Source: Chaetoceros tenuissimus
Lineage: Eukaryota; Bacillariophyta; Thalassiosirophyceae; Chaetocerotales; Chaetocerotaceae
NCBI GenBank assembly: GCA_021927905.1
Contig: BLLK01000023.1
Coordinates: forward strand, 620,001 to 684,000
Length of the DNA: 64,000 nucleotides
Direction: 5' to 3'
The number at the start of each line of letters is the position of its first letter. Position 1 is the stretch's first letter. The notes beneath the pieces are model-generated. The model saw nothing but the letters and a program-made list of their open reading frames with translations, searched no databases and was not told where the DNA came from. Positions 1 through 64,000 of this stretch are shown here, in pieces. The position numbers were made by a program, and so were the translations under genes.

Positions 1-59
1 ACCCAATTTGAAGAATTTTATAAGCATAAAAAATTTCTTTTTTCAAGAGTAATTTATTT

Positions 60-1376
60 TCAATTACTTTCGTGTGGCTTTGGACAATCATTTTCTTCGA
101 GATATTTCAGGATTGGTTCCAAGCCATCCACACCACGAAGCTTCAAACAATACATATAAGTGTCTTTGCTCCATTCACAACCATTCTCATGGGCAAACAT
201 CAATATTTCCAAATTATTATATACAACAGCAGCATTGCAAGTATTTTGATTCCAAGGACAGCCATTGCGTTTTGCCCACTGCAAAGCTTTCATATTATTA
301 TTGCTAGCTGCAGCAGAACATGTGCTTTCATCCCAAGGACAATTATGGCGACGAAGCCACTTTAATACTTTGAGGGCTTGGTCCTTATCCTTGTTGTGCA
401 AAGAATCTGCGCAAGTCTTTTCATTGAAAGGATTGTCAAAATTTTGGTGACAGAATTCAAGTATCTTGATATTACCATCGTTTGCTGCAATTTTGGATAT
501 TTCTTTGTTGAAATATTTGTCGCTACTCACTTCAAACAAGTATTTTAACGCATTGACATTGCCACTCGCAGCTACAGTAGGGCCATATCTTTCAAAGTCC
601 AAGGTTCCGTCCAACACTTCATTACACCATTTCAATACTTCGAAATTTCCTGCATCTATTACGTCATCAACATCATCATCATCAAAGAGAAAATACTCTA
701 TAGAGCCACACATGTCATAAATCCAATCCAATATATGCACATGACCTCCACTTGCAGCAGAAACTGCAATCTTATGCCATCCGGGGCAATAATCCTGACT
801 AAAGCAGTCAAACTTCTCATGCAAGTACTTCAAGAAATCAAGATTACCTTCTTCTGCTAATACCTCTCCCCACGAACTGCACCCCTCAAGAATTTGTGCA
901 ACATCCATTCCGAATGCAGCTGCAAATTCAAGAATATCTTTTCGCCCTTTTGCAGCCGCCTTTCTACAAACTTTATTCAGGAACTCTTGTGGAGCTTTAC
1001 TCATGAATGCATATTCAGTAAGCTTCATGTCATTTGATACAGCCTCAACTGTTGCACTATCGACCACCGTTCTTCTGTTTCTCCCCATCTTTAGAATTGA
1101 ATCAGCAGAGTTGAAAGCTGCACTCTCGTGAATTCCTAGCGTAACGTAGTTACTGAAGAAGTGTCTTGATACCGGAGCAACTGTAACATAGCTACCTGGA
1201 ATAAAACCGAAACAGTGCTTCAAGACATCGCTCGGTAAGTCACCAATGGAAGCAGTTGGATCTTCTCTACTGTCATGTGTGGTTTTGAATCTCTTCAGTG
1301 GCTGCTCTTCATTGCCGCTCTTGGGAGACAGTTCAACTCTCTTGCCTCTCATAGAGTTTAGACTTATAGCTTGCAT
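60..1376 (-). CDS. F-box/ankyrin-like CPW-repeat protein, copy 1
   Basis: Single-exon gene of 438 aa. Residues about 43-80 (DLPSDVLKHCFGFIPGSY) form an F-box-like helix block, followed by the family block NRRTVVDSATVEAVSNDMKL. The rest is ankyrin-like units of about 30-35 residues with the signature NCPWDESTCSAAASNNN-KALQWA, ending in the family tail ILKYLEENDCP. F-box proteins normally couple a target-binding repeat region to an SCF ubiquitin ligase; that role is inferred here. It is shorter than its neighbours (595-623 aa) because the second half of the repeat block is missing. A basic stretch, PLKRFKTTH, near the N-terminus could be a nuclear signal. It is transcribed divergently from the next copy across 288 bp. 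The family assignment is firm, the biochemical role is not. Confidence 0.85.
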   Translation of the reverse strand: MQAISLNSMRGKRVELSPKSGNEEQPLKRFKTTHDSREDPTASIGDLPSDVLKHCFGFIPGSYVTVAPVSRHFFSNYVTLGIHESAAFNSADSILKMGRNRRTVVDSATVEAVSNDMKLTEYAFMSKAPQEFLNKVCRKAAAKGRKDILEFAAAFGMDVAQILEGCSSWGEVLAEEGNLDFLKYLHEKFDCFSQDYCPGWHKIAVSAASGGHVHILDWIYDMCGSIEYFLFDDDDVDDVIDAGNFEVLKWCNEVLDGTLDFERYGPTVAASGNVNALKYLFEVSSDKYFNKEISKIAANDGNIKILEFCHQNFDNPFNEKTCADSLHNKDKDQALKVLKWLRRHNCPWDESTCSAAASNNNMKALQWAKRNGCPWNQNTCNAAVVYNNLEILMFAHENGCEWSKDTYMYCLKLRGVDGLEPILKYLEENDCPKPHESN

Positions 1377-1664
1377 TTTTTTAATTTTATGTTATAAAAA
1401 GAAGAGTACAATGCTTTCTTATCAATTCTTATTTTCATCTTTTTCTTCATCCTCTTCTTATCGCTGATCGGATCGCTGATTTTTCCTACTGACGTCATTT
1501 TTACTAAATTTATGCTTTGTAAGACTTTCTTGATTGCTGTCATTGGCAAGCACTCACTCAAAGAGATACAGCTCACGTGCAAAAACTCAAACTCATTTTC
1601 ATTTGAACTTGTTTTCATTGATCATAGTAAACTATTCACCATCAACATATTCTATTAGAGCAAA
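1377..1664. promoter_or_regulatory. Bidirectional promoter region with a CRE-like site
   Basis: This 288-bp interval separates two divergent F-box/ankyrin-like genes and must hold both promoters. It contains a perfect TGACGTCA palindrome at 1490-1497, the classical bZIP/CREB site. TGACGT is also the core of CO2/cAMP-responsive elements described in diatoms. A repeated GCTGATCGGATCGCTGAT stretch lies just before it. The function is inferred from position and motif only. Confidence 0.4.
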
Positions 1665-3452
1665 ATGAGTAATAAAAGAATGAAAATATCGCATGTGAAT
1701 CTCAGAGAAGGAGAGGAACTATCCGCTTCTTTTGAGGATCTTCAAAATGAAAACGATGTTATGAATGTCATCTTTAGTTTTATTCCGGGAAGCTACGTTA
1801 CTATTGGTTGTGTTTCGAAACAGTTTTATAGTGATTACTCAACTCGTGGTATTCATGAAAGTGCAGCCTTCAATTCTGCTGATTCACTTCTAAAGATTGG
1901 AAAGAACAGAAGAACGACAGCGGATTCCGTATCGAATGACATCGAGCTGACTGAATACTGCTTCATCAATTCTGCACCTGAAGAATTCATGATGAAAGTA
2001 TGTCAGAAAGCGGCGTTGAAGGGACGAACAGATATTCTAGAATGCGCAAAGATATTCGGGGTTAACTTTACTCTAGTGATATGGATTGATTTGTTGATTT
2101 TGAAGTTGGCAGAAGAAGGCAATCTTGAAATGTTGCAATACCTTTCTACACATTTCGATGAGGAAGCATGGGGGAAAGTGAGTTTTAGAGCAGCACAAAA
2201 TGATCATGTGCATATCATGAAATGGTGCGCAAATCATATAAAAGACAGAGTTTACAGGACCCTTATCCGTGAAGAAATTGAAGTTTGCGAAGCGTATGAA
2301 CATGTTCTTGCAGGCATGGAAGCTCCTAGAGTGACAAAGGAGCTTCGCAAGAAAGCAGCTGAGCATGGTAATATTCAAGTCCTTGAGTATTGTCATAGAA
2401 ATCATCTCCAATTTGAAACTTTTTTATGGCAGTGCCAGCATAATTTTAATGGAGGGTTGTGTAACACTTCAGTGATCAACAAAGATAAAGAACAGGCACT
2501 CAAGACCTTGAAGTGGCTTCGTCGTCATGGATGCCCTTGGGGTGAGGGTTTTTGCAGCTATGTAGCTCGTTTTGATAATCTCGAAGCATTGAAATTGGCT
2601 AGGAATGAAGCCTGTCCTTGGGACGTAGGAACACTTCGAGAAGCTGTTAAAAGGGGAAACATTCCTATGATCAAGTATTGTTTACAGAATGAATGCCCTA
2701 TGGACGAGACAGTTTGCACTTCTGCAATGTCTATCAAAGATCATAACGTAGCACTCGAAGTATTGAAGTTACTGCGAAAACATTCATGTCCATGGAATCT
2801 GAGGACCTGTGCTAGGGCTATATCAGGAGGTCATTTTGAAGCAATGTTGTGGGCAATGCGCAACGGTTGTCCTTGGACAGATGACACATTTGCCTCATGT
2901 GTAGAAGAAGGTAACGTATCAGTTATAGAAGAGGTGCTTCAAGACGAAGTATTGCATGGTTCAATGAGCGTGCAAACCACTGGAGTAGTAGAGATGGCTC
3001 CAGCGGTTGTTCGAGCAATCGACAATAGAATTTTTCAATCGACAAATGATCATTGTATTATTGAGAAGTTGAAACTCCTACGTAAGTATGGATACAAGTG
3101 GAATGAAAACACAAGCGCAGAAGCTGCAAAGAGAGGTCAACTTCGAGTCTTGCAATGGTTGCAATATTTAGGGTGTCCGATGGATACCAAAACATGTGCT
3201 GGTGCAGTTCAAGCTGGAGAAATTGATATTCTAAAGTATGCACATAAGGTTGCAGGGTGCGGGTTGAGCAAGGAAGCATATGCATTTTGTTTCGACTGGC
3301 TTGGTCTTGACAATAATTATGCTAGCATTCCAACAAGTGTACGTGATTCTCATGTAAAAATTCTGAAATATCTGGAAGAAAATAAATGCCCAAGACCGGC
3401 TAAGAGTGACTGGAATATTCATATCCAGGATACAATTTACTTCTCAGACTGA
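1665..3452 (+). CDS. F-box/ankyrin-like CPW-repeat protein, copy 2
   Basis: Single-exon gene of 595 aa, the only plus-strand member of the cluster. The ATG gives MSNKRMKISH, matching the MSNKRLK start of its paralogues. The F-box region has diverged: where the others read DLPNDLLKHC it reads DLQNENDVMNV, though FIPGSYVTIGCVSKQF is kept. The following block (KNRRTTADSVSNDIELTEY) is conserved. About a dozen CPW repeats follow (for example RRHGCPWGEGFC, RKHSCPWNLRTC), ending in ILKYLEENKCPRPAKSDW. The weakened F-box may alter or remove SKP1 binding (inference). The 3' end is tail-to-tail with copy 3. Confidence 0.85.
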   Translation: MSNKRMKISHVNLREGEELSASFEDLQNENDVMNVIFSFIPGSYVTIGCVSKQFYSDYSTRGIHESAAFNSADSLLKIGKNRRTTADSVSNDIELTEYCFINSAPEEFMMKVCQKAALKGRTDILECAKIFGVNFTLVIWIDLLILKLAEEGNLEMLQYLSTHFDEEAWGKVSFRAAQNDHVHIMKWCANHIKDRVYRTLIREEIEVCEAYEHVLAGMEAPRVTKELRKKAAEHGNIQVLEYCHRNHLQFETFLWQCQHNFNGGLCNTSVINKDKEQALKTLKWLRRHGCPWGEGFCSYVARFDNLEALKLARNEACPWDVGTLREAVKRGNIPMIKYCLQNECPMDETVCTSAMSIKDHNVALEVLKLLRKHSCPWNLRTCARAISGGHFEAMLWAMRNGCPWTDDTFASCVEEGNVSVIEEVLQDEVLHGSMSVQTTGVVEMAPAVVRAIDNRIFQSTNDHCIIEKLKLLRKYGYKWNENTSAEAAKRGQLRVLQWLQYLGCPMDTKTCAGAVQAGEIDILKYAHKVAGCGLSKEAYAFCFDWLGLDNNYASIPTSVRDSHVKILKYLEENKCPRPAKSDWNIHIQDTIYFSD

Positions 3453-3687
3453 ACAAGAGAGAAATGAATGACATTAGAATACTTTGGAATTAGTATATTA
3501 TCACCAATTGAACCTGCAAATGACTGTTCTTTTTTTTACAGCATACTGCGCAAAATCTACGGTCAATAGAAAAGAATTTGCTTCCGAAAATAGAGCCATA
3601 GGCATATGCAAATTCTACGATAAATATAAAGGTATTTATATTTTGCTTTTAATATTATATTCTGCGATGAACCATATGAACACGTTC

Positions 3688-5541
3688 TTAAGGGCTATAC
3701 TGATTACGAATCTTCCAATCACTCATTCTTGGCCTTGGACAATCATTTTCAATAAGATACTCAAATATTTCACTGAATCCCCATAAAGGCTCCGTCGGGA
3801 TTTCGTTCACCTTACTACTTAGGCCCCCATATTCTAAACAATGCGCAAATGTATGTTTGTCCCATTCACATCCATTTTCATGTGCATACTTTAAAGCTTT
3901 CAAATTTATACCTTTCACTGCACTAGTGCATGTTTCTACGTCCCATGGACAACCATGATACTTCAACCATTGTAATACTCGTAGTCGGCTATGCTGTGCA
4001 GCTCCTGCACAAAGCTTTTCATTCCAGACATATCCATACTTGCGAAGAAGTTTCAGTTTCTCGATGACTTGCAATTCTGATACCTTAAAGAATTGGGGTT
4101 CGGGGTCTGTCAAAAGCTCTTCAATACTATAATCTTCTGAAAGTCGGGCTTCTTGGTATGATACATGGTCTTGGTTTTGTAAACAGTATTCTACCAATTG
4201 AACACTTTCACGAGAAAGTATTTCGGCAAATGCACTCGGTCCCCACGCACAGCCATTACTTCTTGCATACATCATTGCATCAAAATTTCTTGCATCAACA
4301 GCCTTCACACAAGTCTTTTCATCCCATGGACATGAATGTTTACGCAACCATTTTAATGTTTCGAGAGCTCTCACATGATCTTCATTTTGCACCGCCATCT
4401 CGCAAGTCGTTGCATTCATTGGACATCCATTGTCACGACAGTATTCTAACATCTCAATATTACCGCGCTTTGCGGCATTGGAAAATGTCTGCTCATTCCA
4501 AGGACAGCCTTTATGCCTTGCCCACTTTAGTGCCCTCAGATTATCATTTCTCACCGCAGAAGAGCATGTTTCTTCATTCCACGGGCATTTGTGGTGCCGT
4601 AGCCACTTTAATACTTCAAGGGCATGATCTTTATCAGTATTGTCCAACGCTTTACTACAAGTATTTTCATCGAAAGGACAACTATTATGGTAACAGTATT
4701 CGAGCTTCTCGATGTTCCCACTTAGTGCTGCTCCCGCAAATATTTCCTCATTGAACATGGGATCATCTTTTATAACATATTTGAATATTTCTAGAGAGCC
4801 AGTCTCGGCTGCTAAAGATCCATGCTGATCATGACTAAAAGTTCCCAAGGCACCCTTATCTTTCAACCGTTTTATAACATCAGCAAGACGCCCATTATAA
4901 ATTAGAGCTCTTGCCGCATTACACTCATTAAGGCAATCAGCATCTTTCTCCACAAGCCACTCCAATATATGTACATGGCCATTTCTAGCAGCACCTTCAA
5001 TCCATGGATCATAATTATTACGTTTGTGATTCCGCACATGTTTCAATTTGTCATCTAAATATTTTATTACATCAAGACTTCCCGCTTCCGCTATCGTCCC
5101 CATTTCACAAGGGCCAAATAAATATTGAGAATCATCCCTGATATCAATCCCAAAAGCATGTGCACATTTTAGAATATCAACACGATTCTTCTCAGCTGCT
5201 TCATGGCACACCTTATTCATAAACTCTTCTGGAGCCTCGTTTAAGAACGCATATTCCGTCAACTGTAAATCGTTTGATACGGCATCTGCTGTCGTCCTTC
5301 TATTTTTGCCAATCTTGAGTAAAATATCTGTAGACAATACTGTCAGGCTATCATCAATACCACGTGTACAGTAGTTCCTATAGAATTGTTTCGATACCGG
5401 AGCAACCGTGATGTAGCTACCCGGAACAAAACTAAAGCAGTGCTTCAAGAGATCATTCGGAAGATCGGAAATAGACACTGTCGATGCTTCAAAGCCGCTA
5501 CTTCCGTCCCTATGTGACAACTTTAATCTTTTGTTGCTCAT
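3688..5541 (-). CDS. F-box/ankyrin-like CPW-repeat protein, copy 3
   Basis: Single-exon gene. The reading frame is open to 5652, but I place the start at 5541, giving MSNKRLKLSH and 617 aa, because every paralogue begins with this sequence and the upstream extension runs into a transposon-like terminal repeat. The F-box is canonical for the family (SISDLPNDLLKHCFSFVPGSY), followed by KNRRTTADAVSNDLQLTEY and a full set of CPW repeats (RHHKCPWNEETCSSAVRN, RKHSCPWDEKTC), ending with IFEYLIENDCPRPRMSDW. It is intact. Its promoter is abutted by the TIR element starting at 5582, only 41 bp upstream of the ATG, which may change its expression. Confidence 0.85.
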   Translation of the reverse strand: MSNKRLKLSHRDGSSGFEASTVSISDLPNDLLKHCFSFVPGSYITVAPVSKQFYRNYCTRGIDDSLTVLSTDILLKIGKNRRTTADAVSNDLQLTEYAFLNEAPEEFMNKVCHEAAEKNRVDILKCAHAFGIDIRDDSQYLFGPCEMGTIAEAGSLDVIKYLDDKLKHVRNHKRNNYDPWIEGAARNGHVHILEWLVEKDADCLNECNAARALIYNGRLADVIKRLKDKGALGTFSHDQHGSLAAETGSLEIFKYVIKDDPMFNEEIFAGAALSGNIEKLEYCYHNSCPFDENTCSKALDNTDKDHALEVLKWLRHHKCPWNEETCSSAVRNDNLRALKWARHKGCPWNEQTFSNAAKRGNIEMLEYCRDNGCPMNATTCEMAVQNEDHVRALETLKWLRKHSCPWDEKTCVKAVDARNFDAMMYARSNGCAWGPSAFAEILSRESVQLVEYCLQNQDHVSYQEARLSEDYSIEELLTDPEPQFFKVSELQVIEKLKLLRKYGYVWNEKLCAGAAQHSRLRVLQWLKYHGCPWDVETCTSAVKGINLKALKYAHENGCEWDKHTFAHCLEYGGLSSKVNEIPTEPLWGFSEIFEYLIENDCPRPRMSDWKIRNQYSP

Positions 5542-5581
5542 GACGGTGAAGATAAAGTTTGTGCTACCTTCCAAAAGATAA

Positions 5582-6763
5582 CTATCCCTTAATGGTAGAA
5601 GGGGAGTATAGTACCCTTCACACCCAATTTCTGAACACCCATTTCTCGTCAAAATAAGCTAGTATAGACTAAACCAAGACCACCATCGTTTTCCCCATAC
5701 CTGTTTATGTAGGTAGGCATACTCAAACCTTACCATTTACTTGGATACTCATTCAGAAACGGGCACTTTTCAAAAAGTTTCGGACAAATTCTGAGGTCAG
5801 TACCCTTCACCTCCAAAACTAGATGACCAACGATAGCACTCAATAAATTCCTACAAAACAAATCAATGCACCAAGTGACACACAAAATCTAAACATCACC
5901 ACTACTACCGCAAATGTGCCTGAAATCACTGCGATTGGAGGAGGTTCAGATAGTATTTTTAACCCGACAAGTGCGGCATATCCCTCAAAATAGGCCAATT
6001 CTTCCGTAATGGTGACAAAAACCTAAATACCTCAACAATGTAATCAGATATGCATAAAGTACCAATCATAATCCTTTCCAAACATGCAAAATGATAGATT
6101 TGTATCAAAGTTTGGAGTTCTGAGGTCCTCTGGAAGATGTAATACATGATGACACAACAATCAACTTTTGCCTTCCGTACAGCCCCGTACAAAAATGAAA
6201 AGTGCAATACTTATTCAAAACATCACCGATTTTCAAACCTATTGTTACCAACGATAAGGATACACATGAGATACATGTTAATGCTTTAGTTCTGGCAATA
6301 TTGGTCGTTTTCATGGTTTTATGGCAGAAAAGGGGTTAGGGAATCTGTTTTGGATCATTCACCATCTTCACGAATGTAGAAATGAACAAAAAATGGTTGA
6401 AAATGAGCAATGGACACAACTAACATCTACTTTAATATGTAAATGAAGATATTCTCGAATATTTCTTTGTAGATATTCTTTTTCATCAAGAAATACAATG
6501 TACAAGGAATTCAATTGAAATGTGTCCAATGACGGTGGAAATGTCTGAAAAGGCCATTTTTCGCAGATAGCATTGTATATTTCTCCCTCAATACAATATT
6601 GACAAGCTTGAAATTGTACACAATTAGCAAATAATATATGGAGAATGCAACGGTAGTGTTGAATTATTGAAAAAGAGTGAAATTTAGTAAGAATTCATAG
6701 TGTTCATGTTTTACGGTGTGAAGGGTACTATTGTACCCTTATTTCCCTACCATTAAGGGATAG
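5582..6763. mobile_element. Non-autonomous TIR DNA element of about 1.2 kb
   Basis: The outermost 17 bp, CTATCCCTTAATGGTAG (5582-5598), recur as an exact reverse complement at 6747-6763. The inverted similarity continues imperfectly to about 45 bp, sharing TAGTACCCTTCACACC. GTACCCTTCAC occurs again at 5800-5810 as a subterminal repeat. No open frame inside resembles a transposase, so this is a non-autonomous element. No clear target duplication is visible; at most AA is shared by the two flanks. It sits immediately upstream of copy 3 of the F-box family. The rest of the 5652-7344 interval holds nothing else I can support apart from the duplicated 3' flank of copy 4. Confidence 0.7.
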
Positions 6764-6974
6764 AAACTATGGAAAAAGGAAAAATAGAAAATCTCCAATC
6801 TCCAGTGATGATGAAGTAGTGTAAGTGTCCACTTTACGTTAAAAGCCGTTTGGTATGAAGTATACGTACTAAGACAATGACAAGGGCTTTTAGCGAAAAG
6901 ATATTTTTTCGGTGAATATTTGTGTTTATTGAAGGTTAACAAATCCTCGCTGCAGTTTCTTTTTGTATTTCAGG

Positions 6975-9450
6975 CAAGTGAGGTGAACGAGTGCACACTT
7001 TTCTATAATAATTACTTTTGTAACAGTTTTGCGACGCTACATAAGTAGTAAAGCATTCGCAATTGTATCCTAAAAAAAATAATGACAATTCCAATGTTTG
7101 GCGTTTGAGAGATACACAAGAATATGTCTATCTTTATTTACAACAATATTGTACTACAGTATTTTCATTTCTACAATCACATTGTGAATGAAATCGATTT
7201 GATGATTCTGTTTGACTATTTCCCCTCAGCCATTGAATTGTTCTATGGACCCCTGTCTTCACTATTCATACTCTTGCATCGTCTTGTCAATTCTCAACTA
7301 CATATAGCCATCCAGATAATGACATGATCATCCAATCACTTTCCTCAGGTTCTAGGACAATTATTTTCTTCGAGATATTTCAATATTTTCTTGAGCCCTG
7401 GCCTTGGCTTTGTAGAAATCATCTTCTTATTTCGAAGACCCGATGATTCAAAACAATACGCGTATGTATCTTTGTTCCATTCGCATCCATTCTCATGGGC
7501 GTATTTCAGCAATTCAAAATTATTCCTTCGGACAGCAATGTTACAAATGTTTGCATTCCATGGACATTTGTAAAATCTCAACCATTGAAGCACTCGGAGA
7601 TCTTCACTCCTAGCAGCCATTTCACAAACACTCGCATCCCATTGAATATCGTATTTGCGGAGGAGCCGCAGTTTCTCAATTGTTTTAGATGATGAATTAT
7701 ATCTGCTGATATGAATACTTTTGTACAATTCTGTATCATTTTTGTCTCGAGTCTCCTCTAAACGATTCTTGTCTTTATTCGCAAGGCAATGTTCCATCAA
7801 AGGAATACTGGTATTAAACATGGCAAGGGAAAGGGTTTTGAAATCCATCTCACAACCATTATTCCTCGCCCATATGAATGCGTCATAGTTGTCATGGTTA
7901 ATTGCCTGATAACAAGTCTGATAATTCCAAAGACAGGAACGTTGACGCAACCACTTCAAAGTTTCAAGTGCTTTCAGGTCATCTCTCGCATGCATAGCAA
8001 ATGTGCAAAGATCAGCCGATAATTCGCATCCATTCTCAAGACAATACTCTAAAATCTCTATACTGCCACTCATGGCAGCAGAGTTGACTGTCTCGTTCGG
8101 ATTCCATGGGCACCCTTTGCTTCTAGCAAATTTCAATGCGCATAGATTGTCAGTTTTAGCTGCTAGTTCACACACTTTCTCATCCCAACGACATCCATGC
8201 TGATGTAGAAATTTCAAAGTCTGTATTACTTTGGCTTTATCTTTGTTCTCAAAGGCGTCATGATAGGCACTGGAATCAAAAGGGCAGTTGTTCTCGTGAT
8301 AATACTCGAGCATTTCAATGCTACCACTTTCTGCTGCTGCTGCGAATACGGTTTCATTGGATTGGGGATGGGTCTTTTCTTGAATGAATTTGATCATTTC
8401 TACACTGCCAGATGAAGCTGCCGTTTTATGATACCAACTGTTTGATAGATATTCAGTTCCGCAATCTGCAAGCCATCTAAGAATATGAAAATGTCCATTG
8501 AGAATTGCTCCGTCAATTGATTCTTGAATTTCTAATGTTTCGTACCCACTTCTAGTGAAGAATTCAACTTTCTCTTGAAACCACCGTAAAATATGAAGGT
8601 GACCCTTTATTGATGCAGCTTCAACTGCTATCGATGACTTTATATCACCCAACCACAGCCAGGAAAACCTTTCAAACAAGTATTTGAGCATATCTAGGTT
8701 GCCTTCTTCTGCTAGCGTTCCTAACATGAGATGGGTTTCGCCAGAAGCACTGTCTGTAATATCAGCGTCCTCGTTAGGCCTGTAACGTTCACCAAAAACT
8801 TCTCTTTCAAAATCAACACCAAAGACAGTAGCGCATTCAATGATGTCTTTGCGACCCTTCATAATTGCCTTTTGACAAACTTTGTTCATGAACTTGTTTG
8901 GAGCATTGCTGATGAAGCTCAACTCTGTCAAATACAAATCACTAGACACGGCATCCGCGGTAGTTCTTTTATTTCTTCCAATCTTCAGCAATGTATCTGC
9001 TGAGTTGACAGTATTACTATCATCCATACCGACAGTGCAGTAGTTCTGAAAGAACTGTTTTGATACAGGTGCAATTGTAATGTAGCTACCAGGAACGAAA
9101 CTAAAGCAGTGCTTCAAGAGATCATTTGGTAGATCAATAATGGACATGAGCGGCTTCTCTCTGGTATCGCTAGTGCGTGCGACTTTCAATCTCTTGTTGC
9201 TCATTGTGCTTGTCATTATGTAGTTCCCTAATGATAGAATAGGTTTTTATTGTGTATAGCATTTAATTCAAAGGTGAATTGATTGTTCTGGCTTCATTGT
9301 TGTTCATCGGGCGGAGTAGACAACAAAAAGCCTTTTCCTTGAGCGCGAGCAGAAGGTCAAAGTTCAACTCTATACTGCTAGGCCTTTCTGGCATTCTTCT
9401 ATCTCAATGATGGACTTTGGAAATTTGAAAACAAATTAGAAAAAAATCAT
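6975..9450 (-). repeat. Tandem duplication unit A (copy 4 and its flanks)
   Basis: The 3' flank (GAACGAGTGCACACTTTTCT, then TTTGGCGTTTGAGAGA), the whole coding region and the 5' flank (AAAGCCTTTTCCTTG, GAGCAGAAGG, GAAAACAAATT) are all matched by 9652-12105. Similarity outside the coding sequence shows that the unit was copied as DNA about 2.7 kb long and fairly recently. Borders are approximate, set by eye. Confidence 0.75.
7345..9216 (-). CDS. F-box/ankyrin-like CPW-repeat protein, copy 4
   Basis: Intact single-exon gene of 623 aa starting MTSTMSNKRLKVARTSD; the inner Met (MSNKRLK, 9204) is the family start and equally likely. The F-box region is SIIDLPNDLLKHCFSFVPGSY, followed by NKRTTADAVSSDLYLTE. 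The repeats include HQHGCRWDEKVCELAAK and RQRSCLWNYQTC, and the C-terminus is ILKYLEENNCPRT. It is the intact partner of the frameshifted copy 5, with which it shares flanks. As for its relatives, an adaptor role in SCF ubiquitin ligases is the family expectation, not something seen directly. Confidence 0.87.
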   Translation of the reverse strand: MTSTMSNKRLKVARTSDTREKPLMSIIDLPNDLLKHCFSFVPGSYITIAPVSKQFFQNYCTVGMDDSNTVNSADTLLKIGRNKRTTADAVSSDLYLTELSFISNAPNKFMNKVCQKAIMKGRKDIIECATVFGVDFEREVFGERYRPNEDADITDSASGETHLMLGTLAEEGNLDMLKYLFERFSWLWLGDIKSSIAVEAASIKGHLHILRWFQEKVEFFTRSGYETLEIQESIDGAILNGHFHILRWLADCGTEYLSNSWYHKTAASSGSVEMIKFIQEKTHPQSNETVFAAAAESGSIEMLEYYHENNCPFDSSAYHDAFENKDKAKVIQTLKFLHQHGCRWDEKVCELAAKTDNLCALKFARSKGCPWNPNETVNSAAMSGSIEILEYCLENGCELSADLCTFAMHARDDLKALETLKWLRQRSCLWNYQTCYQAINHDNYDAFIWARNNGCEMDFKTLSLAMFNTSIPLMEHCLANKDKNRLEETRDKNDTELYKSIHISRYNSSSKTIEKLRLLRKYDIQWDASVCEMAARSEDLRVLQWLRFYKCPWNANICNIAVRRNNFELLKYAHENGCEWNKDTYAYCFESSGLRNKKMISTKPRPGLKKILKYLEENNCPRT

Positions 9451-9651
9451 GAATTTATTCAGATGGATACACTAAACTGTTTTTACCATACCAATAATAT
9501 TTCATAACTGTACTTGATCTTCAACAGGAAGCAAGTCTATTTCAAAGTCTATGCAAACCTAGGTTCATTTCCATTATCGCTGATATCGTTTGTAAAGTCT
9601 GATTAATTTCCTTTTTGACAACTGTATCGCAATGTCTTTCGTAATATTGAG

Positions 9652-12105
9652 TCAAGCGACGTGAACGAGTGCTCTCTTTTCTATGAATAATTATTTTCAT
9701 AACAGTTTTGCAACGCTACAAAGTAGAAAAAGCATTTGCAATTGTATTCTAAAAAATGACAATTCGAATGTTTGGCGTTTGAGAGAATACGCAAGAATAT
9801 GCATATATTAGTTTACAACAATATTGCGCTACTATTTACTCATTTTGAATAGATTCGATCCTATTTACGAATCTTTCCTAGAAACTATACATTCTCCTAC
9901 GTATTACCCCGGCAATCTCTCGATCTAATATCTGCTATTGAATATGCTGCTCATGCTCCTTGGCGTCCATCCCAATCACTTTCCTCCGGTCTAGGACAGT
10001 CATTATCTTCAAGGTATTTGAGGATTTTCTTGAGCTTTGATATTGGCTTTGTAGAAATCTTTCCATATTGAAGACCCATGTATTCAAAACAATGCGCGTA
10101 GGTGTTTTTAGTCCATTCACATCCATTCTCATGGGCATATTTCAACATTTCCAAATTATTATTTCTAATAGCAGCATTACAAGTTCTTGCATCCCATGGA
10201 CATCCGCGGAAATGTAACCATTTTAGCACTTGTAGATTGCCACTATCAGCAGCAATTGCAGTAACACTTGCATTCCACTCATGGCCATATTTTTGAAGAA
10301 GTCTCAGTTTCTCGACTAATCCAGCAGTTGAATCATATCCTAATGTAAAGATAGACTTGCATATACTTGTAATATCGTCGGAATCCTCGTTTCGCCCCCT
10401 GATTTGGAAGAATTTACGATTCTTGTCTTGATTTTCAAGACAGTGTTCGATCACAGAAATATTATCACTACTCATGACCATCGAAAAGGTGATTGAATCC
10501 ATCTCGCAACCATTGTTTCTTGCCCACACAAATGCATCATAGTTTTTATATGTAACCGCGTATTGACATGTTTTATCATCCCAAGGACAGGAACGTTGGC
10601 GTAACCACTGCAAAGTATCAAGAGCTTTCGGATTATTTTTCTTGAGTACAGAATATGCACAAAGATCGGCCGATAACTCGCATCCATTCTGAAGACAATA
10701 TTCTAAAATATCTATATTGCCACTCATGGCTGCAAACTTGACTGTCTCTTTTGCATTCCATGGACACCCTTTGCTTCTCGCAAATTTTAATGTACGCAGA
10801 TTGTCAGTTTTAGCTGCAAGCTCACATACTTTCTCATTCCATGGGTACTCATGCAGATGTAGAAATTTCAAAGTCTGTAGAACTTTGGCTTTATCTTCGT
10901 TCTCAAAGGCATCATGATAGGCGCTGGAGTCAAAATGACAATTGTTCTCATGACAATACTTGAGCATGTCAATGCTACCGCTTTTTGCTGCTGCCGAAAA
11001 TAAGGTTTCATTGAATTGGGTATAGGACCTTTCTTGAAGAAATTTGAGTACTTCTACTCTACCAGATGAAGCTGCCACTTTATGATCAATCATTGCAGGT
11101 AAAACAAGTGCAATACGTTCAATATTGTCATCAGCCAGCCATCTAAGAATATCCAGATGTCCATGTAACGTGACTTGTTCAGCTACTCCATGGTCACTGA
11201 TAAAGTCTTTATCTCTCTCCTGAAACCACTGTAAAATGTGAAGATGCCCCTTTTCTGATGCACCATAAGCTGCTGCCGATGAACTTGCTTTGCAATCCAA
11301 CCAGGAAAATCTCTCAAGCAAGTATTCGATCATATCTAGAGGTTACCTTCTTCTGCTAGCGTTTTTATCATGGTGCTTTGACGGGGAACTCCACGTAACA
11401 TGATGTCAAGGATATCAACATAGCTATCATCGTCGAAGACGCCTTGTTTGAAATCAACGCCAAAGACAGTAGCACATTCAATGATGTCTTTTCGGCCCTT
11501 CATGATTGCCTTTCTACAAACTTCGTGCATGAACTCAATGGGCGCATTGTTGAGGAAGCCATATTCAGTCAAAAACACATCACTAGCAACGGCATCTGCA
11601 GTAGTTCTTTTATTTCTTCCAATCTTCAGCAATGCATCAGTAGATGATACTGTCAAGCTATCATCAATGTCAACAGTAGAGTAGTTACTGAAGAACTGTC
11701 TCGATACTGGAGCAACCGTAATGTAGCTGCCCGGAATGAAACTGAAGCAGTGTTTCAAAAGATCATTCGGCAGATCGGAAATAGATGTACATGGCACCTC
11801 TTTGGTACCATCGCTAGTGCTTGCGACTTTCAGTTTCTTGCTGCTCATAGCGCTCGTCATAATCTTGTTCCCTAACGATAGAATAGGTTTTATTGTGCAT
11901 AGCATTTAGGTTAAAGGTGAATATTGTTCTGGCTTCATTTTTGTTCATCAGAGTACCGGTATGTAGACTAAAAGCCTTTTCCTTGCGCGCGAGCAGAAGG
12001 TGATGATGTCATGTAGGACATTTTAGTTGAAGCAGATGTCAACGTTCAACTCTGGTAGGCCTTTCTTGCGCTTGACTTTCGAACTTTGAAAACAAATTGA
12101 GAAAA
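9652..12105 (-). repeat. Tandem duplication unit B (copy 5 and its flanks)
   Basis: Second copy of the unit at 6975-9450, in the same orientation and separated from it by about 200 bp. The upstream flank carries an extra stretch of roughly 40 bp (GATGATGTCATGTAGGACAT near 12000) that unit A lacks. Borders are approximate. Confidence 0.75.
9951..11860 (-). pseudogene. F-box/ankyrin-like copy 5, frameshifted
   Basis: Close paralogue of copy 4. The start MTSAMSSKKLK is at 11860; the frame is open a little further up, but this matches copy 4. The F-box (SISDLPNDLLKHCFSFIPGSY) and following block are intact, but the frame ends after TLAEEGNL. The rest of the protein continues in another frame from about 11333 (MIEYLLERFSW) to 9951. 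At the junction copy 4 reads ATATCTAGGTTGCC and copy 5 reads ATATCTAGAGGTTACC on the plus strand, a 2-bp AG gain. No splice signals explain it. It is either a young pseudogene or an assembly indel. Downstream repeats remain open over 460 codons, so any inactivation is recent. Confidence 0.75.
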
Positions 12106-13651
12106 ATGATGAGTAAATAAAATTATGTATTTGATAAAATATCGGTATTCAAAGATTTTCTATCTATCTACATTATCCACGTGAAAAGATAATATTCCAA
12201 ATCCTTATTTTCACTTTGTATCATCACTGATATCTGTTGCTTCTCTAATGATTTTTAATTGCTTGACCTATTAACTTAGTTTCATCATCATTTGCAATTT
12301 TGTTGATAGCATTTGCACTGGAATTTTTTACGAGGATTCAGAATTATCATCTGAAATATCATCGAAAGATTCACCAGAGTAATTATCCGAGTAAACATCA
12401 GAAGATTCATCAGGAGGTTTACTAGCTTCAATAGGTTTGATTCTCCAATCGCTTGATTCTGGTCTTGGACAACCATTTCTAACAAGATAATCATATATTT
12501 CTTCCATCTCTGATCTTGGCTTTGTTGGAATCTTGTCAACTTCATATGCGAGACCGAAACTTGTCATGCAATAGGCAAATGTGTGCTTGTTCCACTCACA
12601 GCCATTTTTATGCGCATAATTGCAAATGCCCACGTTTCACTGCACTGTTACATGTTTTTACATCCCATGGACATTGATGGCATCGTAACCATTGTAGAAG
12701 CTTGAGGTTATCAACATCTGTAGCCATGCGGCAAAAATCTGCAGTCCATTCATATCCATAATTTCGAAGAAGTTTTAATTTCTCAGTAATTAGAGAATTA
12801 GGTGCTGATGATCTGAAAATATCAGCAAAACGATAATATTCAAGCTTCTCGTAGTCTTGTAGAAAGCGCTCGAATAAAGTTGTGTCCTCAGATCCTATGA
12901 TTTGCTTCAGATTCAAGCTCCAGATAGGTCCACCACGTGGGCATCCGTTTTTATGCGCAAATATGAAACAAAAAAAATTCTTACTGTAGTATGCGCTGTG
13001 ATAAGTCCTTCCATCCCAAGGACATGAATGCCGACGCAGCCATTTTAAGATCTCAAGAGCCTTCAAATCATTTTTATTTTTCACGGCCTTTTCACAAGCC
13101 CTCGCATCCATTGGGCATCCATTGTCAAGGCAGTATTCTAATATCTTGATATTACCATTCTTTGCAGCAGAAGCAAATGTTTCCTCATTCCATGGACAGC
13201 CGTTATTTCTTGCCCACTTGAGGGCCTTCATATTATCATTTTCTGCAGCAGAAGAGCATGTCTTTTCATCCCATGGACAGTCATGTTCTCGTAGCCACTT
13301 CAATACTTTGAGGGCTTGATCTTTATCAATATTGCGCAATGATTCTGCGCAAGTCTCTTCGTCAAGATGATATTGCTTTTGGTAGAGGTATTCAAGCATC
13401 TCAATATTTCCACCTAGTGCTGCTCCTTCAAATGAATCGAAATTTACAAAAGTTTGTTCCAAATGTTTGAACAGTTGGATATTACCACTCCTGGCTATTG
13501 AAGAACTATACGATTCAAAACAAAGGCAGGAAAATTGCTTTTGACACCACATTGCACTCTCATAATTCCCTAATGTACCAATTTTGTTCACTATATCGTC
13601 GTCACCTATTTCTATATCCGGCATGAGGTTTTTCGCGGTTTTTTGGCCTCT

Positions 13652-13672
13652 CAGGTTGCAATTTGCAACCTG
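13652..13672. repeat. Subterminal hairpin, left copy
   Basis: CAGGTTGCAA and TTGCAACCTG are perfect complements around a single T, giving a 10-bp stem. The same hairpin, with TAT at its centre, occurs twice at the other end of the element. It may be a binding site for the mobilising enzyme (inference). Confidence 0.7.
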
Positions 13673-14419
13673 GACCCCTACGTACGTTTCTACGAGAAAA
13701 CCATACTGAGAGACACATTCCAAAGAAAAATCATAGTACAAAACACTAACAAAAATGATGCTATAGTATACTTGTTGTAAGAAAGGAATTTATATGTGTT
13801 TTGCTTCACACTAATATTGCATCTACTCTACCACACATGTTTGCAGTATTCTGCGTCCTCAGTTCACACACATATGTTGGATAGTCACATCTTACATATG
13901 GCCAAAAAGGGGGAAATTCAACGATTTATGCCTACTTTGGCAGCAAATATAGTGATATCTAGGTACTTCTCAGACTCGAAACACTCAACCTATGTCTTAT
14001 ACAAATACTAAATAAAGTATATATACGCTCATTTCGATGCTTTACCAGACTAGATTGTAGTAATATTTGGTGCTCCAAGACAACATTTTCCTGATTGAGT
14101 CGTATCTTGTGTCTTGAAATTTTACTATCAATAACCTATCATGAATATAGTGTGTATGATGAGTTCTCCCCCCCCTTTTTTTGGCTTACATAACATATGA
14201 GTATGTCATGTATATGGGTGAATGGAAGACGCTCAACACTTCGGACACGTGTATTTGACCATGTTCCATCAAAGTGTGTACTAAAAAATGTATCAAATCT
14301 TTTTACACTAGCTGCATTATTAGCATTATTTGTACTAGTTATTTGTGTTTTTTACCGCGTAGTTTCTGTGACTTTTGTCCTCACATATGGTTTTCACGTA
14401 GAAAACCCCGTAGGCCTCT

Positions 14420-14471
14420 CAGGTTGCATATTGCAACCTGGACAGGGGGGCAGGTTGCATATTGCAACCTG
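14420..14471. repeat. Subterminal hairpins, two right copies
   Basis: Two copies of a GGTTGCATATTGCAACC-type palindrome (14420-14440 and 14451-14471) are separated by 10 bases rich in G. Together with the left copy they make three hairpins in one small element. Confidence 0.7.
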
Positions 14472-15159
14472 GGAGCTCATGCCGGATATCCATGAGTATT
14501 GCGTCAGGATCTATCTCAGAAATCCAATCCAGTATTTCCACATGGCCACTTCTTGCGGCACCAAGCATGATTGTTTCCCAGCCTTCAATGCTCAATCTTA
14601 GACCATCCTCAGAAAATTGAATCAACTCAAATTTTGAATTTAAAAATTTCAGCATATCAAGATCGCCTTCCCGTCCTAGTGTCTCCAAGACGTCATAGTC
14701 CAATTTGAAAAGCTCATCTTCTTCTCCATATTCTACTCCGAAAGCAACTGCACACTCTATGACATCATGATGCCTCTTGATAGCTGCTTTATTACATACT
14801 TTGTACACGAACTCTTTAGGGGCATCTAAAATGAAGCTCAATTCTGTCAAATACACATCATTCGACACGGCATCGGCAGTGGTCCTTTTATTCCGACTAA
14901 TTTGAAACAATGCATCTGCTGAGTTGACAGTATCACTATCGTCCATGCCCATAGTACAGTAATTACTGTAGAATTGTCTACAAACAGGTGCAACAGCGAT
15001 GTAGCTACCAGGAATAAAACTGAAGCAGTGCTTCAAGACATCATTCGGTAAATCCTTTAGAGAAGCCGATGGCTCTTCTCTGACGATTGGGCTGACATGT
15101 GTAGTTTTCAATCTCTTGTTATTCTCATTCATACTTGCTATGACAAAATTTTCCTTCAT

Positions 15160-15847
<688 letters not shown>

Positions 15848-16150
15848 GCATCTCTATCATTCTGAAGGGGATACACACTATATATCATTTTGAAGGTGAA
15901 AAGGTTGGACATGTACTACTTGGGGAACAAATAATAAGAGGCTTTCAGGTTCATTCGTAATATCTCCACGTGAAATTTTTAGCGGCGGTATTGTGTTGAA
16001 CTTTGTGTTGGGTCGTTGGAACTTGACTTTTTCCATTATGAATGATGTAAAGTAAAAATAAAATTGAAATATTATGCAACATACTTTCACATCTATTGCT
16101 TTTTTCTAAAGTTTATTTATATACTTTATATTTTACTTATATTTATTAAT

Positions 16151-18651
16151 CTAAACAGCAGCGGTTTCCCAGAACTTTGCATCAGGATACATTGGAACAG
16201 TGTCTGGAACCTTCAAAGATGCTCCATCCAACCATGGGAACTTCTCACTACGCTCCTTCTCAAATGAACTGATCTTGTCCTCCTTCTCCAAGGTAAGACC
16301 AATCTTGTCAAGTCCATTGACAAGACAGTGCTTTCTGAATGCATCAATCTCAAAGTCGAAGCTCTCTCCATTTGGTCTAATTACCTTCTGGTTTACAAGA
16401 TCTACAGTGATTTCGGTTCCAGGAGTTGCGGTGTCTTCAAGAAGAACCTCAACCTGATCACGAGGCAAAGTAAGTGGAAGCATTCCATTGTTAAAGCAGT
16501 TATTGTAGAAAATATCAGCGAATGAAGTACTGATGATACAACGGATTCCCATATCATTGATGGACCATGGAGCGTGCTCTCTGGAAGATCCACATCCGAA
16601 GTTGTTTCCTGCAATAAGAATCTTTGCTTCACCCTTGTATCCCTCCTTGTTAAGTACAAAGTCATCTCTGTCCTCAGCTACTTCAGCTCCGATAGTTGCT
16701 ACCTGTTCTGGGTTTGTGTATCTAAGCTCTGCAAATGCTGCAAATCCAAGTCCAGATCTCTTGATAGTCTTGAGGAATTCCTTTGGAATAATCATATCAG
16801 TATCAATGTTTTGAATATCAAGTGGTGCTCCAACTCCCTTCAATACTTCGAACTTTGGAAGTCCAGGTGCAGACTTCTCTCCAGCATCAGCACCCTCCTT
16901 TGACATGTATGGTGCTGGTGGGTTGATACTTGGTCCTGGGTTCTCATATGACTCAGTCTTGAATACATTACTCTCAGAAGTTGCCTTTCTTGGATCTTCA
17001 CTCTCTTCTCCAAGGAATGGGAATTTTCTTACATCAGCAATGGTTCCGCTCACAGCTGCAACTGCTGCCATAGCAGGAGACATGAGGTGAGTACGCCCTC
17101 CATTTCCTTGACGTCCCTCGAAGTTACGGTTAGAAGTAGATGCACAACGCTCTTGTGGCTTGAGCTTATCTGGGTTCATTGCAAGACACATGGAACATCC
17201 TGGTTCACGCCAGTCAAATCCTGCTTCAATCAAAATCTTATCAAGTCCCTCATCTTCAGCCTGTTTCTTTACAAGTCCTGATCCAGGAACAACCATTGCG
17301 TGAACACCATCAGCAACCTTTCTTCCCTTTGCGATAGCTGCAACAGAACGAATATCTTCAATACGTCCATTAGTACATGATCCAATGAATACCTTTTGGA
17401 TTGGTTCACCTTCAATCTCCTGTCCTCCTTCAAGTCCAATGTAGTTCAATGCACGCTCAACAGCTGCCTGACGTGCAGCATCATTTCCCTCTGCATCACT
17501 CTTTGGAACAACTCCATCAATTGGGATAACATCCTGTGGACTGGTTCCCCATGTAACAGTAGGAGCAATATCACTTCCCTTGATAATAATTTCCTTATCA
17601 TAAACAGCATCCTCATCAGCTGCAAGACTCTTCCAGTATTCCACAGCCTTATCCCATTCTTCTCCACTAGGACTCATTGGACGTCCCTTGAGGTACTCAA
17701 AAGTAATCTCATCAGGAGCAATAACTCCAGCACGAGCTCCAGCCTCGATTGCCATGTTAGAAATAGACATTCTTGCTTCCATAGAAAGAGATCTGATTGC
17801 CTCTCCAGCGAATTCCATAGTAAATCCGGTTCCTCCTGCAGTTCCAATAAGTCCACATACATGAAGAATGATATCCTTTGATGTTACACCATCTGTGAGC
17901 TCTCCATCAATTCTGATGAGCATATTCTTTGCCTTTGTCTGTGGAAGAGTCTATAAATGAAAGTGTAGGTAAAGATGAGTAAAACTAGTTGCATATAATT
18001 TCATACAAGATATACTTTTGACATATATTTGCCCGTCACTACATATATTTGTAAACGTACCTGAGTAGCCAATACATGCTCTACTTCACTGGTTCCAATT
18101 CCGAACGCAAGAGCTCCGAAAGCACCATGAGTAGCAGTATGACTATCTCCACAAACACAGGTAGATCCAGGAAGAGTGAATCCCTGTTCTGGTCCAATAA
18201 TGTGAACAATTCCCTGACGTTCATCAGCCATACCAAAGTATTTCAATCCGAAATCTTCAACATTCTTCTCAAGCTGTAATACCTGGGTACGGGAAGCAGT
18301 CTCCTCGATGAAAGTTGCAATATCAATAAGTCCGGAACGATCCTCAGTTGGTACGTTGTGATCTACAGTAGTCAAGGTACAATCAGGACGACGAACTCCA
18401 CGTCCAGCCAAACGAAGTCCCTCGAATGCCTGAGGAGAAGTTACCTCGTGTACGAGATGTCTGTCAATGTAAAGAAGAGAAGACATACCGTCATCATCTA
18501 CAACGTGATCGTCCCAGATCTTATCGTAAAGGGTACGTCCTGCATCTAGAGCCATTCTAGAGCGTGTGAAGGAGTTGGTGGACGGAGTGAAGGCATCCGT
18601 TTGCACAGATGCCAATGCAAAAAGTGCTGCAATAGCGTTGGTAGCAATCAT
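16151..18651 (-). CDS. 3-isopropylmalate dehydratase, fused LeuC-LeuD, plastid-targeted
   Basis: Two exons: 18061-18651 and 16151-17950, with a 110-bp intron (GTACGT...TTATAG); the joined protein is 796 aa. It isomerises 2- to 3-isopropylmalate in leucine synthesis. The junction restores [17 protein letters not shown], a conserved LeuC run. The large-subunit part has the [4Fe-4S] cysteines in GSCTNGR and [12 protein letters not shown], and [12 protein letters not shown]. The small-subunit part has [12 protein letters not shown] and [13 protein letters not shown]. Fusion of both subunits in one chain, as in fungal Leu1 (about 780 aa), fits the length. The chosen Met (18651) gives a signal peptide with a TDA-FTPS junction, the diatom plastid import signature. 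An upstream extension to 18834 is open but would bury it. Confidence 0.96.
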
Positions 18652-19126
18652 ATTTAATATCAGATGGATGATTGAGCGAATAGAGCAGTAAGATCCAATG
18701 ATGAAAATAATAACAGTGGTGTTGAAGAAGCCTGTGTGAGGTTCAACTTTGATCAAAAGATCTCTTCTTGGTGATGCGCTCTTCGGATGAGCCGCTCCAC
18801 AGCCACGAAAAAAAGCGTTCCGACAAGGGGGCAATTTCTAAGCTTGGCCCCCCGCTGTCAGCTGTGAATTAATTGGATCTAAAAATTGAGCCCGTCATCG
18901 GTTTGTCAGAATGATGTAGGTCAAGGATGAAATAGTAATGAGAATGCAAATGAAAATGCATTTCATAAAAAAAAACTTTACTGCTATACTCGTAAAGGAT
19001 AAAATCGAAGAACATAAATATAATAACTATTTTATAAAAAAATCAAAGCTGTAAAAACAGCTTCGTTGATATTGTTTCAAGTGTTCCCATTTCCCAAATT
19101 TACTCTAACCAATCTTGGAACATTAT
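18652..19126. other. Intergenic: leader of the LeuC-LeuD gene
   Basis: 475 bp between two minus-strand genes. A small perfect hairpin, AAGCTGT-AAAA-ACAGCTT (19046-19063), lies about 65 bp past the stop of the upstream gene and might mark its 3' end. Nothing else is recognisable. Confidence 0.3.
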
Positions 19127-19894
19127 TTATTCCACTGTGTAAACTTTCAAGCTAGGTTTTTCAGGAGCAGCCACAGCGGTTACATTCAATGGCTCCGATT
19201 TTGGTGCTTTGGGAGTAGTTGTTCTAGTCTTTGATCGAGATCTCTGCTTCTTCTTGTCTTTCGCCTGTTTGAACTTCATCATGGTTGCAGTTTCAGATGT
19301 CTTACTCTTTTTCTTTTGCTTCTTCTTATCTTTATATCTCTTATATCCCATTCCATCATCTTTTGTTTTTGATAATGCACCAGCCAAGAGAGCAGGGAAG
19401 ACTATGATTGCCAAAATTACTGCTAGCACACAAAGCATGCCAATAATCAAAATCTTACCAACACCTCCCAAGCCACCTCCAGAACTTTTATGATTGTAGG
19501 AATTGTTGTTGTATGATCGGCTTTTGTTCTGGCTATAATTATTGTACGAACTATAGGAACCAGAACTAGAACTAGAACTCTTGCTGCTGCTTCCTCCGTA
19601 GTAATTGTTAAAGTATGAGTACTTGCTTCTATCTTTGTTGTAATTGCTGTATGCGTAGTTGGACACACTTCCATTTCCACTATACGCTCCATAATGATAG
19701 TTATTGTTCAAGCCTCGAAGGTTTCCTTTCTTTTGAGGAGATTCTTGATTTTGAGAAGGGATTGCATCTTCAATTTTTGTATTCTCTTCTATCTTGTTAT
19801 CGACGGATGCTGCTTGCCCAAAACAATTGGGGTCAACACTCATTCCAATCAACAAGACATTGATGAGGAGGAAATTTCGTAAAATTTTGTTCAT
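19127..19894 (-). CDS. Tyr/Asn/Ser-rich single-pass membrane protein, unknown
   Basis: Single exon, 255 aa; I do not recognise a family. Residues 1-30 form a signal peptide (NFLLINVLLIGM core). Residues about 63-140 are low complexity, dominated by Asn, Tyr and Ser with an SSSKSSSSSSGS run. Residues about 147-175 are one strong transmembrane helix (LIIGMLCVLAVILAIIVFPA). The tail is very basic (KDKKKQKKKSKT, then KDKKKQRSRSKTRTTT). The expected topology is outside for the Tyr/Ser part and inside for the Lys/Arg tail. Ser/Lys-rich composition recalls cell-wall proteins of diatoms, but the Lys cluster is on the wrong side of the membrane for a silaffin, so this is only an analogy. Confidence 0.7.
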   Translation of the reverse strand: MNKILRNFLLINVLLIGMSVDPNCFGQAASVDNKIEENTKIEDAIPSQNQESPQKKGNLRGLNNNYHYGAYSGNGSVSNYAYSNYNKDRSKYSYFNNYYGGSSSKSSSSSSGSYSSYNNYSQNKSRSYNNNSYNHKSSGGGLGGVGKILIIGMLCVLAVILAIIVFPALLAGALSKTKDDGMGYKRYKDKKKQKKKSKTSETATMMKFKQAKDKKKQRSRSKTRTTTPKAPKSEPLNVTAVAAPEKPSLKVYTVE

Positions 19895-20186
19895 TGTTGT
19901 TTAGTATTTTGATATACTCAATAGGTGTAAGGAAGTAAAGAGTTGATGACGGATAGAGGAGCATGTCGATGAAACAGTTCTTTGTTTCTTCACAATCCAG
20001 GTTTACCGTCGGTTGAGCGAATTTTCTAGTTTTTGATTTTGTCAATGGCTTCTGGTCGTTAGCTAAATTGATATAATTGATGAGGCCATAAACCTTGTTT
20101 CAGACTAAATACTTGATACGAATAATCTATTTAAGGATAAATTTGGAGTTCTCATGACCTTTTCTTCAAAAAGTTAAAAAGTTTAT

Positions 20187-23100
20187 TTAGCTCTTCACAT
20201 TCCGATGCCATTTTCTGGGAATGGAATGTAAAGTTAAATTTGGGAAATTATCCAATGCCCCAAATGTATTCAAATAAAACTGCTGTGATGATGCTTTGCG
20301 AACTTGATTCAAGAGCATTTGATCTACAAATCCACTTTCGCAGCATTGTTGAAACACTGCAGATAATATCTTTTCAATCTTTACTTTCTCCGTTTCTTTC
20401 TTCATCAAATTTGCACATGCTTGGAAAAATGATCCATATATAATATTGAGTCGATCTCGTGAGTCTGCTACTTTCACTGCATCCTCTAATATTATTATCG
20501 CGGTACGCAGTGCCTCATTCCTAACTCCGAATGGTCCATGCGTAAAGGAGCATGCTGATAAAGCGATGCTATAAGAGTATGAATTCAACTTTACATTTTC
20601 ATAGTCTTTCATTCGTTGCAGTAAATCAAATGCCTTTGTAGCCTTATGTGGATCTTTACTTCTAGCGATAGCAGTGAGGAGGGTATTGTATGTGTACACA
20701 TTTGGAGCACAGTCGTAACCAATATCTTTCAGTTCGGTCATCCAATTGATTAGTTCAATAATTTTCTTTGGTGCCTTTGATTGTCCTGACTTTGCATATG
20801 CATCACAAACTGAAGTAAATGATATTGTATTTGGTTTCACATCTAAATCTCCCTTTTCGCTGACTTCAAACATCATCTTTAGGATTCTCTCTGCATTTTG
20901 AGCATTATCCTTTTCCTTTGATCGAGAATATGCCTTGATTACAGTAGCAAAGCAAATTGTATTTGGAGCTGCGCTTTTATTGCCTGAATTATGCATACCC
21001 ATCATGTCTAGTAATATGCTCTCTGCTTTCTCTGCAGCATTGTATAGTCCGCTATTGGCATAGGCGTTAATTACCGATGCAAATGAGAGAGTATCCGGAC
21101 AAACATTTGGATACCCTTGACTATGCAATGATTGCATTTCTTGCAAAAGTTCTTCTGCATGTAATGCTGATCCATTTTTCTTACTCTTACTTATTGCATC
21201 GAGAACTGTGTTGAATGTGATCGTATTCTATTACAGAAATATATTTGAGAACATACAATCGAATTTAAAGAATAAACGAATCAAATACATGGACTTACAG
21301 GTTTGATTTTGTTTGGATTACTTATACTGTCTTCTACCATTTTTCGAAGTACTTTATCTGCTTCCAGAGCAGATGAACTACTTGAATTCAGATGCGCAAG
21401 AAGTAAGGCGTTTTGAAGACCCGCATCTGTCTCGATGACACTATTGCTTTCTACCAATGACATCATTTCCTGTAGTAAAGTTGAGCTTTCCTTGTCTCCC
21501 CTTTTTGTCATTGATGATATAATACTAGTGCATGATACTGAATCTGGAACTAAATCTAAACGACCGTTTTCCTCGCGAAGATCCTTCATTTCTTTAAGTA
21601 GTTGTAAAATCTTCTTGGTAGCAATCTTTTCATCAGAAGTCGCCCAAGCATGAAGTACAGAATTGTAACACTTTACATCTGGCGTCAAACTACTATCCCC
21701 ATCCAATGAGGCTTTCTCAAGTATGCGAAGTAGATCTTCAGCTTTTTGGGCAGAACCTTTCAATTTACTCTTTGCTAAAGTATTGATACATATTGTATAG
21801 CTTAAAAGGTCTGGGTCGATATCGCTGTCAATCATTTTTTCCAATAGATGCTGTGCTCTCGATGCTGAATCAGATGTATTGCTATTCATATATGCTGTAA
21901 GGACGCAATTGTATGAGATCAAGTCAGGTGTAATATGATTTCCCTCTTTTCCAGTGTCCATTCTCTGAAGAAGAGACTCTGCCCTCTCTCCAATATCGCT
22001 TGTATTCCAGTTTCTTTTCGTTCTACTCATACGATTTTCTTTCGCTATACAATTCAGGATTGCATTATAAGTAACAAGGTCAGGAGAGATATCCTTATTC
22101 CCTTGTTCGTGTAGCATTTTCAATAAGTCAAGAATTTCCAAAGCTTTGGTTCCGCCGTCCTCAACACCAACTAAAGCATTGATCATAGTGTTGAAATGTA
22201 TCCTATTTGGCCTAATATTTTTCCAATCATTGCTTTGATACATTGATTCCATCCAATTGAGTATTTCTAATATCTTTTCTGATCGTCCCTGTTTGGAAAG
22301 GTAATGTAGTAAAGGTGTCATTGTCCCTTGGGTCAACTCAAATTTTCGATCTTTCAAATGTAAAAGCAATTCTTCAATATGTACCGTGATATCTTCCTTA
22401 CTTTCAATCCAAAGATGAGATGAAAATAATGACTTCAACGCAACTGTACAGCAGCTTTGATCCAAGGGCATTGTTTCATTCTTCAGTATCCTTTCAATCA
22501 TATCTACAGCTTCTTTGTTTGTATCGCATCTGCTGGAAAGAGCATTCAACATTGCATTCAAAATATATCTGTTAAATGAAACAAGATCATTCCCACTCTG
22601 TTCTTGTTCCTTTACATCTTGGAGCATCTTTTCGATTATGCCGACAAAATCTTCGTTTCTTAATGTGTTAGTAGGCATGAATGACATGGAATTCAGTAAT
22701 AATGCGTAACTTCGTCCAGTAGGTCTCATTTGTTCTGATTGAGTACCTACATAATATTCCCCTAGCTTTTGTATCATATCATATGCTTTATAAAATAGTT
22801 CTTCGCTTCTACTTTGAGCCATACATTTGATTGTACTATGAAGTACAGCATGATCAATAACTTGAGAACTTTCAATAGAATTTGTAGATATGCAATCTGT
22901 CTCAACATTGTATATGCCTTTTTCTTGCAGTAATCGCTTACATATTGACCAGGCAATATCTCCACGTTCTTTTAAACCTGCGTCATTCAAATCATGATGT
23001 TTTATGGAATGAGCAAGTTCATTCAAATTCCCAACTGCATCTTGTAAATCTATTGACTGTCTATTTCCCAATTGTATTTCTTTGGAGGAACGAGCTATTT

Positions 23101-23359
23101 TCTGAATGAGAGCATCACATGACTCGGAAGAAATGGATTGGTCAATCTTGTTCTCAAGCGAGTCTTTATGTCTATGAAGCAGAGATATCTTGATATTATC
23201 TGATGCATTGGAAGCATATCGTACTTTTATCCTATTGCTGGAATGATGAGCTTCATTCTTGAATATTTTTAAAATTCGTTGATTTCTGTAGTGGTGTGAA
23301 ATTTGACGACTTTGTATCGCAAAAAAGATTTTATGAAAAACTGAAGAATTGGAATTCAT
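20187..23359 (-). CDS. Large pentatricopeptide repeat (PPR) protein
   Basis: Two exons, 21299 up to the start and 20187-21227, with a 71-bp intron (GTAAGT...AATAG). The join gives IKP-NTITFNTVLDAISKS, a PPR motif spanning the intron. Repeats of about 35 residues of the form pDxxSYNxxLxAyaxS run through the protein (SPDLVTYNAILNCIAKE, TPDLISYNCVLTAYMNS, KPNTISFTSVCDAYAKS). PPR proteins bind organelle RNA base by base and guide processing, editing or translation. I prefer the Met at 23359, giving 1033 aa with a basic, hydroxylated N-terminus (HKIFFAIQSRQISHHYRNQ) that looks mitochondrial. An open extension to 23536 would add 59 aa. Confidence 0.88.
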
Positions 23360-23966
23360 TTTGATCCATTTGAACTTGAAGGTGGTGTTGGAGAACAAAG
23401 AATGAACAATGGTAGAATAGTGTGGAATATGTAGTGAAATTAGAAATACTATCACAAAGATGAGATGAGATTGATGGTTGATGGTGGTGGGTAGACTTGA
23501 GAGGATGGATCTACTACAATACGAACGAGACAACACGTTAAAAAAGACAGTTCATCAGCTCACTAGCCAAAACTCTTTTGGCTCGAAGTTTGTAGAGCGA
23601 GTCACCATCCACTCGTAAGTACTTGAAGATAGAGGACATTATTTGAGAAAGGATGAACTTCCGAAAAGAAAAAAGGAATGATTGACATTTATGATGGTTC
23701 CTTCGCTTCTCTTGCTTGAGAACAAAGGAAATTTTCAAAGTTGAAGTTGGAGAAATTACTTTGAAAAGCGAACTGTTATCTATGTTATGGTACCATGAAT
23801 GATTGCCCAAATAGATTATTTACATTTACTATTGTTATTATTTACATATTACTCGTTTGACTCATAAGTATTCAGGTATTCAGGTTATGTTCTTGTTTGT
23901 ACAGGCAGGTTTCAGAACACGAACCGAAGTCTGTTCTTCTTTTGAAAGAACATCAGTTATCTTCAC
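23360..23966. other. Intergenic: PPR gene leader and heat shock factor 3' flank
   Basis: Both neighbours read on the minus strand. A 90-codon open stretch at 23538-23810 has no recognisable features and I do not call it. I see no repeats. Confidence 0.3.
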
Positions 23967-25058
23967 TCACTCCTGCAAATCCTCCTCCTCGTCCTCTAGA
24001 AGATAGAGAAGGTAGTCTGCATCTCTTTTTGAGATATTGCAGCTTAGCCTACCTCTTCTTAAATGTGTTTTGCCTGCAAAATTTTCGAAAGTATTAGTGT
24101 TATTCAAAACCCGGGAATGTTTCATATCATTAATCTGAGGATGAGGATGTTTGGTTTTGATTTCATCATTATTTTTTCTCCGCATTTGCTTTTGTTGATT
24201 GCATAGTGAATGATAAAGACCAAGAAGATCATCAGCAGATGATACTTTCCTCACTTTTTTCTTTGCCTCTTCTTGTTGTTGCCCCTTTGTTTCTTCGAGG
24301 AGCGCTCGAAGGTATATTTCTTTTGACTTTAGTTGACCCATCTTGATTGAAAGATCTTGATCCGAGGTTCGAGCAGGAGGATGTACCTCTGGCGAGTTCT
24401 TCTGTTGTGATGCAATGATCACTGATCCATTTGTATTACTATTGATGGGAAATCCTTGGAATGGCATGAAACCAATATTATTATTGGACATGGAAGAGAC
24501 AGAAGTAGAAGAAGAGCTGATGGACATGCTTTCTTCTAGTGGTGTTACAGTATGGTTTCCTTCTGTGTCTAGAAGAGGAGGATGTGGAGGAGGATGTGAC
24601 AAGCTCTTCTTCTCCTTCGCATCTACAGTGCCATTTGCTTCGTTCTTTCCTTTTGAGCTTTTCTTGGCCTTTGATGAAAGAGTAGCAGCTGGTGTGGCTC
24701 CTGATCTTTGTATCTTTTCACATAGCTGGGGTTCATCTCGTTTGAACAGAGGATGAGTATAATACCCTTCCAAACCCTTATAGCCAGGAGGATTAGAAAT
24801 ACGCTGGAAAGACCACAAATTTAGTTGCCGACGGAAGGAAGCATACTTTGACTGGTCGAAATACTTGGGTTGAATCTCTCTCTCAAATGTTTTCTTATCA
24901 TGAACATGGAATGCGGTACCATCTTCATTCCACGAGATCAAGCAAGCCAGAGCAGGATCAGATTCTGAATTTTGGAGTAGCTCGTGAAGACAACCTGGGA
25001 AAGGGTAAAGTACCCCTCCTCTTTGCTTAGTTTTCTTCTTTGGTTGTTGAGTAGACAT
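23967..25058 (-). CDS. Heat shock factor family transcription factor, intact
   Basis: Single exon; 363 aa from the Met at 25058 (MSTQQPKKKTKQ); the frame is open to 25106. Residues about 13-112 are an HSF-type winged-helix DNA-binding domain: VLYPFPGCLHELL, ALACLISWNEDGTAFHVHD, YFDQSKYASFRRQLNLWSFQ (recognition helix), GYYTHPLFKRDEPQLCEKI. A Ser/Pro/His-rich linker and a short coiled stretch (KSKEIYLRALLEETKGQQQEE) follow. The C-terminus has NISKRDADYLLYLLE, which recurs in the other loci at 58.9-61.8 kb. HSFs are greatly expanded in diatoms and bind nGAAn repeats in stress and other programmes. This is the only uninterrupted HSF in the window. Confidence 0.95.
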   Translation of the reverse strand: MSTQQPKKKTKQRGGVLYPFPGCLHELLQNSESDPALACLISWNEDGTAFHVHDKKTFEREIQPKYFDQSKYASFRRQLNLWSFQRISNPPGYKGLEGYYTHPLFKRDEPQLCEKIQRSGATPAATLSSKAKKSSKGKNEANGTVDAKEKKSLSHPPPHPPLLDTEGNHTVTPLEESMSISSSSTSVSSMSNNNIGFMPFQGFPINSNTNGSVIIASQQKNSPEVHPPARTSDQDLSIKMGQLKSKEIYLRALLEETKGQQQEEAKKKVRKVSSADDLLGLYHSLCNQQKQMRRKNNDEIKTKHPHPQINDMKHSRVLNNTNTFENFAGKTHLRRGRLSCNISKRDADYLLYLLEDEEEDLQE

Positions 25059-25405
25059 CACTTCTGTAACAATTCGATTCGTTTTTATGCAGGTAATGGA
25101 TGGCAATTGGAAGGAAGGATTCCCGCTTTTTATGAGATTTACACTGTTTGTTGTTTTACCACTTGAACTTCGATGTGGGAGGGATCATGATAACTCTGAC
25201 TGTTTCTCGTTTCGTCATCAGACGTGTTCAACCTTGATAATGCGTCGATGTCTTTTTGCCAATAATGACATTGAGTTCTCCAGAGTATACTGACTTTTTG
25301 TACATACATAGATACATATTTTCCTTTCCCTTGAATTTTTAATCGTTTCAATGTTCCTACATTCTCGCTTCTCACAGGACATCGCTTCTTCTCAAATATT
25401 AGAAA

Positions 25406-25735
25406 TGCTAGATACCAACTTGACCACTAGGCCATCATCACGTGATGATGGCCTAGTGGTCAAGTTGGTATCTAGCAAAAGTATACAACAAAGGCCATAT
25501 ATGGACTTCGATGGATGCTCCCCAGCTCTGCTCCAGTGCTACTCGTGTAGCTTGTGGGCTTATGAGCCAGTGGCACGTGATGTGTGGCGCCAGCCTAGCC
25601 GTCTAAGTGGCTATGTATCAAAGTCTGGTTCTTGTGAGCCCCAGGAATCTGCTGCCTCTGGCGGTACTCGAACTCATGACCATTTGTTGTATACTTTTGC
25701 TAGATAAAAACTTGACCACTAGGCCGTCATCACGG
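25406..25735. repeat. tRNA-like foldback repeat with a 72-bp perfect palindrome
   Basis: Bases 25406-25477 are a perfect inverted repeat centred on CACGTG. Its right arm (GATGGCCTAGTGGTCAAG, then CTAGCAAAAGTATACAAC) reappears inverted at about 25684-25734. On the minus strand this inverted copy reads GGCCTAGTGGTCAAG and, 50 bases on, GGTCATGAGTTCGAGTACC. These resemble the A and B boxes of a tRNA gene. It fits a tRNA-derived SINE or foldback element. I could not fold it into a real tRNA. Confidence 0.5.
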
Positions 25736-25737
25736 GA

Positions 25738-26301
25738 AGACTCCACTCTTTCTACGACAAAATTCGTTTTTTCGAATCTAAAACTTGTAAAAATAAAAAA
25801 CAACTTTCGTGCAATATCCCATTCGATTCAGCGTGTTTTACTTGATGTTATTGTGTATTGGTTATTGGTCAAAGTACACTCTATCGACCAAGTAAAACTT
25901 TTCAATATTGCAAATTTCAAATTTCGGAGGAATTTAGCTAAATCCCGGAGGACTTCAGGAGGAAAAAGTCTTCCGTCTTATGACAAGTACGGTACGACGA
26001 AAACACTTTTTGTTTCGTATCAGTTTCAGCACTGAAACGCTTAATTGAACTTGATCGAAACTAAATAACACAATCATAATGTATCTTATTACTTTTGAGT
26101 GCCTGCGGCGCACAGGCTCAGCCTTTGGCCTCGCGGAGGCAGTGAAAAAGAAATCAAGTAGAAAAAGTACTTCGGAAGTCCTCCGTAAAGTCATCCGTAG
26201 CTCATAACCTAAAAAATCAAAAATCGATTCAAAACAGTAGAAAAAGTAACAAAACACTTTGATTAGACTTTAATCTACATGTCTCCGAAAGAGTGGAGTC
26301 T
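25738..26301. mobile_element. Small TIR element (MITE-like), about 560 bp
   Basis: AGACTCCACTCTTTC (25738-25752) recurs as an exact reverse complement at 26287-26301. The interior has no coding potential and includes a GC-rich hairpin block near 26102-26143 (GCCTGCGGCGCACAGGC) in otherwise AT-rich DNA. CTCCG/CGGAGGA motifs are scattered on both sides. No target duplication is seen, so the call is moderate. It abuts the tRNA-like repeat on its left. Confidence 0.5.
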
Positions 26302-26329
26302 TACATATGCAATACTGCTCGTGTGGGAC

Positions 26330-26362
26330 GAAATTCAAAAGATCTAAGATCTTTTGAATTTC
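26330..26362. repeat. 33-bp perfect palindrome
   Basis: GAAATTCAAAAGATCT is followed after a single A by its exact reverse complement, giving a 16-bp stem. It lies 28 bp outside the right end of the 25738-26301 element. It could be a cruciform-forming site, a terminator-like hairpin or the remnant of a nested foldback. Confidence 0.7.
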
Positions 26363-26504
26363 TTTCGAAAGACTTACGGAATACTACTTCTTTTCCTCCG
26401 GGAAAAAAATCATCCCACGAGAAGTCCTGCCATACAGAATCATTGCGAAAATCCAGTGCTGCCGGCTGGGAGTTCGTTCTATTGGGAATTTAATCGGGAC
26501 TTTT

Positions 26505-26550
26505 GAAGTCAGAAAAGTGGGAATAATGAAGTCAGAAAAGTGGGAATAAT
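26505..26550. repeat. Two tandem copies of a 23-bp unit
   Basis: GAAGTCAGAAAAGTGGGAAT followed by AAT is repeated exactly head to tail (26505-26527 and 26528-26550), a simple recent duplication. Confidence 0.85.
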
Positions 26551-26712
26551 GACATACTTGAACTTGATAAAATTTCTGTTTTACTTCAAATTTACATCAT
26601 TATTTGATATGTCAATTTGAAATCAGGAATTTGTATCACAAGTTTTCCTGTAGAAGTTTTATTTATAATTTATTTTCGGGTTGTTGTCCGATCCTTTCCC
26701 CCGATTATCACG

Positions 26713-26766
26713 TCCATCCATCCATCCATCCATCCTCCTCCTCCTCCTCCTCCTCCTCCATCCTCC
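26713..26766. repeat. CATC and CTC microsatellite
   Basis: About five TCCA/CATC units pass directly into about eight CTC units, then TCCATCCTCC. It is a compound pyrimidine-rich microsatellite that should be length-polymorphic. Confidence 0.9.
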
Positions 26767-27012
26767 GTCACACTACTAACAGAAACATATTTTCTGTACG
26801 TATTACTTAGTATACAAATAAATCAATAGCCAATCATATCGCTGCATTACTTCCTATTAGTTTGTATCGTATTTTCGCTACCTCTGCCACTGCTTTTCGC
26901 TCACGATTCACGATACGTACGTTTTTACAACCACTCTGCAAATGAAACTACTTACCCACGTACTGCACCATTTCGTTTACAAGTAAAAAAACTAACAATC
27001 CGATTTTTGCTT

Positions 27013-29042
27013 GCCTTGTAGCTTATAATTAAAATTATATAAAAGTTACAGTTGCCTGTTGCCCTGATGTTTGAACAGCAGGGTAATAATATTCATAATG
27101 CCATCTGCCACAACCACGTAGTCTAGAGAGCTAAGTAGAAGTTATTATGATTAGTTCTATACTAGATGTAACGACGGTTGTTGCACATGTGTATTCAGCG
27201 ATGCGTTGGGATAGCGTTCGTGTAGGAAGGTATCCTCCGATAGGCCATTCCATGACGTCACAGTCCTCTAACGGTTCTGCTAACGGTCACGGTTGTGGCA
27301 TTCTCCTCCCTAATTGAATTGAAACTAGACAAAGTCCAAACCGACATAACAACCAACCATATACCCAGTCACAGAGCTACTTGGGAACAAAAACCACAAT
27401 GTATTCGAAATGTCTTTGAATGTAGGAAAAAGCCGATGGCAAAAAACCTACTGATAAAAAAATCAAAAAAAGTTTGTTCATGTGCAGCGAGTCATGAATC
27501 TGTATGGGGGGTTTATTCGAAGTGAGGAGTGAGTCGACGAATGTTCAGACGCTCTTCTGTAATTCCTTTTTGGATAGTTACAGTTCCATTAGTATGTACC
27601 TGAATAATATTAAAAGGACCTTCATGTGGTCACCGTCCTTGACGATGTACGCTCTATCCCCGACCTTGTAGTCGTGATCTATGCGCTTGCTATTTTCGCG
27701 AATGTTGTCATTAATAATTTGGCGCTGCTTCTTCTGCCAAGTCGCTTGATAATCATGCGTGTAGGAGATATCAAGGAGCATATCACGCCCAAAGACTAAT
27801 TGTCCCGGTGTAGCATTTAAAGTACTATGAAAGCTACAGCGTATTGCATATGCAATTGACGTTAGCGTCGGAGTCCACAAGTCTCTAATGTCAAACTCTT
27901 GGTTCATCAGGTCAGATGACGTGAGCATGTTGCCAGTCACTTGATGGATCCTTTCGAGTATTGAATTAGCTTGAGGGTTTTTGATGGTAGTGCACTTGGG
28001 TTTGATTGCCATATCTTTGAGTAATGGTTGAAAGTTCTTTTTGAATTCAGAGCCATTGTCATACAATACTTGTCTTGGTCTAGGATACCTAGCTAGCCAA
28101 ACACTATCAAGTAATTGTGAGATTGCAGCAGAGCTCTTGTCATCTATGACTTGAGCCCATTCGAACCAACCAGTAGCGGGATCGATAAACGTCATTGCAA
28201 GCAATTTGATTTCTTGTTCAATGACCTTTCCGTCTAGCTGGCGTACTTTAGCCTTAAGAGAATAAGGACCAACAAGATCTACACACAACGTGTCCCATGG
28301 CAGTAAATCTTCCGGTTCTTTAGGCGGCACATGTCCATATTTATTGTTTCGTTTCTTGAACTTTTGACAAGTGTCACACTTTTTGCATAGTCGTCTAGAC
28401 TGTGCGGTTATCCCATTCCAAGTAGCTATTCTTTGAATAGTAAAGTTCCCGAGACACAAAAAGATACATACAGCAAAGGCAGCTTTCTTCTGTAACTCCT
28501 TCTTTCTAGATGTCGAGACAGTGGAGAGATCCGAAGACGAAAGGCACCGCCTTGAGTAAGGGTACGGCTAGAGGCAACAAATACCTCTGTGAAAAGCCAA
28601 CCATTACGTACAAGAACCGGGCTATCGTTTTTGGCAACTGCCATCTGGCACTTGCTGGTTGCACTAAGGATGGGATCCAAGCAAGCCTACCATGTCCAAT
28701 CTTTGAGACTGGTTCCACCCCTACCAAAGCCAAGAGTTTACTCAACATTGGCAAACAGTATGTGGATGTGGCTACGGACTACCTTAACCAACCTCATCAA
28801 TGGTGCCAGACATTTAACCATACATACTCGCATCTGCTCAAAGCCAAGCAGCATCCCAACCCGCTCGAGTTTATCGAATGCATGCTCTTTATCTCAAGAG
28901 ATAGAGCTGCCGATATGCTCAGTAGAGCGTGTGAGACTGCCTTATTGGAGCCTTGTAGCTTATAATTAAAATTATATAAAAGTTACAGTTGCCTGTTGCC
29001 CTGATGTTTGAACAGCAGGGTAATAATATTCATAATGCCATC
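27013..29042 (-). mobile_element. Fossil Ty3/gypsy-type LTR retrotransposon fragment (integrase)
   Basis: The minus strand at 27578-28459 encodes an integrase: the tail of an HHCC zinc-binding region (CKKCDTCQKF), a retroviral-type core (WDTLCVDLVGPY, VLYDNGSEF, NPQANSILERIH) and a module with NATPGQLVFGRDM, which is usual in Ty3/gypsy pol. No gag, protease or reverse transcriptase was found, so it is broken and incomplete. It lies between two apparently identical 93-bp direct repeats (27013-27105 and 28950-29042), each with a CCCTGATGTT hairpin. These may be parts of its terminal repeats. Their identity suggests a young event. An unrecognised open stretch on the plus strand (28510-28965) overlaps it and is not called separately. 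Confidence 0.7.
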
Positions 29043-29531
29043 CTTCGCATTCTTCTAGGTTCTAAGGGCTTTAAAACTTCTATTGTTCTCTAGTTTTAGA
29101 TGATGAATTCTAGCTTGGAATAAATTATGTCGCTGTTTTAAGGGGCTCTCTCTTGATCAAGCTTGAACGTAGATCATACAATAAAGGCGAAACATTTTAA
29201 GACAATATAATAGCTCCGTGTCTACATCAATTTTGGTCAAAGCAAATGTAAATCTTGTCCTGGTGGCGTTGGACTTACTCCGTGGCTAATAAATAACACA
29301 ACAGAAAGGACTAAACATCGAAATGTTTACCTTACATCTTTGGAGTAATGAGAGTGTATAACAAAACGCTTTTCAACATAGATATGAGATAGTAGAAGAT
29401 AATAAAAACCCAAGTTATCGAAGCAAGCAAAATAGTCCTGTTTGTCATCCTTTGCTAACTACTAATATCTTCTGAGCAAGCCATCATGCGCTCCAAGAGC
29501 AATCAACTACATCACTACTTCCAAGAACAAT
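29043..29531. other. Intergenic: 3' flank of the Mpv17 gene
   Basis: About 490 AT-rich bases between the retroelement fragment and the stop of the next minus-strand gene. I see no gene or repeat here. Confidence 0.3.
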
Positions 29532-30562
29532 CTATTCCTTCTCGTCTGCACTAATATCTGCAGTGCTGACACTTTCGTCACCCTTTTCCTCTTCTTCAGG
29601 GGGATACCAAGCAGAGAGCAATGCTGTCCAAACAACACTCGTCATCAAAACAACATTCAACTGATGTCGAACAGGTACAAACTGAAAATTCAAAAGCTGA
29701 ACAGGGATCCAAAACACCCATTGAGCCTTTTGTGTATCCCAAAGTACATCTGCAATCCGGTCATAAATCTGTTGCAAAGTTTTGCCCTGCATAGCACCCA
29801 TTGCTCCATGATACAATGAATTACTAAACCAACTCCAGTATACGAATTGTTCCATGAATGCTTTGAATATTGGAATAGATATTCCTGTAAATCCTCCTTT
29901 GATAGTCATCCATTCTAGAAAGTTAAAGTGTAAATGTGAGAGTGGAGCGTGGATTCCAAATCCAAAAAACATGGCTCGTGCTGTACGTGGATAATCGTAG
30001 ACGATTGGAGTGTTGGTAGAAGAGGAAGTATCGTCTGATTCTTTGAAAGATTGCGTCAATGGTGGAACTACTTGTGCCACCACATCCTGATATAGGGAGA
30101 GGAATTTAGAAGTGGTGCGGTGAGAGAATGAGTTTCAAAAAGAAGACGAAAATGAACCAGCAAGTATTACAATGTAAAGTATATAACACTCACACCCAAT
30201 CCCCATAGAATAGAACCAGTAACTGCTTTCGTAGCAACAGGTCTAGCCTGTAGATGTCCTTCGTACCACTGTAGAAATCCTTTGGATTGCTTTGCAGTGG
30301 TAGCACTGCTAGTAGTGGCCTTTGCAGCCTCGGTAGAATGCAATCTCGCATACTGCTTCCATGAAGAATTCTTCATTGAATGCTCCATAATATTCTTGAC
30401 ACTATTTGAAACATGACGAGAAATCAAATGTGTTGCTTGGATGGAAGTCTTTTGGGTAGTTCTAGTTCCTACATTGGAATAAAAGAAGGATGTCGAAGCA
30501 GAAGTGACTGCTGCTGCACCCATCGGTGCCATTTTCATTCCTTTTTGAAACAAAATGGACAT
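29532..30562 (-). CDS. Mpv17/PMP22 family membrane protein
   Basis: Two exons, 30194-30562 and 29532-30086, with a 107-bp intron (GTGAGT...ATCAG); 307 aa. The join restores SILWGLG-DVVAQ, the family's first-helix motif. Further family marks are WYEGHLQARPVATKAVTG, an ARAMFFGFGIHAPLSHLHFN-type segment, and WVFWIPVQLLNFQFVPVRHQ, the signature W-P-x-Q-x-x-N-F-x-x-V-P. Mpv17 relatives are four-helix proteins of the mitochondrial inner membrane or peroxisome, where they affect metabolite or ROS balance and mtDNA upkeep. The long Ser/Thr/Arg N-terminus (about 95 aa) before the domain looks like a mitochondrial presequence. It is divergent from the Popeye-domain gene. Confidence 0.92.
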
Positions 30563-31103
30563 GACTGACTGAATGACTATAGTTTATGCAGATCAAGGTA
30601 GATGAAAATATAGAATGATGATGGGTCCAATTCTGAATGAAACTAAAAAGAGAAGAGCTCTATTGTTTCCATTCGAAAGAACATATCTTTCACTTTTTCG
30701 TTCCAAACTTCGAGCGCATCAAGGGAATTTTTGGTTCAAAGACGCTCGTGTCAAGAGAACTCTAATATAACCGCTATATAACGATCTCAAGAGAAGAGTT
30801 CTTCCTTTGTTGCTGTGACTGCCAACCAATGAAAGGACAACGATCAACGATCAACGGCGATCACCCATCAATGATGCACTCCTTCATTCAAATCAAAGAG
30901 TGATTCAGTCATTAGCTAGAGAGTACTCTACTGACTAATACAGAAAGAAAGCAAGAGACTGCATTGGAAACGCATATTAGAACTGTGTTCTCTGTCCAGT
31001 GATTCAATATTACATAAAAACTGAAAAATCAAATTTGAAATTGCATTTCTGCAATTGCACAAGAGACTCATAAGACAGAAGTACGAAATAGAAACTAATA
31101 GAA
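30563..31103. promoter_or_regulatory. Shared 5' region of the Mpv17 and Popeye-domain genes
   Basis: 541 bp between divergent starts. It contains tandem CAACGATCAACGATCAACGG (near 30838) and TTCGTTCCAAACTTCGAGCG (near 30699). No named element is certain. Co-regulation of the two genes is an inference from the arrangement. Confidence 0.35.
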
Positions 31104-32559
31104 ATGATTCGAATCAATGCACTCCTGAATAGTAAACAGGCCATTTCAAAACTGACTTGCATACAAACTCCATCATCATCATCAATCATAAGAATTCGTA
31201 CCTACTCGTATTCGATACAACAATTTCAATCTGCTCATCCTCGAGTCCAAACTCTGAAGTTACAAAAACGATTTACAGCCAACTCATCTCGAAACAAGTC
31301 GACTCTATCTTCACCCATAGAAGAAGCAACTGAATCGAATCTACATCAATTACTACTCAAACCTCGTCGTATCCCCATTCCGAGATGGATCACACCTCGT
31401 CAAAAAACATTTAATATATCTGAATGTTTCGGTCACGTTTCATTTGTACTTGTAGGTACGTAAAAGATATACTCATCCAACAAGATTATATATGTATTTT
31501 ATGTATATATGGCTGACACATTTATTTACAGCGGCATCGTATGCTACCGATGACTTTTTACTATTGCGTAGTATGGCAGTAGCAGGATCATCCGCCATGT
31601 TGGTATTCACATACCATCATCCACACGGTAGAGTCTTGTGGCTACCCTTCCAATGGAATGCACTATTTATAGGAATCAACATTTATAGAATTGCCAAATC
31701 TCTTTATTATCAACATAAAGGTATGAATCTCAATCCGGAAATGCTTACACTCAAACAAAAATATTTTGATACCATGGACATTGTAGATTTTGCAAAATTG
31801 ATGGAGATTGCACAGGAAGAAACGTTTGAGAAAAATGATTTGGTCTGTTATCAGGGACAAAAGAATGCGTATGTGAGATTGGTTATTGAGGGGAAATTGA
31901 ATGCCATGAGGGATGGTATCAAGACGTATTCATTGGAAGAAGGGAATTTTGTCACAGAGTCAGGTTTGCATGCGGGTCTATTGTTGGATGGGACAATTGA
32001 AACGAGTTGTACCATTGTGGCTACTTCTGAGACTCCAAGTAGGTGTTTGAAGTGGAACAGGACTGAGTTGGTGGAACTTTTGAAGGCGGAAAATGGATTG
32101 AGAAGGACCTTCAAAGCTATTCTGTCGTGGGATATTGTGAGGAAACTCAAGGGACAACGGGATATTATTACCGATCATGAAATTGATGATATGGAACTGT
32201 GGACCCTAAAACGTAAGGAACAGACCGATGTCAGGTATGCTGCTCTGGTGCAGAATATTTTTACACTTCCTAGAAGTGAAGCTGCCATGAAAAAGTGTAT
32301 CTCAGAGTTGGAACATTATAGAACCATTCATCATATTGATGATGAACATCATGAAATGGCTTTGAAAAGGATTGGATTGACTTTAGAAGAATACAAGGCT
32401 GGGAAAAAGAATCCTACAGCTGTACTGGTGGATGTAGACATGGATGGTGACGACAATGTTGATGATGAAAATGAGAATAAAGTTACCACGGAGGAATATG
32501 GCAACAGGAATGCAGTGATTGCACAAGCTGTAGTTGCAAACAATGATACCGAGTCCTGA
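31104..32559 (+). CDS. Popeye-domain (POPDC-like) protein, probably mitochondrial
   Basis: Two exons, 31104-31455 and 31532-32559, with a 76-bp intron (GTACGT...TTACAG); 459 aa. The join reads FVLVAASYATDDFLLLRSM. Residues about 110-190 are hydrophobic helices (AVAGSSAMLVFTY, LPFQWNALFIGINIYRI). Next comes a cyclic-nucleotide-binding-like fold: FEKNDLVCYQGQKNAYVRLV, IEGKLNAMRDGIKTYSL, then RCLKWNRTELVELL and TFKAILSWDIVRKLKGQ. This order and spacing match Popeye proteins, which bind cAMP in animals. The N-terminus (MIRINALLNSKQAISKLTCI, then RIRTYSYSIQQF) is basic and without acids, like a mitochondrial presequence. The acidic Asp/Glu-rich tail is not family-typical. The cAMP-binding residues were not verified. 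Confidence 0.8.
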
Positions 32560-34131
32560 ATTTAGTGGAGAAAGAGAAGGCGATTTAGATTTTTGGAAGC
32601 AATAGACGATTTGAAATTTTGCTAATATCAAACATGTACAAAACAATATGTAATAGGATAACTTTTGAAAAATGTATTTTCGTTTCACTTTTTATTTCCA
32701 TATGAGCACATAACATGAGATGTAAATGTTCGAATAATGGCTGCGACGGACCCAGTGATGTTATACTCTAGAACATGAAAAGTAATGGGTGAGGAAAGGA
32801 GTAAACAATGATGCAACGCACGAAAAATATTCATGTGACGAAAGGAGGGTACGTAGTGATCATTCCTACAATCAACTACAATATGAAATATTTTCTTTCA
32901 GAACACTCTCAGAACAATTTTGTCTTCGAAATCACTAACTTGATGTAATTTATGGCTAACATAGTAAATAAGTTCTTAAAAATTGTATCCGTTGGACAAA
33001 AATTTATGAAAAAATGAAGAAGTTTTAAAGTTTTCGTTTGTTTTGCTTTTGAAGTATCATTTTTTTCTTTTTATTATACATACTTACAGTATCACATCAT
33101 ACACATGTGAAGAGGATTCAAGATCACCGTCCACTTCATAGAAGATCAAAAGAACAAAATGTGTTCGTTTCTACATTCTATAAATGAATGGAGTGATTGA
33201 TAATATGTTGTTGATGCATCATCAATCGTGCATGTTCATGCATTTTGATGAAAAAAGGAATTTGATACAATCCGAAAAGGCTTCAAAGGAATTTCTTCAC
33301 TGCACTCATCTAGATACATCGAGATGGCATGAAGAAATGAAGCGATACGAAATGAATATAAAGTATTCAATGTATGGCTGAAGAAAAGCTATCCAACCAA
33401 TACGAATTTACTATATCTATGTAACATCTACTTTGATGGAATACTTTGGGCATGCAATATCGATCAAAGACGGAAGAAAAGGAAATCAAAAAAGCAAATA
33501 TAAATTGTCGACCTTGAACAAAACTTCTTCAAAGAACAAGAAATGAAAATGGAAATGAAAATGCAGATCCAATGCAGCATCTTCAGAGAAAGGAAAGAAA
33601 AAACTTCAACTGTTGGCTTTTGAAGGTCGACACAAAGAACCTTCTAAATTTTGAGGATAGCAATAATGGTAAAGTCAACCGAGCCTGGTCTGCAAACGCC
33701 AATCAGTATCCAATTTATTCAACCATCCGATTTATCATTTTTTGCCAACAATTTTCAATCGCCAATACTAAACATATTGTTGTAGTCAAATCACTGAGAA
33801 TTGAGAATATAGATCATGAACCTTCCCAAATTTTGCGAAGCCGGATATCAACCGTTGAAGCTAAAATTCGGGATTTGTGGCTATTATCTAGCTATTTTAT
33901 ACACAAAATGACTTCGCCAATGACAAAAGATCCAGCCTATTTTGTCTTCGAAAATTTTAGCCAGCCTGGATCTCAAAAATTGCATGCCAACGCTTCAAGG
34001 TTTCCATTCCTACTCGAAGATTCTGTAATGTGCCTCTAAATTGCACATGTAATAACCTTTATCCAAATCGCTAAAGCATACAATCAATTCCGAAAATCTA
34101 TATGCATAGATACCTTTGATGACAACAAAGA
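32560..34131. other. Intergenic, no supported gene
   Basis: 1.57 kb between two plus-strand genes. Open stretches at 33184-33381 and 33572-34039 have low-complexity, AT-driven translations with no recognisable domain, and I do not call them. No TIR or tandem repeat was found. Confidence 0.3.
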
Positions 34132-35960
34132 ATGTTTGACAATCAAGAATACTATGCAGACGGAGAGGTGGCTAAGTGGAGAGATGTGTTGTACTACTTC
34201 TGGCAGCAAACAAAGACTAATGGCATATCAGTCTTTACGCACCTAAGTCTATTTGCAATTCTATCTTATACATTTGTATTAGGAACGAGCCTCTTTGGAG
34301 CCAGTACACAAATATTAGGAGGATGTGATGGAGCCAAATTATTTCTTCTCAGTACCAATCCTGTGTCGATGTTAATTGGAGGGGCTATGATCACGTGTCT
34401 ATTCCAGTCATCAACCATATCGAACCTTTTGATTGGAATTCTAGTTGCACTTTCAGCAATTGAAGTTCAAGATGCCGTCTACTTCAGCATGGGTGCTAAT
34501 ATTGGAAACTCTGTTACCAGCACAATTATTTCTTTGGCACATCTCAACAACAAAAATCTTTTAGAGCGTGCTGTTGCTGGATCCAGTGTGAATACAATCT
34601 ACTACGTGTTCACCTTGTGTCTTCTATTTCCACTTGAGTTAGGTTGTGGAGCACTTAGAAGATTAGGAGAAGCTGTAGCTCCGGAAACTGTCAACTTTTC
34701 TTATCCATGGGCAGGTTTGAATCAACTCATTATTGTTCCAGTGACAAACTTTCTCATTGTACCAAACACTGTAAGTCATTAATTGATTTCTCTATGTCTG
34801 AAATTTCTGTGATAAATAAAGATGATGGTCTGACCTTTTTCATTGCTCAACAGGTTTACTCAGCATCTATCATGGCAGGTGCAGTAGACAACTGTCAAGC
34901 GAATTACCCAACGGCATGTGTGAATGATGAAGTTTCCTTCCAGTCCTGTACAACTGGATTCATCGGCTGTGACCCAGAGAGCGGGAGGTGCCCTGCTTTC
35001 TTCCACGAAGGATCTACAATGGCAAAGGATATGCAATGGGCAGCACTTGCAATGTTTATTGCACTTGTAACCATTTTGCTGAGTCTATGGGGGATCATCG
35101 GTCTCATCAACAAAATGCTCCTGAATACACCTATCGAGGTTATTGCCAAAATGACTACACACAACAATTATGTCTTGATGTTCCTCGGATGTGGAGCTAG
35201 TGTACTTTTCAACAATTCTTCAATTGTTGAAACTTCCATTCTTCCGTTTGTATCTTCAGGTATTCTTGAGTTGGAACAAATGTTCCCATGGTGTCTAGGT
35301 TCTAATTTTGGTATTGCTTTGGCAAACTTCTTCTTTGCACTCAGTTTGGGGAACCAGGCATACATGGCTGTAGCAATTGCAAACCTCGCATTTAATGTGA
35401 TTGGTACTTTGATCTGGTACCCTATTCCATATATGCGGGAATTCCCAATAAATTCTGCTCTCATTGTGGGCATTATTACACGTATGTGGCGATATGTTTG
35501 CGTAGTCTACTTTGGATTGGCGTTTATTGTATTCCCACTGCTTCTATTTGGAATTGGACATTTGCTTTACGGAACCAAAAAGTCAAGTGTTGGCTTTGGA
35601 TGGACTCTAGTTGGAGTTATTCTCCTTGTTCTGTTACACTTATCTTATGGTTGGTTCTTCAAAGGAGGAAGAGAATCATTCATTGAATTCTTCGAAGAAC
35701 CATCTGATGACGACGAGTATGATGTTTCTGTTGATGAGAACACATACGATGACTACGATACTGAAGACGATGTGTCTTCGATAGGTTTCCAAGAAGCTAG
35801 AGTCCGAAAGTCCAAATCGAAAAGGAATTCAAACAGGGGGCTCAACAAAGTACGTCCTCATGCAGCTGCGCCTCCACCAGAGAGGAAACGCCTCATCAAA
35901 AATACAGGGTTGGATAAAGACAACTGTTGCTGTGCAGATCCTACTTTCTTGGGAGCATAA
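34132..35960 (+). CDS. Sodium/phosphate cotransporter, SLC34 (type II NaPi) family
   Basis: Two exons, 34132-34770 and 34854-35960, with an 83-bp intron (GTAAGT...CAACAG); 581 aa. The first inverted repeat has the QSS motif as CLFQSSTISNLLIGILVA and SMGANIGNSVTSTI. The second repeat has CGASVLFNNSSIVETSILPF and CLGSNFGIALANF, with NNSS where animal proteins have QSS(S). A large Cys-containing loop between the repeats (DNCQANYPTACVNDE...CTTGFIGC) matches the extracellular loop of SLC34. The C-terminal tail is acidic, then basic, and ends in a Cys cluster (NCCCADP). It imports phosphate with Na+ at the plasma membrane; in diatoms such genes often respond to phosphate limitation (inference here). 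Confidence 0.93.
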
Positions 35961-36106
35961 AGATTCTGATTCCTTTCCCCCTACGCCTACTTACATATTA
36001 TTATATTCAAATGTGATGTCCAAATAGAGACAAGTGATTCTTCATGGGATAGTCTATGGTTTTGATAAAAAATTAAAAAATGTTTAATAGAATTTACACT
36101 GTTTAC

Positions 36107-39100
36107 CTAAGTAGATTCATCCTCCATCATTTTTTGAAAAGAATCCCTCCATATCTTTGCATCTTTCTCTGCCTCGATACGTTTCTTTTTCTCTTCTTCC
36201 AGTTGCTGTTTCATCTGCAGTAACTCTCGTTCTAACTGAGATTTTTCCTCTTCATGAGCTTTTTGTTCTATCTTGCTTAGTTCTGATATTCTTGCTATTT
36301 CAAGCTCTGCTGCTACTCTCATCGAAATTGCATTTGATAGTTGCTTACATAGTTCCATGAGCTCCTCCTCAACATTTTGGACCATTCTCTTCTCAATCTT
36401 AGAAAGACTGTTGATATCTGGGATTGTTTCCTGTCCTAGGAAAAAGGCAGCAGCAGGAGCACTATTCTTATCATTTGACTCTTCAATGTACTTTAACTTT
36501 GATTCAAGATTATCAATTCTTTTCAAATGCATGTCCATTTCATGTGTGTGAAGAACACTGGATGATACAAGCATGCTATGGGAATCATCTCTTTGTGATA
36601 GTGCAGATGATAATGCATTCAAAAGTATCTTGTTTGATTCTCGTATTTGATTGAATGTATGATTACTCTTGAAATTATCAGATGTAGAAGTTTCTGAACA
36701 CGAAGGTATGGAAGAAATTTTAATCAATTTCGAAATAAGATTCTCACTTCGGGAAATTGCTTGCTCGCACTTGTGCAAATCTGTCAGCAATATTTCTTGT
36801 GAGATATCTTCTCCCGTGTCTTCTTTATGGTCAGAAGATTTCTCCTCTACTTCGAGTTCTACTACCTCAAGAATGTCGTTACTCAAATCGAGAAAATCAG
36901 CTACTGCATGGAGTAGTTTCTTTGGTAGTGGTGACAGAGTCAATGCCTCAAGGAAAGATGATACTGAAGAAGCTATCAAAAAATTTTAACATGTTGAGGA
37001 TTCCTGGATAAAAGTGGTATAAGTTGAAGCTACTTATTGTACTTACCAATCAGATCAAGATCTAGATCGTCACTCTCTTGAGACTTATGTTGAAGCGCTG
37101 GAAAATCCAAAAACGCTTTCAGAATCAAACCACTTGAAGAAGCCTGTGACATTAATTTTGCAATACTTTGCTTCTCCAGAAGACTAATCTCGATGGAATT
37201 TTGTATTGAGAATGATAGGGACGTCACCGTCGTGAAGAGTGCCATGATATTTGGGAGAGACTTGACAACAGTATTTTCTAGACTGGATTCCTTTTTAGAC
37301 ATAGTCTTACGGGTGAAATGAATTTCAAAATGAAGATCTAAGGGTAATGGTGTGTCCCTTTCTTGTGCGTTGTCCACTGAAGACGATTTTTGGAGCACAT
37401 GTACTTCAAAATTCCATACTCCTGGTATGCTCGTCAACGAAGTGTCTTCTTTGGTTAAAGGCTCTTTTTTGGCAGGCTCCACATCTACAGTTGTCAAGTT
37501 CTTTATTCGTAGCTGCTCTACATCTGTTGATGCGTCGATGCCATTTGACTTTCGTGCAAATGTCTTCTTCTCTATCTTCATGTTCTTCACGTTCTCATTC
37601 ATATTTTTGACATTATTTTTCAAAGTAGACTTCATCATATTCATTCTATCTCGAAATTTGTTGCCACGTTTAAACAGATTTTGGCTCCCTTCTTCCGGTT
37701 GATAATGGTTTCCTTCCTCAGGTTCTACATAATCCTCCGAAAGGGTGTGAGTCTGCTCCAATCCATGCATGCTGTCCGATGCCGACATTGCATCTTGGTT
37801 CATTGACTGGTCTACTTCAGAAATATCATCATCAAAAGTAACATGTAAGCTCAAAAGATCCTCGTTGCTATTCAATTTCTCAATAGCACCTACAGACTCT
37901 GCGGTACTTAGCCTTGACCGCTGAGGTATATCTGACGACTCAGCTGTACTCAATCTGGATCGTTGAGCGACTTCATGAAGCTCCTTTGGTGTGACCTGCT
38001 TTAGCATCGAAATCCATTTCTCATAATCCGAAGAAGAAGGAGCTATGAAAAATGTCCTTTTCCCATTCATCTCTACAATCGAAAATGCCCTACTGAAAAT
38101 ATGTTTGGCTCCACTTCCTCTAACACTTTTAAGAATTGCGCCATTCAAATTAATCATCATTCGTGGTAATACCTATGGACAAAATGTTATAAGCATTTGA
38201 TCATTGATACTTAAAAACAAATAGAAGATGACTTACTCTATTTGAATCTTGGAAGGCAATAAGGTGGTGATCTCTAAGTACAACGAAATAACTCCAAAAT
38301 GCTGTAGACGACGTAAATCTTTGACCTGTAAAAGAAGTTGCGTTTATTCGTAGCATTCCACTCATATCATGGTTTACTAGTGATAAAGCCGACAGGCGCT
38401 CTACCTCAGATTTGAATAGCATCTTCTGCAATGATTGAATTTCCTCATTGGAAGCAGAAGAGAGTTTCTCTGTTTTTGTTTGAGCTTGTTTAGTTAGTGT
38501 CTGACGAGTAGTCTTGAGAATATTGGATACTTTAGGCAGCTCTTTCTTCGAGTGGTCAAGTAAAAGTGTAGAAGGAGATTCATGATTTTTAGACACATCC
38601 TTGGGAGATTTCTGTCTAAGTGTCCCATTCACAAACATCAAAACTGTCTCCCCTTTACCTTTTATGTAGGTAAAAGTTTCTTGCCATTTAGGAAGCATTT
38701 GTATGTTCTTTATTTTGAGGAAACAACTTTCCATCCCCCCTTCCAAAGAGTTTGGATGGAGATAAATTTTGTTTCTTGATGTTGGAAGAATGGTTTCGAC
38801 TTCAGTACTATCGCGCTGTAACGATATCTTCTGCGTGATTGCTAAGGAGTGATGAAAACCAGGACTTTGATCTTGGACGCATTTGTTCCAGTGCTTTTCA
38901 TAAGCATTTGGGGTAGAACCGTTTCTTGAAAAGCCACTGTGTATCTTCAAAGCTTCGCAAGTATACTTTATAGATTCTTCAGGTTGTACATGATGATGTA
39001 GAATAAGATCCATCTGTGTTGCCAAAATATCAAAATGTAAGAATTGAATTGATCTTGGTTCCATAAAGAGAATCTTGGATAAAATGTGCAGCCTGAAATC

Positions 39101-41172
39101 ATCATCATTGTCTAGCAAAACTGAGCTAAAGTCAATCTTTGGTATCGAATACCCCCAATCTTCTTGCGCGATTGTTCCAATTAATTCTTCCAGTGCCTTT
39201 TCAAGTACAACACTGAATCTAACTTCGCCACTGTCTGCAACAACTTGAGTAAGCACTGCTCCAGGCGTTAGGTCTTTCTCAAATCGGAACCCAAGGCAAT
39301 GGTGACTATCATCTTCACTTTCATGCCCAAGTCGAAAGATATCATTCATATTATTGTTGTGAATGGATGGTATGATTCCCTTCATCGATCGTACAGTTCC
39401 TTTTGCCAAAATGTAGGATTCTGTAGACATCTTTTTATTGGGAAAGAAATAAGCTCCAAAATCGACACTCCTTGTATTGAATTGAAGAATGGAATGTAGA
39501 GGTCCATTCTCACTTTCAAGATTATATCTATGGAGATTGAGGTCAAAACTATCACAGCTAAATCTTGTAGTAATATTGCAAGACGCTATCGTCTCTTTCA
39601 TTAAGCCAGATAGCTCATGAGAGGATTGGAAGAGTGATTGTGCCTCCAACTCCAAGAAAGGTCGCAACCTAGATAACCCACATGCGACTAGCCCTGGCTC
39701 AACATTCATCTGTATATTCTGTACTAGATTTGTCACAAAAACATGATGCAATGCACCATTCACAATATCTTTGGATGTCTCCAAACTGATTCCTTGGAAA
39801 AGCTTATCAAGTTTCATCACTTCAATTTTCTCAAACATAGGAACATAGGGACAGTATATGATGGATGCATCTGAAAGAACTATTTTCATCCTAGCTACCT
39901 GTGTCAATTTGGTGTCAGAGTATTTGTCATCGGTTTGCTCATTCATGCCTAGTCTCAATTCATCCGTGAGAAACATTCGAGGTAATGAAGGTGACATTAC
40001 AAATTGTAATTCTGAAAAATTGATGTCGTATCCACCATCTTTGATTGACTTTGGCGTGGTAATTGGGATATGCAAACAAGTATCGTAGGTAATAACTGTA
40101 ATATCAGCATTTTGAAGAGAAAATTTCGAAAGCAGTGATGTTGCCGGACGATGAATCGCATTGCTAATATCAACTGTTGAAGCTTCTGTCTGCCAATCAC
40201 AATTCAACCATCGGGGTTCGATATCACGAATACAAACCTGCATCGCTTTAAATATTCGAGTACAAACATCAATATTTGCAACAATATCCAAGTTATTGAA
40301 ACCAACTTCATTGGATATTGTAAACATACTAGAAGAAGACAATAGCTTCTCCTTTCCCTTGACTCCAAGTAATAATTTCATACCAAAGGCTTGAATAGGA
40401 AAGGTAGATCTAAAATCTTCTGGATCACTTCGAACATTAGTTTTTTCAAAGAATGGAAAAATTTCTTCAGGTGAAGTCTCCTTGGAAGGATCATATTCTT
40501 TGTCATTCCGATGACCTCCATGCATGATATGAGTTGTGGTTTCTCCTCGTTTCTCATGTATGTTGATGTATGCTAATGAAGTTTGTAGACAGCAACCTAG
40601 GTCTCTGGATCCATTTTTAGGCGCAATCACCTCCGCCACAAATCCATTCATGTTAATTTGCAAATATTCATTCTTGACATCTGGATAATTGAATCGAATA
40701 CGCATTTGATTGACAGCCATGGTGAGTGCAATCTTTTCAAACACAATCAATCCTGCTGGTAAAATCAACACAGGCCAAATTTCCTTTTGTGCAACATCAT
40801 CTTCTTCATCGCTGAGTGAATCATCTGACGCATAGGCATCAGGAATCATTTCTTCCTTGTCAACTCCATTAGTAGAAACTACATCATTTTGTTTTTCTAC
40901 ATGTTGCTTTTGAGGTTTACTTGCATCACTGGAAGCAAACGGATCGACAAAGGACTCCTTCTTAAAACAAGCTTGAACTCCAAGTAAAAAGTGAATCAAA
41001 ACATGTATTACCCCCGCATCTAACTGTATCTCCACATTACTCAAGGATGCATCAACTTGAACAGCCAAAATCTGATTATTCTTGATACCCCGATGCAAAC
41101 AAATATGTGCCTGCATCTGTACTTGCGACATGAGTCTCGTACCAGTCATGAACGAATCTCTCGCTGACATGT
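36107..41172 (-). CDS. PH-domain, VPS13-like large protein (5' end lost in gap)
   Basis: Three visible exons: 38237-41172 (running into the gap), 37047-38172 and 36107-36972, with introns of 64 and 74 bp; about 1640 aa are visible. A PH domain is split by the first intron: SGMLRINATSFTG...FWSYFVVLRDHHLIAFQDSNR, then LPRMMINLNGAILKS...RTFFIAPSSSDYEKWISML. The upstream part is beta-rich (LSNVEIQLDAGVIHVLIHFL, IVFEKIALTMAVNQMRIRF) and reads like the repeating RBG/chorein modules of VPS13-type lipid-transfer proteins. That assignment is moderate. The last exon ends in a coiled coil (KSQLERELLQMKQQLEEEKK). VPS13-type proteins move lipids at organelle contacts. The N-terminus is missing. Confidence 0.6.
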
Positions 41173-41272
41173 NNNNNNNNNNNNNNNNNNNNNNNNNNNN
41201 NNNNNNNNNNNNNNNNNNNNNNNNNNNNNNNNNNNNNNNNNNNNNNNNNNNNNNNNNNNNNNNNNNNNNNNN
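41173..41272. other. Assembly gap (100 N)
   Basis: Exactly 100 N, the conventional size for a gap of unknown length. A different minus-strand gene is cut off on each side, so the gap must hide the 3' end of the lectin-like gene and the 5' end of the PH-domain gene. Alternatively the join may be wrong. Confidence 0.95.
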
Positions 41273-44200
41273 TGACTGAGCCTCCGTTGAAAATACCATT
41301 TGTATTTCCATCAATTGCAAGGGATGCTCCTCTTGGAACAATATTGTAGGTACTTGATTGAGTAGCTATGGCTCCATTGGTGCTCAGTGCAACATTTATC
41401 GGCGGGCACTCTACATGAAACAAGGGTAGCATCCAGTGTTAGTACTAAACGTGAATTTGGAGAAAGGCAAACCAATCAAACAATGTGTGAAGTTATAATA
41501 CTAACCAACATAAGGTGTACAAGTCATGCCATCTATCGGCGAACTAGATTCATAGACTGCCGGCATACCCCATTCACAGGAGCCATCATTCCAGTAACCT
41601 GTACTTCCGATTCTTAAGCAATCTCCAATGCCACCGCCATTATCAGGTTCACCAGATGACCAATTGGAATATGATGCAACATAACCATCTGAGAGTACCC
41701 ATGTGCCTTCGTTGTCGATGTCATTCCCTCCAATCCAGTAAGTATGTGGAGTTTTGAACGACTGAACCTTTGCATTTTGCTCACTACAACGTATTGCAAC
41801 CAGTCTTCCTCCATTACTCGAAGCAACTTGTGCACTAGCACTAAATGAAAGAAGCTGCGACTGAAGACAAATATATCCTGCAGGGTCAGGAGTTGTAGGC
41901 GAAGATGTCGGTAGAGGTGTGGGTGCTTTTGTCGGCTATTACATGAAGTAAACGAAATATCATAAGATTCGGAAACACACAAAGTATATAAAGACGAAGA
42001 GAATGGACTTACGCTTGATGTTGGAGTAGAAGTGGGAGCGGGTGTGGGTGCTTTTGTGGGCTAAAATAAGAGATGTAAAATGAGATTTACCATATAATAT
42101 TTCAAGCGATATCACTTCACTCAAAGCCAACTTGCAATAAAGTACTTACACTTGATGTTGGTGAAGATGTTGGACTGACGGTTTGAATATTCGAAGGACT
42201 GGCAACAGTCCATTCATATATCTTCAAATTCGCTCTCCATGGTCGCCAATAGAATCTTGAAATAGCCACATTGTAATTAGCAATTGATGCTACCTCTTCT
42301 TCATTGATGTAGAATTTGATGGTGCCAAGCTTGCGCTCGATTTTGAAGTAAAAGAGGTTATCATGATGAGTTCCTTTATTCGATTGTACAAAACCAGTAA
42401 TAAAAGCGGAATTGGAATGGGTGAAAAGATGGTTGACAATTTGATAACTGCTTCCATCAAATCCGAAATTGTCAAGGTCATTGATGAAAAATGAAGCAGC
42501 CGATCCACTTCCATCTACTTTTAACTTAGCTAACATGAGGAAATCATCGTTTGCACCAATTGGAAGGTTGTATACATTCCAATTATCTGCACTTGTCGCA
42601 GTAGTACTGCCAGGTACACTAAGGTATGCTCCAGTTGTATCAGATTGCGTTACTAGATTGTTGTTGCGAAAAAGTGTGTCTGATGTTTGTATACCATTTT
42701 CTACAATCTTGACTGTATCCTGACACCCTTTAGAAAACAAAACACGCACAATGGTAAACAATATGAACCAAATTCCATTACAACGAGAGAAATTAGAATG
42801 AGTACTTACCAACATATGGAGCACACTGTAAGCCAGGTATTTCAAAAGTTGATTCAAATATTGAACCCCTTAACCTTCCACATTCAACATCATTCCAATT
42901 TCCATTAGCTTTAATTACCACGCAATTTTCCACATCAGAACCGTCAGGGTGACCTGGAGCCCAGTTTGAATAAGTCACCGCATTGCCATCTGGCAAAACC
43001 CACACGCCTTCATTGTCAACATCTGTACCTCCAATATATACATTTAGATCTCTTGTCAAAGAGTGCACAGCAATTTGCTGCGCACTGCAACGTATGGACA
43101 CTAAATTAGCACCTGTCTGTGTAGTTACAGCCGCTTTAACACTCTCAGTGTATGTGCGTGGATTACTATCTAAACAGATGTAACCTGCTGAAACAGGGGA
43201 TAGCTGGAAACTCTTTAGATTCATGATTCCCCCATTTGAAGAAGTGCCCTTGAAAGTCAATTGATCAATACCATAGCTAGCCTTGATCGGGATTTCCACT
43301 GTGACGAAAGTACCCCAACTGCCTGTGCTTGCTGGTGAATATGTACCAATGATTTCACCAGTCTGATAATCACCCTTCCGGATCTCAAATGAACCACCAG
43401 TAGTACCCATCTTTGCATATATGATCTCAATGCTGTTGGCTCCTGACCCAAAATCAATAGGGCTGTATGTGAAGTAGTCACCATTATTGAAGCTTCCAAT
43501 GATGTCACCAGAGGCGAATACTCCTGAAGATGTGCTCACTTCAGTTGCAGAGAGAGTGGTATATGGTGTATACCTCTCGGAGAGGTCAATCAATTCATAA
43601 GAAATCAAATGTATCGTTGCAGTTGTTTCCGAAGTAGTAAAGGTCAAAGAGTTTACTCCAGACAACTGGACTGTGTTATCAAATGGAATCAACATAGTTT
43701 TGTTGCTTACATCTACCCACGTGTTTGTCCCAACAGGAGTAAACTCAGCAATAGTGGTACCAGATGTATCGCCCAGTTTGACTTCCACTGAGCCAGAACT
43801 ATTTACTTCGCCATTAGCATAAGTTATTTTGATTCCTTTGACGTTGTTGGTAGACCCAAAGTTAACATTATCGAAAGTAATGTGACTGTTTTCGTCTCCA
43901 AGAAGATATGGATCTTGCGATGGATTTGAAGAGGGACTGAGTGATGGTAAATCGGACGGGCTTGACGAAGGACTATTCGACGGCACTAAAGACGGACTAC
44001 TTGAACCAATCATGAAGCTTATCTGCTTTGCAATAGCACCAGTTATATCTCCAATAACATTACTACTACTGATTGTCGAACCATCTCCAAAAGTGCCTCC
44101 ATTGTTTGTTCCTACAGAGTATACCGAATCATCATGAAATACAGCATGGCCTGTGTATTCACCAACATGCACTGATAGAAGATTTTTCCTAGTTATGTTA

Positions 44201-45643
44201 TCAAATGGTGTTACCAAAGTAGGGTACAATACATTTGCTCCTCCATTTGCAATTCCCAACTGATGCCAACGATTGTTACCAAAGCACATTGGTTTTCCGC
44301 TCGCTACGAGGCATGTAGAAGAATGTGCAGCATTAATATCCGTGATTCCTGAAAGCTCAATACCAGTTGAATCTTGAAGAATAAATACAGGCGTGGAAAT
44401 ATAAGCCGAGGTAAACTCAGCTGAACCAATGCCAAGCTGACCTTTATGATTTGTGCCCCAGCATTTAGCCTTGGTAGTATCCAACAATGCACAAAAGTGA
44501 GTAGATCCTGCTGTAAGAGCTGTTACAGTATTTCCCAAGTCAATTGTGGTAGACACAGTATCACTGCTAGAATAACCATAACCGACGCAGATGACTTGCG
44601 TTGTATCTGATGCTGTAATAGCACAAGTTGCTGATATTGAAAGTGCAATCAAAACTATCGATCTTGCTTGGTCAACTCCATCAGCTAAACTATTGAATCC
44701 AAGCTGTCCATCAGTATTGAAGCCCCAACAGTATACGGCTCCTGTATTTTGAATGGCACAATTATGATATGGTCCAGCTTCAATATCAAAAACATTTGTA
44801 AGAATGACACCATTCTTTTCGACTTGTACGGGAGTAGCTGAGTTCACAGTACCACCATTTCCGAGCTGCTGAAAGCCATTAGATCCATTGCACCAAACAT
44901 GTCCATCATTGAATAAAGTGCATGTATGATCGTACCCAGTGACGACCTTTTTAGGCTTGGCAGTAATACTACTTGGAAAGTTCAATAGAACCGGAGTACC
45001 AAAAGCAGTAGAGGTAGATTGTCCAATCTGTCCGTAGTAGTTGTATCCAACACATTGAACTATATCATATGCTAGTAGACATGCATGGGCAGAGCTTGAG
45101 AATTGAAAGGCTTGATGGCCATCGAGATATCTCCTTCTAAAAGCATTCTGATTCTCTTCACTATGTCTTGCAGTTGATGTGTTAACTTTTCCAAATTCTC
45201 TAATACTTAGTGCCAGTCTTCTTTCTTGTTCTTTCAAATGGTGGACATTAGAGCTATGACCTTTTCTTTCCTATTTTTATGAAATCAATGAGTTAGTATG
45301 GCATCAAATAACAATTACAAAAGAATTAATTGACCTGAGAATAACCCCTAAGAACACACTACTAGATCAGAATCTTAACTTCAAGCTAGATGAGAAACAT
45401 TATGTTTCTTGGATTACCATGTTCTAATTTTTGCCCTCAATTTTATCATTTTGCTTGAAAAAGATATGCAATCATTTTGAGACTTACCTGTTTCTCCGAC
45501 CCTACTTCCACTGCTGCAACCAAAAGAGAAAATCGCTGTGTACTACTAGTTGTCGTTAAGAATATGGACAAAGCAGCGATAAGTACTACACCAGCCAGTC
45601 TTCTTGGAAGTTTTGCAGCACCTCTAAAATACTTGGCACACAT
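41273..45643 (-). CDS. Mosaic surface protein: RCC1-like, CBM6-like, C-type lectin, ConA-like, F5/8C
   Basis: Six exons traced from splice signals: 45488-45643, 42810-45270, 42150-42727, 42013-42060, 41506-41935 and 41273-41410 (into the gap); about 1270 aa. Order: a membrane anchor or signal (LAGVVLIAALSIFL); RCC1-like blades (GHVWCNGSNGFQQLGNGG, AVYCWGFNTDGQLGF, KCWGTNHKGQLG); a Pro/Ser linker; two CBM6-like modules; a C-type lectin domain (YIGGTDVDNEGVWVLPDG, NWNDVEC); a ConA/laminin-G-like domain; a PT-rich linker; a second C-type lectin domain (YWIGGNDIDNEGTWVLSDG, YWNDGSC); then the start of an F5/8C domain (NVALSTNGAIATQSSTYN). All are sugar- or surface-binding folds, so a wall or adhesion role is inferred. 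The second lectin exon lies in a frame that simple ORF calling misses. Confidence 0.85.
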
Positions 45644-46177
45644 TTTCTTGAAAGAACTGTAAACGATTGAGATACTAGACCCTACTGCAATCTTCTCGAG
45701 TCGAAAAATAAATAGATACCGCGGTATGTCTATTTATGTTTTTAGTGCTGTGGTGTGCTTGGCTGTTCAGTGTGATGGAATAAATTCTTTTCCACCGTGA
45801 CTATTTTTGTGACATTCAACATGTGTTACGTCATAAGGTAGACAATAGGCCTAAATTTAGTGTTCGTCATTGTCTTTTTTGAACTTCGGTATCTCCAATG
45901 CATAACCTTTTGACAAATTCCCGCTTTCAATTAAAATAATAATAAAAAATACACATGAACATACTCATAATATTCATATTATAAATTATTCACTAATTTA
46001 ATTTCAACTACGAGTAAGTATAATTTTTTTATTATTTCTTCCGACCCAATCCAACAATGGATTAAATGTGTGAGTCAAGATCTTTTTTTGCACATCTTCT
46101 GTTTTCTGTTTCAACTCAGAAGTAGAACTAGATCAAGATTCTATTCATTCAATCAAGTACAACAGAATAGCCTTACG
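45644..46177. promoter_or_regulatory. Divergent intergenic region, lectin-like and ABM genes
   Basis: About 530 bp, very AT-rich on the right side. It contains TTACGTCA (bZIP-like) near 45829 and TTCCCGC (E2F-like) near 45919. An 8-bp palindrome ACCGCGGT lies near 45718. The functions are untested motif matches. Confidence 0.3.
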
Positions 46178-47209
46178 ATGAAGTATCACATACTCAGTGC
46201 AATCACACTCTTTTCTGCGCTCTCGGCAGTATCCGGCTTCTCGTCTATGCCAAGCTCATCTATCAAGTCGGTCAAACAAACAAGCTCACTTTCAGCAACC
46301 ATTGAAGAAGCGACCGATGACTCACTCACCGACAAGGGACTCTTGAAAAGAGACAGATACGTAGCAACCAACCGTTTCGCGGTGCGTAAAGGCAAAGGAG
46401 CAAAATTTGAACAAAGATGGGCAAATCGTAAATCACGATTGAGTGAATTACAAGGATTCAAATATTTCCACTTGATGCGAAGAGTCACCCTCGAAGAAGA
46501 TGGAACTAACACCTATGATGAAGGATCCAAAGCGGATGGAACGAATATGGGTAACTATGTCAGTTTTACAGTATGGGATCGTAAATCTGATTTCTCAGCG
46601 TGGCGCAAAGGTGAAGCCAAAGAGGCACATGGCGGAACGAGTATCAGTGCATTCATGTCGACCATGATTTCTAGTGCGTTCATTCTAGCTGGGCCTCCTC
46701 GACCTGCTTTTTATGATTCCATCCTAGTTCAATCTCTTCCACCTGTTAATGTTCCTGAAACTATTGATGGTTGGAGAAATGTAGAAGCGGATGGAAAGAT
46801 TAATCTTCCTGAAGAATGTTTTGTAGCTTGTAATCAATTCTTTGTTCCAGCGGAGAATGCAGCGGCTTTTGAAGAGAGATGGGCGAATCGTGAGAGTAAA
46901 TTGAAGGACTGTGAGGGATTTGTAGCATTTCAATTGTTGAGAAGGGATACTGGTGGCAAAGGACATGGAGTAGTTCCTATGGATGAAGCTACAGAACCAA
47001 CTTATATGTCCACTACCATCTGGAAAGATCGTGCAAGCTTTAACAAATGGCGTGACGGAAATGCATTCAAAAAGGCACATGGAGAAGCGAAACCGCCTTC
47101 AGAGCAAGGAAGTGAAAAAGCTGGACCACCAAAGCCTCTTTGGTCCAAGCCTCCAACTCCTATTTTCTACGAAGGTACTCTGGTTATTTCCAAACCTGAA
47201 GGATTGTAA
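46178..47209 (+). CDS. Tandem ABM-domain protein (heme-oxygenase-like), plastid-targeted
   Basis: Single exon; I choose the Met at 46178 (MKYHILSAITLFSALSAVSG), which gives a clean signal peptide and an SGF junction of the diatom plastid type. A longer start at 46070 would hide it. 343 aa. Two related halves each have the ABM (ferredoxin-like dimeric beta-barrel) pattern: NRFAVRKGKGAKFEQRWANR with KYFHLMRRV and WRKGEAKEAHGG, and NQFFVPAENAAAFEERWANR with FQLLRRD and WRDGNAFKKAHGE. Each half ends in AGPP(R/K)P-FY. Some ABM proteins (IsdG/HmoA type) degrade heme and release iron, others are monooxygenases. A role in chloroplast heme or iron handling is an inference. Confidence 0.85.
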   Translation: MKYHILSAITLFSALSAVSGFSSMPSSSIKSVKQTSSLSATIEEATDDSLTDKGLLKRDRYVATNRFAVRKGKGAKFEQRWANRKSRLSELQGFKYFHLMRRVTLEEDGTNTYDEGSKADGTNMGNYVSFTVWDRKSDFSAWRKGEAKEAHGGTSISAFMSTMISSAFILAGPPRPAFYDSILVQSLPPVNVPETIDGWRNVEADGKINLPEECFVACNQFFVPAENAAAFEERWANRESKLKDCEGFVAFQLLRRDTGGKGHGVVPMDEATEPTYMSTTIWKDRASFNKWRDGNAFKKAHGEAKPPSEQGSEKAGPPKPLWSKPPTPIFYEGTLVISKPEGL

Positions 47210-47290
47210 GCAATGGAGAGATTCTTTGTTTAGGATGGGAGTTTAACTTTATATTTTAATTTTATAGATGTGATTTGTTTCAATTTAATA

Positions 47291-48160
47291 TTATTTCTTT
47301 CCGAGTGGCACTTTGCAAACACACCCTTGATTATATTTCGAGCCTTTCTGTTTCTTTTTATTTTTTGACTTCTTCTTATTCTTAAAACAGATGTCTGGTA
47401 CACATTGAAAGTTTGTGTCATCTTTGCAGTTCGAAACGCAAACTCCACCCATTTCTAGGCATTTATTATTGGTCTTACATGTTTGATCAGTAGTATTCGC
47501 TGGACAATAGCATTTTCTTGTCATTCTATATACGCATGTGCTTGGCTCCGTGGCACTGAGTTGGCCATCTTGTCCTTGATCCGAAGTTAAGATGATCCTA
47601 AAAGTTCCTCTCCTATTTGCACTGACTCTACCACAATAGTTCCCTCCTCTATATTTAGCAGCTTGGCCAGTTATGAAAGAAAAAGTCCCCACTTTCTCAT
47701 CACTAGGTAAGGGGTCAGGATATTGATAATACAAACTACCTTCCTTGCCCATGTTTTGAATGGTGTAAAGGTATCCACCTTGGCTTTTAGAAAAGTCATC
47801 CCCAATGAAGTTATGAATACTACACTTTTCGAAGCAATTTTCTAGGAACGCGTTACTGAGGAAGTCAGTATCTTTTGTTTCTTGTACTTTATTTGCAGGA
47901 GAACGTGCCATTGATGAAGAAGTGTCGGTGCTATTCTGTGAAAATGGTATGTAGAAGAAAGAGACGAGAAAACATGAGATGAAATATGATATATGACTAT
48001 TCTTTTTCATCCTTCACTACAGAGACAAGAAGTAAATACTTACCACAACTGCTACTACTTCTCCTTTCTCTTCAGACGTCAATCCATCGTTCTTTGCACC
48101 ACCACATGCAATTGTACTAGCACCAGTGAATATCACAACTGCTTTTGTCAGTAATTTCAT
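47291..48160 (-). CDS. Cys-rich secreted protein, unknown
   Basis: Two exons, 48044-48160 and 47291-47935, with a 108-bp intron (GTAAGT...TCACAG); 253 aa. The first exon encodes only the signal peptide region (MKLLTKAVVIFTGASTIACG) and a short acidic linker. The mature part carries 16 or more cysteines in pairs such as CYCPANTTDQTCKTNNKC, CVSNCKDDTNFQC and GCVCKVP, interrupted by a Lys-rich stretch (KNKKKSKNKKKQKGSK). I recognise no family; the Cys pattern suggests a small disulfide-bonded extracellular domain. It is divergent from the SAP-domain gene. Confidence 0.75.
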
Positions 48161-48700
48161 TCTTTTGTTTCAAATGATGGAAAAAGGAAAAAGATGGTAA
48201 CTATACCATAAATTCTAATAATGGTTGGATGGTACTTACTGGTGTGATAAATAATACAGAAGAAGAATCGAATCATCATCCTAATAAATAATAGCGTTCG
48301 GGTTCTCAAAAAACTACCGACCGAAAGGGATGTAACGACTTTTCACTCTCCTCTTCGTAATAATGCCATACCTTTTTTTTAATTTCTTACTTCTAACGAC
48401 AATATGGGTAAGAGAAACAATAAGAAGTCCACACATAGATAGTGTACAGCATGTTGTGCACATTATTTGTTCTAATTTGGAATTGTTTGCCTAATTACTT
48501 CAGCGACTTTCTAAATGACTACGACAAGGCTATTATTACTTATCTATGAAGGTGATCAGTGGGTCAGTCTTGCGAGCTCAAAATTTCAATTCCATTTTTT
48601 GGCGGGCTCTTTTTGTTTCCCTCGTTTCTACATTGTTGAGATTGACGACATGTATATAAATAATACCTCACGCTACATAGCTAAGCTTAGAATTGAAAGA
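48161..48700. promoter_or_regulatory. Divergent intergenic region upstream of the SAP-domain gene
   Basis: The right part is open in frame with the SAP gene from 48515 but translates to hydrophobic, unconserved-looking sequence, so I treat it as 5' leader. TTTTTTGGCGGGC near 48595-48607 resembles an E2F site. Confidence 0.3.
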
Positions 48701-49756
48701 ATGGATGCTCTCATAGCCTTTAGTTTGGGGCTACCTTCTCGTAGAAAAAGGAGTTCTTCTACCAAGAAGAAGAAGAAGAAAGCAGACAACTATTTTGAAA
48801 CACTTACAACAGTGCAACTCAAAGATATGTGCAAAGCTGGCAAACTAAAACAGTCAGGAACAAAAGCCGAACTTTGCCAACGTCTATTAGAACATGAATT
48901 CATCCGTCCATTCATTTGGTGCACTCAGAATCAATTGAAGGCAGAACTAAAGGAACAAATGTTGGTTCAAAGTGGATCCAAGTACGAACAAATTCTTCGT
49001 TTGATTCATCACAAATATGGCACGGGTCAAGTGAAGCGTGCTGCTACAGATACAGTTACTGATGAATCTGGAGAGACAAAGCAGGTGTTGAAAAAGAGAA
49101 AGATTAATCCAAAGCCAGAGACCATGTATACTCGTATTGAAAAAAAGATTAAATCAGTTCAGCAAAAGAAGTATCAGACAAATCAGGGGTCGAAGCGTCA
49201 TGCATGTGATGTATTTGATATGTTGGAGACTCTGATGGATGAGTACTGTGTAAAGAGTGATGCCTTGAAAAATGATCCGATGCTTGCTTTCAGAGTAGCA
49301 AAAGCTGGATGGAGTGCGATCTATGACTTTTGGCAGTACTTTGAACGACTAGGGTATGCCAGCCGAGAAGCTCAAAAGGCATTGGCTCTATTGCAATTCA
49401 TTCTCTTCAAAGTTAAGGAGACTGGGTTACTGTCAAAGGATGATGTCGAAGAGATGGTAGTTGTACTTGAAAATTCATATGCCTGTTTCAAAGATTACGG
49501 GTTGCATAGAGGTCCTTCCTTGAAAGAAGGCGTATCAATCACTGACGAGCCGCCGTTGAACTTTTATGGCTCGAACTTTTATGCCAAGTATGATTATTTG
49601 AATGATGATAAAAATATGATAGAAGAGACTATCCGAATCATTATGGAAGATTATGATCCGAAATCAAGACCAAAAGGCAAAAATAAATCACTTGAGTGTG
49701 ATATCCGCGGATTTTGTGCCTTGAATGGTATTCCTTATCCACCAAACAAAAAGTAA
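48701..49756 (+). CDS. SAP-domain protein
   Basis: Single exon; 351 aa from the Met at 48701 (MDALIAFSLGLPSRRKRSSS). An in-frame ATG at 48515 would add 62 aa. After a basic run (SSSTKKKKKKAD) comes a SAP motif, LTTVQLKDMCKAGKLKQSGT then KAELCQRLLEHE, and directly after it a second SAP-like unit (CTQNQLKAELKEQMLVQSGS, KYEQILRLIHH). SAP motifs bind AT-rich scaffold DNA and occur in chromatin and repair proteins. The C-terminal 200 aa are helical (DVFDMLETLMDEYCVKSDAL) and unknown to me. The basic N-terminus is a likely nuclear signal. Confidence 0.8.
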   Translation: MDALIAFSLGLPSRRKRSSSTKKKKKKADNYFETLTTVQLKDMCKAGKLKQSGTKAELCQRLLEHEFIRPFIWCTQNQLKAELKEQMLVQSGSKYEQILRLIHHKYGTGQVKRAATDTVTDESGETKQVLKKRKINPKPETMYTRIEKKIKSVQQKKYQTNQGSKRHACDVFDMLETLMDEYCVKSDALKNDPMLAFRVAKAGWSAIYDFWQYFERLGYASREAQKALALLQFILFKVKETGLLSKDDVEEMVVVLENSYACFKDYGLHRGPSLKEGVSITDEPPLNFYGSNFYAKYDYLNDDKNMIEETIRIIMEDYDPKSRPKGKNKSLECDIRGFCALNGIPYPPNKK

Positions 49757-49880
49757 AGATCTTGTCTTACACTCAAGATACTCATCGTTAATACTAACAT
49801 GTAGACAGAAGTTTTACGAAGATAAGCTTAAGTTACATAATTGCCCTATATACAATCCCAAACAAATAAGTTTAAATATT

Positions 49881-52501
49881 CTAGTGCGACGGAGGATGCA
49901 TCCCATGATTCATCCGTAAATGTTGTGGAAGATTCATCTCGTGTGCTTGACCGTTTTGTGCTTGCATATGTTGTTGTTGCTGTTGTGGAGGAGGGCCAAT
50001 GTTGACATGTTGAGAATGATTGGAGACATCTGGAATGCCAGAATGCGATGGGGGACGATGAATATGGCCATTATTGGCCATCCCTACTACAGAATGATTT
50101 GAAGCATCCATCATTGCACGTTGCTGTTGTTGCTGCTGAGGAAGTTGGAAATGCTGAGGTACTTGAGCCTGTTGCATAAAGTTAGGATTGGATGTAGCAG
50201 ATGAAAGCTGAGGAGACTGTTGAGGAGGTGCAACTTGCCCCTGTTGTGTGGATTGTTTCAAGAACATGAAGTCTCTAGCAATCATAATGGCTATGTCCTT
50301 ATTTTCTCTTCCACTTGACTTGTAGGAGGAGAATGAACTCAAGAGGATTTCTTCAATTTCTCTTTCACTATCACTGCGATTTGGTTTCAGTAACATTAAT
50401 CGTAGCGACATAAAGTGCTGGAAATAAGTAGCTTGAGGAGAGTTAGGATCATGAGGCATTTGTTCTCCAAGAAGAGCAACTAGTTCATCAATGCGTTGAT
50501 CCTTAGACCCACTTGCTTGGGGTGTAGTGCTAGTTGACATCCCATTTCCTTGCATCGTCGAATGAAAACCATTCCCATTTGCATTGAAACCATTTTGCAT
50601 CATGTCATTACTCTGCAAATGACCCATACTAGATGTTTTTGCATCATTTTGCGCCGGAAGTGGAGCAGATAACTCCAAGGCCTCTTCATTGACAGGAGAT
50701 TTCCCAATATCTACTACAAGTTTCCACTTCGGTGAAGGTACCATCTATAAGTGCATGAAAGAAAAGGAAATGAGTGAGAATTTTGATATCTTTGAATGCA
50801 TGTTTCTAAATCTTGTACAATTAAGACTCACCTTTTTGAACTCTTCATACAAACGACCTACAAGATCTTGATCCTTGTTTCGATCATGTTTCGAGTAGAG
50901 AACAACAACGATTCTTCCAACATTAGGACTAGGAATTGGAATCCCAACCACAGTCTTGACACCCCATTGAATCGCTCCACCACATCTCTCAAAGTGTTGG
51001 TGAGGAGCATTCTGAACACTTTGTTCCCAAGTAGGAACACCTGTTTCGTAAACTCTCCCAGGAAGACCACAACCAACATTGAATGAAAATTTTTGACTAT
51101 AGTCTCCAAATGATAAAAGATGATATTGTTCGTCTTGAGAAATAGGCTCAGCCTGCGTCCTATTGTCGGAAGGTATACACGTATCAGCTGTTGCAAAGCC
51201 TGCAAAGCACAAACGGCAATTGGCGTTATTTCCTTTTGACCCTGAGCCTTGGCTAGCATCACCATCTGGAAGAAATGAGGGAACCCAAACGTCAATGTAC
51301 TCAAATGGGCAACCATGCCGTTGAATGTATGCAATAGCTTTGCCCAGAAATGGAGAAGAGTAATGCCAATAATGCTTATCAGATATCTGTTGTTTGCCTT
51401 TCCCATTTGTAGCAGTTACTGGCTTGTCGGATAAGATTAAGTTGAGATCATCATGATCTAAATAAAGACTGTCATATAATCCATGATCAGTGTTTCCAGA
51501 TCGGTCAATAAAAACTCCTTGATCAGGGTTTTGAATATCTTGATCCAAAGCAATTCCCATCATCTTTTTACGCCTTGCCATTCTTGCCGCATCCTTTGCA
51601 AGAGATTCCCGTTTCTCCATCTCTTCAACACTACTAAGCCATGTATCAGCATCGAGCGGCTGTCCATAGTTGACACAAAAGGAACTGAACCACTCCCTCC
51701 ACTTCTTTTGCATATGAAATCTCACCACAGCCCTCTCCATAGGATCAGAAAGAGAAGTCAAGAACGCATCTTCCACTTCTGAGAATCTCCTACAAGACTC
51801 CATATCTGCAATATATCCATTTGTAACCTTGAATATCTTTCCTGACAAATTTGCATTCTTCATTTTCTTGGTCAAACGACTTTGCTTGGATTTCAACATG
51901 GAACTCAAAAAGTCATTCAACTTGACACCTTCTGCCAATGGTAAATTTCCCATTTTGAAAGTATCAATGAGTCGATCGCAAAAATTCATTTCATCAGCTG
52001 TCCATCGTCCAGTACGACAGTCTCCTTCGTTTGAATCATCCAATGTGTTTCCACCTGGTTCCTTTCTCTTTTTGCTTTTCTTTTTGGATGGGGGTGCTTT
52101 ACGTGCTGCATCTAATTCGTCAAAGGACATGGGGTAGAGTGCTAGACTTGATATTACAATATGACAGTTTGAGCAGTGTGTGAGTTTGTTCGGGCCGATG
52201 ATATTGATGCATCTCTTTAAAGAAGGAAAGAACAAGGGTGAGGGAATGTCGACAACCAAGAAAGAAGAAAAAAAGATTCTAAAGATGCGCTCGACATTTG
52301 TTGAAAGGGTGAAGCATCTTTGCCTTTTTCAGTAATACATGTTCATTTTCATTTACTTACTGCATGAAAGGAACAACCACAGGTTAATACCTTGACATCA
52401 CTGCCAGCATATCCACATCGTGTACAGAGACCATTCATCTGAGGTACATGTTGCATGGCCAGAGGTGCACTTGCAAGAGCTCCTCCCTGAAAGAAACTCA
52501 T
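49881..52501 (-). CDS. Zinc-finger and GAF-like nuclear protein, Gln-rich C-terminus
   Basis: Three exons: 52361-52501, 50832-52214 and 49881-50744, with introns of 146 and 87 bp; 795 aa. Exon 1, easily missed, supplies LCTRCGYAG and LTCGCSFHA, which with RCINI and HCSNC in exon 2 complete a C/H zinc-binding module across the intron. Next are a basic region (KKKSKKRKEP) and a helical domain (GRWTADEMNFCDRLI, RLTKKMKNANLSGK) that I believe is stramenopile-specific. A GAF-like fold (NVGCGLPGRVYETGVPTWEQ, GVKTVVGIPIP, VVVLYSKHD) follows, resembling those of plant NLP or MYC-type regulators. The last exon is rich in Gln, Asn and His. A transcriptional role is inferred; no DNA-binding domain is certain. 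Confidence 0.75.
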
Positions 52502-53314
52502 GATAATAGATGACTAATACAGCAGCTGTTCTTAATTGACAAATTCGTTTGCAGTGGTCTTAGTTCTTAGAATCTTGGCGAATCCCTTCTGGTATTCTAT
52601 TGTTTGGTTCAAGCTTTGGAACAACAAGGGTTTGGCACTTTTGTTGAATTTGCATTGAAAATTTTCACATTTTTTGATTGCAATAACCCTTTTTGCAAAG
52701 TGCCGTCCAAAGGTTGGGAACTTTTGTGCAAGCATGGAATGGCGCGGAAGTTTTGGAAAATCAAGTACGTATTGCAAGAATAGTATCGAACAAAAAAGAA
52801 CATGTTTATGACAGCCCGGAAGAGAAGTGGAAGAGATGATGTCACACAACCATACTTTTCAATTATGTGACTTGGTTTCTTACCTTGTTACCAATACAGT
52901 CTCATTCATTATCTATCATAAACTGAAATCACTGGAGAGTAAATGGTACGATACTATTTGCATCACTATGCCATTACATACTAACAATAATGATACTATT
53001 GCGAACAAGATATACTATCATTCATATCATATTTGAATTTTTGAAACCTGCCTATCTGGCTTGTGCGTAATTCCATTTCATCTTTTGAAATACATCATTA
53101 TTAGCTGGCGAGAGTTTATTCTATACAAAAAAGAGGTTGAACCCTATTATATCTTTGAAAAATCAGGTCCTTACTTCAAAACTATATTAGAGAAGTTACA
53201 TATTTTGTTTATTGAATGCAGCAACGTCATTTCTCTACAATTACTCTCAAAATGAAAACAATTACAATGACAAAGTCCCACCAGCATGACCATAGCAACA
53301 TCCATAAACAGCAT
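52502..53314. other. Intergenic, no supported gene
   Basis: About 810 AT-rich bases between the upstream end of the zinc-finger gene and the 3' end of the chorismate mutase gene. A 105-codon open stretch on the minus strand (52532-52849) has no recognisable domain. Confidence 0.3.
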
Positions 53315-54557
53315 TTAATTCAAAACATCCACACTCATTCTATCAGGTGCATAATTCGATGGTGGCTCTTTACCACACCTCAAAAACAAGTATGCAACTT
53401 CAATATCCTTGGTCAAAGGAATGATAAAGTCTCTGTAAATGGTCTCAATAATAGCTGGATCAATTTTGCCCTGTAACTTATCAGAATTCTCTTCTAACGA
53501 CTCCATAGCAGTTGCAACAGCTGAAGCAGCAGCAGCAGCTACAAAAGAAACATCTCCACCACATTCCGCAGCCTTTTGCTCTGGCAATTGAGTCATGAGA
53601 GGTTCTCGTCCATAAGTTGCCGCTTTAATCTTTGCACGACGCAATACCCTCGCTTCAACAGCACTATTGGTCAATAACTCCATGACACCCTCTGCATCAC
53701 CATCATCTACCAATTTTTGATATCCCTCTGGATCCGATTGATATTTCGACTCTGCTACAAATTTACCATAATGTACTCTTCTCGATAAAGCCTGCAAAAC
53801 TACTATATCACTTAATACAGTCGATCCATGTTGTTCATCATCTCCCTTCTTGGAGATGGAAGGTACCATCCATTCCTTGTATTTCTTTAGTAAAATTTCA
53901 TTGAAGTTGATGGCGTTTGCTCCCTTGATGGGCGATAGTAAATCTGTCGGATAGTCTAGTTGTGGAAGTGCATCTAATGGTCCAGATGGTAGACATTCAG
54001 GGAAGAATGCATGTTCTTCTGGTGATGTATAACGTCTGACTCCACAGTGAAGTACCTCCTAGAATTACATTGATGTATTGGAAAAATAAATTAGCATATA
54101 TATGTACATGTTGACATATTTACATGTATATTTCACTTACTGTTCCAATTAGCATATATTCTAAAAAGGAAAGCTGTTCCGATCGTTCCTTGAAATAATC
54201 AGGATTGGCACCAAGTGGAACACCCAAATCTCCAAAGCCACCTTGTTCATACACAACATCATTTTGACGAAACTGTGCTCGTTCAATGATTGCAAAAATG
54301 ATGGTTTCCTCTTGACGAATGAGTGTTGATCGGATCGAATCAAGAGATAGAATATCCGATGTCTTGACTTTGGAATCTTCCGTCGATGCCGCTGTTGAAG
54401 TTGCAGAGAGTGCAGTTTGTAAAGATACAGCAGAAGAAGATGTGTGTTTTGGTCCCCAGCGATTGTTCATTGCAAATGCCTGACTTGGACTCCACCTTTC
54501 AGAACTGAGAAATGCAGAAAGGAGTACTGAAATTAGACTTTTTCTAGAAAGCAACAT
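53315..54557 (-). CDS. Chorismate mutase, AroQ eukaryotic type, plastid-targeted
   Basis: Two exons, 54141-54557 and 53315-54058, with an 82-bp intron (GTAAGT...TTCTAG); 386 aa. It converts chorismate to prephenate for Phe and Tyr synthesis. Family marks in order: [20 protein letters not shown] with [28 protein letters not shown] across the intron; [50 protein letters not shown]. The helical AroQ-beta fold and length match yeast Aro7 and plant CM. The N-terminus ([23 protein letters not shown]) is a signal peptide with the QAF plastid junction. Whether the allosteric Tyr/Trp sites are kept was not examined residue by residue. Confidence 0.95.
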
Positions 54558-54974
54558 TCTCGGTGATGTACTCTTGAAATAATTTGTAAAAGGAAGAGAA
54601 AAGTGATGTCTACAATGAGATTCTATTTCAGTTCATCTCTCTTTCATTGGCACATCGGCGAAAAAGAGCTTCATACGACGTCTGTCTCTGTGGCTCGAAA
54701 GCGCCTCTCACTTTTCGCGCCAAAATTAGGATAACTTCAACTTCCAACCCATGCATCACCTATCTATCACACCTATCAGAAAATTCATAATTCAGCTGTT
54801 ACGAGGAAGTCTTACATACTAGTTGCTAGATGTACATATTTGAATTGCCAAGTTTTGAGCCTTTAGAAAAGACATAAGGAAAACAGGGGAAGGAAAACAG
54901 AGGAGAAAGAAAAGCAAGATATAGACATAACGCGAGAACACTAGGTTGTCCTAATCATACTACTATTCAAAGTG
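54558..54974. promoter_or_regulatory. Divergent intergenic region
   Basis: About 415 bp between the chorismate mutase gene and a small plus-strand gene. It has one GC-rich stretch (CGAAAGCGCCTCTCACTTTT near 54698). No defined element. Confidence 0.25.
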
Positions 54975-55370
54975 ATGGGTACTATCATGGAACGAAGAAA
55001 GATATGTCTCTTTGCATACTGTTTCATGTATACTAGTCAGCTGTCCAATGCATGGACTATACATCAACCCATGTACTCTACAAGAATAAGAAAGCATATA
55101 ACTTCCTCGACAGTATTACTAGCTTCAAAAATAGAAAGTGACACCAGTGATGAAGCGAAAGAAATTCAAGTAGATGAAACGAAATTAAAAAACATTACTA
55201 CTGAATACAAAAGACCTGTATTTTCTGATTCCTTCCGAAAACATATGGAACAAGTTCGAGCATCCTTTCCAAGCAATGATGAAGGAGTAGATTGTACAGG
55301 AGAGCCATCTATGGATCCTTCACGAATAATTGGAGAAGGTATTGATTCGGAATATTTGAATGATTACTAA
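54975..55370 (+). CDS. Small protein with signal peptide, unknown
   Basis: Single exon, about 131 aa from the ATG at 54975; the next Met at 54987 (MERRKICLFAYCFMYTSQLS) is equally plausible. A hydrophobic N-terminal segment ends near SNAWTIHQP, which would fit secretion or, with W at the junction, plastid import. The remainder is polar and acidic (SDTSDEAKEIQVDETKLKNI) with one Cys. I recognise no family. It is real rather than chance mainly because of its signal peptide and ordinary codon usage. It converges with the fibrillin gene across about 110 bp. Confidence 0.55.
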   Translation: MGTIMERRKICLFAYCFMYTSQLSNAWTIHQPMYSTRIRKHITSSTVLLASKIESDTSDEAKEIQVDETKLKNITTEYKRPVFSDSFRKHMEQVRASFPSNDEGVDCTGEPSMDPSRIIGEGIDSEYLNDY

Positions 55371-55480
55371 TTCATTGAAACTGCGTCCTTGTATATATAT
55401 ACAACAAAATTCTCAATTTAAGAATAAAAGTCAACGGAAATAAATACGATAATTTAATATTAGAAAGCATCCTAAAGAAC

Positions 55481-56608
55481 TTAAAGAGAAAACTTGACAA
55501 AGTTGTCATTCAACCCTTCCAAAAGCTTCAAAATTCCTAAATCTGCATCGACACTATCATAACTGGTTGGCTCGACAATGTCGTCCAATTTACCATATAC
55601 AAACACTTTACCATCTTGATCTCTTGAAATTCGGATAGTATCATCTAAATAAGTGGTTTCAAATACTGGACGTGGGGTACTATAATCAGGTAGATTATCT
55701 TCCAATACAGATGCCAAATCTCTAGATTTCAAAGCCACCTGTTCATTATCCAAAATACTTCTCAAAAGTGGAATATTAGATCCCTTGATTTCAACAGTGT
55801 CCATATAAATTTCCCATGCATTTCCTTCGGTGGTAGGAGTGATATCTGCAGAAGAAACAATCGCTCCATTAATGGTAAATGGCAATCCACCACTGTACGA
55901 GAAAGGAGTATAATCTGATAAAAATGGGATAGAACCAACATTCACCTCGAATTCACTGAAAAGTCGAGAATCGGAAATGATTTGACGTACTTTTCCAATT
56001 TCAGAAATGGCAAGTGCTGCTCTATGCATATCACAAAACCAGTCATATCGCTGTGCTTCCTCTTCTGTTTTACAAACTGCACGTCCCGCCATGAAGAATG
56101 GAGAGGAACGAAATAGTTGTGTGTCACTGTAGAGTAATTCCCATGTTCCTTGAATCAAATCACTATTGCATGGTTTCTTTGTTCCTTCAATGTAATTTGT
56201 AGATTCAATTTGTGAAATTAAATCAGACATGGATTCTTTTTGAGATGACGATGCAAATTGTCCTCTATCAGTGGAAGATGCAATAATGAGCAATTTTTGG
56301 AGAAGCTTTTCTTTTGAGATTGTAGAGGATGGCTCCGCAGTTTCTGTTGGTTCTTCAGATGTGTCGTCTTTATTTTCTTCACTAAGAATTTCATCTACAG
56401 TTTCTTCTTTCTCAGCCAAAATTGTATCTCCTGCTTCAATTGATTCTGGTTCAGTTGATTCTTCTTCTGCAAATAAAGACGTATGTGGGATAAAACGAGA
56501 TTGTTGCTGACCCTGAACAAGGCAACGATTGCTACAAGTGGTCATACTGACAAACGCTTGAGATGATGGCAACATTGCCAATGCAACAAAAGCCGGATTG
56601 AACTTCAT
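55481..56608 (-). CDS. PAP/fibrillin family protein, plastid-targeted
   Basis: Single exon; 375 aa from the ATG at 56608 (MKFNPAFVALAMLPSSQAFV), whose SQAFVS junction is the diatom plastid signature. Residues about 30-90 are acidic and low complexity. The PAP/fibrillin domain follows: KLLIIASSTDRGQFAS, LIQGTWELLYSDTQLF, SYSGGLPFTINGAIVSS and, near the end, FETTYLDDTIRISRDQDGKV with FVYGKL. Fibrillins are lipocalin-like proteins of plastoglobules and thylakoids that protect lipids and carotenoids under light stress. The gene is intact. Confidence 0.92.
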   Translation of the reverse strand: MKFNPAFVALAMLPSSQAFVSMTTCSNRCLVQGQQQSRFIPHTSLFAEEESTEPESIEAGDTILAEKEETVDEILSEENKDDTSEEPTETAEPSSTISKEKLLQKLLIIASSTDRGQFASSSQKESMSDLISQIESTNYIEGTKKPCNSDLIQGTWELLYSDTQLFRSSPFFMAGRAVCKTEEEAQRYDWFCDMHRAALAISEIGKVRQIISDSRLFSEFEVNVGSIPFLSDYTPFSYSGGLPFTINGAIVSSADITPTTEGNAWEIYMDTVEIKGSNIPLLRSILDNEQVALKSRDLASVLEDNLPDYSTPRPVFETTYLDDTIRISRDQDGKVFVYGKLDDIVEPTSYDSVDADLGILKLLEGLNDNFVKFSL

Positions 56609-56889
56609 GTTTTTCAATATAAGTTGGATTTATGCGCTTACTGCAACCTGCAAGAATGAGATTTACTAAAGTATTTGCGTATCAGAATTGAGATGAAAGC
56701 TTCTACTTCTTCTGCTTCATTGCACCACACTTAGTTTAGATAGAATGGTGATGATGATGTGTAAAGTGTGAAGAGGAAAGAGGAACAGCGCCAGGTCATT
56801 GGGTAATCCCAGTCCAGTTGGGTCGTATTTGCACTAGATTTTTATTTGGTGGGAATTCGTACGTACTTATTTCCAAATAAAAAAACGTA

Positions 56890-57034
56890 GTTGAGAAGCG
56901 GGAATTTGCATTAAGAAAAGCGGAATCCCAAGTTGAAGTCTTTACTTACATGTACGTACTATCCTCATACAAAACCGTAGTTGAGAAGCGGGAATAAACT
57001 TCTCTTTTCAAAAACGTAAAATTGAGAAGCGGGA
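56890..57034. repeat. Three spaced copies of GTTGAGAAGCGGGAA
   Basis: AAAACGTAGTTGAGAAGCGG-type blocks occur at 56890-56904 and 56980-56994, and a shorter one (TTGAGAAGCGGGA) at 57022-57034, all in the same orientation, 280-430 bp upstream of the fibrillin ATG. GCGGGAA is the complement of the E2F core TTCCCGC. They may be regulatory sites or a decayed minisatellite. Confidence 0.5.
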
Positions 57035-57099
57035 GAATTAAAAACAAGGAAAATCTTGTTTCTTGACTTGATGAGGACCGAGCCCCCTAATCTTTCTTT

Positions 57100-57736
57100 T
57101 TGCCTCAACTTTATCTGTCCCAAAAGCAAGAACGAAGCACACGACCGCATTACAATAAACATGAAGTCAAAGGGCAAGAACGAAGCACACGATCATATGA
57201 GGAGAAGCTTAAAGTACAATCATACTTGAGCGAGCTTAAACAGGCATGTCAGAGGGCCCTACTTGCATCGAGATCCACACCACATCCCTTGAGTCAGACG
57301 AGAAGATGCAATGGTGTCAATCATTGTTCTATAAGGAATTGCAACTCAATTCAACTTCATCTCTCGTCACAATCCCAACATGAAGGACCAGCAAAAATAC
57401 GACTACAGCAATCATACCTAAACGAGCTCAGGAAAGCATATCAGAATACCCTAAATTGATCATAACAAACAAGTGACAGGTAGTACCACAAATAAAAACA
57501 GAATACAGCCACCTACCCAAATTAGAAGACACCAAAAACAAACAATGCTGCCACTACGGAATAGGATGAAAGATAGACCAGTTACACCAGACTCTCTATC
57601 CGACATTCATAAATCCATGTCGTCACGAGAGAGAAGAGATTCTTGCATACATGATACATCATTTGCTGAGAACATTGACATTGCTTGCAACATTTCAAAT
57701 GATGATGCTGACATGATCCTAGAAATACTTGCATAG
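57100..57736 (+). pseudogene. 3' fragment of a heat shock factor gene
   Basis: Translations of two frames match the C-terminal half of the factor at 58889-60140: QERSTRPHYNKHE, YLSELKQACQRALLAS, YLNELRKAYQNTL, then (other frame) TGSTTNKNRIQPPTQIRRHQ to NISNDDADMILEILA. There is no DNA-binding domain and no ATG at its head. Relative to the other copy one extra base (CCCTAAATTGATC against CCCTAATCGATC) breaks the frame near 57455. It is a truncated tandem duplicate. Confidence 0.85.
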
Positions 57737-58888
57737 TAGTAAAAGGGAAAAGAAGTCCAAGCATAGCATTCATCATAAGGTGTACCAACTACTATGCTGA
57801 CCATCTTAGGAGGAGTTCTATTTCAAAGAAGGAACAATGACAACACTTAAATTGTCGCTTTAACATTATCAACTATCTTAAAAACGATTGATCAATCTAT
57901 ATTTTAGAATAGTTACTAATAAACAAAATAAAAATCGAGCTTTATTTCTCTGTGCTAGTAAAACCAATGTATCATTCCCACATTTATTTCCATCCCATAG
58001 AGAAGAGAACTTAAAACATCGGTGAACGAAAACAATTTTCAAGCAAGGAAACGTATTTTGAGAACTGCAGAGACAAATTGACAATGTGGTTCTACTTGAT
58101 AAATGCGTCAGCCAAGCGACCGATAGCGTCAGCCAAATAGAATTTCAGAGAACTGGTAGAACCGAAAACTGAAGAACATTGAGAATTACTTCACTGCTTA
58201 CTATGTCATATACATTTCTAAAAGCAGTTTACGTGAAGAATAGGCTCGGCTTTTATGAAGATTTGAAATGAAAAATATTGAGAAGAGAACACCAAACCAT
58301 ATATATAACACAAGATTACTAAGATTATGATTACCTAAACCAAGGAATCGTCTTACAGCCAAGAGGTATCTTTTAAAATCTCACTGTTGGAAGAATGCAG
58401 TCCCAATCGATCAAGCGAATTGTGTTAGCAAACCTAAAGAAGAGAGCTAGTTTCCCGCTCCTCCTTCAGAAGCCTGAGCCTCCGAACAAGAGGATACTGA
58501 GCATGCTATTGAAGCTATGTCCTTCCGATAGGATCGAGACCGATCCATTCACGTAGAATGTCGTTAGTAGTGAATGCATCTATCGGAGCACACCAAACCA
58601 TGTTGTTGTGGCTCGTCAGCATGACAGATTCTCGGCATCTCTCATAAATTGAAGTTATAAGAGTCACAAAGGATAAACTTCCAATTATTCCATGGAAGGA
58701 AAGGATTCTGATTCCCAAAAAAGACAGTGACGCACGAACCCGAAAATGCAATGCTTCTCAATTTCGTAGTTTTACACTTCATGACTTCTCCCGCTTCTTT
58801 CATATATTTTATCAATAAAAAAACAGAGCAGAAGAATCAAATTCAATCACAATACCAAATCATACAAACAAAACTAATCTACATCAAC
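57737..58888. other. Intergenic, leader of the second heat shock factor locus
   Basis: 1.15 kb. GCGTCAGCCAA occurs twice close together (near 58106 and 58127), and TCCCGC E2F-like cores occur near 58453 and 58785. No supported gene. Confidence 0.3.
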
Positions 58889-60140
58889 ATGAGTCACCAA
58901 GCCGAAGAAGAAAAGTACTCAAATGATAAGCCAACAAAAGCACGAGGTGGGGTACTTTTTCCATTCCCAATCCGTCTTCACCAGCTTCTCCAAGCTGCGG
59001 AGAAATGCGAAGCACTTGCCTGCGTCATCTCCTGGAATGAAGATGGTACCTGCTTTCGCGTACATGATACCAAAGTATTCGAGCAAGAGATCCAGCCTAC
59101 ATATTTCAATCAGTCAAAGTATGCTTCCTTTCGTCGTCAGCTGAATCTGTGGTCTTTTCAGCGTCTTTCTTGCACAGTGAGAAAACAGAATATGGAAGGC
59201 TTTTATGCTCATCTTCTGTTCAAACGAGCGAGATGATGAACATCTATGCGAGCAAATGAGAAGACGATGCTCAGAAAAGAAGATCAAGAAAAATGTATTA
59301 CCATCTGTTACTCCACCACAAGCACAACAAACAGTGTATTGTTCAGAAAGTGTAAACCATACTGAAGCAATCCAGATCATAAAGGTATCCCATCAACCAC
59401 ACGTAATGACAAATCCTTCTGCCTTGACTCTGACGAACAATACCAGCAATGTTGTCAATCATTCTTCCAATTCTCACTTGTCGTCTAAACTAAATCTGTC
59501 CCAGAACAAGCAAGAACGAAGCACACGACAACATTATGATGAACAGGCTCAATGGCAAGAACGAAGCGCAAGACCACATTATGAACAGCTCAAATTAAAT
59601 CCACACTTAAACGAGCTGAAACAGGCACATCAGAGGGCCCTAATTGCATCGGCAACACCACGCCCCTCAAGTCAGACGAGTAGTTGCAATGGTGTCAATC
59701 ATTCTACTAATGTTTGTGACTCGACTCAACTGCATCTCTTACAAACGCAACATGAAAGAACAGCTAATATACGACCACGATCAAATGGCCGGCTGGTGGT
59801 TCAGCAGCAATCATACTACTTAAACGAACTCAGGAAAGCATATCAGAATGCCCTAATCGATCATAACAAACAAGTAACAGGTAGTACCACAAATAAACGC
59901 AAAATACAGCCACCTACCAAAATTAGAAGACACCGAAAACAAACAATGCTGCCACTACGGAATAGGATGAAAGATAGACCAGTTACACCAGACTCTCTAT
60001 CCGACATTCATAAATCCATGTCGTCAGCACGAGAGAGAAGAGATTCTTGCATTCATGATGCTTCCTTTGCTGAAAACATTGACATAACTTGCAACATTTC
60101 AAATGACGATGCTGACATGATCCTAGAAATACTTGCATGA
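58889..60140 (+). pseudogene. Heat shock factor locus, frameshifted after the DNA-binding domain
   Basis: The ATG at 58889 (MSHQAEEEKYSNDKPTK) opens an HSF domain: VLFPFPIRLHQLL, ALACVISWNEDGTCFRVHD, YFNQSKYASFRRQLNLWSFQ, GFYAHLLFKR. At 59222-59236 the frame ends. The expected continuation DDEHLCEQMRRRC lies in another frame, consistent with a 4-bp tandem gain (AAACGA-GCGA-GATGATG). The rest stays open for some 300 codons, with two L-x-E-L-K-x-A-x-Q-x-A-L motifs and the C-terminal NISNDDADMILEILA. It is either a very young pseudogene, an assembly indel, or a gene that makes only the truncated DNA-binding domain. Confidence 0.8.
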
Positions 60141-60743
60141 AAGGAAAATGGAGTCTGAACAAAGAATAAATAATAAACATTACTCATCGTATCAGATTTC
60201 CGTGACTAGTTCAAAAATTAGTCAATGAATAGAGATCATTACAAATCGCTAGCGTGAGGTTTCGATTTTTCTTGTTTCCCCTCCGAGGTACACTTTTCGA
60301 TACATTCGACGATACAAAAGTAATCAGAACATGAAAACTTACAAACTTAACGGATTGCGAACGTATCCAAACGCATCATGAAAGGACAATTGATATTTTG
60401 GTCCTGCGTTTGGTGGATGCGTCAGCAACAGTCAACGCAACTTCGGAGAGATGAAGAGAACTTGACGGAAATTTACAGTATAGAGCTAAGTAGTAGTAAA
60501 GAATGTTGAGAATCTTCATTCAGTAAGGAGCGCGTCATACAGGAAGCTTCGGTTTATTTCGTATATGCAAGATTGAAATGCTTACGTCAGAATGACTGCT
60601 TCCCAATAATGGACGGAAGAAAAGAGTTCTGAGAAGGCAATCTATTGGAAAGTACATACGACGGAAGAATCGTGCCCCTGGACTGAGAATAGGCTAGAGA
60701 ACTGCATAACATAATTTCAAACGAGAAATAGTCCAGTCTCATA
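60141..60743. other. Intergenic, leader of the third heat shock factor locus
   Basis: 600 bp, no gene. It contains GCGTCAG motifs similar to those upstream of the previous copy (near 60420), which suggests that part of the promoter was duplicated with the gene. Confidence 0.3.
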
Positions 60744-61750
60744 ATGAAAATGAACAATACATTGCAAGAGCATAAGGTGAATATATCATCATGTTCTGCA
60801 ACGATGAGCGTGTGTGAAGGAGGAGCATTATCTACGAAACAAGAACACCAGCAGCCACCACGGAAATTGGCAAACGATTATTTCCCTGTCAAGCTACACA
60901 AACTTCTCCAGTCATCAGTTAGTAATCCTGCTCTGGCTTGCTTGATCTCTTGGAATGAAGATGGCACATGCTTTCGTGTAAACGATAAGAATGCATTTGA
61001 GAGAGAGAGATCCAGCCAAGTTACTTCAACCAGTCAAAATATGCTTCTTTTCGTCGACAGCTGAATCTCTGGTCTTTTCAACGCCTAGAAACACTCGAAA
61101 GAGAGGGATTTTACTTTCATCCTTTATTCAAACGAGACGAACCACAACTTTGTGATCAAATGAGAAGGTCAAACATGAAAAAAGGAAAATCTCGTTCCGC
61201 AATACTTTCGTCCTCCTCGTCTTCCTTTCCCTCTAAGAAGATCTCTGCTCTTCACGATTCGAATACCATGAAGATGAAGAAAGGTATGCCTACTGGAAAC
61301 TCTCGCGAGAGCATCGCTCTCAGAAATCATATAAAGATCACCAATACTCGTTTGCCTACTTGCGCAGTAGTATCAGGAGCTATCATGAGTAAAAGGGAAA
61401 TCATTCTTGAGAATGATCCATCTCTTGTTAAGCCAAGAGCTTTTCATTTTTACCCCACAGCTACCCGTGATCATGCCCAACCACACTTGTTCCAAAACAA
61501 AGTTTCTGCACCAAGACCTGATCCACTGAAGGAATTAAAAGAAGCATTTCAAAGAGCAATACTTGATCAAAATCATGTGAAAGCAAACGAGAATGACTTG
61601 AAGAAGAAGAAGAATAGTGCTTCATGCAATTCCAATCCTCATACCAAGGGAAATGGAAAAGAAACTCAAAGAGCCACAAAATTCAACCATTATGGAGTTT
61701 GTAACATCTCGAAAGAAGAAGCAGATTACCTACTATGGCTACTCGAGTGA
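60744..61750 (+). pseudogene. Heat shock factor locus, frameshifted within the DNA-binding domain
   Basis: Starts MKMNNTLQEHKVNISSC at 60744 and enters an HSF domain (YFPVKLHKLLQ, ALACLISWNEDGTCFRVND). In a GA run at about 60998-61011 two extra bases shift the frame, so that expected IQPSYFNQSKYASFRRQL is read only in another frame. The downstream frame is then open to 61750 with FYFHPLFKRDEPQLCDQMRR, the LKELKEAFQRAILDQ motif and the C-terminal NISKEEADYLLWLLE. The dinucleotide run makes both real slippage and sequencing error plausible. Confidence 0.8.
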
Positions 61751-61925
61751 TGGCTCAGATCAAGGACGTAGAAAAGATTTTGAAAGCGAGTAATTTGAAC
61801 GATTTCTACATACTAATATTACAATTTTGAAAGCGAGCTCTCACCGCATTTCCTATGCATAGAAACACGACGAACTGCAAATGTACATACCTAAGCAATT
61901 TTTCAATACATTCATCCAAAGTGGG

Positions 61926-62099
61926 TCCAGCGCCAAGTGTACCCTGGAGCGCCATTATTTACTTAACGTTCCAGCGCCATTCTAGTGTTTTTAGCTTAGT
62001 TGGTTAATATCCCTAGGTAGGATTTTTGTACCAGCAGCGCCATCAAAATAACCAGCTCCATTTTCATGGCGCTGAGCTTTTGCACATAATGGCGCTGGA
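61926..62099. repeat. Small inverted-repeat element with six AGCGCCA motifs
   Basis: TCCAGCGCCA (61926-61935) and its exact complement TGGCGCTGGA (62090-62099) bound 174 bp. Inside are further AGCGCCA motifs at 61948, 61973 and 62036 on the plus strand and TGGCGCT at 62067, so the first four point one way and the last two the other. It may be a tiny MITE or a cluster of protein-binding sites. No target duplication was identified. Confidence 0.55.
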
Positions 62100-62722
62100 T
62101 CTGACATATTTCACACGATTCGACCAAATTAGCTAATCTCAAATTCGTTGTTTAAACACGAATGAAAACACGAATGAAGGCGAACGGACGAGTAAAAAAG
62201 TTCAAATATCATTGAAATCCTATTTTTTATTTTAGATTTATTTTTCGCTACATTTTACATATGCTCATCTATCATTAGATCTCTAATCTGATATAATCTA
62301 AAGTTAATCATTTCAAAATAGATTTTCAGTTCCCTCATCTCTTTGTGTAAGTGTACTTTATCGATCAAAGCGTTAACCGTACGAAGTAAGTAATTCTAGA
62401 TTTTGAAGTCTCAACATCAACTGAATATTGCTCCTAGCTGCACAGTCTCTTTCACTTCCATTACTCTATAATATGACCTGTAAAAGAGGAAATGTGTATA
62501 AGTTCTATGATATATCATTTTATAGATTGACAGCGAAAAGAAAAGGGGAAAAGATGTGCAACTTACATCTAGGAAGACTTCTTCTTGGAAATAATAGGAA
62601 AACACCTTCATTCAATCTCATATCCTTTCGCTTATCGAAGTTATTTCTATGAAGTTTAAAGACAGAAGATATGTAAGAAGAGGAAGGAAGATTGAAACAT
62701 GACATGAAACGAAAAAGAAATT

Positions 62723-62788
62723 TGTTCTTACTTTTGACGAGTCTGCTTCTTTACCGAGTAATTCTCCTTCAATCGGCCTCCTTAGAAT
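62723..62788. repeat. Exon-like repeat unit, copy A
   Basis: On the minus strand this unit reads GAAGGAGAATTACTCGGTAA and ends AAAAGTAAGAAC, similar to a splice donor. It is related to copy B at 62891-62961. It could be exons of an unrecognised minus-strand gene or non-coding transcript, or a decayed duplicate. Confidence 0.4.
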
Positions 62789-62890
62789 TGAGTGAAATAG
62801 AAACGGTTCCTATAAATTAAAATAGAAAAGGAGTACTGTATGTGTAAAAAGAGGGAAGATTCTGGAAACATAACACAAAAACAAACAACA

Positions 62891-62961
62891 TGTTCTTACC
62901 TTTTTACAGCGCCGCTATCTAACTGAGTAATTCTCCCTCTACTATCGCCACTTTTGAGGAT
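62891..62961. repeat. Exon-like repeat unit, copy B
   Basis: On the minus strand: GAGGGAGAATTACTCAGTTA, ending AAAAAGGTAAGAACATG. A frame beginning ATGCATCCGATCCTC (from 62970) is open to the donor-like GGTAAGA, but no coherent downstream reading was found. Confidence 0.4.
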
Positions 62962-62970
62962 CGGATGCAT

Positions 62971-64000
62971 CTGTAATAGCTGATACTTACCCACTCATGA
63001 AATATTCATATTTGTTCAAGATGAGAATGGAATGAATTGCAATAGTGTGTTGTATTTTATGATTTCGTGTTGGTTGTTCGTTGTTCTCCTTCCTCTTCTC
63101 AAATTTTCAAAATTTGAGCCGTTTTATGCATTGACATTCGTTCAAACTTTAGTGTACGTACTTACAGTGGTAAGTAAGAATATTGACATTATCATTATAA
63201 CGTCAATCTACCTGCCCATTTTATCTTCACATTTTATACATTTTATAAAAATATTTTTAGTTTAGAAGCTTAATACACCCTAGATACATTCTATGATGAG
63301 ATACAGATAAGTCGATCTTGTAAATATATATATATGAAAACTTATTGTAAGTCGAATTCATAGGTATACCACGCATTTATCATATAAGGCAAAATTGACT
63401 CAACTGTCATTGGTAATTAATACCTTTATCGTTTCTTTGGCTCCTCCACATTTGTATAGAGCCAAAAATCGATTATAGGACAACGTAACATCTACCTTGG
63501 AACCATTAAAGTTGATTTTTAACGAGAGAAGTAAAGTGTAGGAGGGACATTCATAATTTTAAGATTTGCTAAGTTAAAGATAACGTACCTCCACCCTTTC
63601 TCGAGGTAATTTTGTACTCAAGCGGCGCATTTTGGATATTTCAAGTTTTTTGAGTGTTTATACTTCGAACCCATACATATGTTGAGCCTTTTATATCCTA
63701 CCTGTGTCTTTATGAGAACGTCTGCATACTTTTCTCAATCCATTCGTTCCTTCAGAAAGACTTTCGAATTTACTCAAAATATGCTATCGGTACTTGTATT
63801 TTTATTACTCGAGTAGAAGAAGATATAATTGGTAGCAATTCCAAACCACCATCACGAATAGATACTCTGATGCATTTTTTATGCTTATGTGAGATGTACA
63901 GGGCAACTTATTCGACCAAATGATGTTGAAATATCGCCAAAATGGACCTTCAATAACGTTTTACAGTTATGCTATATGAAGATAAGCTTGAATTCGTTCG
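62971..64000. other. No supported feature
   Basis: AT-rich sequence with several open stretches under 90 codons, none with a recognisable domain. A short TATATATATA run lies near 63327. A gene may begin beyond the window edge. Confidence 0.3.

What the first reader, a model, noticed from the sequence alone, without database searches (positions are those of the whole stretch)
41273..45643. Mosaic adhesion-type protein with six kinds of binding module
RCC1-like blades, two CBM6-like modules, two C-type lectin domains, a ConA/laminin-G-like domain and an F5/8C domain in one chain behind a membrane anchor is an unusual combination that I do not recognise from another lineage. It suggests multivalent sugar binding at the cell surface, for example in aggregation, wall assembly, mating or bacterial contact.
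Basis: partly seen in the sequence, partly recalled or inferred. Interest (0 to 1): 0.7.

Follow-up and report, generated by a model that had tools for sequence, protein, structure and literature searches.

The report
Mosaic secreted lectin-like diatom protein
A single diatom gene, cut off by an assembly gap, encodes a secreted or membrane-tethered protein that strings together an RCC1-type propeller, two sugar-binding CBM6 modules, two C-type lectin domains and probably two further sugar-binding folds, so it looks like a multivalent cell-surface glue or recognition protein; its parts are familiar, and whether the combination is new could not be tested here.

Summary
On the minus strand, six exons (45643 to 41273) with GT-AG introns and matching phases give one open frame of 1270 aa that runs into a 100-N gap. 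Pfam confirms an RCC1 propeller (5.8e-42; seven blade-like repeats, six with a cysteine pair), two CBM6 modules (3.3e-25, two stretches) and two C-type lectin domains (4.4e-12, 2.4e-14; about 44% identical to each other). The other two modules are not established. The ConA/laminin-G-like domain has no Pfam, NCBIfam or PDB match and only weak profile support (0 of 5000 shuffles score as high). The F5/8C domain is a 46-aa stub cut by the gap, with non-significant resemblance to fucolectins. The membrane anchor is unproven: a 14-residue hydrophobic stretch fits a signal peptide as well or better. Most likely this is a secreted or tethered multivalent glycan-binding protein of the diatom surface or mucilage; ligand, location and timing are unknown. 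No held paper or searched collection shows this module order, but no eukaryotic protein database was available, so novelty is untested.

The parts
45488..45643 (-). Exon 1: start ATG, basic n-region (net +5), 14-residue hydrophobic stretch LAGVVLIAALSIFL (45598-45557): signal peptide or signal anchor
   Evidence: translation and splice check; hydropathy; no Pfam match
42810..45270 (-). Exon 2 (820 aa): RCC1 propeller, P/S linker, CBM6a, CBM6b, CTLD1
44002..45108 (-). RCC1-type propeller, seven blade-like repeats, six with a Cys pair (C-x8-11-C[VWFN]G)
   Evidence: Pfam WD40_RLD 5.8e-42, RCC1 1.6e-28 with 5 stretches, RCC1_2 4.8e-20; PDB UVR8/HERC/RCC1; Cys pairs
43906..44001 (-). Pro/Ser linker (PSNSPSSSPSDLPSLSPSSNPSQDP)
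43582..43905 (-). CBM6a: shortened CBM6, one cleft aromatic lost
   Evidence: second CBM_6 stretch; PDB 1gmm E 0.0037; 31% identical to CBM6b, E 2e-7
43192..43581 (-). CBM6b: cleft Tyr and Trp kept
   Evidence: Pfam CBM_6 3.3e-25; PDB 2v4v 1.8e-12, 1gmm 3.9e-10
42811..43188 (-). CTLD1 (C-type lectin-like domain; HPD...ENC...WND)
   Evidence: Pfam Lectin_C 4.4e-12; PDB mannose receptor 2 2.5e-17, SP-D 8e-17
42150..42727 (-). Exon 3: beta-rich domain, tentatively ConA/laminin-G-like (42725-42195), then start of Pro/Thr linker
   Evidence: no family match; weak similarity in register to Laminin_G_3 of phage PaBG adhesin; profile test 0/5000 shuffles
42013..42060 (-). Exon 4: 16-aa mini-exon PTKAPTPAPTSTPTSS, phase 0/0, near-copy of the start of exon 5
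41506..41935 (-). Exon 5: Pro/Thr linker plus CTLD2 (41878-41507; EPD...GDC...WND), about 44% identical to CTLD1
   Evidence: Pfam Lectin_C 2.4e-14
41273..41410 (-). Exon 6, truncated by gap: 46 aa that could begin an F-type lectin or F5/8C (discoidin-like) fold
   Evidence: no Pfam match; PDB FBP32 E 0.33 and 2j1r fucolectin-related E 0.35; AIDGN fits the F-type cation motif h2DGx given in PMC5712786
41173..41272 (.). 100-N assembly gap hiding the C-terminus

Best explanation
One diatom gene for a secreted or membrane-tethered mosaic glycan-binding protein. Shown: a single spliced ORF of at least 1270 aa with an RCC1 propeller, two CBM6 and two CTLD modules, joined by Pro/Ser/Thr linkers. Inferred: the hydrophobic N-terminus sends it into the secretory pathway. 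The disulphide-paired propeller serves as an extracellular platform. CBM6b, CTLD2, perhaps CTLD1, and the jelly-roll-like domains behind each CTLD bind several polysaccharide or glycoprotein sugars at once, cross-linking mucilage, wall glycans or neighbouring cells. The C-terminal half looks like a duplicated unit: CTLD, phase-1 intron, Cys, beta-sandwich.
For: Continuous spliced frame with GT-AG introns and consistent phases. Pfam families well above curated cut-offs for RCC1, CBM_6 and Lectin_C x2. PDB relatives are sugar-binding CBM6 modules of glycoside hydrolases and mannose-receptor/collectin CTLDs. Hydrophobic stretch after a +5 n-region. Cys pairs in six of seven RCC1 blades, as expected outside the cytosol. 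P/S and P/T linkers. CBM6b keeps the cleft Tyr and Trp and both CTLDs keep WND (alignments). Temporary-adhesion proteins of flatworm and sea star likewise combine lectin-type domains (PMC6410801).
Against: No expression, localisation or binding data. Both CTLDs lack one Ca2+ ligand each and CBM6a looks degenerate, so some modules may not bind sugar. The ConA/LamG-like and F5/8C or F-type modules rest on weak evidence. The C-terminus is missing. AlphaFold2 on single sequences was too poor to use.
Confidence: 0.6

Rival explanations
1. The missing C-terminus carries a catalytic domain (for example a glycoside hydrolase, lyase or sulfatase), and the modules target a polysaccharide-acting enzyme to its substrate.
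For: The closest solved CBM6 relatives are attached to glycoside hydrolases, and the sequence stops at a gap. Diatom alginate lyases carry CBM32 modules (PMC11960938).
Against: No catalytic domain in the 1270 aa seen. RCC1 and CTLDs are unusual company for such an enzyme (own knowledge).
Confidence: 0.15
2. It is a membrane receptor for mating or bacterial contact: a type II signal anchor, or a TM helix in the missing C-terminus, with the modules recognising partner glycans.
For: A conserved sexually induced diatom gene encodes one TM helix plus a beta-propeller and is proposed to act in reception or adhesion (PMC8027222). Basic n-region and hydrophobic stretch at the N-terminus.
Against: The hydrophobic core is only 14 residues; 19-residue windows are borderline for insertion. 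No cytosolic signalling domain seen. The published propeller domains are IPR013519/IPR011043/IPR015943; an RCC1 type is not named there.
Confidence: 0.17
3. The exons belong to two or more genes, or the locus is misassembled.
For: A 100-N gap adjoins exon 6, and the reading frame on the far side belongs to an unrelated ORF.
Against: Introns between exons 2 and 6 are 77-95 bp, too short for a terminator plus a new promoter and start. Phases agree at every junction. CTLD1 and CTLD2 in exons 2 and 5 are about 44% identical. Exon 2 has no usable Met near its start.
Confidence: 0.05
4. The RCC1 part acts inside the cell like RCC1 or UVR8, and the rest is incidental.
For: Best PDB relatives by sequence are UVR8, HERC and RCC1.
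Against: N-terminal hydrophobic signal, Cys pairs in six blades and fusion to extracellular-type lectin modules.
Confidence: 0.03

Closest known systems
Temporary adhesion proteins Mlig-ap1/ap2 (flatworm) and Sfp1 (sea star)
   Same: Large secreted mosaic proteins that include lectin-type domains, used in attachment (PMC6410801).
   Different: They rest on vWD, EGF, C8/TIL and large repeats; none of these was detected here. The passages read do not list RCC1 or CBM6.
Diatom adhesive trail proteins (GDPH/vWD type, FAS1 proteins)
   Same: Secreted diatom proteins with proposed adhesive roles (PMC7335047, PMC8027222).
   Different: Different domains; no vWD or FAS1 match was seen in the present part of this protein, and GDPH could not be tested. 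The primary trail-protein paper was not held.
F-type lectins with CTLD (Drosophila CG9095/furrowed)
   Same: Mosaic of CTLD and F-type lectin domain with a TM segment (PMC5712786).
   Different: Those carry CCP modules, not RCC1 or CBM6; the F-type domain here is only 46 residues and unproven.
Mannose receptor family (MRC1, MRC2) and collectins
   Same: CTLD sequence relatives.
   Different: Multiple CTLD arrays or collagen stalks; no RCC1 or CBM6 (own knowledge).
CBM6 modules of bacterial glycoside hydrolases (2v4v, 1gmm, 1w9s)
   Same: Sequence relatives of CBM6b, with the cleft Tyr and Trp kept.
   Different: Attached to enzymes; no catalytic domain seen here.
RCC1-type propellers (UVR8, HERC2, RCC1)
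   Same: Propeller repeats.
   Different: Those are intracellular; here six blades carry Cys pairs and the protein has a secretory-type N-terminus.

Membership tests
RCC1 repeat / RCC1-like domain | Repeats matching PF00415/PF25390 | tested here: met
   RCC1 99.4 bits against cut-off 21.7, 5 stretches; WD40_RLD 5.8e-42 (144.7 bits, just under its cut-off of 150)
RCC1 repeat / RCC1-like domain | Closed seven-bladed propeller | tested here: inconclusive
   Seven blade-like motifs by eye, six with Cys pairs; AF2 single-sequence model pLDDT 35 is useless
CBM6 | PF03422 match | tested here: met
   89.3 bits against cut-off 28.9, two stretches
CBM6 | Cleft aromatics (Tyr, Trp) of the sugar site | tested here: met
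   CBM6b aligns Tyr and Trp with 1gmm; CBM6a keeps only the Trp. Role of these residues from own knowledge
C-type lectin-like domain | PF00059 match | tested here: met
   47.1 and 54.4 bits against cut-off 22.6
Ca2+-dependent C-type lectin (sugar-binding CRD) | Full set of Ca2+ ligands (EPN or QPD, E, WND) | tested here: not met
   CTLD1 HPD...E...WND; CTLD2 EPD...G...WND: each lacks one usual acidic ligand. Hence CTLD fold yes, Ca2+-dependent sugar binding unproven
ConA-like / laminin G | Family profile match | tested here: inconclusive
   No Pfam hit up to E 10; 14.7 bits to a small LamG_3 profile built without the domain that gave the lead, 0 of 5000 shuffles as high; hhalign probability only 9%
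F5/8C (discoidin) or F-type lectin | Whole domain with family match | tested here: inconclusive
   Only 46 aa before the gap; no Pfam match; PDB fucolectin hits E 0.33-0.35
F-type lectin | Fucose motif HX24RXDX4(R/K) | not testable with these tools
   Would lie in the assembly gap; the cation motif h2DGx is present as AIDGN (motifs from PMC5712786)
Membrane-anchored protein | TM helix or anchor | tested here: inconclusive
   14-residue hydrophobic core; 19-residue windows borderline; C-terminus unknown
Diatom adhesive proteins | GDPH, vWD or FAS1 domain, or presence in secreted adhesive | not tested
   No vWD or FAS1 in Pfam output; no GDPH model or proteomics available

The most novel reading that the evidence does not exclude
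A diatom-specific surface receptor or adhesin, assembled by duplication of a CTLD plus beta-sandwich unit behind an extracellular RCC1 propeller. It would read several glycans at once and, with a signalling or anchoring part hidden in the gap, control cell-cell or diatom-bacterium contact.
Probability: 0.12. Interest if true: 0.65.

Novelty: new variant of a known kind. Interest (0 to 1): 0.38.

Why it matters
Molecules that glue diatom cells into chains and aggregates, or let them recognise mates and bacteria, are poorly known. A single protein with several sugar-binding modules is a concrete, testable candidate. If the order is conserved in other diatoms, it would add a lectin-based class beside the GDPH, vWD and FAS1 adhesives. 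If not, it is one more lineage-specific extracellular mosaic.

Tried and rejected
Single-sequence AlphaFold2 of exon 3 (pLDDT 39) and of the RCC1-CBM6 part (pLDDT 35) is too poor to confirm or reject folds; a Foldseek search with the first gave nothing below E 0.03 and is disregarded. Scans of viral contigs (exon 2, RCC1, CTLD pair) and prokaryote genome contigs (exon 3, CTLD pair) found no relative. One phage locus, L001 (27% identity over about 95 aa of exon 3), is judged a chance match seeded by the peptide ADNWNVYN. The PaBG tblastn hit (E 7) is not significant by itself; it was used only as a lead, because it fell in register on a Laminin_G_3 domain. One phage record (L004) was left out of the LamG profile because its annotator likened the ORF to a protein of a listed toxin complex. 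The two-gene explanation was rejected on intron lengths and phases. Plastid targeting was considered unlikely (no ASAFAP-like motif seen by eye; no predictor available). Ten paper searches found no report of this module order.

Full report
Observation. The region 41273-45643 was rebuilt from the sequence. On the minus strand an ATG at 45643 opens a frame that runs through six exons, 45643-45488, 45270-42810, 42727-42150, 42060-42013, 41935-41506 and 41410-41273, and is still open at a run of 100 N (41173-41272). All introns are GT...AG, 217, 82, 89, 77 and 95 bp long and 29-36% GC. The coding phases agree at every junction, and reading through the introns meets stops in four of the five; the 77-bp intron would shift the frame. 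The product is 1270 residues without a stop. Exon 2 (820 aa) has no methionine before residue 380, so exon 1 is needed for its start. The short introns leave no room for a gene boundary between exons 2 and 6. The statement that these modules lie in one chain is therefore well supported, though no RNA data were available.

Modules. Pfam gives WD40_RLD 5.8e-42 and RCC1 1.6e-28 for residues about 107-475, CBM_6 3.3e-25 in two stretches for about 508-745, and Lectin_C 4.4e-12 and 2.4e-14 for the two CTLDs. PDB relatives agree: UVR8, HERC and RCC1; CBM6 of 2v4v, 1w9s and 1gmm; mannose receptor 2, SP-D and mannose-binding protein. CBM6a and CBM6b are 31% identical (E 2e-7), and the two CTLDs about 44% (E 3e-35). 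Seven blade-like repeats can be read in the propeller; six of them hold a pair of cysteines, C-x(8-11)-C[VWFN]G. I take this as a sign of an oxidising, extracellular setting, which is an inference.

Weaker modules. Exon 3 has no match in Pfam, NCBIfam or PDB (best E 0.14, unrelated). AlphaFold2 on the single sequence is nearly all-beta but with pLDDT 39, and its fold matches are not meaningful. An open search of phage DNA returned one protein at E 7, a putative adhesin of phage PaBG. The matched stretch falls inside a Laminin_G_3 domain (6.4e-39), in register at the shared pattern R-K-x-G-x-I-K-x-Y-[IL]-N-x-x-E-V-A. A profile of ten such domains scores exon 3 at 15.9 bits. Without the domain that gave the lead it scores 14.7, above all 5000 shuffles and above every window decoy (the nearest decoy ORF is exon 3 itself); hhalign gives a probability of only 9%. 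I call the ConA/laminin-G reading plausible, not shown. Exon 6 gives 46 residues before the gap. No Pfam model matches; the best PDB hits, all above E 0.3, are the fucolectins FBP32 and 2j1r. The AIDGN sequence fits the cation motif of F-type lectins, but their fucose motif would lie in the gap. The F-type lectin and F5/8C folds are described as analogous, and the two readings cannot be separated here.

Binding sites. From the alignments, CBM6b keeps the two cleft aromatics and CBM6a only one. CTLD1 reads HPD...E...WND and CTLD2 EPD...G...WND, so each has lost one of the usual Ca2+ ligands. Membership in the CTLD fold is met; Ca2+-dependent sugar binding is not established. Both CTLDs are followed by a phase-1 intron and then a cysteine at the start of the next domain. 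With the Pro/Thr linker between, the C-terminal half looks like two copies of a unit, CTLD plus beta-sandwich. A 16-residue mini-exon (42060-42013, phase 0/0) nearly repeats the start of exon 5 and suggests exon duplication in the linker.

Topology. The N-terminus has a +5 basic region and a 14-residue hydrophobic stretch. Over 19 residues it is borderline for membrane insertion on a scale written from memory. A cleaved signal peptide is at least as likely as a membrane anchor, and the missing C-terminus may hold a TM helix or GPI signal. Either way the modules should face outside.

Comparison. Temporary adhesion proteins of flatworms and sea stars also combine lectin-type domains but with vWD, EGF and C8/TIL modules (PMC6410801). 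Known diatom adhesives bear GDPH, vWD or FAS1 domains (PMC7335047, PMC8027222). A conserved sexually induced diatom gene has one TM helix and a beta-propeller and was proposed to act in reception or adhesion. Discoidin-type families are expanded in Cyclotella cryptica (an 85-gene cluster, PMC5124317), and CBM32 modules are used by Nitzschia sing1 alginate lyases (PMC11960938). So carbohydrate-binding mosaics are expected in diatoms. Ten paper searches found no account of this module order, but no eukaryotic protein database was available and the window's genome is not held. Novelty of the order is therefore untested.

Verdict. A real single gene with five firmly assigned modules of three kinds, two tentative modules and a missing C-terminus. 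The best reading is a secreted or tethered multivalent glycan-binding protein. It is a new variant of a known kind, of moderate interest.

Noticed in passing
window 60-15165: Cluster of related long ORFs with ankyrin-type repeats and a shared N-terminal 'LPNDLLKHCFSFVPGSYITVAPVSKQF' F-box-like stretch, apparently a local gene family (one scanned: Ank_3 3.3e-15). Ankyrin and HSF families are reported as expanded in Chaetoceros tenuissimus (PMC8613185), which would suit this genome; the species was not tested.
   Followed up: partly
window 38201-41172: The ORF on the far side of the gap runs to it without a clear start and has no Pfam match, so the gap probably hides the 5' end of this gene as well as the C-terminus of the lectin protein; the true gap may be larger than 100 bases.
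   Followed up: partly
window 46178-47206: Divergent neighbour with two ABM (antibiotic biosynthesis monooxygenase) domains (6.1e-20) behind a signal-like N-terminus.
   Followed up: no
window 27581-28567: Retroelement integrase fragment (rve 6.1e-8, Integrase_H2C2).
   Followed up: no
window 47291-48013: Secreted-looking cysteine-rich 240-aa ORF with Lys-rich stretch, no Pfam match.
   Followed up: no
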